From contig JANXYM010000063.1 of the NCBI GenBank assembly GCA_025350045.1, positions 1 through 45,100 of the forward strand: a stretch of 45,100 nt of DNA, given 5' to 3'. The position numbers and the translations under genes are program-made. Origin of the DNA: Methanomicrobiales archaeon (lineage in GTDB: Archaea > Halobacteriota > Methanomicrobia > Methanomicrobiales > Methanospirillaceae). A model generated the notes under the pieces. The model was given only the letters and a program-made list of their open reading frames with translations, was not told where the DNA came from and searched no databases. Below, one piece after another: positions 1 to 45,100 of this stretch (the first letter of the stretch is position 1; every line of letters begins with the position of its first letter).

Positions 1-1
1 C

Positions 2-91
2 TCTCTTCTTTCCCGGGCTCGGGATAATCAGCAGCTGATGACCGGTATGTCGGCAGCACACGCGATACGGGAGGACCGGGATGCCCGATAA
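2..91 (+). CDS. Antitoxin C-terminus (partial, VapB-like)
   Basis: An open frame enters from the left edge and ends at a TAA (89-91). Its last 29 residues are polar and charged and end in REDRDAR. The stop overlaps the start of the following PIN-domain gene by 11 bases, the translational coupling typical of vapBC pairs. By position it should be the antitoxin that binds and neutralises the toxin and represses the operon. The DNA-binding N-terminus lies outside the window, so its fold class cannot be assigned. The assignment is by context only. Confidence 0.5.
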   Translation, partial: SLLSRARDNQQLMTGMSAAHAIREDRDAR

Positions 92-494
92 GGTCATCCT
101 TGATTCCTGTATTATTGCAGCTATCTTCCTGCCGGAAACAATCACCGGTAAAGCCATTGATGCAGCAGCGGAGCATAGCTGCATTACGGTTGACCTTGCT
201 TATACTGAAGTTGCAAATGCTGCATGGAAACGTGCAGTGCATGCAGGTACTGATCCGGAAACCGTAAAGATCTGCCTGGATAACGCAATCGCGTTTATCC
301 AGGAGACCTGTGAGGTAATTCCGGCACAAGAACTGATAACTCCGGCATGGGAACTCTCGTGCCGACACCGGATTACCATCTACGATGCACTTTTTGTCGT
401 TGCATCTATCCAATGCAATGCGCCGCTGGTCACGGCGGATGCGAAACTTGCCGGTGTAGTGAGCAAAACCTGCCCGGTTATCCGGATCGGGTAA
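81..494 (+). CDS. vapC: VapC-type PIN-domain ribonuclease toxin
   Basis: A 137-residue protein of the usual length for VapC toxins. The acidic PIN residues are in the right order: D8 in VILDSCII, E43 in TEVANAAWK, D102 in YDALFVVAS and D120 in VTADAKL. Family members are Mg2+-dependent endoribonucleases cutting tRNA or rRNA, held in check by the antitoxin encoded just upstream. The ATG start lies inside the end of the antitoxin frame (11-base overlap), so the two are probably co-translated. It is followed by a bidirectional hairpin. The target RNA cannot be read from sequence. Confidence 0.9.
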   Translation: MPDKVILDSCIIAAIFLPETITGKAIDAAAEHSCITVDLAYTEVANAAWKRAVHAGTDPETVKICLDNAIAFIQETCEVIPAQELITPAWELSCRHRITIYDALFVVASIQCNAPLVTADAKLAGVVSKTCPVIRIG

Positions 495-542
495 TACTAG
501 CTGGACAGGTTCTCCTTCGGCAGAGTGACCCGCCGGCATCCA

Positions 543-576
543 CCGGATTTTTCCTTTTTTTTAAAAAAAAATCCGG
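543..576. terminator. Bidirectional hairpin terminator between convergent genes
   Basis: CCGGATTTTT at 543-552 is mirrored by AAAAATCCGG ending at 576, with a T-run then an A-run between them. It sits between the 3' ends of vapC (+) and the small exported protein gene (-), and gives a T-tract in either direction, so it can terminate both. Confidence 0.7.
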
Positions 577-687
577 ACACCGCAGGAGAACTCAGGTTTA
601 CCGGCAGGAATGCCCTTTGCAGAGCTCAACCGGAAAAAGGAACACCATAAAAAACGGGGGGATTATTGCTCATCCTTTCGGAATGAT

Positions 688-1191
688 TCAGGGCAGGACA
701 TGACTGATGCGGGGGATCTGGTCCTGCTCATAGAAGGTTTCCGTATAGGAATCAGGGAAGACCATGCGGGTCACACCGGGTGAAAAATCCGGGGATATGA
801 ACGGCGCAAACCAGTACTTCTGCAGTACGGCCTCCGCTTCCCTAAATGAGAGGGCGGGGGTCTTTAGGGTGATGACGCCGTTACGAACCTCGCGTGCGGC
901 AAATCCCTTCACCAAGAACTGTGCCCTGCTCCCGTCAGCTCCGGTCACCTGGACCGGGGTGTGGAAATTGCTCTCAAGGGCTTTTTTCAGCTCTGTTCCG
1001 GGGTCACCGATACGGGCAAATACTGCGGCATGCTCGTACCACGACAGTTCATACGCAAACGTGATCACGGCATCGGTATTATCCTGCACAACGATATCCA
1101 GAGATGTTGCCCTGAATGCCCCGGCCGGGGATACGGCAATGAGGAGAAGAAGGAGCAGAACCCCGGGAATCAGCAACAGACGTTTTGTCAT
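688..1191 (-). CDS. Small exported protein of unknown function
   Basis: A 167-residue protein starting with a classic signal sequence: MTKRLLL, then a leucine-rich core, then a cut site near SPAGA-F. The exported part (about 140 residues) contains paired beta-strand-like stretches (SLDIVVQDN, AVITFAYELSW) and no cysteine, so I see no catalytic motif. An upstream in-frame TTG at 1206 would add five residues, but GAGG lies 6 bases before the ATG at 1191, so I prefer the latter. Several methanogen secreted proteins look like this; I cannot name the family. The gene converges on vapC and shares its terminator. Confidence 0.75.
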   Translation of the reverse strand: MTKRLLLIPGVLLLLLLIAVSPAGAFRATSLDIVVQDNTDAVITFAYELSWYEHAAVFARIGDPGTELKKALESNFHTPVQVTGADGSRAQFLVKGFAAREVRNGVITLKTPALSFREAEAVLQKYWFAPFISPDFSPGVTRMVFPDSYTETFYEQDQIPRISHVLP

Positions 1192-1681
1192 TATCGGGCC
1201 TCGCAACTAGCGTTATGCGTTTGCTGTAATAAGGTTTCTCATCCCCACTATGAAACGGCGGGAAATCCATTCTCCACAAACAATCCAGGGTGACGACTCA
1301 GGGTCAGGAAAAAACTGAACTATGTAGTTTCGCCCTTCAGTAGGGTAATGACAAGAAACTCGGGAATTCTGAACCGGTTTTGTCTGAAATGCAAGACATG
1401 AACAGAAACCGGCAATAAGGAGTCTGTTGATTGAAAACTGGGGGTTAAAGAGACCCGGTTAAAACCCAAACGGTTATATCATCCGATATGAGAGCCCGAA
1501 AAATAAGAAAAAAACAGTCGTTATTGACCTGATTTTTTTATCATGAAAGATACTTATATGCTAGACTTGTAATAAACATTCAAGCGAAAAACCCTAGAAA
1601 CCGACATGATAAATCCTGCAGGTCATTTTTGAGACCCGGGCAGACCTGACATAACCAAAAAAGAAAATCCGAGGTGCAATA
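1192..1681. other. Intergenic region upstream of the polysaccharide island
   Basis: No coding frame I trust lies between the divergent exported-protein gene and neuD. The region is AT-rich and holds a TATA-like CTTATATG at 1553-1560, followed by a roughly 95-base leader ending in the strong GAGGTG ribosome site of the first island gene. Confidence 0.5.
1553..1560 (+). promoter_or_regulatory. TATA box, probable promoter of neuD-degT
   Basis: CTTATATG with an A-rich BRE-like stretch just upstream (GAAAGA). It predicts transcription from about 1583-1588 into the island. It was found by eye, and the long leader makes it less certain. Confidence 0.4.
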
Positions 1682-2323
1682 ATGTTAAAAAAGAAAGGTG
1701 AAAAACTGATCATCATTGGCGCCGGAGGTCATGCGAAGGTCATAATCGATATACTCAGGACTTCTTCTGACTACTCTATTGAAGGATTGGTTGATCCACA
1801 ACATTCCGGTAAAAATATATTGGGTGTTCCGGTTATTGGGGATGACTCACAACTGGAAAAGATATATGAAGAAGGTACAAGAACAGCATTTGTTGCCGTC
1901 GGAGACAATCAAAAGAGAGGGCAGATATCCGATTACGTAAATAAAATCGGATATACTCTGGCAAATGCAGTCAGCCGTCATTCCTATGTATCGTCTACAG
2001 TAACACTAGGAAAGGGGATCGCTATTATGCCTGGTGCAGTCGTACATCCCGACTCAAAGATTGGGGATAATGCAATTATCAATACCGGCAGCACTATCGA
2101 TCATGACTGCGTTATTTCAAAAAATGTTCATATTGCTCCCGGATGTACTATTGCGGGAAATGTAAAAATTGGAGAGGGATCATTAATAGGTATTGGCACG
2201 AAAATAATTCCGGATATTTCTGTGGGATCATCAACAATAATTGGTGCGGGAAGCGTAATTATCGCCAATATACCTTCAGGATGCACAGCTTTCGGAGTTC
2301 CTGTAAAAATTCAAAAAACATAG
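1682..2323 (+). CDS. NeuD/PglD-family sugar O/N-acyltransferase
   Basis: 213 residues. The N-terminus has the PglD-type nucleotide-sugar-binding Rossmann motif (LIIIGAGGHAKVIIDIL, residues 9-25). Residues ~100-205 form a left-handed beta-helix of hexapeptide repeats (STVTLGKGIAIMPGA, KIGDNAIINTGSTIDHDC, VKIGEGSLIGIGT). H141 in STIDHDC is in the position of the catalytic base of PglD/NeuD. Such enzymes acetylate an amino or hydroxyl group of a nucleotide-linked sugar in the cytoplasm. The next gene, 13 bases downstream, is a sugar aminotransferase, so acetylation of a freshly made 4-amino sugar (bacillosamine or N-acyl perosamine type) is the likely job. GAGGTG precedes the ATG. Confidence 0.88.
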   Translation: MLKKKGEKLIIIGAGGHAKVIIDILRTSSDYSIEGLVDPQHSGKNILGVPVIGDDSQLEKIYEEGTRTAFVAVGDNQKRGQISDYVNKIGYTLANAVSRHSYVSSTVTLGKGIAIMPGAVVHPDSKIGDNAIINTGSTIDHDCVISKNVHIAPGCTIAGNVKIGEGSLIGIGTKIIPDISVGSSTIIGAGSVIIANIPSGCTAFGVPVKIQKT

Positions 2324-2336
2324 ATGAGGATCAGAA

Positions 2337-3449
2337 TTGACAAAAAGAACTATTTTTGTGGCTAATGCCGTATTGAACGGAAATGAAAAAAAATATGTAA
2401 ACGATTGTCTTGACAGCGGCTGGATCTCTTCCCATGGTAAATATGTAGAAGAGTTTGAAAAAAAATTTGCCGTTTTTTGTGACACAAAATGTGCGGTTTC
2501 GTGCTGTAACGGTACAGTGGCTCTCCATTTATCGCTTCTCGGGCAGGATGTGGGTCCCGGGGATGAGATAATAATGCCAACTCTCACCTATATCGCAACA
2601 GCGAATGCGGTGAGATATTGTGGTGCGAAACCGGTTTTTATTGACAGTGATGCTGAAACATGGAATATTAATCCGGATCTGATTGAAGAAAAAATTTCAA
2701 AGAGAACAAAAGGTATCATTGTCGTCCATCTGTATGGACATCCCGTCGACATGGATCCGGTTTTAAAAATTGCCCGGGATAACAATCTTTTTGTGATAGA
2801 AGACGCTGCTGAGGCACACGGTGCGCTGTATAAGAACAAGGTTGTAGGATCGCTGGGTGATGCGGGTTCTTTTAGTTTTTATGGGAACAAGATCATCACC
2901 ACCGGGGAGGGAGGGATGGTAACAACCAATAACCAGCTCCTTGCAGAGAAAATACGGACGCTCAAGGGTCAGGGAGTTGATCCTAACAAACGATACTGGC
3001 ATTCTGTCGTAGGGTATAATTACCGGATGACAAATATTGAGGCAGCTATCGGATTGGCCCAATTGGAAAATATTGGCTGGCACCTGCAGAAAAGACGGGA
3101 AATCGCAGGTTTATATAATAAATATCTTGCGTGCCTCCAGGAGTATATTCACCTGCCGGTAGAGAAGAAATGGGCACACCATGCGTTCTGGATGTATTCG
3201 GTTTTATTGAAAGACAACGTGCGGCTCTCGCGAGATGAATTTATCACGGAACTTCAGGATTCCGGGATTGAAACACGCCCGGTCTTTTACCCGATGCATG
3301 TCCTTCCTCCCTACTTTGAAAAGAATGCGCACTATCCTGTAGCAGAGAAGATTGCAGCCCGGGGAATAAATCTTCCTACGCATGCCACTCTTACCAAAGA
3401 AGATATTCAATTTATTTCAGAAACTATTGAGAAGATCTGCAATACATAA
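2337..3449 (+). CDS. DegT/DnrJ/EryC1/StrS-family sugar aminotransferase
   Basis: 370 residues, standard for PLP-dependent nucleotide-sugar aminotransferases. K185 in SFSFYGNKIITTGEGGM is the expected Schiff-base lysine; D156 in VIEDAAEAHGA contacts the PLP nitrogen. The pattern is closest to perosamine synthase/PglE, which aminates C4 of a 4-keto-6-deoxy sugar. The start is TTG, preceded by GAGGA at 2326-2330 with six bases of spacing; no ATG in this frame fits. It is coupled to the NeuD-like gene upstream. The 4,6-dehydratase that would supply its substrate is not in the window, so the exact sugar is inference. Confidence 0.88.
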   Translation: MTKRTIFVANAVLNGNEKKYVNDCLDSGWISSHGKYVEEFEKKFAVFCDTKCAVSCCNGTVALHLSLLGQDVGPGDEIIMPTLTYIATANAVRYCGAKPVFIDSDAETWNINPDLIEEKISKRTKGIIVVHLYGHPVDMDPVLKIARDNNLFVIEDAAEAHGALYKNKVVGSLGDAGSFSFYGNKIITTGEGGMVTTNNQLLAEKIRTLKGQGVDPNKRYWHSVVGYNYRMTNIEAAIGLAQLENIGWHLQKRREIAGLYNKYLACLQEYIHLPVEKKWAHHAFWMYSVLLKDNVRLSRDEFITELQDSGIETRPVFYPMHVLPPYFEKNAHYPVAEKIAARGINLPTHATLTKEDIQFISETIEKICNT

Positions 3450-3516
3450 CAATTTTCCCGGTTATATGCAAATACCGGTCCCAAAACCAGAATCCCGGGT
3501 TTTTATTGCTCTCGTT

Positions 3517-3525
3517 TTTTTATAT
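3517..3525 (+). promoter_or_regulatory. TATA-like element upstream of the ABC exporter genes
   Basis: TTTTATATC lies in the 222-base gap between the aminotransferase and the permease gene. It would give a leader of about 120 bases, so a closer weak promoter or read-through from neuD-degT is also possible. Confidence 0.3.
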
Positions 3526-3671
3526 CCACTATTGATCAGTAAATGGACTTTGTGAAATTGTCAAGTGAGCGTATTAAAAAAAACCTAATACCACCACAAT
3601 GGATAGAAAAAAATCATGAAGTACGATTGATTCATATTCAGACACAACAATAAATTACCTTAGCAGCCACT

Positions 3672-4457
3672 ATGATTTCTGACTATTTGAGACGGATATA
3701 CAATTCCCGTTATTTCTGGTGGCATCTCACCCTGGCAGATATCAGAGCAAAGTACCAGCGCACAGCACTCGGTTTGCTCTGGTCGATAATCCAGCCATTG
3801 GCAATGACACTCCTGTTTGCCTTTGTTCTGACCAATATTTTCAAACAACCTGTACAGGACACGATTTTGTACATCTATTCCGGCCTGATCTGCTGGGACG
3901 TAGTCATTTTCACATCAATTTCCGGTTCTATGGCGTTTATGAATGCTGCACCCTATATGAGGCAATTCGCACATCCCATTGCAATTTATCCCCTCCGTAG
4001 TGTTCTTGTGGGATTGATCAATTTCGGACTGGCACTGATAGGTTTGATCTGCTGGGTATTGTTGTGGCAGCCGGGAAATGTCTCAATTTCATGGATCTCC
4101 CTTCCCCTTGCAATAATGATCTTCCTGCTCGTAGCCTGGCCACTTGCGATAATCTGTGCGATAATCGGGACTCTTTTCCGGGATTTTTCACAATTGCTTA
4201 CTATAGGATTACAGGCACTCTGGTTCACTTCACCAGTCTTTTTCTCCACGGATGTGTTTATCAACGGGGGCATTGGTTTTCTTGTATATGATAATCCAAT
4301 CTATCACCTGCTGGAGCTCATCCGGGCCCCATTCCTTCATGGACTGTTTCCCACATGGATCAATTATGGAGTCTCATTTTTATTGATGTCCGTACTCTGG
4401 TGTATTGCTGTGTACCTGTTGTCACATTTTGAAAAACGAATTATCCTCTATCTCTGA
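3672..4457 (+). CDS. ABC-2 type polysaccharide export permease (Wzm-like)
   Basis: 261 residues with the ABC2-membrane layout: a cytoplasmic amphipathic start (YLRRIYNSRYFWWHLTLADIRAKY), the Wzm/TagG signature GLLWSIIQPLAMTLLFAFVL at residues ~35-54, and six hydrophobic segments to the C-terminus. Family members flip or export lipid-linked O-antigen, teichoic-acid or similar glycans with a partner ATPase. That ATPase starts two bases after the stop here. The ribosome site is weak, and I chose the first ATG because LADIRAKYQRT is conserved just behind it. Confidence 0.9.
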   Translation: MISDYLRRIYNSRYFWWHLTLADIRAKYQRTALGLLWSIIQPLAMTLLFAFVLTNIFKQPVQDTILYIYSGLICWDVVIFTSISGSMAFMNAAPYMRQFAHPIAIYPLRSVLVGLINFGLALIGLICWVLLWQPGNVSISWISLPLAIMIFLLVAWPLAIICAIIGTLFRDFSQLLTIGLQALWFTSPVFFSTDVFINGGIGFLVYDNPIYHLLELIRAPFLHGLFPTWINYGVSFLLMSVLWCIAVYLLSHFEKRIILYL

Positions 4458-4459
4458 TT

Positions 4460-5257
4460 ATGACACCCGCACCGCTTATCCGGATCGAAAAGATCGATCT
4501 CTTCTACTCATCATTTCCATTTCGTGACAATTCCCTCAAAGGATTTGTTCTAAAAACATTAACACGAAAAAACATGAAAACCGTCAGTGATATCCATGCT
4601 CTGAAACATCTCACCTTCACCATTAACCAGGGCGAGAGAGTTGCTTTGCTCGGGCACAACGGGGCGGGAAAAACAACACTGCTCAAAGCCATTGCAGGAC
4701 TCTATCCCACCAGCAATGGAGTCATGGAAATTCAGGGAGAGATACGGTCCCTTTTCGATATAAGCCTGGGATTTGAACCCGAATCGACAGGACGTGAAAA
4801 TATCTTATACCGGGGACTACTGCTGGGACAATCCCCCAGACAGATGCGGGACATGGAATCCGAAATTGTCGCTTTTGCAGATATTGGGGAGTTCATTGAT
4901 TATCCGGTTAAAACCTATTCCGCCGGGATGCAGGTTCGTCTGGCATTCGCAATATCAACTGCAATACCCGGTGATATCCTCTTACTCGACGAAGTGATTG
5001 GTGCAGGAGATGCATCTTTTATGGTTAAAGCTCAAACGAGGATTACTGAATTGATTGCTCAGGCCAACATCATGGTACTTGCATCGCATGATTTTGCATC
5101 TGTACAAAGATTATGCAACCGTGTAATTGTTCTGGATCATGGGAGCCTCATGTTTGATGGGGATGTTGAAGAAGGAATCCGGATATGTCAACGATTGCAG
5201 GGTATAAATACAACGATTATTGGAACAAAAGAGCAAAACGATCTTCCAGGTGAATGA
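4460..5257 (+). CDS. ABC polysaccharide export ATPase (Wzt/TagH-like)
   Basis: 265 residues. Walker A GHNGAGKTT (~65-73, K71), signature YSAGMQVRLAF (~153), Walker B ILLLDEVIGAGD (~173) and H-loop ASHDF (~213). The N-terminal linker before the first strand (LKGFVLKTLTRKN) and the GAGDA after Walker B are typical of polysaccharide exporters. The C-terminal sugar-binding extension seen in bacterial Wzt is absent, as in TagH-short or KpsT types. It energises the permease encoded immediately upstream. Its stop abuts the ATG of the next glycosyltransferase with no gap. Confidence 0.92.
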   Translation: MTPAPLIRIEKIDLFYSSFPFRDNSLKGFVLKTLTRKNMKTVSDIHALKHLTFTINQGERVALLGHNGAGKTTLLKAIAGLYPTSNGVMEIQGEIRSLFDISLGFEPESTGRENILYRGLLLGQSPRQMRDMESEIVAFADIGEFIDYPVKTYSAGMQVRLAFAISTAIPGDILLLDEVIGAGDASFMVKAQTRITELIAQANIMVLASHDFASVQRLCNRVIVLDHGSLMFDGDVEEGIRICQRLQGINTTIIGTKEQNDLPGE

Positions 5258-7555
5258 ATGAAGAGCCGGAATAAACGGGTATTATGGTTAATCAATCACA
5301 AAACGCTAACGGAATTTGAGCCTGAATTATTGCTCGATCTTGGTTTTGAGGTATATATTCCAAAACTCTTTCCTCAGACCATAGAGAACAGAAGTGCTGG
5401 CGTAACCTATGAATTTGACCATAATTTAACCATTCCATCTGAGGTATTGCATCGTCTCAATGGATTTAATTTTTATACCGACAAGATTACTCCCAGAATA
5501 AGGAGAGATATGAATGAATACTTCCATATCTTGTTCGTTTCGAATTTTCCTTTTATGCTTCAGGAGATTTTTACACATTTTGAAGGCCACATCATTTTCC
5601 GGGTCTTCGGACACGCTCAGGATATCACGTATAGTGGAACCTTAGAGCAGATTCTCGGAAAGGGGTTCGGAGATACGATAGAGACGCTGGGGGATCGTTT
5701 TCATTTTGGCATCGCCTACAAAGGAATTGAACTGATCGAACCACCCTATCTTAAAAATCGCGAATTATATCTTCCGATTGGACTCCCGGAACGTTTTTTT
5801 CAGAGGGAGAACAAATATACAGGGAATGATAACCGGTTATTGTTCATCTGTCCATTGATTATCGAAAGTCCGTATTATAAACATATATATTCACTGTTCA
5901 AGCACGATTTCAGTGATATTCCACACATTATTGGGGGCTGGCAGAGCAAAAAGGTGGATGATCCTTCAGTACTTGGTCAAATCGAACGAGAAGAATTCGA
6001 TCAACTGCTGGTGAATATGAAAGTAATGTATTACCACTCTCTCGAACCACGTCATATTCATTACCACCCCCTTGAAGCCATGGCCCTTGGAATGCCAGTA
6101 GTATACATGGAAGACGGGATGTTGGGGAGGCTCAAAGAAAGTGTAAATCAGCCAGGATCCTGCAAAACAATCCGTGAAGCCCGTAAAAAAATTAAAAGGA
6201 TTCTTGAAGGCGATACTGCATTAATCAACAGTATCTGTACAGAACAGAAACGATTATTAAAAATATTTACCTATGAATTCTGCCGGGATTACTGGGAAAG
6301 AAATATTATCCCCCTGATGGAAAATGAAATTCCACCGGCATCAGAAAAGGGGCAAAAAATCGCAATAATTGTCCCTGCACCCTATAAGACAGGATCTTTT
6401 GATGCAGCAAAGTTACATGCAAAAATGCTTAAAACATTAAGCGAAAAAATGAATTTAAAAATTTCAGTCGTTTTTTATTATTTAAAGGGAAATTACGACC
6501 TGAATAAAGATTTCAACGAGCTCAGGGAAAATAATATTTGTTTTCAAGAATTCGAATGGGAAGCTGTGGAGAAAAAGGTTATTGAACATATTTTACAGAT
6601 ACAGGGCAGGCTGGTAGAACTTCAATACCCAATATACTATCTCCCAAGGGACCAAAAACAGGATCTTCTTGATTGTGATCTCTGGATTTTTGTTTCAGAT
6701 ACCATGATGTATCCTCCTGCACCGTTACGCAGATATGGAATTATTATCCATGATTGTCTGAGCAGGTACTTTACCGAATACCAAAATCCGGATGTATTGA
6801 ATGGCAGGACGAATTCTGCACGAGGTGCAGATTTTATATTCACGACAATTCCTGCAACCAGAGATGATATTATTTCCTATCATGGTATATCATCGGAGAG
6901 AGTATTTGTTCTTCCTATTGAATTTGATATACCTCCCGAAGATCAGGAAAGAAAAACAGAAAATAAAGAGAATTTTTTTATCTGGCCGACAAATAAATCA
7001 CCCCACAAAAATATCACCCGAGCAGCCGAAGCCCTTCTTCTCTATTATCTGACCGGCGGGCGACTCAAAACCGTGATAACCGGATTTGATGTAGAAGATC
7101 TTGATGTGACGATTGAAAAGGATGAAACAAAGCTTCTCACGCAAGTCCAGGAATTCAGAAAACTGGTCCGGGAAAATAAAATTTTAAGGAAAAATATCAT
7201 AATACAGAAAAATTTACCAAAAAAAATATATTATGAACTTTTACAAAAAGCATGCTTTTTATGGTATCCCACTATCAGGGATAACGGATGTTTATGCACT
7301 CCTGAAGCAGGTTTTTTCAGAACTCCGGTTTTATCCGGTGAAAATGCCCAGATGCGATACTATGATTCATTCTATAAAATGAATATAGAATTTTTCAATC
7401 AGTATTCTGTTGACGAGATGGTGAGTTCGTTACACGCTATGGAGAAAATCTGGGAGAAAAAACAGGCAATGCTTCCTTCAAACGACTTTTTCTTATCCCG
7501 GATGTACAGGAACTGCTATCCGGACTATTACACCATTGTGAGGGAGATCCTATGA
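5258..7555 (+). CDS. Two-domain GT-B glycosyltransferase
   Basis: 765 residues that appear to hold two GT-B units. The first half (about 1-365) has the donor-site-like segment YHPLEAMALGMPVVYMEDG near residue 268. The second half begins at IAIIVPAPYKTGSFDAAKL (~369) and carries FIWPTNKSPHKNITRAAEAL (~575) and the WYPTIRDNGCLCTPEAGF donor motif (~670), as in GT4 enzymes. Either two sugars are added in succession or one half is structural. The gene starts directly after the ABC ATPase stop and overlaps the next gene by four bases (ATGA), so it belongs to the export operon. It is noticeably AT-rich with many AAA/AAT codons. Confidence 0.78.
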   Translation: MKSRNKRVLWLINHKTLTEFEPELLLDLGFEVYIPKLFPQTIENRSAGVTYEFDHNLTIPSEVLHRLNGFNFYTDKITPRIRRDMNEYFHILFVSNFPFMLQEIFTHFEGHIIFRVFGHAQDITYSGTLEQILGKGFGDTIETLGDRFHFGIAYKGIELIEPPYLKNRELYLPIGLPERFFQRENKYTGNDNRLLFICPLIIESPYYKHIYSLFKHDFSDIPHIIGGWQSKKVDDPSVLGQIEREEFDQLLVNMKVMYYHSLEPRHIHYHPLEAMALGMPVVYMEDGMLGRLKESVNQPGSCKTIREARKKIKRILEGDTALINSICTEQKRLLKIFTYEFCRDYWERNIIPLMENEIPPASEKGQKIAIIVPAPYKTGSFDAAKLHAKMLKTLSEKMNLKISVVFYYLKGNYDLNKDFNELRENNICFQEFEWEAVEKKVIEHILQIQGRLVELQYPIYYLPRDQKQDLLDCDLWIFVSDTMMYPPAPLRRYGIIIHDCLSRYFTEYQNPDVLNGRTNSARGADFIFTTIPATRDDIISYHGISSERVFVLPIEFDIPPEDQERKTENKENFFIWPTNKSPHKNITRAAEALLLYYLTGGRLKTVITGFDVEDLDVTIEKDETKLLTQVQEFRKLVRENKILRKNIIIQKNLPKKIYYELLQKACFLWYPTIRDNGCLCTPEAGFFRTPVLSGENAQMRYYDSFYKMNIEFFNQYSVDEMVSSLHAMEKIWEKKQAMLPSNDFFLSRMYRNCYPDYYTIVREIL

Positions 7556-9171
7556 GAAAAGATCTTGGAGTTATTTTAACCTATCCTCCTGAAATATTAT
7601 TCGGGTTCCATGGCATTCCTCGCCTGATAATGAATATTATCAAAGGGGCGCATAATAAGGGGTATAATATCACCATTATTACACCCAAGTGGAGTGAAAA
7701 AGAATTAGAGACGCTGTTAACAGAGACACTGGGTGAAAATTATAAAAATATTGACATAATAACTACAGCGAGGATTCCACCAGTACTTCATGTTCGTTAT
7801 TATCTGTTCCGGATGCAAAAATCATTAAAAAAAGGATCGTTTTTATCCGTAATTTTCCAAAAAGTGCAAAATAAAATGGAGATCGTTGTTGTACGATTAT
7901 TAGGTTCGCACAATTTTTCAAAATTTTTTGCTGCCTGCCTGTTATTACTATTTTTTTCACCGTTATTCATTCTGTATTTTCTTGAGCAATATACTCTGAA
8001 AAAAAGAAATATCCCGGGAAAACAAAATACGGATCATGGTTCATTAAAGAGAGAATTTTCTGATTATTTCGAAAAATTTTCTGATCCTGCAAAATTGTTA
8101 AAATTATTCTATTTGAACGAGAAAATATTTTCTGAATTGCTCCGTCAGGAGAACAAAAATATTGTTAAAATTACAGAAAAACAGAGAGAAAACATTCCTT
8201 ATTGGCTTATAACTACTCCATTCTGGCCGGATTTAACAAAAAACATAAAAAATTCGACAGTAATATGTCCGGATGTTGTTATCAGGGATTTCGCTGTAAG
8301 TTTTGAGCGGGAGGACTTTGGAGAGAAAATTCTCAACAGAAAAGACGATATCAGGAGAACACTGCAAACTGCAGATAAAATTATCTGTTTTAGTGAATAT
8401 GTAAAAAATAATCAGATTATTGCATCTTTTGGAAATGTTGATTTGGATAAAAAAATTTCCGTGATACCACACGGCCATATTAATCTCTCTGATGAATTGG
8501 AGATCATAAAACCATTCCATTCCATGAATAAAGTGGAACAATGGGATCTTAGCAAACAGATTATCAATACGTACACCCGGCAGATGACTTCAAATGAGTA
8601 TTTAGCAAATTTTGATTTTTCCGGGACACGGTTTCTTTTTTATAGCTCGCAGATACGGCCATCAAAAAATATTCCTGCACTCATTAAAACACTTCACCGG
8701 TTACTCCATCACAAGCATGAACCTGTCAAATTGATCTTGACCGGAAGTCCAGGTAATGCCTCAATAATGAAGCTTATTTCAGATCTTGGTTTGCAACGGG
8801 ATGTCATTTTTTTCTCAGGATTACCAACACGCGTTATGGCTGCACTGTACCATCAGGCCATCCTTGCAGTGAACCCGACATTATTTGAAGGGGGTTTTCC
8901 CTTTACGTTTTCTGAGGCATACTCTGTCGGGACACCGTCAATCATGTCCCGTATACCCGTTGTTGAAGAATTTATAACGGATCCCGATCTTCAGAAAGTG
9001 ATGTTGTTTGATCCTCACAACATCGATGATATGGTGGAACGCATCTATTGGGGTATCCATCATCGCGATGAATTGTATAACCTCCAGAAACCTCTCTATG
9101 ACCGGTTAAAAAACCGTTCCCTGGCCCAGGTAGCGCAGGAATATATCGATGTAGTAAACCATGTCGATTAG
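7552..9171 (+). CDS. GT4-family glycosyltransferase with internal membrane segment
   Basis: 539 residues. The C-terminal half is a GT4 donor-binding domain: FLFYSSQIRPSKNIPALIKTL (~355), LILTGSPGN (~395) and AVNPTLFEGGFPFTFSEAYS (~440) with the E-x7-E type pair. The N-terminal acceptor domain is interrupted by a strongly hydrophobic stretch (FFAACLLLLFFSPLFILYFL, ~124-143), which should tether or dip the enzyme into the membrane. The ATG lies in the overlap ATGA with the preceding gene, and the end overlaps the FkbM gene by 11 bases. It is very AT-rich. Acceptor and sugar are unknown. Confidence 0.82.
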   Translation: MRKDLGVILTYPPEILFGFHGIPRLIMNIIKGAHNKGYNITIITPKWSEKELETLLTETLGENYKNIDIITTARIPPVLHVRYYLFRMQKSLKKGSFLSVIFQKVQNKMEIVVVRLLGSHNFSKFFAACLLLLFFSPLFILYFLEQYTLKKRNIPGKQNTDHGSLKREFSDYFEKFSDPAKLLKLFYLNEKIFSELLRQENKNIVKITEKQRENIPYWLITTPFWPDLTKNIKNSTVICPDVVIRDFAVSFEREDFGEKILNRKDDIRRTLQTADKIICFSEYVKNNQIIASFGNVDLDKKISVIPHGHINLSDELEIIKPFHSMNKVEQWDLSKQIINTYTRQMTSNEYLANFDFSGTRFLFYSSQIRPSKNIPALIKTLHRLLHHKHEPVKLILTGSPGNASIMKLISDLGLQRDVIFFSGLPTRVMAALYHQAILAVNPTLFEGGFPFTFSEAYSVGTPSIMSRIPVVEEFITDPDLQKVMLFDPHNIDDMVERIYWGIHHRDELYNLQKPLYDRLKNRSLAQVAQEYIDVVNHVD

Positions 9172-9880
9172 CACGATGAAAGATGTAAAAACAACATTTT
9201 ATGGACAATTCGACCCTCCTGTCGACAAACTGCTTTACCAACATTATTTTCAGGATTATGAAAAGCCAGGCTTTTTTGTGGAATGCGGCGCATTTGACGG
9301 AATAACCGAATGCAGTTGCAAATTTTTTGAAGAGACAATGCATTGGAGCGGTATCAATATCGAACCATCTCCTTGTATTTTTGAACAATTAACGAAAAAC
9401 AGGCCACACTCTACCAACGTGAATGCAGCTCTGTCAGATAAAAATGGATATTCGGTCTTTAACCAGGTCATTCACCCGGAATTCGGGGAATTGTGTACGA
9501 ATGGATCGCTATGCCATACCCCACAACATTTCAAACTTCTTGAGGATAGCGGCTGTTCATTTAAGGAATATAAGGTAAGGACCACAACCTGGAGGGATCT
9601 TATCAGGGATTTAAGGATTAGATCCGTTGATCTCCTGGTCCTTGATGTGGAAGGAGCGGAACACATGGTGATTGAGGGGATGAGAAAATGTTTCGTCCTG
9701 CCAAAAATCCTCTGCGTGGAACACGGGCATGTGGGGGGCGTAGATGCGGTAAAAAAGATGCTGGACCCTCTCGGTTATACATATGATTTCAGCTCAGAGG
9801 CAAATTCGTTTTTTGTCTTTTCATATCCTTTAAAAAAATACACCGGTATTCTTCGATCCTCCATCCTGTCAGGATTCTGA
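9161..9880 (+). CDS. FkbM-family SAM methyltransferase
   Basis: 239 residues. The SAM-binding motif is FFVECGAFDGITECSC (~33-48), followed by the acidic strand INIEPSP (~65-71) and the third motif DLLVLDVEGAEHMVIEGM (~164-181), the hallmark of FkbM O-methyltransferases. Cluster members often cap or decorate glycans. It overlaps the upstream glycosyltransferase by 11 bases; a second in-frame ATG at 9176 is an alternative start. It is the last gene of the island, and AT content drops after the following intergenic region. Confidence 0.88.
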   Translation: MSISTMKDVKTTFYGQFDPPVDKLLYQHYFQDYEKPGFFVECGAFDGITECSCKFFEETMHWSGINIEPSPCIFEQLTKNRPHSTNVNAALSDKNGYSVFNQVIHPEFGELCTNGSLCHTPQHFKLLEDSGCSFKEYKVRTTTWRDLIRDLRIRSVDLLVLDVEGAEHMVIEGMRKCFVLPKILCVEHGHVGGVDAVKKMLDPLGYTYDFSSEANSFFVFSYPLKKYTGILRSSILSGF

Positions 9881-10690
9881 GTCATCTTCCAATGATTCCT
9901 GGTGTAAAACGGTGGATGAAGAAGAAACAAGGTATGCATCCAAGGATTATAATGCAGAAACGAAGAAAAAGACTGGAAGAGTTTTACCAGGAAAGGGAGA
10001 GAAAAAAAATTATTTTTGGAATACATCGTTGCATCATTTAATTCAGCCATACAAATTTTTCCCGGGTATTTCAGGATTCCGTAATGAATGTTGTCAGGGT
10101 ACGGTGTCAATACAGCCCCTGAATCGTTTAATTTCCATGACGATATTTTCCGTAAAGTTTTCGTATCCGAAACTGAAATGAAAAAAATGACCGTATCTTG
10201 TCAGTATATCTTTTCACGGTCTGAAAATCGAATGCTTATCAATCGCGGGGTCGGTATTGTGAAAGCGGGGGGATAGAGACATGGTTAAAGCCCCCGTAAT
10301 TTCAGAGAGCGGACAGGATTTTCCGAGAGGTATAAAAATTAAGAGTTCTCCCGGAAAAAACCAAGCCCTCTGAAATGCGGAGGAGCAGCTGAAGAACCAC
10401 GACCAGATGTTTCATTATTCTTAAGGCAGAACTGTGGCCCCCTGTGCGGTTCTGTTATTAAAAGAATGATTGTCACTCTCTGACTGCATCAATCCATCTG
10501 ATCCCTGTATCACCGGTGACTGTACCCTTTTAAAAATCAGGATACTCTCCCCGGTTTCTATACGGAGTGCTGACAAAGGGTACATGATATCTCTGTTATC
10601 TCATGCAAGATGCAAAAAAAGGAGGATATATCGGTAATTCGTTTTCTGACCCGAAAATGAGAATCCCTTGGTTAAGAAAAACATTTTTTT
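9881..10690. other. 810-bp intergenic region between convergent genes, with structured elements
   Basis: No credible protein gene. It contains a C/G-run hairpin (CGGGGG 10266-10271 with CCCCCG 10291-10296) and a TATA-like GGTATAAAAATT near 10329-10340. A 9-bp inverted pair ATTTCAGAG/CTCTGAAAT flanks that TATA, and a 10-bp inverted repeat lies at 10521-10584. The short frames present lack family features and ribosome sites. Confidence 0.5.
10521..10584. repeat. Long hairpin with 10-bp perfect stem
   Basis: TGTACCCTTT (10521-10530) pairs with AAAGGGTACA (10575-10584). The loop of 44 bases has its own smaller pairing (CTCC..GGAG around CCGGTTTCTATACGG). It lies between two convergent genes and is too far from either stop to be a simple terminator, so a structured RNA is possible. 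Confidence 0.45.
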
Positions 10691-12631
10691 TCAATTTCCA
10701 ATCCATTTCCCGACAACCGGTGTCCAGCCGGGGGCTCCGAAGGAGTAGTACGTTGAGGTTGCGCCACTCCCGGTGCCAACCTTATCGACATACCACGAAC
10801 CATCCCGGTTGATGCCGATCATGGTCTTGACCGTGGTAACATTGATGTACCCTGTCCGCACTTTCGTATCGCTGCCTTCAGCATTACTCGCGGCTAAGGA
10901 GACCGTATAATTACCTGCCAGCAGGTACGTGTGCACGGGATTCTGTACGGTTGCATTCGTGACATTGCCATCACCAAACGTCCAGAGCCATGCAGCTGGC
11001 AGATTTGCTGAGCGGTCCGTAAAAGTTACGGTGAGGGACAAATTTCCGCTCGTCGGGGTTCCGGTGAAATCCGCAACAGGAGCGGCAGGAGGTGCAGCTG
11101 CAAGTGCACGGTATGCATCCAACCGTCCGCCCGTGCTGACTTTTCCGGAAAGAGAAGGTTTTGTTGCAACGGTCGAAAGGATGATATTTTTAATCTCTAT
11201 GGCTGTCAGCGACTGGTTTTTGGATTTAACCAGCGCCGCAACACCGGAAACATGAGGTGTTGCCATCGAGGTCCCCTGCATAGGGGTGTAACCCCCGTTA
11301 TAATAGGTGCTTAGAATATTCGTGCCCGGGGCAGAGAGGTCTACAGAAACCGGACCATAATTTGAGAACGATGCAAGGAGATCGTTATGATCGGTTGCAG
11401 CTACCCCGATGATATTTGAAGAAGTGTAATTGGAGGGATAATTAGGATTGGTACCATCGTCATTATTTCTACCATCATTCCCCGCTGCACAGACAACTAC
11501 TGCCGGAGAAGCATCAATCGCATCCTTGAGGGATTGTGAATAACCTCCACCACCCCAAGAGTTACTGATCACGGAGGCACCATTTGCATTTGCGTACAGG
11601 ATCGCTGAAACGGCATCGGACGTTAATCCCGTTCCCCCACTATTCAAAAATTTCAGGGCCATAATTCTTGTATGCCAGTTTACCCCCGTCACGCCAAGGG
11701 CATTGTTTCCCACGGCACCGATGGTTCCTGAAACATGGGTTCCATGACCGTTATCATCAACCGGATCGAAGGTATTGGTGATAAAATTCCACCCATGGAC
11801 ATCGTCGATGTAACCATTATGGTCATCATCGATACCGTTACCGGGAATTTCTCCCGGATTTGTCCAGATATTTGCCGAAAGGTCACTGTGGGTATACAGC
11901 ACCCCGGTATCAACTACCGCAACAATGATATTGTTTGATCCGGTTGAAAGATCCCATGCAGGCGTTGCGTTGATATCCGCACCCGGGGTTCCTCCGGTCT
12001 GCCCGGTGTTTTTGAGTCCCCACAATGAGGTAAAGGATGGATCATTGGGGGTTGCAAAAATATGCAGGGGATCTGCACCCTGAACGAACGAACCTGCTTC
12101 ACCGGGCGGGATAGAGATAATATAATCCGGTTCTACATACAGGACATCAGGATTCGACTGGTACTCTTTAATCGCAGATTGCACATCCATTCCGTCTGCC
12201 AGTTGGACAACCTGCAATCCGGAAACACCTTCGGAACCGAAATCTTTCTTTACCGTTGACCCGACCTTGGCATTTGCTAGGCGTATTTTGTCATTTGATG
12301 GAGAAAAAGCGCTATTGCTCTGGGATTTAAACCGGACGATCACACGGTCAGCAACATATTTTCGCCCGTAGACAGGATCCATGGTAACCATAACCGGGGA
12401 CGTCTCAAGGGAATCAGTAGTGTCTGTCGGGGAAATTCCCCCGGAAACGCCATTTGATTGAGGAGAGAGAATTGCTGATTCGTTGAAGGTCAAATTTTTT
12501 GAGGAGGGGGGGGAGGAGAGTGCATGAGCCCCCGGATAATTCACAGACAGATTCATATCTTCTGCACTGATCGGTTGTATTATTATGAAGAGAATCGCAA
12601 GCCCCAGACAACATATTCCTACTGATTTCAT
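10691..12631 (-). CDS. Secreted subtilisin-like (S8) protease with PKD domain and one FG-GAP-like repeat
   Basis: 646 residues from the ATG at 12631, chosen because GAGGT lies four bases upstream; an ATG at 12646 would add five. There is a signal sequence to about residue 23. An I9-like propeptide (~90-172: VADRVIVRFKSQS, LYVEPDYII) comes first. The catalytic domain has D241 (VAVVDTG), H296 (NGHGTHVSG), N385 (CAAGNDG) and S455 (GTSMATPHVSG). A PKD domain follows (~517-598, WTFGDG). A final ~44-residue segment (DGSWYVDKVGTGS, FGAPGWTPVVG) matches the repeats ending the multicopper oxidase upstream. It is a complete, probably active exo-protease, surface-held or released. The role of the tail is unknown. 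Confidence 0.93.
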   Translation of the reverse strand: MKSVGICCLGLAILFIIIQPISAEDMNLSVNYPGAHALSSPPSSKNLTFNESAILSPQSNGVSGGISPTDTTDSLETSPVMVTMDPVYGRKYVADRVIVRFKSQSNSAFSPSNDKIRLANAKVGSTVKKDFGSEGVSGLQVVQLADGMDVQSAIKEYQSNPDVLYVEPDYIISIPPGEAGSFVQGADPLHIFATPNDPSFTSLWGLKNTGQTGGTPGADINATPAWDLSTGSNNIIVAVVDTGVLYTHSDLSANIWTNPGEIPGNGIDDDHNGYIDDVHGWNFITNTFDPVDDNGHGTHVSGTIGAVGNNALGVTGVNWHTRIMALKFLNSGGTGLTSDAVSAILYANANGASVISNSWGGGGYSQSLKDAIDASPAVVVCAAGNDGRNNDDGTNPNYPSNYTSSNIIGVAATDHNDLLASFSNYGPVSVDLSAPGTNILSTYYNGGYTPMQGTSMATPHVSGVAALVKSKNQSLTAIEIKNIILSTVATKPSLSGKVSTGGRLDAYRALAAAPPAAPVADFTGTPTSGNLSLTVTFTDRSANLPAAWLWTFGDGNVTNATVQNPVHTYLLAGNYTVSLAASNAEGSDTKVRTGYINVTTVKTMIGINRDGSWYVDKVGTGSGATSTYYSFGAPGWTPVVGKWIGN

Positions 12632-13154
12632 GGTAACCTCATTCATCTATTGGAAGTCTTCCAAAGCGAATAAATCCTATGTCATAATAGTATGGCAGAG
12701 ACATGAATTTACTGGTTGTTACCTGTACAACCCTATTATTGTCAGCACCCGTGCTGGCAGGGAACTAAAAGGTAAATGGTGATGGGCGAATCTGAACAGA
12801 ATATTGCATACATTTTTGAGAAGACCGTCATTCAATGATTTTTTTCTCCCCAAAGGATCATTCCAGGAAATTGTCTGGGGCATCGGTACTGTCCTGTTTC
12901 CATGCGGGAACAACAAAGCTGATCAGCATTTTTGAGCAGGATATGGGGGAAAACCATTCAGCCGATACATTCGGTTTTTTATCAGTTCCTGAAGTTAAAA
13001 AGAGAAGAAAATTAGGCTCTGGATAAAATCTATTATTATCAAATAACACATTCAGGTTTTTGAGATTTCGAGTGTGATCCCCTCACTCCTCTAAGGGAGA
13101 GGCAAACCCGGCGGAGTACCCTCTTTTCATCTGATAGGATCCAATCCCTGTGTC

Positions 13155-13190
13155 ACTATCGCCATGGAGGGTTGCCATAGCGGCGGGGGC
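13155..13190. repeat. Dispersed intergenic module, copy 1
   Basis: ACTATCGCCATGGAGGGTTG followed by CCATAGCGGCGGGG. It aligns with 18438-18472 and 23434-23468; all three share GG(A/G)GG...CATAGCGGC-GGG. A small hairpin CCTCT..AGAGG lies just upstream (13088-13102), and copy 2 has a related hairpin on the same side. Confidence 0.6.
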
Positions 13191-13267
13191 AGGACCGAAA
13201 AGCTCCCCGGAGCGTGGAAACATTGTACCTGAGTATGAGATATGGATGATTTTGTATAAAATTCGTG

Positions 13268-13287
13268 GGATAAATAATAGTTTATCC
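13268..13287 (-). terminator. Probable terminator of the multicopper oxidase gene
   Basis: GGATAAA / TTTATCC inverted repeat with a six-base loop, about 60 bases past the stop codon. It is reached on the minus strand through T-rich sequence (TTGTTTATTTTT). Confidence 0.45.
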
Positions 13288-13348
13288 AATTGGTAAAAAT
13301 AAACAATTTTTTAAAGATCTCCCTACGAAAAAAAGGGTTTTGTTCTTA

Positions 13349-16300
13349 TCACCACACTCCGGTTATGGGCGTGAAGCCGGGTGATCCGAAGACATAGTAG
13401 GTCGATGTCGCTGCACTCCCTGTGCCGACCTTATCGAGATACCAGGAACCATTCTGGTAGACACCAAGCTCGGTTATCCTGTCCCCATTCCAATCGGCTA
13501 CAACAGGAGTCCAACCGGGTGCTCCGAAGCCGTATAAGGTTGCAGTTGCTGCACTTCCTGTGCCGACTTTATCGAGATACCAGGAACCATTCTTGTAGAT
13601 ACCAACCTTGGTTTTCCCGTCCCCATTCCAGTCGCCCACAACCGGCTTCCAACTGGGTGCTCCGAAGCCGTATAAGGTTGCAGTTGCTGCACTTCCTGTG
13701 CCGACTTTATCGAGATACCAGGAACCATTCTGATAAACGCCAATCTTGGTTTTCCCATCCCCGGTCCAATCGCCTACAACAGGAGTCCAACCGGGTGCTC
13801 CGAAGCCGTAAAAGGTTGCAGTTGCTGCACTCCCGGTGCCGACCTTATCGAGATACCAGGAACCATTCTGGTAAACGCCAATCTTGGTCTTCCCATCCCC
13901 GGTCCAATCGCCCGTGACATTTTGCCACCCCGGTGCTCCGAAGGAATAGTAGGTTGCAGTGGGTACATTTGCTGTTCCGTTTTTATCAAGATACCACGAA
14001 CCATTCTGGTAGATGCCGATTTTCACATTCGACAGTATCTGGGTTGCTACATTCGACGGCGTAGAATTCACTGCAATATTCGGATAACCAACAGTTCCGG
14101 AATACACGGTGGTATCGCCGACCACGTTGGTTGCCATGACCCGGTAGTAGTACGTTGTATTCAATGCAACCGGTGCATTGTTATACGTCACCATACCGCC
14201 GGATTGCGGTCCTGTTGTTGACGGGGCCCGGGCAATATCAATCCATGGCCCGGCCAAGCTCAGCGCTCTCTGGATGCTCCAGTTTGTTTCAGAGACTGAA
14301 TTATCCTTCCAGGTCAGCGTCACATTAGGACTGGTGTTAGGTCCGATCCACTTGGCTGTGAGGTTTGACGGGGGTATCCGCGGGGCTACTGCTACCGCCT
14401 GCGAGCGCATCATATCCTGCTCTTCATGGCCCAGCAGGTGGCAGTGCCAGACATATTCCCAGCCAAAGTTGACCATGCGGTTCACAACCGGGGCCTGTCC
14501 GCCACTCGGATCCAGACCTATGAACTCCATCGGGGCTGATGAGCCCAGCGGAGTGAGCGGGTTGAGAGGCCGGATACTGTTGGGAAGTTCCCAGGGAAGT
14601 ACGGGCTTGATTGGCCTCATTGCCACGATGATATCTTCCAAGGCATTTACCTGGACCGATTCTTTCCAGCCCAGCTCATTTTCATGGGGTGGGAGAACTG
14701 TTCCGTCCCAGCTGATCCGGTTGATCACCTGGAGATTATACATGTGCCAGTGCATGATATGGGTGTCCACACCGTTATGGGTGAACTTCCAGATCTGGGT
14801 ACCGTCCCCGAGGGTGCCGATCAGCGCCGTGCTTCCTTCGGAGTTGTTGAAGACCTCGGTGGGGGGATCTGCATACCCGTACCCTATCGCCTGCTCAAGA
14901 TTCGTAGAAGACCGGGGGATCTCCACGCCCAGCACCGCAGTGATACGGCCATAATTGGGTTCAAAGCCTTCAACAATCGCCTTTGGAATCATGTTCATGG
15001 TTACCGGGGCAGCTGCTCCCATGGGAGTGAAGGTAACCGACGTGTTCTCAAGCTTGACATAGTTGTTCGTGTTCACTGCGCCAAAGGGCGTGTTGTATGC
15101 CGCCTGAGGTACTATGGGTTTGTCCTGGTACACTGCATAGGCAGCCGGCAACGCGGTATTCAGGTTGGCCCTGTTGTAGGCCGCGGTATTACCGAGCGTC
15201 GTGTTGACCTGGATCTGCATGATCGTCCGCGTGTTGGGACCGTATCCTGCAAGGGTTGTAGGTGCACCACCGATTGCCGTCTGATCTGCATCGCCCGTGT
15301 AGAAGTCGTACCGTGTGTCAAAACCCGGAGCCGGCGCAGGTGCATCGTTGTAGAGGATCAGTTTGGCACCGTTCGGATAGCCTGAGAAGTCCACGATAAC
15401 ATCGGCCCGTTCAGCGGGCCCGAGATAGAGTGAATGGTTCGTAACCGGAATGACTACGGTGCTTCGCAGCAGGGTGTTATACCCGATGGGCGTGGCGTTG
15501 ATCACCGCAGGTGCGGGCAGGAATCCGCCTTCAGTACCGATCTGGATCCATTGCGGACCGCGTGTTGTTGGATCGGGTACTCCTCCGGGCCTGAGATCTG
15601 TTGGCCATTCTGCCGGCCAACCGGCAGTCGGCACCGCCGGAACCATCGTGACTTCACCGGAACTCTTGTTCAATAATGCCGTTCCGGCCCACATAGGGGC
15701 GCTGGACGAAGCATTATACAACTGCAGGTTCCAGAACCGTTCCTGTGCTGCATTCAGGATGCGGAACCGGACCGCTGTTGCTCCTACCTGTACAACCGGG
15801 TAGGGATTACCATTGACCATGGGGGTATCCAGGAAAGTTTCCGGTACCTGTGAGGGGTTGAGGGTTCCGGGCATCCGCGGGGGCTCCCAGGGTGCGAGGA
15901 CAGGATCGTAATAGGTGTTGGGTAAATCCGGGTGAAGGAACCCCATACGCGGGGGCTGGGCCCAGGCACCATAGTCCCACCGGCCCATAGGATTCACGCC
16001 GAAATTCTGAAGGTTCTGGGCGGGCATGTAGACATGCGGATAATACAGCTCACCGCTCTTTGGCCATGCACGCGATGCATTTGCTCCCCAGTTCCAGGTA
16101 GGATCCTGGTTTTGCATCTGGGTCGCATTGGGCACAAAACTCTTGTCCTGGATAACCAGCGGCGTCCCGACACCGGGAAGAACCGTCAACAGGCCGGGGT
16201 TGGCGCCGGCAACGTTGGTACCGTAGATAAGATCCTTCTCAGTCTGGTCCGTGACAAGGTAACCGGCTGCTTCACCGGCATACACGTTAAGACGGGTAAT

Positions 16301-17554
16301 GCCCATCGCATGATCGTGGTAAAACATCAGCCGGGCACTCTGCTGGTTGGTATAGTAGAACGTCAGGGTTCCCACGGGTTCCACGCCACCATCCATATCC
16401 GGGACGTTTTTCACACTGACACCTTCAGGATAGGAGGTAACCTGCCCTGCCGGGGTTGTCCACTGGTGCGGCGTACCGTCGCTGATCCAGGGGGTGTTGC
16501 CGCCATGCAGGTGAAGCGTAGCACGGTTCTCGGTATAGTCACCTGCACCCGCGCCTAAGGGACCGTTTCCTTGTCCCATGATCGTATGGTCCGTCGGTAT
16601 GAACAGATTCCCATTCGTACCGGTACCGAGGTAATTGTGGAACTTGATACGGGTTGCCCTGTCTTTCGTAGCGATAATGAGCGGGCCAAGGTAATGGGGA
16701 TTTTCATACGCAAAGACCTGGGCACCAACGGCATTCAATATCGGACTGCCATTCAGATACCTCAGGGCAAGATGCTTGCTGCCGGGCCCGGCGTTTGCGG
16801 GCGTCTCGAGCTGAACATAGCCACGGAGTGTCGTACTGTTGAGATCCGAATGCATCTGCTCGACATAATCTACCAGGGCTATCTCATAACTGTCGTTATT
16901 GGGATAGGAGGTTGTATCAGCAACAGCAACGGGGATGTATTGCCCGAGATTGTTTGCTCCCAACGGTCTAAGTCCTGGCAGAGTATCAACGAACTTCCGG
17001 ATACCGGTCCCGGCGGTTGCATTCCCGAGGGCATCGGCAGGGACGGGAAGCTGACTGAGCGCGTAATTAGCGTTCGTGCCAAAATAGTCCGGCGGTCCTC
17101 CGGGTGAAGGGGGGGCGACCATGATTGAATTCCCGCCCGTAGTGGTTTTTGGCTGACCGAGACCCAGTGCCTCAGCACGGTCTGCTGCGGCAAACCTGTC
17201 GGCAGTGGTGATGTTATGCATCCTCATCACTTTGTGGTCAATAAATGCCTGCTCCAGAACCGGGTCTGCGACCCCCAGCTGCTGAACACTCGGCATATTG
17301 ATCTCAGGTGTAGGTGAGGGTGTTCCAATCAGAGTCTGACTCACTACTGAGCCCGTGACTGGCTGAATCTCGGGGGCAGCTGGGGTTACATTCAGGGTCT
17401 GGATTACTGGCGCAATTGTTGCACCAGTACCGGACTCTGCACTCACCAGACTGCAACTCATCACAAGCAATATCCCGATAATGAATATCAATCGGATTAT
17501 TTTGCTATCACATGTTGGAGTGTTTTTTTCTCCAAACGATCGGTTGCGCATCAT
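13349..17554 (-). CDS. Giant secreted multicopper oxidase with FN3 and FG-GAP-like repeats
   Basis: 1401 residues from the ATG at 17554. I chose it over upstream codons because GGGAG lies six bases before it and a TATA box (17619-17628) places transcription between it and the longer start. A signal anchor (IIRLIFIIGILLVMSCSLVSA) is followed by cupredoxin domains. All copper ligands are present: H348-L-H350, H413-D-H415, H932-x2-H935-W-H937, H1037-C1038-H1039 with H1043 and M1048. An FN3-like domain (~1067-1160) and five 46-residue repeats (GSWYLDKVGTGS...FGAPGWTPVVGDW.GDGKTK) finish the protein. The closest classes are CotA, bilirubin-oxidase and phenoxazinone-type enzymes that reduce O2 while oxidising phenols, metals or pigments. 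The substrate is unknown. Confidence 0.92.
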   Translation of the reverse strand: MMRNRSFGEKNTPTCDSKIIRLIFIIGILLVMSCSLVSAESGTGATIAPVIQTLNVTPAAPEIQPVTGSVVSQTLIGTPSPTPEINMPSVQQLGVADPVLEQAFIDHKVMRMHNITTADRFAAADRAEALGLGQPKTTTGGNSIMVAPPSPGGPPDYFGTNANYALSQLPVPADALGNATAGTGIRKFVDTLPGLRPLGANNLGQYIPVAVADTTSYPNNDSYEIALVDYVEQMHSDLNSTTLRGYVQLETPANAGPGSKHLALRYLNGSPILNAVGAQVFAYENPHYLGPLIIATKDRATRIKFHNYLGTGTNGNLFIPTDHTIMGQGNGPLGAGAGDYTENRATLHLHGGNTPWISDGTPHQWTTPAGQVTSYPEGVSVKNVPDMDGGVEPVGTLTFYYTNQQSARLMFYHDHAMGITRLNVYAGEAAGYLVTDQTEKDLIYGTNVAGANPGLLTVLPGVGTPLVIQDKSFVPNATQMQNQDPTWNWGANASRAWPKSGELYYPHVYMPAQNLQNFGVNPMGRWDYGAWAQPPRMGFLHPDLPNTYYDPVLAPWEPPRMPGTLNPSQVPETFLDTPMVNGNPYPVVQVGATAVRFRILNAAQERFWNLQLYNASSSAPMWAGTALLNKSSGEVTMVPAVPTAGWPAEWPTDLRPGGVPDPTTRGPQWIQIGTEGGFLPAPAVINATPIGYNTLLRSTVVIPVTNHSLYLGPAERADVIVDFSGYPNGAKLILYNDAPAPAPGFDTRYDFYTGDADQTAIGGAPTTLAGYGPNTRTIMQIQVNTTLGNTAAYNRANLNTALPAAYAVYQDKPIVPQAAYNTPFGAVNTNNYVKLENTSVTFTPMGAAAPVTMNMIPKAIVEGFEPNYGRITAVLGVEIPRSSTNLEQAIGYGYADPPTEVFNNSEGSTALIGTLGDGTQIWKFTHNGVDTHIMHWHMYNLQVINRISWDGTVLPPHENELGWKESVQVNALEDIIVAMRPIKPVLPWELPNSIRPLNPLTPLGSSAPMEFIGLDPSGGQAPVVNRMVNFGWEYVWHCHLLGHEEQDMMRSQAVAVAPRIPPSNLTAKWIGPNTSPNVTLTWKDNSVSETNWSIQRALSLAGPWIDIARAPSTTGPQSGGMVTYNNAPVALNTTYYYRVMATNVVGDTTVYSGTVGYPNIAVNSTPSNVATQILSNVKIGIYQNGSWYLDKNGTANVPTATYYSFGAPGWQNVTGDWTGDGKTKIGVYQNGSWYLDKVGTGSAATATFYGFGAPGWTPVVGDWTGDGKTKIGVYQNGSWYLDKVGTGSAATATLYGFGAPSWKPVVGDWNGDGKTKVGIYKNGSWYLDKVGTGSAATATLYGFGAPGWTPVVADWNGDRITELGVYQNGSWYLDKVGTGSAATSTYYVFGSPGFTPITGVW
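13352..14020 (-). repeat. Five tandem 138-bp coding repeats (FG-GAP-like)
   Basis: The marker ATACCA(G/C)GAACCATTCT recurs at 13439, 13577, 13715, 13853 and 13991, exactly 138 bases apart. It encodes 46-residue units ending GDW(T/N)GDGKTK, the Ca2+-loop-like signature of FG-GAP/VCBS propeller repeats. Copies 2-4 (from the N-terminal side) are nearly identical at DNA level. The first and last diverge more, as expected for unequal crossing-over. A single related unit closes the neighbouring protease gene. Confidence 0.9.
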
Positions 17555-17618
17555 ACCATTCTCCCAAAATGAAATCATGACAGAGAGGGTAGAAGCACAA
17601 TTCCATCGAAGGAAAAAC

Positions 17619-17628
17619 ACTTTATACC
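17619..17628 (-). promoter_or_regulatory. TATA box of the multicopper oxidase gene
   Basis: GGTATAAAGT on the minus strand. Transcription would begin near 17600, about 45 bases before the ATG at 17554, and after any longer start codon. Confidence 0.55.
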
Positions 17629-18163
17629 CATTGTCAGGATATTTCCTCATGTGTTATCAAAATTAATAAACATTGTGATCGCCCTTTTTAAATAAAAATT
17701 TCATCATCTGGGAATCCAGAAACGAGACAGGATCAGACCACGGAAATTTTTCGTTCAGGAAAATAATTTCGGGTTGCGCACCGGATATACGGGAGGTTTT
17801 ATTTATTTTCCGGAATGTCATACCATTCAGAACAGAGGTTATGGAACTGATAGGAGCAGATATTCAGAAGAAGAGGTAATTTCCACTGAAACAAGTAAGA
17901 AGGGGGTGAAAAGGAATCTGAAATTCAGGGTACCGGAAAATATCTCCTGTATCAGGGGAAGCTGCGGGAAAAATGGATTTCCTGGCGTTGGGAAAAAATT
18001 GATCCGGAGCAATGCACATGAACGGGTGTTTGCACCAGGACAATGAAAACCGGCCCCTCTCGTGTTTTGCACGAGCAGAACGGGACGTAGTTCAATTTTT
18101 CTGGCTTTGTTGAAATCCTGTATTCTTTTGATTGACTTCCTCTTATCGGCTGTTTGGAGGCTT

Positions 18164-18210
18164 CCCCCCCTCTCTACCTAAAGAGGGGAGGCAGCCCAAA
18201 GGGTGCACCC
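18164..18210. repeat. Paired palindromes (REP-like)
   Basis: CCCCTCT/AGAGGGG with an eight-base loop, followed by the perfect palindrome GGGTGCACCC. A related but degraded layout (CCTCT..AGAGG then CCCGGCGGAGTACCC) precedes the dispersed module at 13088-13123. Confidence 0.45.
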
Positions 18211-18437
18211 CTTGACCTCCCTCGTTTTGGAAGGATTCAACAGAGCCATTTTTCTGTTAAGTCACTCAGTTTCACCGGGGGATTTTATAAGAAATCCCGT
18301 TTTTTTGGTTTTATTACGTCCATGCATTCAGGTAATTCCGGGCGTGACACCCTATCTATTCTGAAGAGGGAAGCAGTCCGGGAGGAGAATCCCTTTGTTC
18401 CTCTTTCGTCATTGGTTCAATTCACCCCCTTTTTGTC

Positions 18438-18472
18438 CTATCGCGGTGGAGGGATATCATAGCGGCCGGGTA
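18438..18472. repeat. Dispersed intergenic module, copy 2
   Basis: CTATCGCGGTGGAGGGATAT followed by CATAGCGGCCGGG. It is aligned with the copies at 13155 and 23434. Read on the minus strand all three can encode PAAM(I/A)(S/T)(L/P)H(R/G)D, with the proline codon differing only in its third base. Confidence 0.6.
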
Positions 18473-18596
18473 AGGCAAGCATGAATCCCCAGAGCATCCG
18501 TAAAAAAAGGGATGATCTCTCCAGAGCAGAAAAAAACAGGAAGCCGGCGCGGAGTTGACGGGAGAAAATAATCTTAAGGGAACCGCACCCGGCTCC

Positions 18597-19844
18597 TTAT
18601 CGCCCTTCACTCCGTATGGCATCGTAGGGATTCATTAGACTACTCCAGTATGCCGGCCACAGTGAAGAGATGCTGCCGATTGCAATGACCATGAGCAACG
18701 TCAGAAAAGCCATAGAACCGATAGCAACAAATGAGGGCATGCGGAATGAAACCTGAAATGCACTGTCGAGCACACCCAGCGCGTTGAGCAGGGAGAAGCT
18801 GACCAGACTCACCCCCACGCCAACCATGCTCCCTAAGGCAGAGAGAACCAGTGATTCTGACATCACGAGAAAGAAGATGACCCTTTTCTTCGCACCCATT
18901 GATTTGAACAGCCCAATCTCCCGCTGGCGTTCATGGGCAACCATGGCCGCAATGAGTGCTATGAGGGGAAAAGCAGCTGCTACAACGAATATGGAGATTA
19001 TATTCAGGAGAGCAGGCAGACCCTGGATCTCCTGTGAAACGGGATCCAGGGTAAAATGTCTCTGAATGACTTTAAGATAGGAATAGGAGAAGGGCTGCTG
19101 GATACGGGATTTAACCATCCCGGCATCTGCCCCGGGAGCTACCCGCACGAGGACTGCATTTACATCCCCGGGACCGATGCGGGGGGATGACAGAGGCACA
19201 ATACCCTCTGCAGCAGCAAGGGTATAGGCATCATCCATCCGGAGGAAGACGGTATTATCAACCGAGGACTGCGTGGGATCCAGTCTGCCGGCAATAGTAT
19301 ACGAGTGACCGGACAGGGCAATCTGCGATGATATCCTGCCGGATATCTCACTCCCGACCAGCACTTCACCGGGTCCGAGAGGAGTGTTCAGGGGGGTATG
19401 CAACCAGGACCGGATGGTAAAATCCGTTGCCGGATCAATCCCAAAGATATCAACCGGGGCTGGCGACAATGCCGGTACATCCAGCGTTGCCACATAGAGT
19501 TGCGGGCTTATAGCTGAAACTCCTGAAACATTCCTGACCTTTTCCATGACATTGGCGTTGATACGGAAGAGCGAGGGTTCGACCTTGACAATCGCAATGG
19601 TATTTTCCGGTGCGTTGTCACCATTCCTTAAGTGTGCGATGTACTGGGATGCCACTACGATATGGTCAGCCCCCATACGGGAGAGCCCCTGGTCTACATT
19701 CAGAGCCGTACCTGCAAAAAGGAACTGCACGAAAAAAATATTTGCAGCAATAAAAGCAAAACAGAAGATTGTCGCCAGGTTGCGACCGGGTTTATTCCGG
19801 ATGCTGGCAGCGAGAAGGGTTAGGTAATTCATCTTTTTGTTCAT
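18597..19844 (-). CDS. FtsX/MacB-like ABC transporter permease
   Basis: 415 residues. TM1 is at ~19-40 (LATIFCFAFIAANIFFVQFLFAG). A large extracytoplasmic MacB-type domain follows (~45-270, GADHIVVASQYIA, SGVSAISPQLYVATLDVPALS). Three C-terminal TM segments carry the FtsX signature AAMVAHERQREIGLFKSMGAKKRVI between the first two. It is the third gene of a minus-strand operon, nine bases after the ATPase gene. MacB-type systems do not move solute across the bilayer but transmit ATPase work to the outside, for lipoprotein extraction, peptide export or hydrolase control. The substrate is unknown. A decayed copy of its 3' end lies at 22245-22445. Confidence 0.88.
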   Translation of the reverse strand: MNKKMNYLTLLAASIRNKPGRNLATIFCFAFIAANIFFVQFLFAGTALNVDQGLSRMGADHIVVASQYIAHLRNGDNAPENTIAIVKVEPSLFRINANVMEKVRNVSGVSAISPQLYVATLDVPALSPAPVDIFGIDPATDFTIRSWLHTPLNTPLGPGEVLVGSEISGRISSQIALSGHSYTIAGRLDPTQSSVDNTVFLRMDDAYTLAAAEGIVPLSSPRIGPGDVNAVLVRVAPGADAGMVKSRIQQPFSYSYLKVIQRHFTLDPVSQEIQGLPALLNIISIFVVAAAFPLIALIAAMVAHERQREIGLFKSMGAKKRVIFFLVMSESLVLSALGSMVGVGVSLVSFSLLNALGVLDSAFQVSFRMPSFVAIGSMAFLTLLMVIAIGSISSLWPAYWSSLMNPYDAIRSEGR

Positions 19845-19853
19845 GACGAATCC

Positions 19854-20573
19854 TTAATCGTTCACATTCGCACCGGGTTCAACCGCCCGCTTCCGGGATG
19901 AGAGGGATTCATCACTCATCACCATTTTTCCCCGCGTCATCCGGTAGGTTCGTGTCACATACTGAACAAGGTCCGGGTTATGGGTGACCATGACAATGGT
20001 GGTCCCTTCACGGTTCAGATCCCGGAAGAGCTCCATGATCTCAATCTCCGTATCGACATCCAGGTCACCGGTCGGTTCATCTGCGATCAGGAGAGAGGGG
20101 GCATTTATCAGCGCCCGGGCGATTGCCACCCGTTTCATTTCGCCGCTTGAAAGGGTGCAGGGGTAGGCATCAGCCCGCTCCGACATCCCCACTTTCCTTA
20201 ACAGATCAACCGCCCGTGTCCGGGAACCGGGTCCATCAGGGCAGAAGAGTGTCGGGAGCATCACGTTCTCCAGAGCAGTTATGGTGGGAATCAGCCCGGA
20301 GAACTGGAACACAAATCCAATCTCTTTCGCACGCAACTCGGATATAGTGTCATCGGAAAGATTGCTGATATCTGTACCGTTTATCCGTATCGTACCGGTA
20401 GTGGGACGGGTAAGACCGGAGAGCATGCCGAGAAGCGTGGATTTTCCGCTGCCCGAACGTCCCAGAATCAGGACGAATTCCCCGGATTTTACTGCGAAAT
20501 TGACATTGTCGACTGCAAGAACGTCTGAGCAGTCGGTAGCGAATGCTTTTGTAATCCCAATAACTTCTATCAT
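19854..20573 (-). CDS. LolD/MacB-type ABC transporter ATPase
   Basis: 239 residues. Walker A GRSGSGKST (~38-46), Q-loop FVFQFSGLIPTITALENV (~91), signature LSSGEMKRVAIARAL (~142), Walker B LLIADEPTGDLD (~161) and H-loop VTHNPDL (~199). The DEPTGDLD sequence is typical of the LolD/MacB/FtsE class. Its ATG overlaps the upstream permease stop (ATGA), and it probably pairs with both permeases as a heteromeric complex. Confidence 0.93.
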   Translation of the reverse strand: MIEVIGITKAFATDCSDVLAVDNVNFAVKSGEFVLILGRSGSGKSTLLGMLSGLTRPTTGTIRINGTDISNLSDDTISELRAKEIGFVFQFSGLIPTITALENVMLPTLFCPDGPGSRTRAVDLLRKVGMSERADAYPCTLSSGEMKRVAIARALINAPSLLIADEPTGDLDVDTEIEIMELFRDLNREGTTIVMVTHNPDLVQYVTRTYRMTRGKMVMSDESLSSRKRAVEPGANVND

Positions 20574-21781
20574 GATTCTCCCTTTCTTATGGTTTCATAC
20601 GGTTCTGAACGGTTGATAAGCATAGCGGGATAAAGCGATGAGATTCCGCCAATCGCTATGCAGAGGAACAGGGTACTGCACCCGTCGACCAGTAATGTCA
20701 TCGGTGAAGGAACGATAAGCGGGATTTTTAAGGAAAGCGAGATAAAATCCTGAAAACCCATCAGGATCACTACCGCAGTTCCAATCCCGATCAGCCCCCC
20801 TAAAACCGCGATAGAGAATGACTCTGCCAGCATAAGCCATATCACGTAGCTTTTTGTTGCACCGAGTGCCCGGAGGATCGCAACTTCCCGCCGCCGTTCA
20901 TGGGCAACCATGGCTGAGATGAATCCAAGCAGCGGGATGGCTATTGCCGTTACTGCGAGCATTGATCCATAGAGGAGGCGGGTTACTGCACCCAACTGTC
21001 CGCTCACGGCGTTCAGCAGACCATTGGGCGTGATGGTTTTGGTTCCCGGAATCTGCCTGCGGATCTCGCTGGCAACCGCAACGGGTGATGCAGCCGGATC
21101 AACCTTTACCAGTACCGCAGAAACCCTCCCCTTGGGAATGGTCAGTTTCTGCACCGCTTTTATACCGGACTCATCAGCCATAACGTACGCATCTTCAATC
21201 CGGGAAAAAACCGAACAGTCAATCCCCATACCGGTTCTGTCGAGCCTGCCAACGATGTGAAAGGTATGACCATAAAACAGGAGATCCGAACCGATATCTC
21301 CTAAAATCTGGCTGCCCACAATAATATCGTTTTTTCCGAGCGTTACCCCGGGATTCTCTTTTAACCAGGCAGATACGGTAAAGTCATGGGAAGGATCTAT
21401 TGCAATAATCTGGACCGGCGCAGAGCAACAGGCCTGCCCGGATAATGTACCGACATAAATCTGGGGACTGGCTTTTGCCACACCGGGTATCCGGGAAATC
21501 TGCTCAAAACCGGAATCCTTAAAGAAGAACGTGGTCGGCTCTCCCATGAGGATAATCGTTTCGGCTTGTTTGTTATACTCCTCCGGCACAACAAGGATAT
21601 CGGCACCCATCCGGGATATACCGGCATCCAGGCTTTCCTGTGCACCACCAATAAGGTACTGGGCGGAAAACAAAGTTGCTGCTATGATGGCAATGGCAAA
21701 AATGGTAGCAATGTTCCGGTACGGGCGGTTGGCAATGTTGCGGAGGACGAGCTCGAAAAAATGCAGATCAGGCTTTGTCAT
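20570..21781 (-). CDS. FtsX/MacB-like ABC transporter permease (first of operon)
   Basis: 403 residues with the same plan as the third gene: TM1 (ATIFAIAIIAATLFSAQYLIGG), an outer domain (GADILVVPEEYNK, VAKASPQIYVGTLSGQACCSAP), then three C-terminal TMs with AMVAHERRREVAILRALGATKSYV. A CC pair near residue 117 is absent from the sister permease. The start ATG has GGAG five bases upstream (AAGGAGTGAAATG). Two diverged permeases plus one ATPase point to a heterodimeric exporter or mechanotransducer. Confidence 0.88.
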   Translation of the reverse strand: MTKPDLHFFELVLRNIANRPYRNIATIFAIAIIAATLFSAQYLIGGAQESLDAGISRMGADILVVPEEYNKQAETIILMGEPTTFFFKDSGFEQISRIPGVAKASPQIYVGTLSGQACCSAPVQIIAIDPSHDFTVSAWLKENPGVTLGKNDIIVGSQILGDIGSDLLFYGHTFHIVGRLDRTGMGIDCSVFSRIEDAYVMADESGIKAVQKLTIPKGRVSAVLVKVDPAASPVAVASEIRRQIPGTKTITPNGLLNAVSGQLGAVTRLLYGSMLAVTAIAIPLLGFISAMVAHERRREVAILRALGATKSYVIWLMLAESFSIAVLGGLIGIGTAVVILMGFQDFISLSLKIPLIVPSPMTLLVDGCSTLFLCIAIGGISSLYPAMLINRSEPYETIRKGES

Positions 21782-22214
21782 TTCACTCCTTTTTCCCGAT
21801 GAGATACTCTCAGATAATGATACCCGCTATCCCCGGTATCGCGGGTGCGGATGGCACGAACCCCTTCAATACGATCAGCCAGTCTGCACATACCCGTCAG
21901 AACCCCGGAAAACAAAGTGACGGGGAGAGCATGTGCAGTACTGAATATACGGTAACCTGCCATGGTCACCGTTCCCCCTTTACTATGAGAAGATCTCGCG
22001 ACAACAACAATGATACTCCGATCCCGATTTCAGCTCTTCTGTTCACCTGAAAGACAGGGTAAAATTCATCCCGGTTTTTGTTTCGACAAAAGGCTTCACA
22101 TCCAGCAGACGGGAAAAATAATCCAAGGGGTCAGCATACTGACAATTCCGGAGAGACCCCGCAGGAGACCTTTTCCGCGTGCCATGTTGTCCGATTTTAT
22201 CGTAACTAACAGAT
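21782..22214. other. 433-bp region upstream of the FtsX operon
   Basis: Apart from the minus-strand ribosome site of the permease gene near 21786, I see no gene. The stretch just before 22235 is AT-rich (GGATAATATTTATTTAAAG) and marks the edge of the permease remnant that follows. Confidence 0.4.
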
Positions 22215-22244
22215 GTGGATAATATTTATTTAAAGTTTGGTTTG

Positions 22245-22445
22245 TCACTTTTCCTGATGAATGCTCAAGGGTTACTCAACAGCGCACTCCAGGTTTCATT
22301 CCGGATGCCCACGCTCATAGAGATCGGTTCTATGGCGGGTCTGGCATTGCTTGTGGTCATGGTGATTGGTAGTGTTGCATCGCTCTGGCCTGCGTACCAG
22401 AGCAGCCTGATGAATCCCTACGATGCGATTCGGAGAGAGGAGTGA
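22245..22445 (+). pseudogene. 3' remnant of an FtsX-like permease gene
   Basis: The encoded tail (LNSALQVSFRMPTLIEIGSM, then SLWPAYQSSLMNPYDAIRREE) is the last ~65 residues of a permease very like the one at 18597-19844 (LDSAFQVSFRMPSFVAIGSM, SLWPAYWSSLMNPYDAIRSEG). It lacks TM1, the outer domain and two TMs. The DNA match begins abruptly near 22240 after AT-rich sequence, and the fragment lies on the opposite strand. An open frame from 22215 exists, but no intact gene does. It is best read as a leftover of duplication and rearrangement. Confidence 0.82.
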
Positions 22446-22563
22446 CAGGGAAGACTGGTATGATAAGTTGAATTATTTCCAGAATAGATTATATAAAAAA
22501 TCTGTGTTCAGTACGTATCAGTTCTGCGGTGACCGGCTTTTGCCCGGTTTTGTAGGAGCGCAC

Positions 22564-22573
22564 TTTTTATAAA
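22564..22573 (+). promoter_or_regulatory. TATA box of the CxxC zinc-ribbon gene
   Basis: TTTTTATAAA after a GC-rich BRE-like GGAGCGCAC. It predicts initiation near 22598 and a leader of about 30 bases before the ATG at 22628. Confidence 0.55.
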
Positions 22574-22627
22574 CCACTGCGACCAATATTATAGCACAGT
22601 TATTCAAATGACTGTTTGAGAACTATC

Positions 22628-22816
22628 ATGTTTGGAGATAATAAATTCGGCGGCCAGAGAAATTTTGGCGGCGCAAGAGATCAGGGCCCACGTGAAATGA
22701 CCAAGACATCATGTTCAGACTGTGGGAAGGAATGCGAAGTACCCTTTAAGCCAACCGAGGGCAGGCCTGTATACTGCAGGGACTGCCTCCCGAAACACCG
22801 GAAACCCCGGTTCTAA
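22628..22816 (+). CDS. Small CxxC...CxxC zinc-ribbon protein
   Basis: 62 residues. A glycine/asparagine/arginine-rich start (FGDNKFGGQRNFGGAR) is followed by a treble zinc-ribbon: CSDCGKECEVPFKPTEGRPV, then YCRDCLPKHR. This is a widespread archaeal and bacterial small-protein pattern, probably nucleic-acid or ribosome associated; no reaction can be assigned. A TTG at 22616 in frame would add MRTI, but the ATG fits the TATA spacing and the family N-terminus. Confidence 0.85.
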   Translation: MFGDNKFGGQRNFGGARDQGPREMTKTSCSDCGKECEVPFKPTEGRPVYCRDCLPKHRKPRF

Positions 22817-22942
22817 TTTCATAATTTTTTTCATTTTCTGTTATCGTTTTGTTGTACTTTTTTCCCCCGGGGTTTTGTGTCGGTTTTTCCGCAGATGCAA
22901 GGGATCCGTAGTCTCACAGGGATCCCGTGCTGAACGGGAAAA

Positions 22943-23215
22943 TTATTGGAGCAGGTATACGATTGCTGCGCTGTGAAGGATCAGAAATACCGGCACCAGG
23001 TAAAATTTCAGTTTCCTTGTCTTGTGCCGGAAGAGGAGCATTGCCCCGTATGCACCGAAGGGACCGATGGCGGCAGCCAGCAGCAGCAGGTTCTCCGGGG
23101 TCCGCCAGGCATTGCTTTTTGCTTTCCGCTTATCATTTGCAAAGAAAAAAAACGCAACAATGTTGAGAACTGCGTAGAGGGCCAGAAAAAAAACAGGGAT
23201 GGGAAGAGCAGTCAC
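22943..23215 (-). CDS. DUF1294 membrane protein
   Basis: 90 residues with three hydrophobic spans: IPVFFLALYAVLNIVAFFFF, then LLLLAAAIGPFGAYGAMLLF, then YLVPVFLILHSAAIVYLL. The connecting motif DKRKAKSNAWRTPE and the RHKTRK loop are the DUF1294 fingerprint. The function of the family is unknown. The start appears to be GTG, with only a weak purine stretch before it. Confidence 0.85.
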   Translation of the reverse strand: MTALPIPVFFLALYAVLNIVAFFFFANDKRKAKSNAWRTPENLLLLAAAIGPFGAYGAMLLFRHKTRKLKFYLVPVFLILHSAAIVYLLQ

Positions 23216-23534
23216 CCTTGTCGTTTTGTGCGAGGGAGTTATTGCTTTTTCGTTGTGAACCGTGTATTTCTGCAGCCGGAGTTCAGAGATTTATCCCGGA
23301 AGGGAATCGATCCCAAAAACAGTTGCCAGAACAGCTGCTCTTTAGAGATCCTATTATTGCATATTACATTCATCCATTCTGAAGATTTTTCAAGAGTGAC
23401 CTCTCGTATAAGAATCCATGAACTCCATGCATAACATCACCGTGTGGGGATGCCATAGCGGCAGGGACATACAGGCAGGACCTCAAAGAGTGTCAGGAAA
23501 AAACGAAGATTTCTCAAGGGCAAAAATATCACCA
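23216..23534. other. 319-bp intergenic region with dispersed module
   Basis: It contains the third CATAGCGGC module at 23434-23468 and otherwise no gene. It separates the upstream end of the DUF1294 gene from the 3' end of the Cys-cluster protein gene. Confidence 0.45.
23434..23468. repeat. Dispersed intergenic module, copy 3
   Basis: ACATCACCGTGTGGGGATGC then CATAGCGGCAGGGA, homologous to 13155-13190 and 18438-18472. Downstream, ACAGGCAGGACC recalls GGGGCAGGACC of copy 1. Confidence 0.6.
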
Positions 23535-24017
23535 TTATTGCCGCACCGAATACCCCGCCCGCGTGAGAATCCGGACTACCTCCTTATCCCATTCGGTGTC
23601 ATCGGCCATTGGCAGCGGGTCAATACATTCCTCCCAGCACCGGGTTAAGAAGGCATCATCCGTAACCAGCGAGCGCCGGAACATGACACGCCCTGCCCGC
23701 CGCCCGGTATGATTGAGGATCAGCATCCGCCAGCAGGAGAAGTCCTGGCAGATATCCGGCCGGGTTACATGAACCGTGCAGTACGCTTTTTCACTGCCGG
23801 GCATATGCCGGAAGAACGGGCATGCTTCGGGCAGTTTTGCAAAGATGCTCTTGTCAAGGAAGAGATCGTGCTTATCAGCATCGACAGTTACCTCGGTTTC
23901 ATCAGCAGTATACTGGTTGTGCACAATAAAGTGAAAGTTGCCGAGATCTTTACGTATGCTGTGGACAAGCCCCAGATGGGAACAGCACTCTCCGCACTGG
24001 TGGCACTCAAATCCCAT
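23535..24017 (-). CDS. YkgJ-family cysteine-cluster (metal-binding) protein
   Basis: 160 residues. The N-terminal FECHQCGECC cluster and the later CTVHVTRPDICQDFSCW set form the YkgJ/UPF0153 pattern (Cx2Cx2CC plus distant Cys), thought to bind a Zn ion or Fe-S cluster. Annotations such as Fe-S oxidoreductase are unproven for the family. GGAG lies eight bases before the ATG. The gene is divergent from a four-TM protein with 95 bases between them. Confidence 0.82.
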   Translation of the reverse strand: MGFECHQCGECCSHLGLVHSIRKDLGNFHFIVHNQYTADETEVTVDADKHDLFLDKSIFAKLPEACPFFRHMPGSEKAYCTVHVTRPDICQDFSCWRMLILNHTGRRAGRVMFRRSLVTDDAFLTRCWEECIDPLPMADDTEWDKEVVRILTRAGYSVRQ

Positions 24018-24112
24018 ACACCCGGCTCCCGGTACCGTATTTCACTCCCAACACAAAAAAAGGACCGGTTCGCAGGTCATATATCCGTGCCCCACCATAC
24101 ACTCCCTGACAC

Positions 24113-24640
24113 ATGGCTGAGTCCCCTTCACCCGATAGCGGACATGCAGGCGGCGATAGTACACCTCAGTACAGGTATACCCGGGAATCGGATGCTATCC
24201 AGCGGTTCTTCCTGCGCCCCTTCTTCCTGAGCCTGACCATCGGGGTTCCGTTCTGCATCTATAAGATGATCTTTGGTATCAGCATCCTTCGGGCAGGAGA
24301 AGCAGGCGGGTCATTGTTTGCAGGTGCAGGGTGGCTGATCATCACCTGGGCAGTTGCCGACATCATTATGAACAGTATCTACTCCTTGCAGGACCTGTTG
24401 CACCTTAAGGCCCGGTTCGAGTGCTGTACGTTAGCCCAGATTGGCCGTTTCTTTTCCCGACCGTTAGTATTTCTCGCACTCGATACCCTGCTTTCGTTCT
24501 CTATCATCTGCGTTATGCTCTGGTCAGGCTGGATTGCGACACTTTCTCCGGTAGAGATCGTGCTCTGGTATACCGCGACTACCCTCAATCTGGTGAGCTT
24601 GTCGGTAGTTTCGCTCTACAACGAGATCCGTAAGAAATGA
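24113..24640 (+). CDS. Four-helix membrane protein of unknown function
   Basis: 175 residues. The charged soluble start (to ~32) is followed by four hydrophobic spans: about 33-55 (RPFFLSLTIGVPFCIYKMIF), 63-88 (GGSLFAGAGWLIITWAVADI), 112-140 (PLVFLALDTLLSFSIICVML) and 145-170. Two cysteines sit in the middle cytoplasmic loop (FECCTLAQ). I do not recognise the family. Confidence 0.75.
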   Translation: MAESPSPDSGHAGGDSTPQYRYTRESDAIQRFFLRPFFLSLTIGVPFCIYKMIFGISILRAGEAGGSLFAGAGWLIITWAVADIIMNSIYSLQDLLHLKARFECCTLAQIGRFFSRPLVFLALDTLLSFSIICVMLWSGWIATLSPVEIVLWYTATTLNLVSLSVVSLYNEIRKK

Positions 24641-24670
24641 GCAATTTGTAAAAAAAGAGATTGGGAGATT

Positions 24671-25093
24671 TCAGGCAAAGATCGAAAAATCATTCTTGAG
24701 CGCAATAGCTTCGATGATTGGGGTCATCTTTGCTTCAGGAATACCGAACTTGTCCATGTACATCTGCAGGACTGCTTTTTCTTCCCCGGCAAGTACACCA
24801 TCAGCCATAGCGAGATCGCAGAGAATGGCGAGGGTGGCAATCTTCTGCTTCTCGTCAAGTACATTTGCAATCATATCTATAACGCCGGGGAACTTGTTCG
24901 CCTTCAAAACTTCCATGGCAGTATCGATGGATTTTCGGTCGCCACGGCAGATCTTTGCCAGATCGTTCATCTCGGCCTGATCGATGATGCCATCTGCCGC
25001 AATAACGGTAATGGCAGAGAGCACGAGTGCTGATTTCGGGTTAAGCGTTGCTGTTTTTCCGGTTAACTTGTCAAAAATTCCTATAATGATCAC
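24671..25093 (-). CDS. TerB-like (tellurite-resistance fold) protein
   Basis: 140 residues if started at the GTG. It has the two helical halves of TerB: ALVLSAITVIAADGIIDQAE (~25-44) and LAILCDLAMADGVLAGEEKA (~88-107), each with the ADG-x-(I/L)-x-x-x-E acidic motif that binds metal in TerB. The start is odd. GGTGATC, a perfect anti-16S match, covers the GTG itself and is followed by ATT ATA, so translation may begin at ATA (25084) to give a GIFDKLTGK N-terminus. Function beyond a metal-binding or stress role is unknown. Confidence 0.8.
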   Translation of the reverse strand: MIIIGIFDKLTGKTATLNPKSALVLSAITVIAADGIIDQAEMNDLAKICRGDRKSIDTAMEVLKANKFPGVIDMIANVLDEKQKIATLAILCDLAMADGVLAGEEKAVLQMYMDKFGIPEAKMTPIIEAIALKNDFSIFA

Positions 25094-25598
25094 CTTTTTT
25101 TCTCACTATTGGATGCAGGGCATCATCTCTCTTTCGCCCGATGCAATCCGGAGGCCCGGGTGGGATTTCCCCGGATTTATATGGCACCGGACCCATACCC
25201 TTCAGCAGACGGTGATCCGGCTGGACAAACTCACAGTGGAACAAATCATCGCCTTCCATGATCAGGTTATGAAGGCCGATGGCGGCGACGACCGGTTACT
25301 TTCGGAAGCAACTCTCCACCAGATGGTCTTCCTTGCCAACCGCATTGATGATAGTTACCAAAGGGCTGCGCTTGTCTTCTACTCCCTTATTGCGTACCCG
25401 GCATTTCGCGAGGGCAACAGTCTCACTGCCCGGCTTGTGGCTGAAATGATCCTCAACAACGGAGGCTGCTCGATCATCAAAGAGAGCGAGGAAGGGATTG
25501 CCGATCTTGTGCAGGGGATTACATCATTCACTCTTGAGATGGAAGATATCGAGGCGTGGCTGCATTCGCATGCTAAAAAAGTGTCAGGCACGGAATAG
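25086..25598 (+). CDS. Fic/Doc-like protein lacking the catalytic histidine
   Basis: 170 residues from the ATG at 25086. A GTG at 25212 (IRLDKLTVEQIIAFHDQVM) is a strong alternative, since a TATA-like ATTTATAT at 25176-25183 would place a leaderless start there. The helical core matches the Doc/Fic fold, and the loop reads YPAFREGNSLTARLVAEMIL where the family has H-x-F-x-(D/E)-(G/A)-N-(K/G)-R-T-A. The GN and TAR are kept but His is Pro and the first Arg is Leu. Fic enzymes transfer AMP or phosphate to target proteins; without the His this one should be inactive or regulatory. It is divergent from, and overlapping with, the TerB-like gene. Confidence 0.75.
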   Translation: MITFFSHYWMQGIISLSPDAIRRPGWDFPGFIWHRTHTLQQTVIRLDKLTVEQIIAFHDQVMKADGGDDRLLSEATLHQMVFLANRIDDSYQRAALVFYSLIAYPAFREGNSLTARLVAEMILNNGGCSIIKESEEGIADLVQGITSFTLEMEDIEAWLHSHAKKVSGTE

Positions 25599-25664
25599 AA
25601 ATAAGCGGCAGTAACCGTTTGGAAAAAAAGAAAATGTGCAGAGACGTGTGTTTTGTTGCATCCC

Positions 25665-26558
25665 TCATAGATAGAGAAGATATTCCCCCTCAATCCGTAC
25701 CACGGCATTGCCACCGAAAAATACGGTGCGCTGCACTTTGGAAGCGTCACTTACCAGCCGGATGATATTCAGGTCTTCCCTGCTCTTTCCCTGCTCAATG
25801 GCAATCATATGTCCATCCCAGGTACCTTCTTTGAGCAGGTAATAGCCCAGTGCCGCATTGCCCGAACCCGTTGCCGGATCTTCCAGGTACCCGAAGACAG
25901 GAGCAAACACCCGTGTCCGATAACTGTTTCCCGCCTTTGAGGTCTCTGTCGAGAAGACAACAATAATCTCAATCCCGTTTGTTAAGCAGAATTCCTTTAA
26001 GTGCTGCTGATCCGGATGAAGGGAGAGCAGCGTTTCGAGAGTATCTACCGGGACGATCAGGGATGCAAGCCCGGCGTTGATACACGCAATCCGGTGTTTT
26101 TCTGAAATGTCACCGGGGGGAATACGTAAGGCTGCGGCAATGCCGTCATGGGATACCGGAGGGGTCAGCTCAACGGGTTGAGGTGCACTGATAAAGACCG
26201 AATCTGCCTGTGCGATCTCATTCCGGACGAGCAGTTCCTGCCCTCCTGCGTGAATACGGGTGATGGGATCACGTAAACGAACCGGGTCATTTTTTATAAG
26301 ATCATACATGACAGCAATGGTCCCGTGCCCGCAGAATGCAACTTCGCGTTCAGCGGAAAAATACCGCAAGCCGGTATGCCCCTCATCCGGATACACGTAA
26401 ACAACCTCGTTTACGACACCTGCAAGTTCCCGTGCGATCTGCTGCATACCTTCGGGGGAAAGGGCATCCTCACCGGGTAAATAAACGCACCCTGCCGGGT
26501 TACCGGTCGATCGTCCCAGCACAAATGCATCAATTTTTTTAAACCGGTACCGCTGCAT
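25665..26558 (-). CDS. PhzF-family isomerase/epimerase-fold protein
   Basis: 297 residues. The N-terminus KIDAFVLGRSTGNPAGCVYL, the glutamate at ~51 in VNEVVYVYP (catalytic Glu45 of PhzF), AFCGHGTIAVMY (~76) and the C-terminal DPATGSGNAALGYYL (~228) are diagnostic. The fold is two diaminopimelate-epimerase-like halves; the substrate outside phenazine pathways is unknown. The ATG at 26558 has GAGG six bases upstream; a TTG at 26564 is less likely. It follows the cupin gene by 18 bases on the same strand. Confidence 0.9.
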   Translation of the reverse strand: MQRYRFKKIDAFVLGRSTGNPAGCVYLPGEDALSPEGMQQIARELAGVVNEVVYVYPDEGHTGLRYFSAEREVAFCGHGTIAVMYDLIKNDPVRLRDPITRIHAGGQELLVRNEIAQADSVFISAPQPVELTPPVSHDGIAAALRIPPGDISEKHRIACINAGLASLIVPVDTLETLLSLHPDQQHLKEFCLTNGIEIIVVFSTETSKAGNSYRTRVFAPVFGYLEDPATGSGNAALGYYLLKEGTWDGHMIAIEQGKSREDLNIIRLVSDASKVQRTVFFGGNAVVRIEGEYLLYL

Positions 26559-26576
26559 ATACAACCTCAGGAAAAA

Positions 26577-26987
26577 TCAGGGAATTACTCTTCTGACAAT
26601 GAACCGGTCATGTCCTATATGGGCCGCCGGGCAGACAAAGCATGCGATCATAGGTTCTGAACCGGTATTTTCCAGCTGGTGAACCTGACCTTCGGGTATG
26701 GTAAAACAATCGTCACGGGTGAGATCTGCGGATCTGTTCCAGGCAACCGAATCTGTACCGGAGGGTAGACCCGTATGAATGGTCCCCCTGCCGCGAATAA
26801 TCTGGTAAATCTCGCTGCCAGTCTTGTGATAATGGGCAGTCACGGAACTATAAGGTCCCAGCTCAGCCACATAGAGTCCTGTGTGATCGTCTCCAGTCAC
26901 TTTTACAATGCGTATTCCCACAGCGGGATCCACGGGTGCTGTCCTGAGATGTTCGATAAAATTGGTGACAACCGGCAGGGTACTCAT
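26577..26987 (-). CDS. Single-domain cupin protein
   Basis: 136 residues. Cupin motif 1 is VTAHYHKTGSEIYQIIRGRG (His-x-His-x4-Glu, ~residues 50-69) and motif 2 is TIPEGQVHQLENTG (~105-118) with the fourth metal ligand His. A single Mn/Fe/Zn-binding barrel of this size could be a small isomerase or binding protein. GGAG lies five bases before the ATG. Likely co-transcribed with phzF. Confidence 0.87.
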   Translation of the reverse strand: MSTLPVVTNFIEHLRTAPVDPAVGIRIVKVTGDDHTGLYVAELGPYSSVTAHYHKTGSEIYQIIRGRGTIHTGLPSGTDSVAWNRSADLTRDDCFTIPEGQVHQLENTGSEPMIACFVCPAAHIGHDRFIVRRVIP

Positions 26988-27549
26988 AGATACTCCATTT
27001 CAGCATGGGCATCCTGTATTAATTTGTCTTCCGGTACGGGTGCAGAATCAGATGCATGCCCAACAGGAACAGACAAAGGTATGAGGAAGGTTTTTGCCAT
27101 TGGAGGTTGTCATGGAGCGAAATGTTTTTCATATACGGAATTTAATGCAAAATTTTTGGATCCTGTAATAATTTTGTATACGAATACAGTAAAATTCGAG
27201 ATTCTTCGATATTCCTCAACACTAATTTATAAATGCAATAAATAACAATTAAGAATTACCCCCTACGCGGAGGTGGTTTGATTCTATTCCGGGTTTGTCC
27301 CTATGCACTATAGTCCCCAAGTACACATCCTCTGCCTGCAGTCCGATTACGATAGCAGGATACCTTCTCCCACCCCATAACAATAACAAATAAAAATAAC
27401 TTTTTCTGTGTGTCCCTCCGCATTCTCTGCCAGAGACGGGGTATGCACCTCATAACCGAGGATCTCATAACTGACATATTACCCAAACCCCGGTTTCCCT
27501 CCATCAGCGGGGGTTCAACCAGAGCCAAAAATCAGAGGGAGCCGGGCAG
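26988..27549. other. 562-bp intergenic region with promoter and possible tiny reading frame
   Basis: Plus strand: TATA TTTATAAA (27226-27233), then GGAGGTGG (27269-27276) and an 11-codon frame TTG...TAG (27278-27313). The ribosome site can pair with ACCCCCT just before it. No larger gene follows on that strand. The rest is featureless. Confidence 0.4.
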
Positions 27550-28680
27550 TTACACCGAAAGGATCGTCTGGCAGGCATCCTGTTTCTCAAAAGTGGACAA
27601 CCGTATACCAAGAAGTCGGATTGACCTGCCATCAAAAATATCCCGCAGCAGGGAATGGGCACAGAATCGCACAGTATTTTCATCATTCGTATAATGCGGG
27701 AGAGTCCGGGCTTTCGTCCGGGTGATAAAACCCGTGTACCGCACCTTGATCGTTACCGTCCTGCACCGCAGGGATTCTTCAGTGAGATTCCGGCATACAT
27801 CCTGTGCCAGTGCATCAATCGTTGCAGATATGACCTGCTCTTCATTAATATCGTTAAAAAACGTTGTCTCGCGGGATACCGATTTCACACAATCGAACTC
27901 TTTTACCCAATCATCATCAATGCCGGTGGTGATGGCCTGAAGGGTAATAGCAGAACGCCCGAACCTGGCGATCAGCCCCTGGACGTCGAATTCGGCAAGA
28001 TCTTTGATCGTCCTTATACCCATCTCAAAGAGTTCCATCTCTGCCTTCCTGCCCACACCGGGGATCTTCCGTACCGGCATCGGGGCAAGGAAGGAGAACA
28101 GGTTCCCGGGTTCAACGAGCGTGAGTCCATTGGGTTTATTGACATCCGAAGCAATCTTTGCCACCACTTTTGTCGGGGCAATACCAATCGAACAGGTGAG
28201 CCCCAGCTGCGAACGGATCTCATCCCTGATACGGGTAGCGAGATCGGTTGCTCCCGTGAAAGTCCCCACGGTGCTCACATCGAGAAAGGCCTCATCGATA
28301 CTCACCTGCTGGAACGGGAGATTGCTGGATTTCAGGATCGCCATCACCTCCACCGAGGCTTTGGCATACCGGGGAAAACAAGGAGGGAGAAAAACCGCAT
28401 GCGGGCAGAGAACATATGCTTGCGAAATGGGCATTGCAGATCGTATACCAAATGCCCGTGCCTCGTACGAGCAGGTCGATACGACCCCCCTCCCCGCCCC
28501 ATTTTTCGGGTCAGCACCGATGACTACGGGTTTTCCTTTCAGCCCGGTATTCTCCCGCATTTCGACAGAGGCAAAGAAACTGTCCATGTCCAGGTGCAGG
28601 ATGATCCGCTGATGATCCCGTCCAGTCTCCCCAGAAGGGGTTGCCCCTCCACTATCATCCGGAATTATGCGGTTTGTCAT
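27550..28680 (-). CDS. dinB: DNA polymerase IV (Y-family, translesion)
   Basis: 376 residues from the ATG at 28680; the frame is open further upstream, but the preceding gene ends there. Metal ligands are in ILHLDMDSFFASVE (D31) and VSIDEAFLDVS (near 130). The steric-gate region FFASVE, thumb helix-hairpin (PVRKIPGVGRKAEMELFEMG) and little finger (SVSRETTF, IKVRYTGF) are in order, so the enzyme looks complete. It bypasses damaged bases during replication. Its ATG begins one base after the stop of nreA, so the two are one operon. Confidence 0.95.
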   Translation of the reverse strand: MTNRIIPDDSGGATPSGETGRDHQRIILHLDMDSFFASVEMRENTGLKGKPVVIGADPKNGAGRGVVSTCSYEARAFGIRSAMPISQAYVLCPHAVFLPPCFPRYAKASVEVMAILKSSNLPFQQVSIDEAFLDVSTVGTFTGATDLATRIRDEIRSQLGLTCSIGIAPTKVVAKIASDVNKPNGLTLVEPGNLFSFLAPMPVRKIPGVGRKAEMELFEMGIRTIKDLAEFDVQGLIARFGRSAITLQAITTGIDDDWVKEFDCVKSVSRETTFFNDINEEQVISATIDALAQDVCRNLTEESLRCRTVTIKVRYTGFITRTKARTLPHYTNDENTVRFCAHSLLRDIFDGRSIRLLGIRLSTFEKQDACQTILSV

Positions 28681-28681
28681 A

Positions 28682-29857
28682 TCAGTTCGCTGCCGATGAA
28701 AAATCACTGAGCCTGCACTGGCGCTGCCGAATCGTTTCTTGTAACAATGCTCCTTCTTCAATAAACCGGGACATAGGGAGTGAAAAGGTCTCAGAGATGT
28801 GAGAGAGAGCAGCCCGGATATCTTCAAATTCCCGTGCGGGCTGCCGCATCGCACCCCTCACGTTCTCCCGGACATTGAAGACACCCATCGGTACATAGCC
28901 CCGGTGTGCCTCCCGGAGAATGATCGCACCTGCCTGCTCCTGTTGCCGGGCAAGGGCTTCGAGTACGGCCATCTTGCAGGAGTAATAGCACCCTCCCAGA
29001 TGAGAGTAAACGGTCTTTTTTTTGTATCCTTCATGATCGGAAAATACAAGCTCTTCATTTCCCAGCACTTTCAAAAACGCCTCCGACCATTCGTACTGCC
29101 AGCCGGTGGGCATCAGCAGGACTGCATAATTGTTGCAAAGACTGGAAAACTGGTGGACGCGCAACGTATCGATCACCGGATTTTTCTTCACCTCATTGAG
29201 AAGCCGGTCACCGATCATGGTATCGCAGGCGGTGATCGACCAGCGGGTGGGAACAAGATGCCGGTTCCTGTCGACTCCCATAGTCCCGACAGAGAAAGCT
29301 TTCTGGATGCTGGAGAAGGGGACCCCCTGCCGGTGCAGGCCGGTGACTGCATCTGCAGATCTCAGGTCCGTATCATAGAAGACCCTTTCGAGTTTGTTAT
29401 CCCACCTTCCACTCTCAATATCAAACCGCTCAATTGTGGCACTCGGACCAAACGGTGCATGCTCTTCGGAGAAAGTTGTACCGGCAGGAATGGATGAGAA
29501 AGAAACATCGCTTTCAATGGACGACGAAGACAAGGAGATCTCCTGGAGTTTTTCCACATACCGCGAACCGAGATCTCCCGCATTCACCATGGATTTTCCC
29601 CGAACAAGATTGAGCCGGTACCCGATGATCTCTTCCTGGGTACGGTTTTGGACGAGCCATGACTCCGGCATGTCCATGATTGCAGTATCACCGTGCTGGG
29701 GAGCAATCATCGGGCCGGCATAAACATCCGGGTAATTCCAGCTGCCGATAAACACCGACGGGGGAGAACTTCCCTCCATCTCCTTTCCCACTTCCACTGA
29801 TCTCATCTGCAGGGTAGAGGCAGTCAGTTGTTTAAGATATGCACCTTTGCCGATCAT
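28682..29857 (-). CDS. nreA: NreA-like archaeal DNA repair protein
   Basis: 391 residues. The segment [19 protein letters not shown] (~32-50) and the C-terminal region [13 protein letters not shown] (~346) are typical of archaeal Nre proteins (DUF650/DUF651), implicated in DNA damage repair in haloarchaea. The C-terminus QCRLSDFS is a PCNA-interaction (PIP-like) motif, as described for the family. The N-terminal zinc-finger Cys set of many homologues is missing. No ribosome site precedes the ATG; TTTTATTC about 30 bases upstream suggests a leaderless mRNA. Directly followed by dinB. Confidence 0.85.
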
Positions 29858-29955
29858 GGGGTGGAAAAAAATGGAAGAACGGAGAATAAAAGGGAGGGAG
29901 TGTGCGGAGAGAAAGTGAAGACTTCAGGAAAGTTTTATGAGATGTCTTGCCACCA

Positions 29956-29963
29956 TTTATACA
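29956..29963 (+). promoter_or_regulatory. TATA box of the aIF1A gene
   Basis: TTTATACA, with transcription expected near 29988, leaving a ~30-base leader that contains GGAG (30006-30009) and then the ATT start. Confidence 0.5.
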
Positions 29964-30017
29964 ATACATACCTTCATTGGCCTAGAACGTCATACATATA
30001 ACAAAGGAGTTGTCTGA

Positions 30018-30347
30018 ATTAGACCCAATAACAACGATGATGTAGATCCAAACGCAGTAAACGCGGACGGAACGCCGGTTGTCCGGGTTCGTCTGCCCAA
30101 GAAATGGGCTGGCGAGCAGTTCGCATTCGCTGATCTCATGATGGGGGCAAACCATATCCGCGTCCGGTGCTATGACGGAGTCACCCGCATGGGCAGGATC
30201 AAGGGAAAGATCAAGAAGCGGGCTTGGATCCGGGAAGGCGACATTGTGATTGTCACCCCTTGGAGTTTCCAGGATGAGAAGTGTGACATCATCTACCGTT
30301 ACCTGCCGCCCCAGGCGGACTGGCTGCGCAAGAACCGGTATCTTTAG
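30018..30347 (+). CDS. eif1A: Translation initiation factor aIF1A, apparent AUU start
   Basis: 109 residues. After a basic/asparagine-rich tail comes the S1/OB fold: VVRVRLPKKW, ADLMMGANHIRVRCYDGVTR, GRIKGKIKKRAWIREGDIVI, PWSFQDEKCDIIYRY. It assists ternary-complex loading and start-codon selection on the 30S subunit. The first ATG in frame (30138) is inside the fold and would delete its first strand. Upstream, conserved coding continues to a TGA at 30015, and no ATG, GTG or TTG occurs. The only sensible start is the ATT at 30018, eight bases after GGAG. Confidence 0.93.
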   Translation: MRPNNNDDVDPNAVNADGTPVVRVRLPKKWAGEQFAFADLMMGANHIRVRCYDGVTRMGRIKGKIKKRAWIREGDIVIVTPWSFQDEKCDIIYRYLPPQADWLRKNRYL

Positions 30348-30437
30348 ATACATTTTTTTAATCTTCAGAGCAATTGCCATTCTGGGATTTTTTTCATTCC
30401 TTTGAAAAAAAGGCTCGATTGAATCCAGAATTCTGGA

Positions 30438-30722
30438 TTAAATACGATCTGAACCCTGCACCAGATCAACAACTGCCTCACGGACCAGTTTTCCATCCCA
30501 GAACAAGTCATCGTTGGTGAAGAAATTCATCTTCATCTGCCCGTAATTTACCTGAATTACCGGAGGCTCCATGGAAAAACATCCATTACTCCTGAGCGTG
30601 GTGATCGCGTCAGGATTCTGTATACTGATCTCCTTGTACTTGATTCCCGGTTCATTCAGGGCTCCTTTTAATTCTTCACACAACCGGTTCTTCTCTGATG
30701 AATAGACAATAAGTGCATCCAT
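30438..30722 (-). CDS. Glutaredoxin-like thioredoxin-fold protein, half active site
   Basis: 94 residues. The betaalphabeta start ALIVYSSEKNRLCEELKGAL parallels the glutaredoxin VYTxxxCxxC-x3-K motif, but the first Cys is Asn (N-R-L-C). The MEPPVIQVN segment supplies the cis-proline, and the acidic tail completes the fold. With a single Cys it could work by a monothiol mechanism or as a binding module. A strong GGAGG precedes the ATG. A TATA-like AATATATATC (30847-30857, minus strand) would give a ~100-base, GC-rich leader. Confidence 0.72.
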   Translation of the reverse strand: MDALIVYSSEKNRLCEELKGALNEPGIKYKEISIQNPDAITTLRSNGCFSMEPPVIQVNYGQMKMNFFTNDDLFWDGKLVREAVVDLVQGSDRI

Positions 30723-30998
30723 AAATTCCCTCCTTTACAATCATCCCAGCAGGGGTGTTTCCTGTGCAAGCCATCACAATGAACCGGCATTGCAGCCCAG
30801 GGGGGTTTTGCCCGGGGGTTTTGGTTACAAAGAACAGAAGCAGATCTCGATATATATTGACACCATGGGACGGGTTCTATCAATGATACCGTAAGTTAGA
30901 AGGGTATCAGGAATTCTGCAGGAAAAATGGCATAAACTCCTGAAAAATGATAGATTTTCATTTCTTCCATTCGGTACCGAACAAAGATATAAAAAAAA

Positions 30999-32075
30999 TT
31001 ATCCAATGCTCTGCCAGATTGCAAGCACAAATTCGAGCGCAATTAAGATGATGATCACCCATTCAAGGAAATTGGAGTGCTGGATGCGTACCTCATCAGA
31101 TAGCATCGAGTAGTTCTCCCGAATCACATCGATCTTCCGGGTCACACTCTCGCTCCAGAGACCGCTGCGCAGCACTTTTAACGCCGTTGCATATACGCGG
31201 GCATAATAGATGTCTTCGGTCACTTTGATCAAATTGTCAACTTTTTCAATAATCTCGGAGATCTCTGCGTACATCTCCATCTGCGCTGCCATGATCGCAT
31301 GATACTTGCGGCTCCTGCGGAACTGGGACAACCGGTCGGCATGTTCAATGTCATCATACATCTTCTCCATCCCGCGGGTGAGCTCTCGATCATAATACCG
31401 GAGTTCAAGTACCTGCACATTGGCAAATTCTATCAAATCTATGATATCGGTAGGGCTCTCCGGATCACAGATAAGTGCCGAGTCCCATGACAACATGACG
31501 AGATCCTCAACAGTATAACTCAACGAGTTTTTGATAACTTCCTGGCGCATCTGGGGGGAGAATTTTGCTTTTTGACCGGTCAGGAGGGGTACAGGATCGA
31601 TCGAATCGTTACGGCGATCGGTCACATAGACCGTGTAATCTTCATAGAACTCGGAATCAATGGCGAAATTCTTGATATGCGGTTTGATGATCTCGCCTAA
31701 AGTCTTGAGATACTGGACATAATACTCAGCTAGACCTTCCTGCCCTGCAAACAGGAATGCGAGATTCTCCAGTTCGTTGTAATCAGCATCCCGGTCATCG
31801 TGCACAAAACAGAAACTGATCGCCCCGATATCAAAAACACGGGCAACAACAGAGAACTCAAATGTCCTGCCTTCCCGTTCCACCCGTATCGGGTGCATCT
31901 GGATCATGAGCGGCGGGTCCTCGATCATGATAGACTTGGGTTTGACCCGGACAAAACTTGTCCTTGCCGTAAAGTAGTTCTTGGCGAGCGCCTGCTCAAG
32001 CCAGTCGATGTCAATCTCCCTGCCGATATCGTAGATCCGGTACAGGCGCAGCGAGATCATGGTTTTTTCCCCCAT
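30999..32075 (-). CDS. RMD1/DUF155-family membrane-anchored protein
   Basis: 358 residues. The soluble region includes FEFSVVARVFDIGAISFCFV (~73). A long helical stretch follows (~210-315), and a single C-terminal TM helix lies in the characteristic SNFLEWVIIILIALEFVLAIW (~334-354). The last feature is the DUF155/RMD1 signature (yeast RMD1, RMND1). Molecular function in prokaryotes is unknown. Two starts are possible (32075, 32060); neither has a good ribosome site. Confidence 0.8.
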   Translation of the reverse strand: MGEKTMISLRLYRIYDIGREIDIDWLEQALAKNYFTARTSFVRVKPKSIMIEDPPLMIQMHPIRVEREGRTFEFSVVARVFDIGAISFCFVHDDRDADYNELENLAFLFAGQEGLAEYYVQYLKTLGEIIKPHIKNFAIDSEFYEDYTVYVTDRRNDSIDPVPLLTGQKAKFSPQMRQEVIKNSLSYTVEDLVMLSWDSALICDPESPTDIIDLIEFANVQVLELRYYDRELTRGMEKMYDDIEHADRLSQFRRSRKYHAIMAAQMEMYAEISEIIEKVDNLIKVTEDIYYARVYATALKVLRSGLWSESVTRKIDVIRENYSMLSDEVRIQHSNFLEWVIIILIALEFVLAIWQSIG

Positions 32076-32372
32076 TCATACGCGGGGGTGCAATGGAATT
32101 CAGACTCGTGCAGCATGCTTGACAACTCTCTATGAGAAAGTAACTGTATAACAATAAAGGGATATGCCAGAAATAAAAAGACCGGTTTTGCCAGAATTAT
32201 AGCTTGGAACTCCATTTCTCTGGTTTTAAGCGAGCCCGGCTTTGAGTGAAGCTTAGTGCTTCCGGTTGAGGGCACGTGCATCATCCGTGTGCAGGCACCT
32301 TGTTTCTGGAAAGATGAACTTTTCCGCACCGGCTCCTGTCGGGACACCGTAAAAGAAGAAAAAAATAAATGA

Positions 32373-33122
32373 TTAGTGGATTTTTCTCATGCAGAATGCT
32401 GCACAGCACCCGCTGATAACCAATGCAGCTGCGGGAACAACAACCGGCAGGGAGGATTTCGCCGTGGGAGCTGCTGTGGCTGCCGGAGTTTCGGGTACAG
32501 CGGCAGTGGTTTCTGCAGCCAGGGGTGTAGCAACGGGGGCTGTCAATTGGAACGTAAGCTTTGTGTAGACATCGTCTTGTCCTGGCAGGTTGAGGGCATC
32601 AGAAAGGGCTTTTGAGGCAGCGGCATCCTGTACACTGCCGGTGCCGGTAAAGTTGAAGATCGTAGCTTTGGTCTTTGTGTTGACAACTTGTCCGGAATAG
32701 ATGCCGGCATCATACAGATCGATATCTAAAATTCCGTCGGTGCTCGGACTCTGGACAAAGACATAGTACGTTCCCGGCGGCAATCCAGCGGTCTGGTAGG
32801 TCCTGGAGAACGTACCGTCTGCGTTGACCGGCAGAGTCGTGACATTGACATAATTCCCGGCAAATACCCACATCTGAATACCGGAAGCAAGATTACCCCC
32901 GGTTGCCACGCCACTGATGGTGATGAGATCCCCAACGGAGACAGTTGCCGATGATTCGGTTGCACTTATGAAGGGTTTTGCAGCGGGGGTCCCGGTCGCT
33001 GGGGGGGAATTTGTGGTAACAGAGGTCGTTAAAGGCACCACACCTGAAGCGGGAAGCACGAGGAATGCTGCCAGCAGCACGAGTGCAATGAATGCAAGGC
33101 CAGGAGATACAGATTTCTTCAT
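32373..33122 (-). CDS. Secreted, C-terminally anchored S-layer-like protein
   Basis: 249 residues. Signal peptide (LAFIALVLLAAFLVLPASG), a beta-rich domain with SVGDLITISGVATGG and SGIQMWVFAGNYVNVTTLPV, a module ending DDVYTKLTFQL, a Thr/Ala/Pro-rich stalk (~200-225) and a C-terminal helix followed by CCAAFCMRKIH. This architecture matches the DUF3821/MEMAR-type surface glycoproteins of Methanomicrobiales; the stalk and N-x-S/T sites suit glycosylation. It probably covers or is embedded in the S-layer. Confidence 0.78.
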   Translation of the reverse strand: MKKSVSPGLAFIALVLLAAFLVLPASGVVPLTTSVTTNSPPATGTPAAKPFISATESSATVSVGDLITISGVATGGNLASGIQMWVFAGNYVNVTTLPVNADGTFSRTYQTAGLPPGTYYVFVQSPSTDGILDIDLYDAGIYSGQVVNTKTKATIFNFTGTGSVQDAAASKALSDALNLPGQDDVYTKLTFQLTAPVATPLAAETTAAVPETPAATAAPTAKSSLPVVVPAAALVISGCCAAFCMRKIH

Positions 33123-33210
33123 ACGGGAGTTTTTTAGCAGTAATTACTATTAGCATTATGGGTTTTTTCTGCACTGCCGGTATCATCACCCTTATTCCTG
33201 ATTATCACCA

Positions 33211-34443
33211 ATGCCTTTCATAGCCATGTCGCACCCGGCAATTCTTTCAGGGGTACGTCTTTCTACGGATCGCAGGATGATGTACTATCTTTTCCTGCTC
33301 GGGTTCTTTGCAATTTTTTCCACAACAATATCAAAAAACCCGGTACTGCCCCTCTTCTCGCACGCGCTCGGGGCTGACGATGCAGTGATCGGGCTGGTAG
33401 CGGCAGTTTCCCCTCTTGCGGGTATCCTCTTTTCGTTTCCTGTTGGCGTACTCTCCGATCATATCGGCAGAAGGAGGCTGCTCATCACTTCGGGAATTGT
33501 GTTTTTATCTGCCCCGCTCCTCTACCTTCTCGTTTTCGATCCGCTCTGGCTTATTCCGGTCCGCTTCTTCCATGGCACTGCCACTGCCATCCTCGGCCCG
33601 GTCATCTCCGCAGTCATTGCTGAACGCTTCCCCGAGAATAAAGGTGCCATGCTGGGTCAGTACTCTTCAGCAACGCTCATAGGGCGGACACTTGCACCGC
33701 TGGCCGGGGGAATTATCATTTCTTCGTTTATGCTGTACCCCGGGCTGATACCCTACCGCATGGTATACGTGGCTGCAGCAATTGCCGCAGTACCGGTCCT
33801 GATCCTGACACTGATGTTTCGTGAAGAGGGTTTGTCACCTTTGACCCTGCTCCCGTCCTCACAATTTAAGAAGAGTTTCATTGCGTTCTTCGCAAACGCC
33901 CGGCTCCGTGCCACCGCTCTGGTCGATATGGCCACATATTTCGCGTTTGGTGCGTTCGAGACGTTCCTTCCCCTTTTCCTGTTGTCCAACCGGATCGATG
34001 TCTACCAGATTGGCATCATCTTCGCTGCGCAGGTAGTGATTATCGCTGGAACCAAACCATTTTTTGGAAAACTAGCAGACAGATTCGACAAGCGCCCCCA
34101 GATCACTGCCGGGCTCATCATCCTTGGAGGTTCCGTTGCCCTTATCCCATTCACAACGGGTTTTTCGGATATCCTGCTGGTTAGTGCAATATGTGGTATG
34201 GGTATGTCCCTTTCCACGGTTGCTACCAGCGCATATGTCGCAGATGTTGCGAGAAAAGAAGAGATCGGGGCTTCCATGGGGGCATTATCATCGATCATGG
34301 ATATCGGACATGCAGCAGGACCGCTTGGTACGGGCATTATCATTATGACAACTGGGTATACATATGGATTTTTTGCCAGTTTCCTGCTTGCCGGTGTTGT
34401 CGCATTCATTTTTGTGGTATCCGTCCGGAACAAGCAGGTATAG
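33211..34443 (+). CDS. Major facilitator superfamily transporter
   Basis: 410 residues and about 12 hydrophobic spans. MFS motif A is GVLSDHIGRRRLLI between TM2 and TM3 (~88-101), and a half-repeat copy GKLADRFDKRPQI lies between TM8 and TM9. The pattern fits the drug:H+ antiporter-type efflux family, but the substrate cannot be deduced. Starts at 33211, 33226 and 33280 are all possible and none has a clear ribosome site. The gene stands alone. Confidence 0.88.
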   Translation: MPFIAMSHPAILSGVRLSTDRRMMYYLFLLGFFAIFSTTISKNPVLPLFSHALGADDAVIGLVAAVSPLAGILFSFPVGVLSDHIGRRRLLITSGIVFLSAPLLYLLVFDPLWLIPVRFFHGTATAILGPVISAVIAERFPENKGAMLGQYSSATLIGRTLAPLAGGIIISSFMLYPGLIPYRMVYVAAAIAAVPVLILTLMFREEGLSPLTLLPSSQFKKSFIAFFANARLRATALVDMATYFAFGAFETFLPLFLLSNRIDVYQIGIIFAAQVVIIAGTKPFFGKLADRFDKRPQITAGLIILGGSVALIPFTTGFSDILLVSAICGMGMSLSTVATSAYVADVARKEEIGASMGALSSIMDIGHAAGPLGTGIIIMTTGYTYGFFASFLLAGVVAFIFVVSVRNKQV

Positions 34444-34603
34444 AAAATGGGGTTATCCCCCTGTTGTTGAACTCAGACGGGTTTAATTTTGCTTTCGAGA
34501 AAACCCCTCTCTGATGGGATCACCCGTAAGGTATGCTTTATTCATATGGGGATGGGTAAGCCACGTCAGGATATTCGCAATACCCATGACCCCATAGCAG
34601 CCA

Positions 34604-34612
34604 CTTATATAC
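34604..34612 (+). promoter_or_regulatory. TATA box of the CorA-like gene
   Basis: CTTATATAC, with initiation expected near 34637 and a ~45-base leader that ends in AGAGG eight bases before the ATG. Confidence 0.5.
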
Positions 34613-34681
34613 ACTTCCGGCATCAATAAAACGTAAGAAATACGGCATAGTTTCCCGCCACAGTTAACAGAGGCCACATAC

Positions 34682-35758
34682 ATGAAAATGCAGAGTACCC
34701 CCCAGACACTTCCGATCTCCGGGCCTATACCTTTGAGTTTTTGCATTATTCTCTACAAGGATGGCAGGATCGATCGCCTGGTAGATCGACCGGTTGGGGA
34801 GTACCTTACTGCCATCAGTGACGCAAGTATCGCATGGATTGACTGCAGCACTGGTGATGATGACAAAGAGATCGAACAGCTCTCACAGGTTGCCGGGTTC
34901 TCCAAGATCCCAATACCGAAACTGACCACCGGTTTTTACTCTGCATACGAAGATTACGACACTGAACTGGGTATCATGCTCCCTTCGGCAACCGTTAAGG
35001 CAGAGAAGATGATGGTTCACCCGCTCTTTGTCCTTATCCGCGACAATTTCATCCTAACCGTCCACAGCCAGGAGATCAACCGGCTCCTGAGATTTTCCCG
35101 GTATGCCCCGCAGTTTTTCAAAAAGATAGCAGAAGAGTCAGTTGTCGATAAAATAACCCTGATTCTCGAGAGAATCATCGATGAAAACAATGACCGCAAC
35201 TTCGAGTACCTCCGGGAGATTGAGATGCATGGCGACCAGATCAGCAAATCCCTGATTGAGGAGAACCTGGCCAAGAGAAAGATCGCCCATGACATTTACC
35301 GGATGAAGCACGTACTGATCGATTACTTAAACGTGCTCTGGGCGACAAAGGACGTGGTCGATTCCCTGCGCTACGGGGATGCGGACCTGATAACAAATAA
35401 TGAGAAACTCTTAGGCAGGATCGGGATTCTCTCAGATAACATCGACCGGCATATCGAGCTATCGGAACAGATGTCAAATGTCCTCTCTTCAGGGCTTGAA
35501 GTGATGCAGAGCATCTACAATAACCAGCTCCAGAGCATGAACAACCGTTTCGCCCTTGTCACCGCGTACCTCACGGTGCTTGGGACAGCATTTCTGGTCC
35601 CCAATACGATCGCCACCATTGCGGGGAGCGGGATTATGGAGGGGACGATGGCAGCACAATGGTGGTATGTACCGCTCCTCATCCTCTCCACGTTATTCGC
35701 GACTGTGGCTTCTTTACTCTGGGTGCTCCACGTCTGGAGGATGAAATCGGACGACTGA
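34682..35758 (+). CDS. CorA-like transporter without the GMN motif
   Basis: 358 residues. The N-terminal alpha/beta domain (IILYKDGRIDRLVD...) and long helix bundle (~150-290) are followed by two C-terminal TM helices, as in CorA/MIT channels. The loop between the helices normally reads YGMN. Here TM1 is FALVTAYLTVLGTAFLVPNT, followed by IATIAGSGIMEG, with no GMN, so ion selectivity may differ from Mg2+. The last 80 bases overlap the 3' end of the opposing RNase III gene. Confidence 0.85.
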   Translation: MKMQSTPQTLPISGPIPLSFCIILYKDGRIDRLVDRPVGEYLTAISDASIAWIDCSTGDDDKEIEQLSQVAGFSKIPIPKLTTGFYSAYEDYDTELGIMLPSATVKAEKMMVHPLFVLIRDNFILTVHSQEINRLLRFSRYAPQFFKKIAEESVVDKITLILERIIDENNDRNFEYLREIEMHGDQISKSLIEENLAKRKIAHDIYRMKHVLIDYLNVLWATKDVVDSLRYGDADLITNNEKLLGRIGILSDNIDRHIELSEQMSNVLSSGLEVMQSIYNNQLQSMNNRFALVTAYLTVLGTAFLVPNTIATIAGSGIMEGTMAAQWWYVPLLILSTLFATVASLLWVLHVWRMKSDD

Positions 35759-36269
35759 TAAGCGGGTTTTCGGCCTTGATGGGGGCAGCCCCCTTTTTAA
35801 TCTTCTTTAATTCGGGTTCGAACCAGAGCCCGATGCATTGTTTTACCACGCCAAGCCCTGCATCGCTGTCTAAAAAAATTGCGCCGATAAGGGCTTCAAC
35901 GGTGTCAGCAAGGATAGTCTCTTCTCCAAGCCGGATGAGCTCTTTCTCCCCGCGCCCCAGCCGGATGAACCGTTTGATCTTTAACCGTTTGCCGACTTTT
36001 GCGAGGGTCTCGTTCTTCTCAACCGGTTCCTTGTTCACGGTGATCTCTCCTTTGGTTTCAAGACCCTTTTCCATGAGATAGAGAATCAGCCCGGTCTTTA
36101 GCACGGCATCTCCGAGTGTGCTATAGGCTTCCTGATCCATACACCGTTTGTTCTGCTGGAGCAGTTCGTGGGCACAGGCTGGGTGGGTGAGTGCCCGTAT
36201 CAGGTGTTGAGGTTCAAAGAAATGATAGCCAAGGATCTGTTCAATATCTGCACGGTCATCTGCATCCAT
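35679..36269 (-). CDS. Ribonuclease III-like protein without dsRBD
   Basis: 196 residues. The RNase III domain begins IEQILGYHFFEPQHLIRALTHP. The signature that should be NERLEFLGDAVL reads QEAYSTLGDAVL, so E47 and D54 are kept but the middle Glu is Ser50. The second acidic pair is present (D122, E125 in ADTVEALIGAIFLD). The double-stranded-RNA-binding domain is absent; a basic tail (SSSRRGAPRVKKPQSR) takes its place, encoded opposite the CorA-like gene's final helix. It is probably an RNA-processing nuclease with a modified active site. Confidence 0.85.
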   Translation of the reverse strand: MDADDRADIEQILGYHFFEPQHLIRALTHPACAHELLQQNKRCMDQEAYSTLGDAVLKTGLILYLMEKGLETKGEITVNKEPVEKNETLAKVGKRLKIKRFIRLGRGEKELIRLGEETILADTVEALIGAIFLDSDAGLGVVKQCIGLWFEPELKKIKKGAAPIKAENPLISRPISSSRRGAPRVKKPQSRITWRG

Positions 36270-36580
36270 GTCTATGTAGTGTATAGGAGAGTATCTGATA
36301 AAACAGACGGTATGAAAGACAAACAGGGGTTTCCTTTGGCTATCAGAATCCCAGGGTTACCTCATACAGGTACTCCGGCGGATCCAGAAGATGAGCGATA
36401 AAACTGAACGGGTATGCACCCCAAGAACAATTATTGAAAACAGGAAACCCGGGAGGCAGAGCCGGCTCTTCTCCCATACGAAAATTGGCCGGGCCGGGGG
36501 GGTGAATCCACCTTATCATGGCAAAACCAATGTTGTTAAATAGAGTAATTGGCAATATTCTAAAAAAGAGGTGTTAAACA
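36270..36580. other. 311-bp rubrerythrin upstream region
   Basis: It contains a dyad of GGGAG-GC-AGAGCC / GGCTCT-T-CTCCC (36451-36475), whose core AGAGCCGGCTCT is a perfect 12-bp palindrome. A TATA-like TGTTAAAT near 36532-36540 and GAGGTG (seven bases before the ATG) follow. There is no gene. Confidence 0.5.
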
Positions 36581-37036
36581 ATGAAGGCAGATGATGCAAA
36601 GAAGATTATTTCTACAGCAATCGACAGGGAAGTCGAAGCATACACATTTTACCGCGGCGTTGCAGACAAGGTAAAGGACCCGGCATTGAAGTCACTGTTC
36701 TCAGAGCTTGCAGGTGAAGAGAAGAAGCACCGCGAGTTCCTGCAGGGCATGCTCACCAAGGATGTAGCAAAGATGCACTTTGACCCATCACATAACTACA
36801 AAGTGGCAGAGTCTCTCCCGACGCCACCCCTGACCGTGGACATGAAGCCTCTTGACGGTATTGTGATCTCGATCAAGAAAGAACTCGAAGCAATGCAGAT
36901 GTACACCCAGCTCGCCAACCTCTCGAAGGACATCGAGACTCAGCTGCTCTTTACCCAGCTGGCAAACATGGAACGCGGCCACAAGGCCCGGCTCGAGGAC
37001 ATCTACACCAACATGGCATTCCCCGAAGCCTGGTAA
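36581..37036 (+). CDS. Rubrerythrin-type diiron protein (ferritin-like domain only)
   Basis: 151 residues forming a four-helix ferritin-like bundle. Diiron ligands are in REVEAYTFYRG (~17-27), ELAGEEKKHREFL (~41-53, E-x2-H), KKELEAMQMYTQ (~98-109) and NMERGHKARLE (~128-138). The C-terminal rubredoxin domain of classic rubrerythrin is absent. Such proteins reduce peroxide using electrons from separate rubredoxin-like donors. A strong GAGGTG ribosome site and a terminator hairpin flank it, so it is a single-gene unit. Confidence 0.9.
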   Translation: MKADDAKKIISTAIDREVEAYTFYRGVADKVKDPALKSLFSELAGEEKKHREFLQGMLTKDVAKMHFDPSHNYKVAESLPTPPLTVDMKPLDGIVISIKKELEAMQMYTQLANLSKDIETQLLFTQLANMERGHKARLEDIYTNMAFPEAW

Positions 37037-37053
37037 GTGAAAAAAAACCGTAT

Positions 37054-37086
37054 GGATGCATAAAAAGCATCCCGTCTTTTTTCTTT
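37054..37086 (+). terminator. Terminator after rubrerythrin
   Basis: GGATGC (37054-37059) pairs with GCATCC (37067-37072) and is followed by a T-rich run CTTTTTTCTTTT (37076-37087), 18 bases after the stop. Confidence 0.65.
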
Positions 37087-37172
37087 TAACATTTCATCAT
37101 CCCGGCTAAACACTCATTCCCCGAAGATTGCATTCCTGTCTGACACACAGGGTTCAGGAAAAAAGCAGGTGT

Positions 37173-37733
37173 TTACCAGAACAGATGTCCTGCGAGGATA
37201 TTAAGACCGATCAGGATGAGAATCAGACCACCGAAGATCTCCATTTTATTGCCCAGTAGATCTTCAAGGCGCTCTCCGAGCATCACACCGGCAAACGAGA
37301 TGGCAAAACAGACAATCCCGATGATGATCGCAGGGATGAGTATTGCAGTCTGGAGCACACCGAAACTGACCCCCACAGCAAGGGCATCGATGCTGGTTGC
37401 AAGGGAAAGAATGATCACCGGGACCAGCTGGACAACATCGATAGGAGCCTCCTCTTCGCTCCCGTGTACCCCCTCCCACATCATCTTTCCACCAACAATG
37501 GCAAGCAGGATAAACGCAATCCAGTGATCCCAGGCAGAGATGAGCCCGATGACGGATGACCCGGCCAGCCAGCCGATTGCCGTCATGCCTGCCTGGAATG
37601 CACCAAAAAAGCACGCAATGAACACGGCAGCGTAGACAAGCCGGGTTTTTGTTGTCGTGCCGATGGCAAGCGATACGGCAAAACAATCCATAGAGAGGCC
37701 AATACCAATTACGGCGGGTGTAAGGAAATCCAT
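37173..37733 (-). CDS. mntP: Manganese efflux pump MntP
   Basis: 186 residues with six TM helices in two homologous halves. Each half begins with the conserved Asp-containing helix: GIGLSMDCFAVSLAIG (~10-25) and LSLATSIDALAVGVSFG (~109-125). This is the MntP (UPF0059) fingerprint. The protein exports Mn2+ when the metal is in excess. It lies 36 bases downstream of the UV-endonuclease gene on the same strand. Confidence 0.92.
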   Translation of the reverse strand: MDFLTPAVIGIGLSMDCFAVSLAIGTTTKTRLVYAAVFIACFFGAFQAGMTAIGWLAGSSVIGLISAWDHWIAFILLAIVGGKMMWEGVHGSEEEAPIDVVQLVPVIILSLATSIDALAVGVSFGVLQTAILIPAIIIGIVCFAISFAGVMLGERLEDLLGNKMEIFGGLILILIGLNILAGHLFW

Positions 37734-37769
37734 TTGTTGGATTAGTATGAGTGCGGAAATCTGATAAGA

Positions 37770-38681
37770 TCACGCATCAGCGTTTTTTCTTGTGATCAGC
37801 CGGGAGTCATCGTGGGCAATGCCGAGAGCAGCCAGAGCACTTTTTTCCTTATCCTTGATCTCGAGCATGATGTCAAAATCTGCCTGCCGGGTTTCAAGAA
37901 GGAACTGCCGGAACTCTTCCGGAACGATATGCTCTGCATGTGCTCCCACCCGTTTTCCCGGTTCCTGCGAACTATAATCGACCATCGGGATCCCGTCGTG
38001 CGTTTTCCAGGTTGCCCTGATGGGTTCGAGCAGGTCAACAAACCGCTCCCCGTTATTATGGAGGGCATGATGAAAAGAATCCGCGATAACAGGAATGCCG
38101 GTTCGCTCGTGAAGGGCGAGGCAGTCTTCAATCGTGTACAGCCGTTCATCGTTCTCGATCACAAGCCGGTTCTTAATGACTGGATCGAGCAGTGCATACT
38201 TTTCAGAAAACCGGTCCATGCTCAATGGTTTATCGCCGTACAGACCACCGACATGGATCTGAACTTTTGCAGTCGTGTCAAGTCCCATAAGATCGAGCAC
38301 CTTCACCTGGTACACCAGATCGGCAATACTCCGATGGAACACCCCCTCATCAGGTGCATTCAGGAGCACGAACTGGTCCGGGTGCATGGATATCCGGAAT
38401 CCATGCTGCCGGATATATTCACCGAGTGTTCGGAACTCCTTTGCAAAGTGTATCTGCCACGGAAACGTGCAGATTGGGTGTGATGCAAATGGCACGAGGT
38501 CCGATGTGATCCGGAAAAAGAGCATGGCATGCTCACAGTTGTACTGAAGGATTTTTTCGAGGCAGGAAAGGTTTCGTTTCACGGTCTCTTTCAGTCGCTC
38601 TTCAGTATAGGAAGCAAGCCGGAAGGTGCCCGAAGCAGTGCAGCCAATCGAACGGTTGATGCAAGGGTAGCCGATGCGCAA
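37770..38681 (-). CDS. uvsE: UV damage endonuclease
   Basis: 303 residues in the UVDE TIM-barrel family: RIGYPCINRSIGC (~2-14), MLFFRITSDLVPFASHP (~54-70), HPDQFVLLNAPDE (~100-112), VQIHVGGLYGDK (~140), VIENDE (~174), PVIADSFHHALHN and MLEIKDKEKSAL (~278) supply the metal ligands (His, Glu, Asp). It nicks DNA 5' to UV photoproducts and other lesions using Mn2+-like metals. The start is TTG with GGAG seven bases upstream. It is 16 bases after the aldo/keto reductase stop. Confidence 0.93.
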   Translation of the reverse strand: MRIGYPCINRSIGCTASGTFRLASYTEERLKETVKRNLSCLEKILQYNCEHAMLFFRITSDLVPFASHPICTFPWQIHFAKEFRTLGEYIRQHGFRISMHPDQFVLLNAPDEGVFHRSIADLVYQVKVLDLMGLDTTAKVQIHVGGLYGDKPLSMDRFSEKYALLDPVIKNRLVIENDERLYTIEDCLALHERTGIPVIADSFHHALHNNGERFVDLLEPIRATWKTHDGIPMVDYSSQEPGKRVGAHAEHIVPEEFRQFLLETRQADFDIMLEIKDKEKSALAALGIAHDDSRLITRKNADA

Positions 38682-38696
38682 TTGTGTACTCCGTAG

Positions 38697-39824
38697 TTAG
38701 TGTCCGAACAGCGATACAACCACTCTAAGGTGTTTTCGGATCGGGATCTGATGGGGGCACAGGCTCTCGCACACCCCGCAATCCTTGCACCGCGAAGCGT
38801 CTCCGCCGGATGCGGTAAAGGCATCATACGAGAACTTTGCCCCTGCCGTGTCCGTATAGATGAACGCGTCATTGTACGCAGAAAAGCACTCCGGGATCTT
38901 CACACCGACCATACACGGCTGGCAGTACCGGCACTGGGTACAGGTTATCTTTACCCTGCTGCGGTAGAAGGTTTTTACCCGCTCATAGACTGCGAGATCA
39001 TCTGTGGTAAGCGCGAGAGATTTACCATCATTTGCAAAACCGAGGTTATCCTTCACCTGCTGCATCGTGCTCATACCGGAGAGCACGACCGTGATCTCGG
39101 GCCGGTTCCAAAGCCAGCGCAATCCCCATTCTGCGGCAGGGCGGGAATGTCCCCCCGAGGCCCAGACTTTTTTTATTTCCGCAGTCTCTTGTGCAAGCAT
39201 CCCGCCCCGGAACGGTTCCATGACCACGATGCCAAGCCCCTTTTCTGCTGCATAGCTCAGCCCACCGGTACCGGCCTGGTACTCCTCGTCCATGTAGTTG
39301 TACTGGATCTGGGCAAAAGTCCAGGGATACGCATCGACAATCTCTTTGAATGCCGGCACGTTGTCGTGAAAGGAGAATCCGGCGTAACAGATCCTGCCAT
39401 CGTTGATCGCCCCGTCGAGAAACTCACTCACATTGAGATCTATCATATCATTCCATGACGAGCGCGAAAGGCCATGAAGCAGGTAAAAATCGATATGATC
39501 CGTTTTGAGTCGCTTTAATTGCTCATCGAGGATGCGATCCATGTCTTTCCGTGACCGGACATCCCAGACCGGCATTTTTGTGGCGAGGTTGATTCGCTCA
39601 CGGTACCCGTCAGTCAGTGCACTCCCGAGGAACGGTTCACACTGGCCGTTGAAGTATACATACGCAGTATCGATGTAGTTGACACCCCGGTCGATCGCAT
39701 ACCTCACCATCGCTGTTGCCTTATGCTCTTCGATGGCATAGTCAGCGGTCTGCGGCAACCGCATGCAGCCAAAACCCAGAATCGATAGTTTCCGATCGGT
39801 CTTACTCATCTTGCGAAAGAGCAT
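38697..39824 (-). CDS. Aldo/keto reductase with C-terminal 4Fe-4S domain
   Basis: 375 residues. The AKR barrel (~1-280) shows GFGCMRLP, D52-x4-Y57 in DTAYVYFNGQ, K84 in NLATKMPVW and H117 in YLLHGL. The C-terminus carries a ferredoxin-type domain with CTQCRYCQPC and CKDCGVCESLCPHQIP. This kind is common in anaerobes; electrons may pass between the clusters and the nicotinamide site. The ATG has AGGA eight bases upstream. Confidence 0.92.
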   Translation of the reverse strand: MLFRKMSKTDRKLSILGFGCMRLPQTADYAIEEHKATAMVRYAIDRGVNYIDTAYVYFNGQCEPFLGSALTDGYRERINLATKMPVWDVRSRKDMDRILDEQLKRLKTDHIDFYLLHGLSRSSWNDMIDLNVSEFLDGAINDGRICYAGFSFHDNVPAFKEIVDAYPWTFAQIQYNYMDEEYQAGTGGLSYAAEKGLGIVVMEPFRGGMLAQETAEIKKVWASGGHSRPAAEWGLRWLWNRPEITVVLSGMSTMQQVKDNLGFANDGKSLALTTDDLAVYERVKTFYRSRVKITCTQCRYCQPCMVGVKIPECFSAYNDAFIYTDTAGAKFSYDAFTASGGDASRCKDCGVCESLCPHQIPIRKHLRVVVSLFGH

Positions 39825-39885
39825 GGTTATTATCCTGCTATGGGGAGAGCATTATGAAAAGATTCGTGAAGCTCTCTACAATCAC

Positions 39886-40338
39886 TCACGGGCTTTTATG
39901 AAAATCAAGCGCAGCTGAGTTCATGCAGTACCGTTTACCGGTAGGTGCGGGGCCGTCATCAAAGACATGACCGAGATGTGCCCCGCACCGGGCACAGAGC
40001 ACTTCGGTGCGCATCGTCCCGCCGGAGGTATCGGGGTGGGTGCGAATGTTGAGCCCGGATACAGGAGCATGGAAACTGGGCCAGCCGGTACCGGAATCGA
40101 ATTTCGTTGCCGAATCGAACAGGTCAGTACCGCAGCAGACACAGGCATATATTCCCCGATCTTTTAACGCATGATATTTACCGGTGAACGCGTATTCAGT
40201 GCCCTGTTTTCGCGCCACGTCATATTGTTCAGGAGTGAGAAGTGCCCGCCACTCTGCATCGGTTTTCTCTACCAGGGCTTCCTCTTTAGTATTCCCGGTG
40301 CGGGCATTGTAAATCGGAATTGTCTCTTTATCGATCAT
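39886..40338 (-). CDS. msrB: Peptide methionine-(R)-S-oxide reductase MsrB
   Basis: 150 residues. The Zn-binding CxxC pairs are [11 protein letters not shown] and [20 protein letters not shown] (~81) and the catalytic Cys in [11 protein letters not shown] near the C-terminus are invariant in MsrB. It repairs the R-epimer of methionine sulfoxide in proteins. The same-strand aldo/keto reductase starts 61 bases downstream, followed by the UV endonuclease, so the stretch reads as a damage-repair neighbourhood. Confidence 0.95.
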
Positions 40339-40441
40339 TTCTCTGCCATCCCAGCCATTCTGATCTCAGGAGTTACGTGGCTGAGACAGGACAAAGAGCT
40401 TTGGTTTGAGGAAAACGAGGATGGCTGAGAAAGGCTGAGCA

Positions 40442-41011
40442 TCAGAGCCCGAAGAACCCAAGAATCCTGCTCTTTGCATCCTTGTGGAATATCTTAGCAC
40501 CTTCCTTGATATTGCGTACGTCTTCCACGGAGTAAAGAATATCAGGATATTCCTGTGAGAGTATCCCCATCAGCCTTCCTAATTCTGAGCGGGGCACGAT
40601 CATGAAAACAATCGTCACCGTGGATGAGAAACTGCCCGTTCCCTCGATCCGGGTCATGCCATACCCGAGTGTGGCAAGTTCGGTTATGAGCGGCCGGGGA
40701 TCTGCCGGGATGAAGAGCCGTACAATCACATACCCAAGCGAGATCATCTTCTCAATCTCCATACCAAGCAGTGTCCCGAGACCATAGCCGGCAAGGTAAG
40801 CAAAGAGATTCAGGTAATCCGAAAGATTGGTGAGCACAAGCCCGGTGGAGAGCAGCCAGATACCGGTCTTTATTATACCAATACATGCGGCAAGATTTGC
40901 ATGCCCCCGGTTGATATATATCGTCCTGACGGTCTCAAGGCTGGTCTCAACGATCCGGGCGATCAGAATAATGAAGGGTAATACCAATCCACCCAGTACA
41001 ACCGGTTCCAT
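40442..41011 (-). CDS. UPF0316/DUF5698 membrane protein
   Basis: 189 residues with three N-terminal hydrophobic spans: LVLPFIILIARIVETSLETV, then LAACIGIIKTGIWLLSTGLV, then LFAYLAGYGLGTLLGMEIEK. A cytoplasmic DUF2179-like domain follows (~90-175, VIVRLFIPADPRPLITELA, TVTIVFMIVPR). Family function is unknown. GGTGAG precedes the ATG closely. Confidence 0.85.
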   Translation of the reverse strand: MEPVVLGGLVLPFIILIARIVETSLETVRTIYINRGHANLAACIGIIKTGIWLLSTGLVLTNLSDYLNLFAYLAGYGLGTLLGMEIEKMISLGYVIVRLFIPADPRPLITELATLGYGMTRIEGTGSFSSTVTIVFMIVPRSELGRLMGILSQEYPDILYSVEDVRNIKEGAKIFHKDAKSRILGFFGL

Positions 41012-41159
41012 TTCTCACCACACTCTTAATCATAATAATCTTACGGGGGGTCTTGAATAGATTGCGGAAGAATGCGGGGAGTTATTCCGGACAGGATGGA
41101 TATGAATTTGTTAAGCACCGGGATTCTGTCTTACAAGGATGTAAAGAGAACATGAATTA

Positions 41160-41546
41160 TCACCGGATACGCCGTTTTGCAAACATGATCTTCTCTTCTA
41201 AGGCATTTTGTTTTCCTTTGATGACCAGAAGGGGAGCACGATCGACTTTTAGTGCTGCAATTTCTGCAAAGTCCTTGATCATATCCAGTTCTTCTTCTGA
41301 GGAAAAGTCTTCCTGGGATAACCTCTCCAGAAACTCATCTTCTCCCTCAATTGCGCTTTTGGGAACAGGATATTCAACCCGGTATTTTGCCTTGCAGTAC
41401 CGGCAATGGGTGTGGTAGTCACCGATATTCCGCTGCGCTTTTAAGATGATTTTGAAATTGAGTCCTTCACACTTAGGGCATTTCCATTCGAGGGTGAGAC
41501 CTTTTAAAACGCCGCTGGCATCATGTTCAAAGAATCTATCGAACAT
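41160..41546 (-). CDS. Zinc-ribbon protein of unknown function
   Basis: 128 residues. WKCPKCEGLNF (~22-32) and THCRYCKAKYRVEYP (~46-60) make a four-Cys zinc ribbon; the rest is an acidic helical region (DEFLERLSQEDFSSEEELDM) and a basic C-terminus. No catalytic motif is seen. Such proteins are often nucleic-acid binders; I cannot name it. Confidence 0.75.
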   Translation of the reverse strand: MFDRFFEHDASGVLKGLTLEWKCPKCEGLNFKIILKAQRNIGDYHTHCRYCKAKYRVEYPVPKSAIEGEDEFLERLSQEDFSSEEELDMIKDFAEIAALKVDRAPLLVIKGKQNALEEKIMFAKRRIR

Positions 41547-41786
41547 TTTCTTTCGGAGTTCCTGTTAAATTACAGTTTAACCGTTGATCCTGATTAAAAC
41601 TATGGAGATGACAGTCGGGTTTCATCTCAGGGGAAACGGAGTGTAGAGTGAAACACCCCTGCACAAAAATGAGCGCGACTTCCATTCACCGGGAAGCATG
41701 CGTTGGCAGTGGTGTTTCTGTTCACCGCTGCAAAAGTCCGGGCGCTTGATTCTTGTATTCTCACAACCGATCTGATAGTAATATCC

Positions 41787-42434
41787 ATGGGCAATAAGGA
41801 AGACCAGAATAATCCAGAGAAGAGCGAAACACCGCTCCTGACCGATCCCCCCTTTTATCTTCCGGAGTTTGAGAAGTCGTACCGCTACATCATCGACGAA
41901 TACGAAGTGTTACCGAAAGATATGGCAATCTTTATGCCCTGTGCAGTACGGAAACCCTACAGTGCGAGCCCGAGCCACCAGCTTATCAGAATGATCATAT
42001 CGCAGGTGCTGGAGCCATCTCAGTACCATATCGTGATCTTCGGAACATGCGGGATTGTTCCTGCTGAGCTCGAGACCATGTACCCTTATGCCCATTACAA
42101 ATACATGCTCGGGAAATGCAACGATGACAAGATCAAAGAGGATTTTCTCCGCATTGAGACGGAGCGTATTGCCGGCTATCTCGAAAAGACCCGGGGAGTA
42201 TACAAATACCGTATCGCTTATTCCATCGGACTCTTCCGCGAAGCTCTTATCAGGGGTTCGGAACAGGCAGGAGTGCCAATTGACATTATCCTCCCCACCC
42301 GGGATATCATCAATAAGGTAATCGAAGAAGGCGACTGCTCGTTCCAGGAAGGCAGCCTCTCGATGGAGGAGTACTTAGGAGAGTTCTGCGATGCCCTGAT
42401 CCGGTTCAGGAATGAGAGGATGGGGAGGGGTTAG
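41787..42434 (+). CDS. Stand-alone ArcS core domain (DUF5591) protein
   Basis: 215 residues from the ATG at 41787. The frame stays open to 41703 but that part looks non-coding. The sequence PCAVRKPYSASPSH (residues 51-64) is exactly the PC-x3-KPY-x2-S-x2-H signature of archaeosine synthase ArcS, which modifies preQ0 in tRNA position 15 (lysine addition, then conversion by a radical-SAM partner). Full ArcS also has TGT-derived and PUA domains; here only the core remains. It may need another protein for tRNA binding. No clear ribosome site, possibly leaderless. Confidence 0.82.
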   Translation: MGNKEDQNNPEKSETPLLTDPPFYLPEFEKSYRYIIDEYEVLPKDMAIFMPCAVRKPYSASPSHQLIRMIISQVLEPSQYHIVIFGTCGIVPAELETMYPYAHYKYMLGKCNDDKIKEDFLRIETERIAGYLEKTRGVYKYRIAYSIGLFREALIRGSEQAGVPIDIILPTRDIINKVIEEGDCSFQEGSLSMEEYLGEFCDALIRFRNERMGRG

Positions 42435-42472
42435 CAGTATGGGATTCCCCAGTTAATGCAAAACGCAGGTGG

Positions 42473-42504
42473 CCCGGCTTTTTCGAGAGGGTCATCGCGC
42501 CGGG
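42473..42504. terminator. Hairpin between convergent ArcS-like and dehydrogenase genes
   Basis: CCCGGC (42473-42478) pairs with GCCGGG (42499-42504), with a T-run in the loop, 39 bases after the ArcS-like stop. It is not followed by a long T-tract, so this is a tentative terminator. Confidence 0.35.
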
Positions 42505-42612
42505 AAAGTTAGTTATGTCCCAGTATCATGGACGCCATTTAGGAACACCAAGAATACATGCCCCACCCCGCCGCAACCGGTATATATCCGGAATCCTCTT
42601 GTTGTGCAAATA

Positions 42613-43590
42613 TCAGCGATCCCTGACAGACATTTTCAGCACGCGGAGCACCGCCTCGCCGAATTCCCGCGTTCCTGCCGAACCGCCGAGATCCCGGGTC
42701 TTGATACCCTGTGCGAGCACGGCCCGAATCGCTGCTTCAATATGGCTCTCTCCTTCTGCATCTCCTACGTGGGTCAGGAGCATCCCTGCACTCCGCAGGG
42801 CGGCGATCGGATTGGCAAGGTTCTTGCCGGCAATATCCGGGGCACTGCCATGCACCGGCTCAAAAAGGGCGTACCGTTCACCGATATTTGCGCTCGGCAC
42901 CAGTCCGAGACCCCCGACAAGATACGAGGCAACATCCGAAAGGATATCCCCGAATATGTTGGTCGTGACCACGACATCATACGATACCGGGTGCTGGAGC
43001 ACATCGAGCGATAGGGCATCGATGAATTTGTCATTATACGACACACCGGCAGCCTTTGCCTCGGCAATGCAGATGTCGCGGAAGAGCACATCGGACTTGA
43101 GTACGTTGGCCTTATGTCCGATTGTCAGCAGCTTCCGCCGCTGCCGGGCGAGTTTGATTGCCATCCGGACGATTCGTTCCGAACCCGTCCGTGTCACCAC
43201 CCGCAGGGTGGTTGCACGGTCCGCGTTGCCTTCCTCGATACCGGAATAGAGCCCCTCGGTATTCTCCCGCACGATCATGATATCGAATCCGCCGTCTTTT
43301 ACGGGACGGAGGTTGGCATACAGGTCGAGCGCCTTCCGGATCCGTAACACCACACTCTGGTAATCCTTCATCGGCGGCGTTGTGATCGCTCCGAACAGGA
43401 TTGCATCCGCATCTTTCATCTCGCGGATCTCCTTGTCAGCACACGGGCAGCCGGTCCGCTCCCACATGCCATACCCCACATCCACGGTAAAATAATCGTA
43501 CCCGGGATGGAGCAGTTCAAGCGCACTGCGGGCAACCGGGATCACCTCGTGGCCGATCCCGTCCCCTTCCACAATGGCAATCCGTTTCAT
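42613..43590 (-). CDS. aksF: Isocitrate/isopropylmalate-type dehydrogenase, probable homoisocitrate dehydrogenase AksF
   Basis: 325 residues from the ATG at 43590, preceded by GGAGGAAACG. Family motifs: IAIVEGDGIGHEVIP (start), YANLRPVKDG with the substrate Arg, VRENTEGLYSGIE (~105), NVLKSDVLFRDI (~170), DVVVTTNIFGDILSD (~212) and FEPVHGSAPDIAGK (~250). LeuB and AksF cannot be separated by eye. The preceding gene order (dehydratase large and small subunit) suits either leucine or 2-oxosuberate/coenzyme B synthesis; in methanogens AksF is plausible. Its ATG overlaps the preceding unknown gene (ATGA). Confidence 0.85.
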   Translation of the reverse strand: MKRIAIVEGDGIGHEVIPVARSALELLHPGYDYFTVDVGYGMWERTGCPCADKEIREMKDADAILFGAITTPPMKDYQSVVLRIRKALDLYANLRPVKDGGFDIMIVRENTEGLYSGIEEGNADRATTLRVVTRTGSERIVRMAIKLARQRRKLLTIGHKANVLKSDVLFRDICIAEAKAAGVSYNDKFIDALSLDVLQHPVSYDVVVTTNIFGDILSDVASYLVGGLGLVPSANIGERYALFEPVHGSAPDIAGKNLANPIAALRSAGMLLTHVGDAEGESHIEAAIRAVLAQGIKTRDLGGSAGTREFGEAVLRVLKMSVRDR

Positions 43591-44387
43591 CGTTTCCTCC
43601 ACTGTGCTACAAGGTCTTCTACCGCACGGGCGATGCGGGACGGGCTTGCCCCCCAGTGCACAACAGCCCCGAATTTGCCGTTCCACATGCCAATCCCCCC
43701 GCGTTCGGAGCGGCAGCAGCGGGCAATGAACGGCTCTTCCCGCACGGACTCTAAGGGGCAGATGTTCTCGAGCGAAAAGTCATTTCCATAACACTCGGTG
43801 TAGAACTGCGAACCGGTCAGACAGCCGGCCACCCTCTCGCCACCTTTCATCGAATCGGCATCGAGGGTTTTGGTATATCCTGCAGCACGGCAGGGATAGA
43901 CATCCGCTTTCACCTGCGTGATGTCACGTATGTGATGGCAGAACGTAACCGAAAGTTCTCCGAAGAGTCCTGCGGCCTGCAGCTCCCGGATACAGGCTGA
44001 CAGGCTCGGGCGGGGAGGGGATACGTCGTAGACATGGATCTTAAGAAAACCTGATAGATCGGGATCGAGCACAAAGGTCATGTGCTCGTCAAGCCCGGTG
44101 AAGATGGTACACCGGTATCCCGTGTCCAGCGCAAGCTCAACCAGCCGTGCACGATCATTGATCTGTACCTTTGCAGGGTACCGGTAGGTTTCCTTCGCTG
44201 TCGCGATCACTTTCGATGCCACGGGTTTTCGCATCATGCCGCTTCCCTTGGTGTCGGGAGTGACTTCAAGCAGTTCGCAGCCTTCACCGTTTTCCCGCAC
44301 CAGGTAATGGCTCAGGAAATACACAAGATCACCGCAGGGTTTCGTTGTTGCATACCCCACCTGCTTGCACTGTTCGGGGAATATCAC
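43587..44387 (-). CDS. Uncharacterised methanogen protein inside the aks/leu operon
   Basis: 266 residues from the GTG at 44387, with GGAGG eight bases upstream. It overlaps both neighbours by four bases (GTGA, ATGA). There are about nine cysteines, including CHHIRDITQVKADVYPCR (~165-182), CPLE and CCRSERGG, so metal binding is possible. Further landmarks: TKPCGDLVYFLSHYLV, LLEVTPDTKGSGMMRKP and the near C-terminal GGIGMWNGKFGAVVHWGASP. No signal peptide or TM. I do not recognise a domain of known function. Tight coupling implies a role with, or regulation by, the branched or homologated keto-acid pathway. Confidence 0.85.
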   Translation of the reverse strand: MIFPEQCKQVGYATTKPCGDLVYFLSHYLVRENGEGCELLEVTPDTKGSGMMRKPVASKVIATAKETYRYPAKVQINDRARLVELALDTGYRCTIFTGLDEHMTFVLDPDLSGFLKIHVYDVSPPRPSLSACIRELQAAGLFGELSVTFCHHIRDITQVKADVYPCRAAGYTKTLDADSMKGGERVAGCLTGSQFYTECYGNDFSLENICPLESVREEPFIARCCRSERGGIGMWNGKFGAVVHWGASPSRIARAVEDLVAQWRKR

Positions 44388-44854
44388 CGCTGGTTCCTCC
44401 AGTACTCCACCAGCCCCCCGGCAGAGAGGATCGCCTGCATGCGGGGCGAGAGTGGGTGGATCGTATGTTTCTTTCCTTCCGCTTCGACCCATCCTTCGGT
44501 CAGATTAAAAGTGACCAGGCATCCTTCCATACAGGTGAGATCACACTCGATGAGCGGGAGCCCGACATTGATCGCGTTCCGGAAGAAGATCCGGGCAAAG
44601 GACGGCGCAACAACGGCAACTACTCCGGCCTCCCGTATTGCAACCGCTGCCTGTTCCCGTGAGGACCCGCAGCCAAAATTCTTTCCCGCCACGATTACCG
44701 AACCTTTGAGCAGGGGGGCAAGAGAAGGATCCAGATCCTCAAACACGTGCTCAACCCAGACGCTGTGGTCCTTGGTCCGCAGGTACCGCCCTGCGATCAC
44801 CAGGTCCGTATCAATATCCGCCCCCACGCAGACGGCCGGGCCTTTGCCCTGCAT
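44384..44854 (-). CDS. aksE: Aconitase-family small subunit (LeuD/AksE-type)
   Basis: 156 residues from the ATG at 44854 (GGAGG seven bases upstream, overlapping the large-subunit stop as TGATG). DIDTDLVIAGRYLR (~14-27) is the substrate loop whose YLRT sequence resembles methanogen homoaconitase small subunits. GKNFGCGSSREQAAVAI (~56-72), SFARIFFRNAINVGLP (~84-99) and TFNLTEG follow. With the large subunit it moves the hydroxyl group of isopropylmalate or homocitrate-type acids. Specificity is inferred from context. Confidence 0.88.
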   Translation of the reverse strand: MQGKGPAVCVGADIDTDLVIAGRYLRTKDHSVWVEHVFEDLDPSLAPLLKGSVIVAGKNFGCGSSREQAAVAIREAGVVAVVAPSFARIFFRNAINVGLPLIECDLTCMEGCLVTFNLTEGWVEAEGKKHTIHPLSPRMQAILSAGGLVEYWRNQR

Positions 44855-45100
44855 CAGCACACCTCCGGTTCAGTGATCTCGCCTTCAAGCGCACTTGCGG
44901 CCGCAGTGGCAACCGAGCCAAGATAGATCACACCGCCGACACCCATCCGGTTCTTAAAATTCCGGTTTGCCGTGGACAGGCAGACCTCCCCTTCACCCAG
45001 CACCCCCATATGCGAGCCAAGGCAGGGGCCGCAACCCGGGGTTCCGATCGTGCAGCCGGCATCCACGAGATCGGTGAGCACACCGGTCCGGATTGCTTCT
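44854..45100 (-). CDS. aksD: Aconitase-family large subunit, C-terminal part (LeuC/AksD-type)
   Basis: Partial: the frame runs off the right edge. The visible 81 residues include [20 protein letters not shown], with two of the three 4Fe-4S cysteines (CGPC), and then [16 protein letters not shown], the strong signature of 3-isopropylmalate/homoaconitate dehydratase large subunits. First visible gene of the minus-strand operon continuing with the small subunit. Confidence 0.92.

Follow-up and report, generated by a model that had tools for sequence, protein, structure and literature searches.

The window, by which we mean the whole 45,100-nucleotide stretch of DNA analysed here, encodes a long multicopper oxidase (MCO) with a predicted export signal in the genome of a methanogen. 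We give a probability of roughly one in two to the reading that this CotA-like and OmpB/MofA-like enzyme, probably of bacterial origin, would be secreted and serve at the cell surface as an O2 sink, a metal oxidase or both. To our knowledge, O2-reducing copper enzymes are unexpected in strictly anaerobic methanogens, and no description of this MCO appears in the titles, opening abstract lines and passages covered among the papers listed on multicopper oxidases and methanogens.

Copper ligands and modular organization

The identity of the window protein as an MCO is firm, and its function is inferred. The single protein matched CotA-type chains with an E-value of 2e-25 in phmmer, and a 16-row family profile matched CotA laccase at 1e-57, so the resemblance is not due to chance. 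The superfamily motifs HxHG, HxH, HxxHxH and HCHxxxHxxxxM occur in this order across cupredoxin domains, as HLHG at 380, HDHAM at 445, HIMHWH at 964 and HCHLLGHEEQDM at 1069, the last containing the T1 ligands Cys 1070 and Met 1080 (positions are those of the full ORF; subtracting 32 gives the 1401-aa product). All four line up with the CotA motifs, and the claim of the first-pass annotation that the oxidase is complete, with every His cluster, the Cys and the axial Met, therefore stands. Across the family, a strict motif test found all four motifs in 66 of 81 long cores, 5 of the 86 rows having been removed beforehand as shorter than 650 aa; among the 15 cores that failed it are sequences cropped or cut by a contig end and, possibly, real variants.

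The reading frame is open over 13349-17650 and would encode 1433 aa if counted from the first ATG. Translation is taken here to begin at the in-frame ATG at 17554, six bases before which a GGGAG can be seen by eye. The resulting product was rightly described as oversized, being more than double the usual MCO (CotA has 513 residues), and its predicted export is supported by hydropathy: a single N-terminal hydrophobic segment peaks in the 19-residue window 19-37 with a score of 2.7, and no second such region is found in the whole product, all other windows scoring 1.6 or less. The core carries insertions that, on alignment to CotA, are common to the whole long family. Pfam recognised no fn3 domain in the FnIII-like segment at E-values up to 1; it did so in the C-termini of five of the eight homologues tested. 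The C-terminal repeats reported earlier are present and FG-GAP-like, and they might be adhesive, as was then supposed. AlphaFold models of the core plus FnIII-like part (A2, 8 rows; pLDDT 30.7) and of the repeats alone (pLDDT 38.5) were unusable.

Table 1. Features of the MCO gene and its surroundings in the window
Feature	Coordinates	Strand	Basis
Subtilase with PKD, downstream of the MCO	10691..12646	minus	Pfam and repeat comparison
Long MCO, 1401 aa	13349..17554	minus	ORF, ligand motifs, CotA match
Five 46-residue FG-GAP-like repeats, MCO C-terminus	13349..14026	minus	sequence repeats
FnIII-like segment	14051..14383	minus	by eye
Family core used for trees, ORF residues 208-1100	14351..17029	minus	aligned to three CotA domains
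Putative signal peptide: hydrophobic segment near residues 17-40 of the 1401-aa product	17435..17506	minus	hydropathy only
FtsX/MacB-type permease (PermB)	18597..19844	minus	Pfam; recurs near MCO
ABC ATPase of the cassette	19854..20573	minus	Pfam; recurs near MCO
FtsX/MacB-type permease (PermA)	20570..21781	minus	Pfam; recurs near MCO
Degraded DUF4418 gene, in-frame stops	21871..22209	minus	tblastn E 2e-15

Host and neighbouring genes

The assembly contains mcrA (E 7e-151) and the window itself encodes an archaeal Nre; an archaeal 16S gene was not found in the assembly, and the placement of the host, read as a Methanoregula-type member of the Methanoregulaceae, is based on mcrA and on kinship with relatives. 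The flanking ABC genes are 55-74% identical to MCO-linked copies in 8 to 10 relatives, and homologues of the MCO occur in G041 and G050, whose assemblies consist of one and two contigs, one homologue-bearing relative being what we take to be Methanosphaerula palustris. Contamination was rejected on the basis of Nre, the cassette common to the relatives and these two assemblies. The methanogen-like genome of the first-pass annotation, and the origin of the contig in a methanogen, are thus confirmed at the level of sequence.

An FtsX-type ABC transporter lies near 10 of the 13 long MCO copies of the order, usually with DUF4418; no cassette was seen at the other three or at two copies outside the order. 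The rubrerythrin (36581), MntP (37176) and MsrB (39889) genes that had been offered as context for the oxidase are present but 19-22 kb away from it, and the recurrent neighbour is this transporter with DUF4418 rather than any of the three. DUF4418, whose family identity comes from Pfam on two intact copies in relatives, is present in 8 of the 9 genomes that have a long MCO and in 6 of the 111 that have none (Fisher 3e-8, a value not corrected for kinship). In the window it adjoins PermA, as the intact gene does in relatives, and because it is broken here, the window cassette may be decaying. By eye, DUF4418 sequences hold conserved Cys, Met and His residues. On the other side of the MCO, the C-terminus of the subtilase holds one copy of the MCO repeat, 71% identical over 45 aa.

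Membership of DUF4418 in the Fet iron-uptake cluster was considered and not confirmed by passages describing that cluster; P19 and FTR1 were not found in the relatives, and the text of PMC6083913 has 0 occurrences of DUF4418. In those passages the cluster comprises an FTR1-family permease, P19, a DUF2318/YHS membrane protein, two permeases, an ATPase and thioredoxins (PMC6083913, PMC10783030).

Distribution and phylogeny

The search of sister genomes that had been proposed found long-family genes in 13 of the 232 genomes of the order, and long MCO frames also occur in two more families of the same phylum. Among the groups searched, matches were most abundant in a bacterial class that we take to be Desulfuromonadia (120 of 277 genomes, long and short matches together), and three bacterial relatives were recognised as, presumably, Geobacter species. 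The comparison with CotA and bilirubin oxidase gave a divided answer: ligands and domains are common to both sides, while in the tree the long family is separate and stands apart from six short MCOs.

A 41-row tree was built on a hand-picked subset of long cores, including the window and ten other methanogen copies; the truncated G222 was left out of it, and G223 is in no oxidase tree. The window MCO falls outside the clade of the other methanogen copies (AU p 0.0009), which makes at least two acquisitions by methanogens likely as far as sequence can tell, and the source was probably bacterial. In an 87-row tree the label count gives one change for methanogens, but it ignores unlabelled bacterial rows and has no bearing on the number of acquisitions. 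Long branches were flagged in that tree. A plasmid collection offered no clear long-family member: of its 54 matching records, 20 of them listed, one covers at least 80% of the query, at 24% identity.

Proposed function and alternatives

In the proposed role as O2 sink, metal oxidase or both, the MCO would reside on the cell surface or in the matrix. There its T1 copper would accept single electrons from a reduced metal ion, be it Fe(II), Mn(II) or Cu(I), or from an organic reductant, and its trinuclear site would reduce O2 to water upon oxygen intrusion. Such a role would lie outside energy metabolism, and the adjoining FtsX-type ABC transporter, with DUF4418 where intact, may aid maturation, metal supply or surface assembly. 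Methanogens are strict anaerobes, which counts against an O2-reducing role. A 2008 survey also counts against a copper oxidase, a section of it giving 21 of the 21 anaerobic archaea examined as copper non-users (PMC2147054). A putatively secreted, intact-looking MCO in a methanogen suggests that methanogens of the window's family may perform copper-dependent redox chemistry outside the cell.

It is unlikely, though worth weighing, that the enzyme would work as OmpB may do, under anoxia, binding insoluble oxides of Fe(III) or Mn(IV), or exchanging electrons with them, in mineral contact. Matches peak in the class that we take to be Desulfuromonadia, and fn3 is found in five of eight homologues. 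Excerpts of the literature add that Geobacter OmpB is required for insoluble Fe(III) oxide reduction (PMC5566968, PMC3495685) and that transcripts of an OmpB homologue in Geobacter soli are 5.7-fold higher on one solid acceptor (PMC6013743). However, the mechanism of OmpB itself is unproven, and the genes recognised next to the methanogen copies include none that is MofC-like.

Copper tolerance, in which a cuprous oxidase of the CueO/PcoA kind would detoxify extracellular Cu(I) by oxidising it to Cu(II), is similarly doubtful. CusB-like and RND efflux genes adjoin two bacterial long MCOs (L037 and L131), one of them also with NosL, and the conserved residues of DUF4418 would suit such a role, but no copper efflux gene was noticed, short of a dedicated search, beside the window or other methanogen copies, and the match to CueO is weak (E 2e-5). 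Equally unlikely is a broader proposal for the Methanoregulaceae: that a long MCO derived from bacteria, with a dedicated FtsX-type ABC transporter and the membrane protein DUF4418, would provide cytochrome-independent extracellular electron exchange with metals, giving these hydrogenotrophic methanogens a part in Fe/Mn redox cycling or an O2 defence at the surface. The cassette would then be an archaeal system of its own for MCO maturation/assembly, in which one MCO has been exchanged for another.

We consider it quite unlikely that the gene came from bacteria as a passenger whose frame stays open although it has no selected role in this strain. The isolation of the window copy from the other methanogen copies, the patchy distribution, the broken DUF4418 next door and the core GC3 of 0.64 versus 0.48 in the subtilase would fit; against this, the 1401-codon frame is intact with all ligand motifs kept, its GC3 is not unusual among those window genes for which it was measured (0.36-0.65), and the pairing of MCO and cassette recurs in other genomes. 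Most improbable is that the protein serves high-affinity iron uptake as the ferroxidase of a Fet3-Ftr1 system, or of a Fet-type system that includes an ABC transporter. Although two permeases and an ATPase recall FetBCD beside FetMP in Campylobacter, as parts of PMC6083913 and PMC10783030 describe them, the reading is weakened by the missing partners: P19 (PF10634; FetP of FetMP-FetABCDEF) in 0 of 120 relatives, G000 included, and the Fet3-Ftr1 permease FTR1 over the cut-off in 0 of 120 genomes, with two weak matches below it and none in G000.

If active, the MCO would bear on the survival of wetland methanogens during oxygen pulses, or on their electron exchange with metals. The homologue in a cultured species, in the genome that we take to be M. 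palustris, opens the question to experiment, and DUF4418, on which one paper came up in full text, gains a genomic link to a copper oxidase.

Comparison with known systems

CueO and PcoA share the MCO fold and, at the two bacterial loci named above, the company of CusB-like and RND genes; CueO differs in its weak sequence match. The short CotA-like MCOs of the Methanomicrobiales (G031, G098, G103, G118 and G050) belong to the same superfamily and archaeal order, and the contig of the one in G118 also has FtsX-type ABC sets and DUF4418. Their frames, however, are only 638-768 aa, with 22-36% identity over parts, and the four placed in the tree all fall outside the long family. Two further frames with matches in G050 measure 985 and 1974 aa. 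CotA laccase (1gsk) and bilirubin oxidase are the best solved relatives, with the same three cupredoxin domains, four ligand motifs and axial Met, yet their format of about 500 aa in three domains is far exceeded by the window protein (513 aa in CotA versus 1401), which adds an N-terminal extension, the family-wide insertions and the C-terminal modules.

Also close, judged by published description, are OmpB (GSU1394 of Geobacter sulfurreducens) and the MofA of Leptothrix discophora. In the portion of PMC5566968 that treats them, this type is an extracellular MCO, OmpB carries a fibronectin III domain, and the gene clusters hold MofB (a PPIase, absent from the G. sulfurreducens cluster) and MofC (a cytochrome c) and/or SCO1. 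FKBP, SCO1 and MofC-like neighbours occur at five bacterial loci with relatives of the window gene (L036, L128, L133, L185 and L188). In the methanogens of the order, the window included, none of the three was recognised near the MCO within the stretches covered, some of which are short. The surroundings of the copy in G1181 include, about 1.5 kb away, a gene that looks FKBP-like by eye; near the copy in G051, at about 1.8 kb, there is a frame that has a single CXXCH. Such a neighbourhood is not diagnostic, because mofC and a chaperone also surround unrelated MCOs (He et al., PMC5566968). The EXXE motif cited for OmpB, of which the window protein has one and 15 homologues have 0-5 each, is too short to be informative. 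The methanogen copies of the order differ in lying mostly beside the ABC transporter and DUF4418 rather than MofC, SCO1 or FKBP. In the large MCO with a predicted export signal, in the fn3 domains of five of the eight homologues tested and in the neighbours at the five bacterial loci, the separate long family to which the window MCO belongs fits OmpB/MofA in several respects, as matched by the published description alone.

An intact-looking oxidase in a methanogen

The assembly from which the window was taken (bases 1-45100 of contig C39; 2.53 Mb in 121 contigs, 95.9% complete, 2.2% contamination) contains mcrA, the window itself encodes both domains of archaeal Nre, and the three ABC genes adjoining the oxidase share 55-74% identity with the cassettes linked to multicopper oxidases (MCOs) in 8 to 10 relatives, all of which bears out the methanogen host proposed in the first-pass annotation. 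An archaeal 16S gene was searched for in the assembly and not found. Within a single open frame, the start originally chosen for the oxidase, at 17554, is still the best choice, with GGGAG six bases upstream (by eye) and a hydrophobic export signal downstream. By hydropathy no other region of the 1401-aa protein equals this signal, and together with the N-terminal extension it upholds the earlier view of an exported protein with a long N-terminal region. The His clusters, Cys and axial Met noted at first were likewise recovered, the copper-ligand motifs HLHG, HDH, HIMHWH and HCHLLGHEEQDM all being found in that order, and the CotA laccase aligned over its length to a 16-member family profile (E 1e-57). 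The profile exceeds CotA by tens of residues at several places between the aligned blocks, so that part of the extra length of the oxidase is common to the whole family, the rest being its extensions. Our verdict is that of a real, intact-looking oxidase, unexpected in a methanogen, which belongs to a known kind and has an unusual gene neighbourhood.

Features of the oxidase, its surroundings and related loci
Feature	Position	Strand	Remarks
Oxidase open frame	13349-17650	-	single frame
N-terminal extension of oxidase			~180 residues
Oxidase core			~890 residues
FnIII-like segment of oxidase			judged by eye
Oxidase repeats			five, 46 residues each, FG-GAP-like
Subtilase	10691-12646	-	PKD domain
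DUF4418 remnant	21871-22209	-	in-frame stops; adjoins the window's permease
Short frame	22257-22445	+	like C-terminal end of another FtsX-type permease (by eye)
Long MCO, L035	1549-5370		Nitrospirae GWC2_56_14
Short CotA-like MCO with two FtsX-type ABC sets and DUF4418, L150 (G118)	5270-17189		other methanogen family
Intact DUF4418, L151 (C19)	9079-9492		window's genome
FKBP-type isomerase-like gene, L200 (G1181)	3596-4288		archaeon outside the order

The subtilase ends in one copy of the 46-residue repeat of the oxidase, which suggests a surface module common to both proteins. Similar C-terminal repeats are carried by the bacterial long MCO of L035 (39% over the repeat region), and the repeat module may have travelled together with the oxidase.

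Distribution and phylogeny

A search of sister genomes, as the first-pass annotation had proposed, gave profile matches in 18 of the 232 genomes of the window's order. Thirteen have a long-family gene, all from one family, and five of these genes (G040, G062, G222, G223 and G227) run into a contig end; the other matches are one contig-end fragment (G053) and four genomes with only short, CotA-sized forms. Across the whole phylum 20/392 genomes match, mostly with shorter frames outside the order, where long frames occur in two further families (G1181, G1093) and a partial one in another (G1157). Among bacteria, with short forms included, matches were found in 120 of 277 genomes of the class of G262, which we take to be Desulfuromonadia (best E printed as 0 in about 84 of the 120, by hand count), and in 49/395 genomes of the phylum of G237. 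One methanogen genome, G050, has several MCO-like matches (10 matched stretches, short and long forms).

In a 41-row tree, the ten further methanogen copies and five bacterial ones make up a single group (99/99); of the five, three come from two groundwater 'Deltaproteobacteria' MAGs, the others being L131 and L085. The window oxidase lies outside this group and also outside the Geobacter-type group, and the row closest to it by identity is a bacterial one (L134, 59%). It sits on a long branch, and support for its precise position is weak (91/78 and 87/74). Forcing all methanogen copies together was rejected (AU p 0.0009), and a second tree with two archaeal copies added agrees with the first. 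We read these trees as pointing to two or more transfers from bacteria to archaea, a direction inferred because the gene is spread more widely among bacteria.

The ABC cassette and DUF4418

The surroundings of the twelve long copies elsewhere in the order were read, several of these copies lying on short contigs. FtsX-type permease and ATPase genes stand near eight of them (G019, G025, G050, G051, G056, G062, G223 and, ~6.5 kb off, G227). The G040 oxidase is broken up between contigs, with one piece abutting the permease, and with the window included the cassette is near 10 of 13 long copies; the G053 fragment also has such genes. They were not found in the stretches read near the G041, G221 and G222 copies, nor near the G1181 and G1093 copies outside the order. 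The window's PermA clusters (98/97) with its MCO-linked counterparts in nine genomes, at 63-70% identity, against 43-53% identity to seven copies found in five genomes that lack a long MCO; the PermB tree gives no resolution. The window oxidase, by contrast, stands apart from the oxidases of these genomes. This mismatch would be explained if one MCO had replaced another in place, and also by an older, independent cassette. The gene order differs too: the window oxidase flanks the opposite side of the cassette and is co-directional with it, while several relatives have the two in a divergent arrangement. The short frame at 22257-22445 is perhaps the remnant of a second cassette. In the other methanogen family, the contig with the short MCO of L150 has two FtsX-type ABC sets and DUF4418.

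DUF4418, identified by Pfam for two copies, stands with the cassette. Among 120 relatives it occurs in 8/9 genomes with a long MCO versus 6/111 others (Fisher 3e-8, uncorrected for kinship), or in 9/10 versus 5/110 if the G053 fragment is counted as a long MCO (2e-9, likewise uncorrected), the window's genome being counted as positive through its intact copy on contig C19. That copy is near cobalt/nickel-type ECF transporter-like genes (by eye).

Possible functions

As established for MCOs, one-electron oxidation is normally coupled to O2 reduction when a CotA-like enzyme has its full trinuclear site. The best interpretation is a surface oxidase acting on reduced metals or organics; it would take electrons from these at the cell surface, and trace O2 would be consumed. 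Counting against this, a 2008 survey classed every one of the 21 anaerobic archaea that it examined as a copper non-user (PMC2147054). The oxidant-exposed setting suggested at first carries little weight, rubrerythrin, MsrB and MntP being 19-22 kb from the oxidase. A role in copper tolerance is possible, as the long MCOs of two bacterial relatives, L037 and L131, adjoin CusB-like genes and genes for RND efflux, in L131 together with NosL. With regard to an O2-free role like that of OmpB, no nearby gene was recognised as a cytochrome partner. Iron uptake would have to proceed without its permease, since FTR1 (above cut-off) and P19 were each found in 0/120 relatives. The function of the methanogen oxidase is a testable question.

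Comparison with OmpB and MofA

According to He et al. 2017 (PMC5566968), OmpB is a homolog of MofA, an MCO located outside the cell that carries fibronectin III as well as EXXE motifs and is required for Fe(III) oxide reduction; its clusters contain genes for MofC and SCO1, joined in other bacteria by a PPIase. In the same source mofC and a chaperone are also reported near MCOs not homologous to OmpB, and therefore synteny is not diagnostic of the group. Neighbours of this kind (FKBP, SCO1 and MofC-like genes) are found beside five bacterial relatives of the window gene: at L133 FKBP and SCO1 were identified by Pfam and a periplasmic-binding domain, with one CXXCH, fell below cut-off, and those at L036, L128, L185 and L188 were assigned by similarity to L133. 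The isomerase-like gene of L200 (by eye), ~1.5 kb from a long MCO, was not matched in BLAST with bacterial FKBP. Pfam did not find fn3 in the FnIII-like segment of the window oxidase itself, and EXXE counts in it and its homologues were uninformative. Of the eight C-termini of homologues that were tested, fn3 was present in five, that of Methanosphaerula palustris included. While we do not file the window gene as a proven member, it resembles the OmpB/MofA group and probably belongs there.
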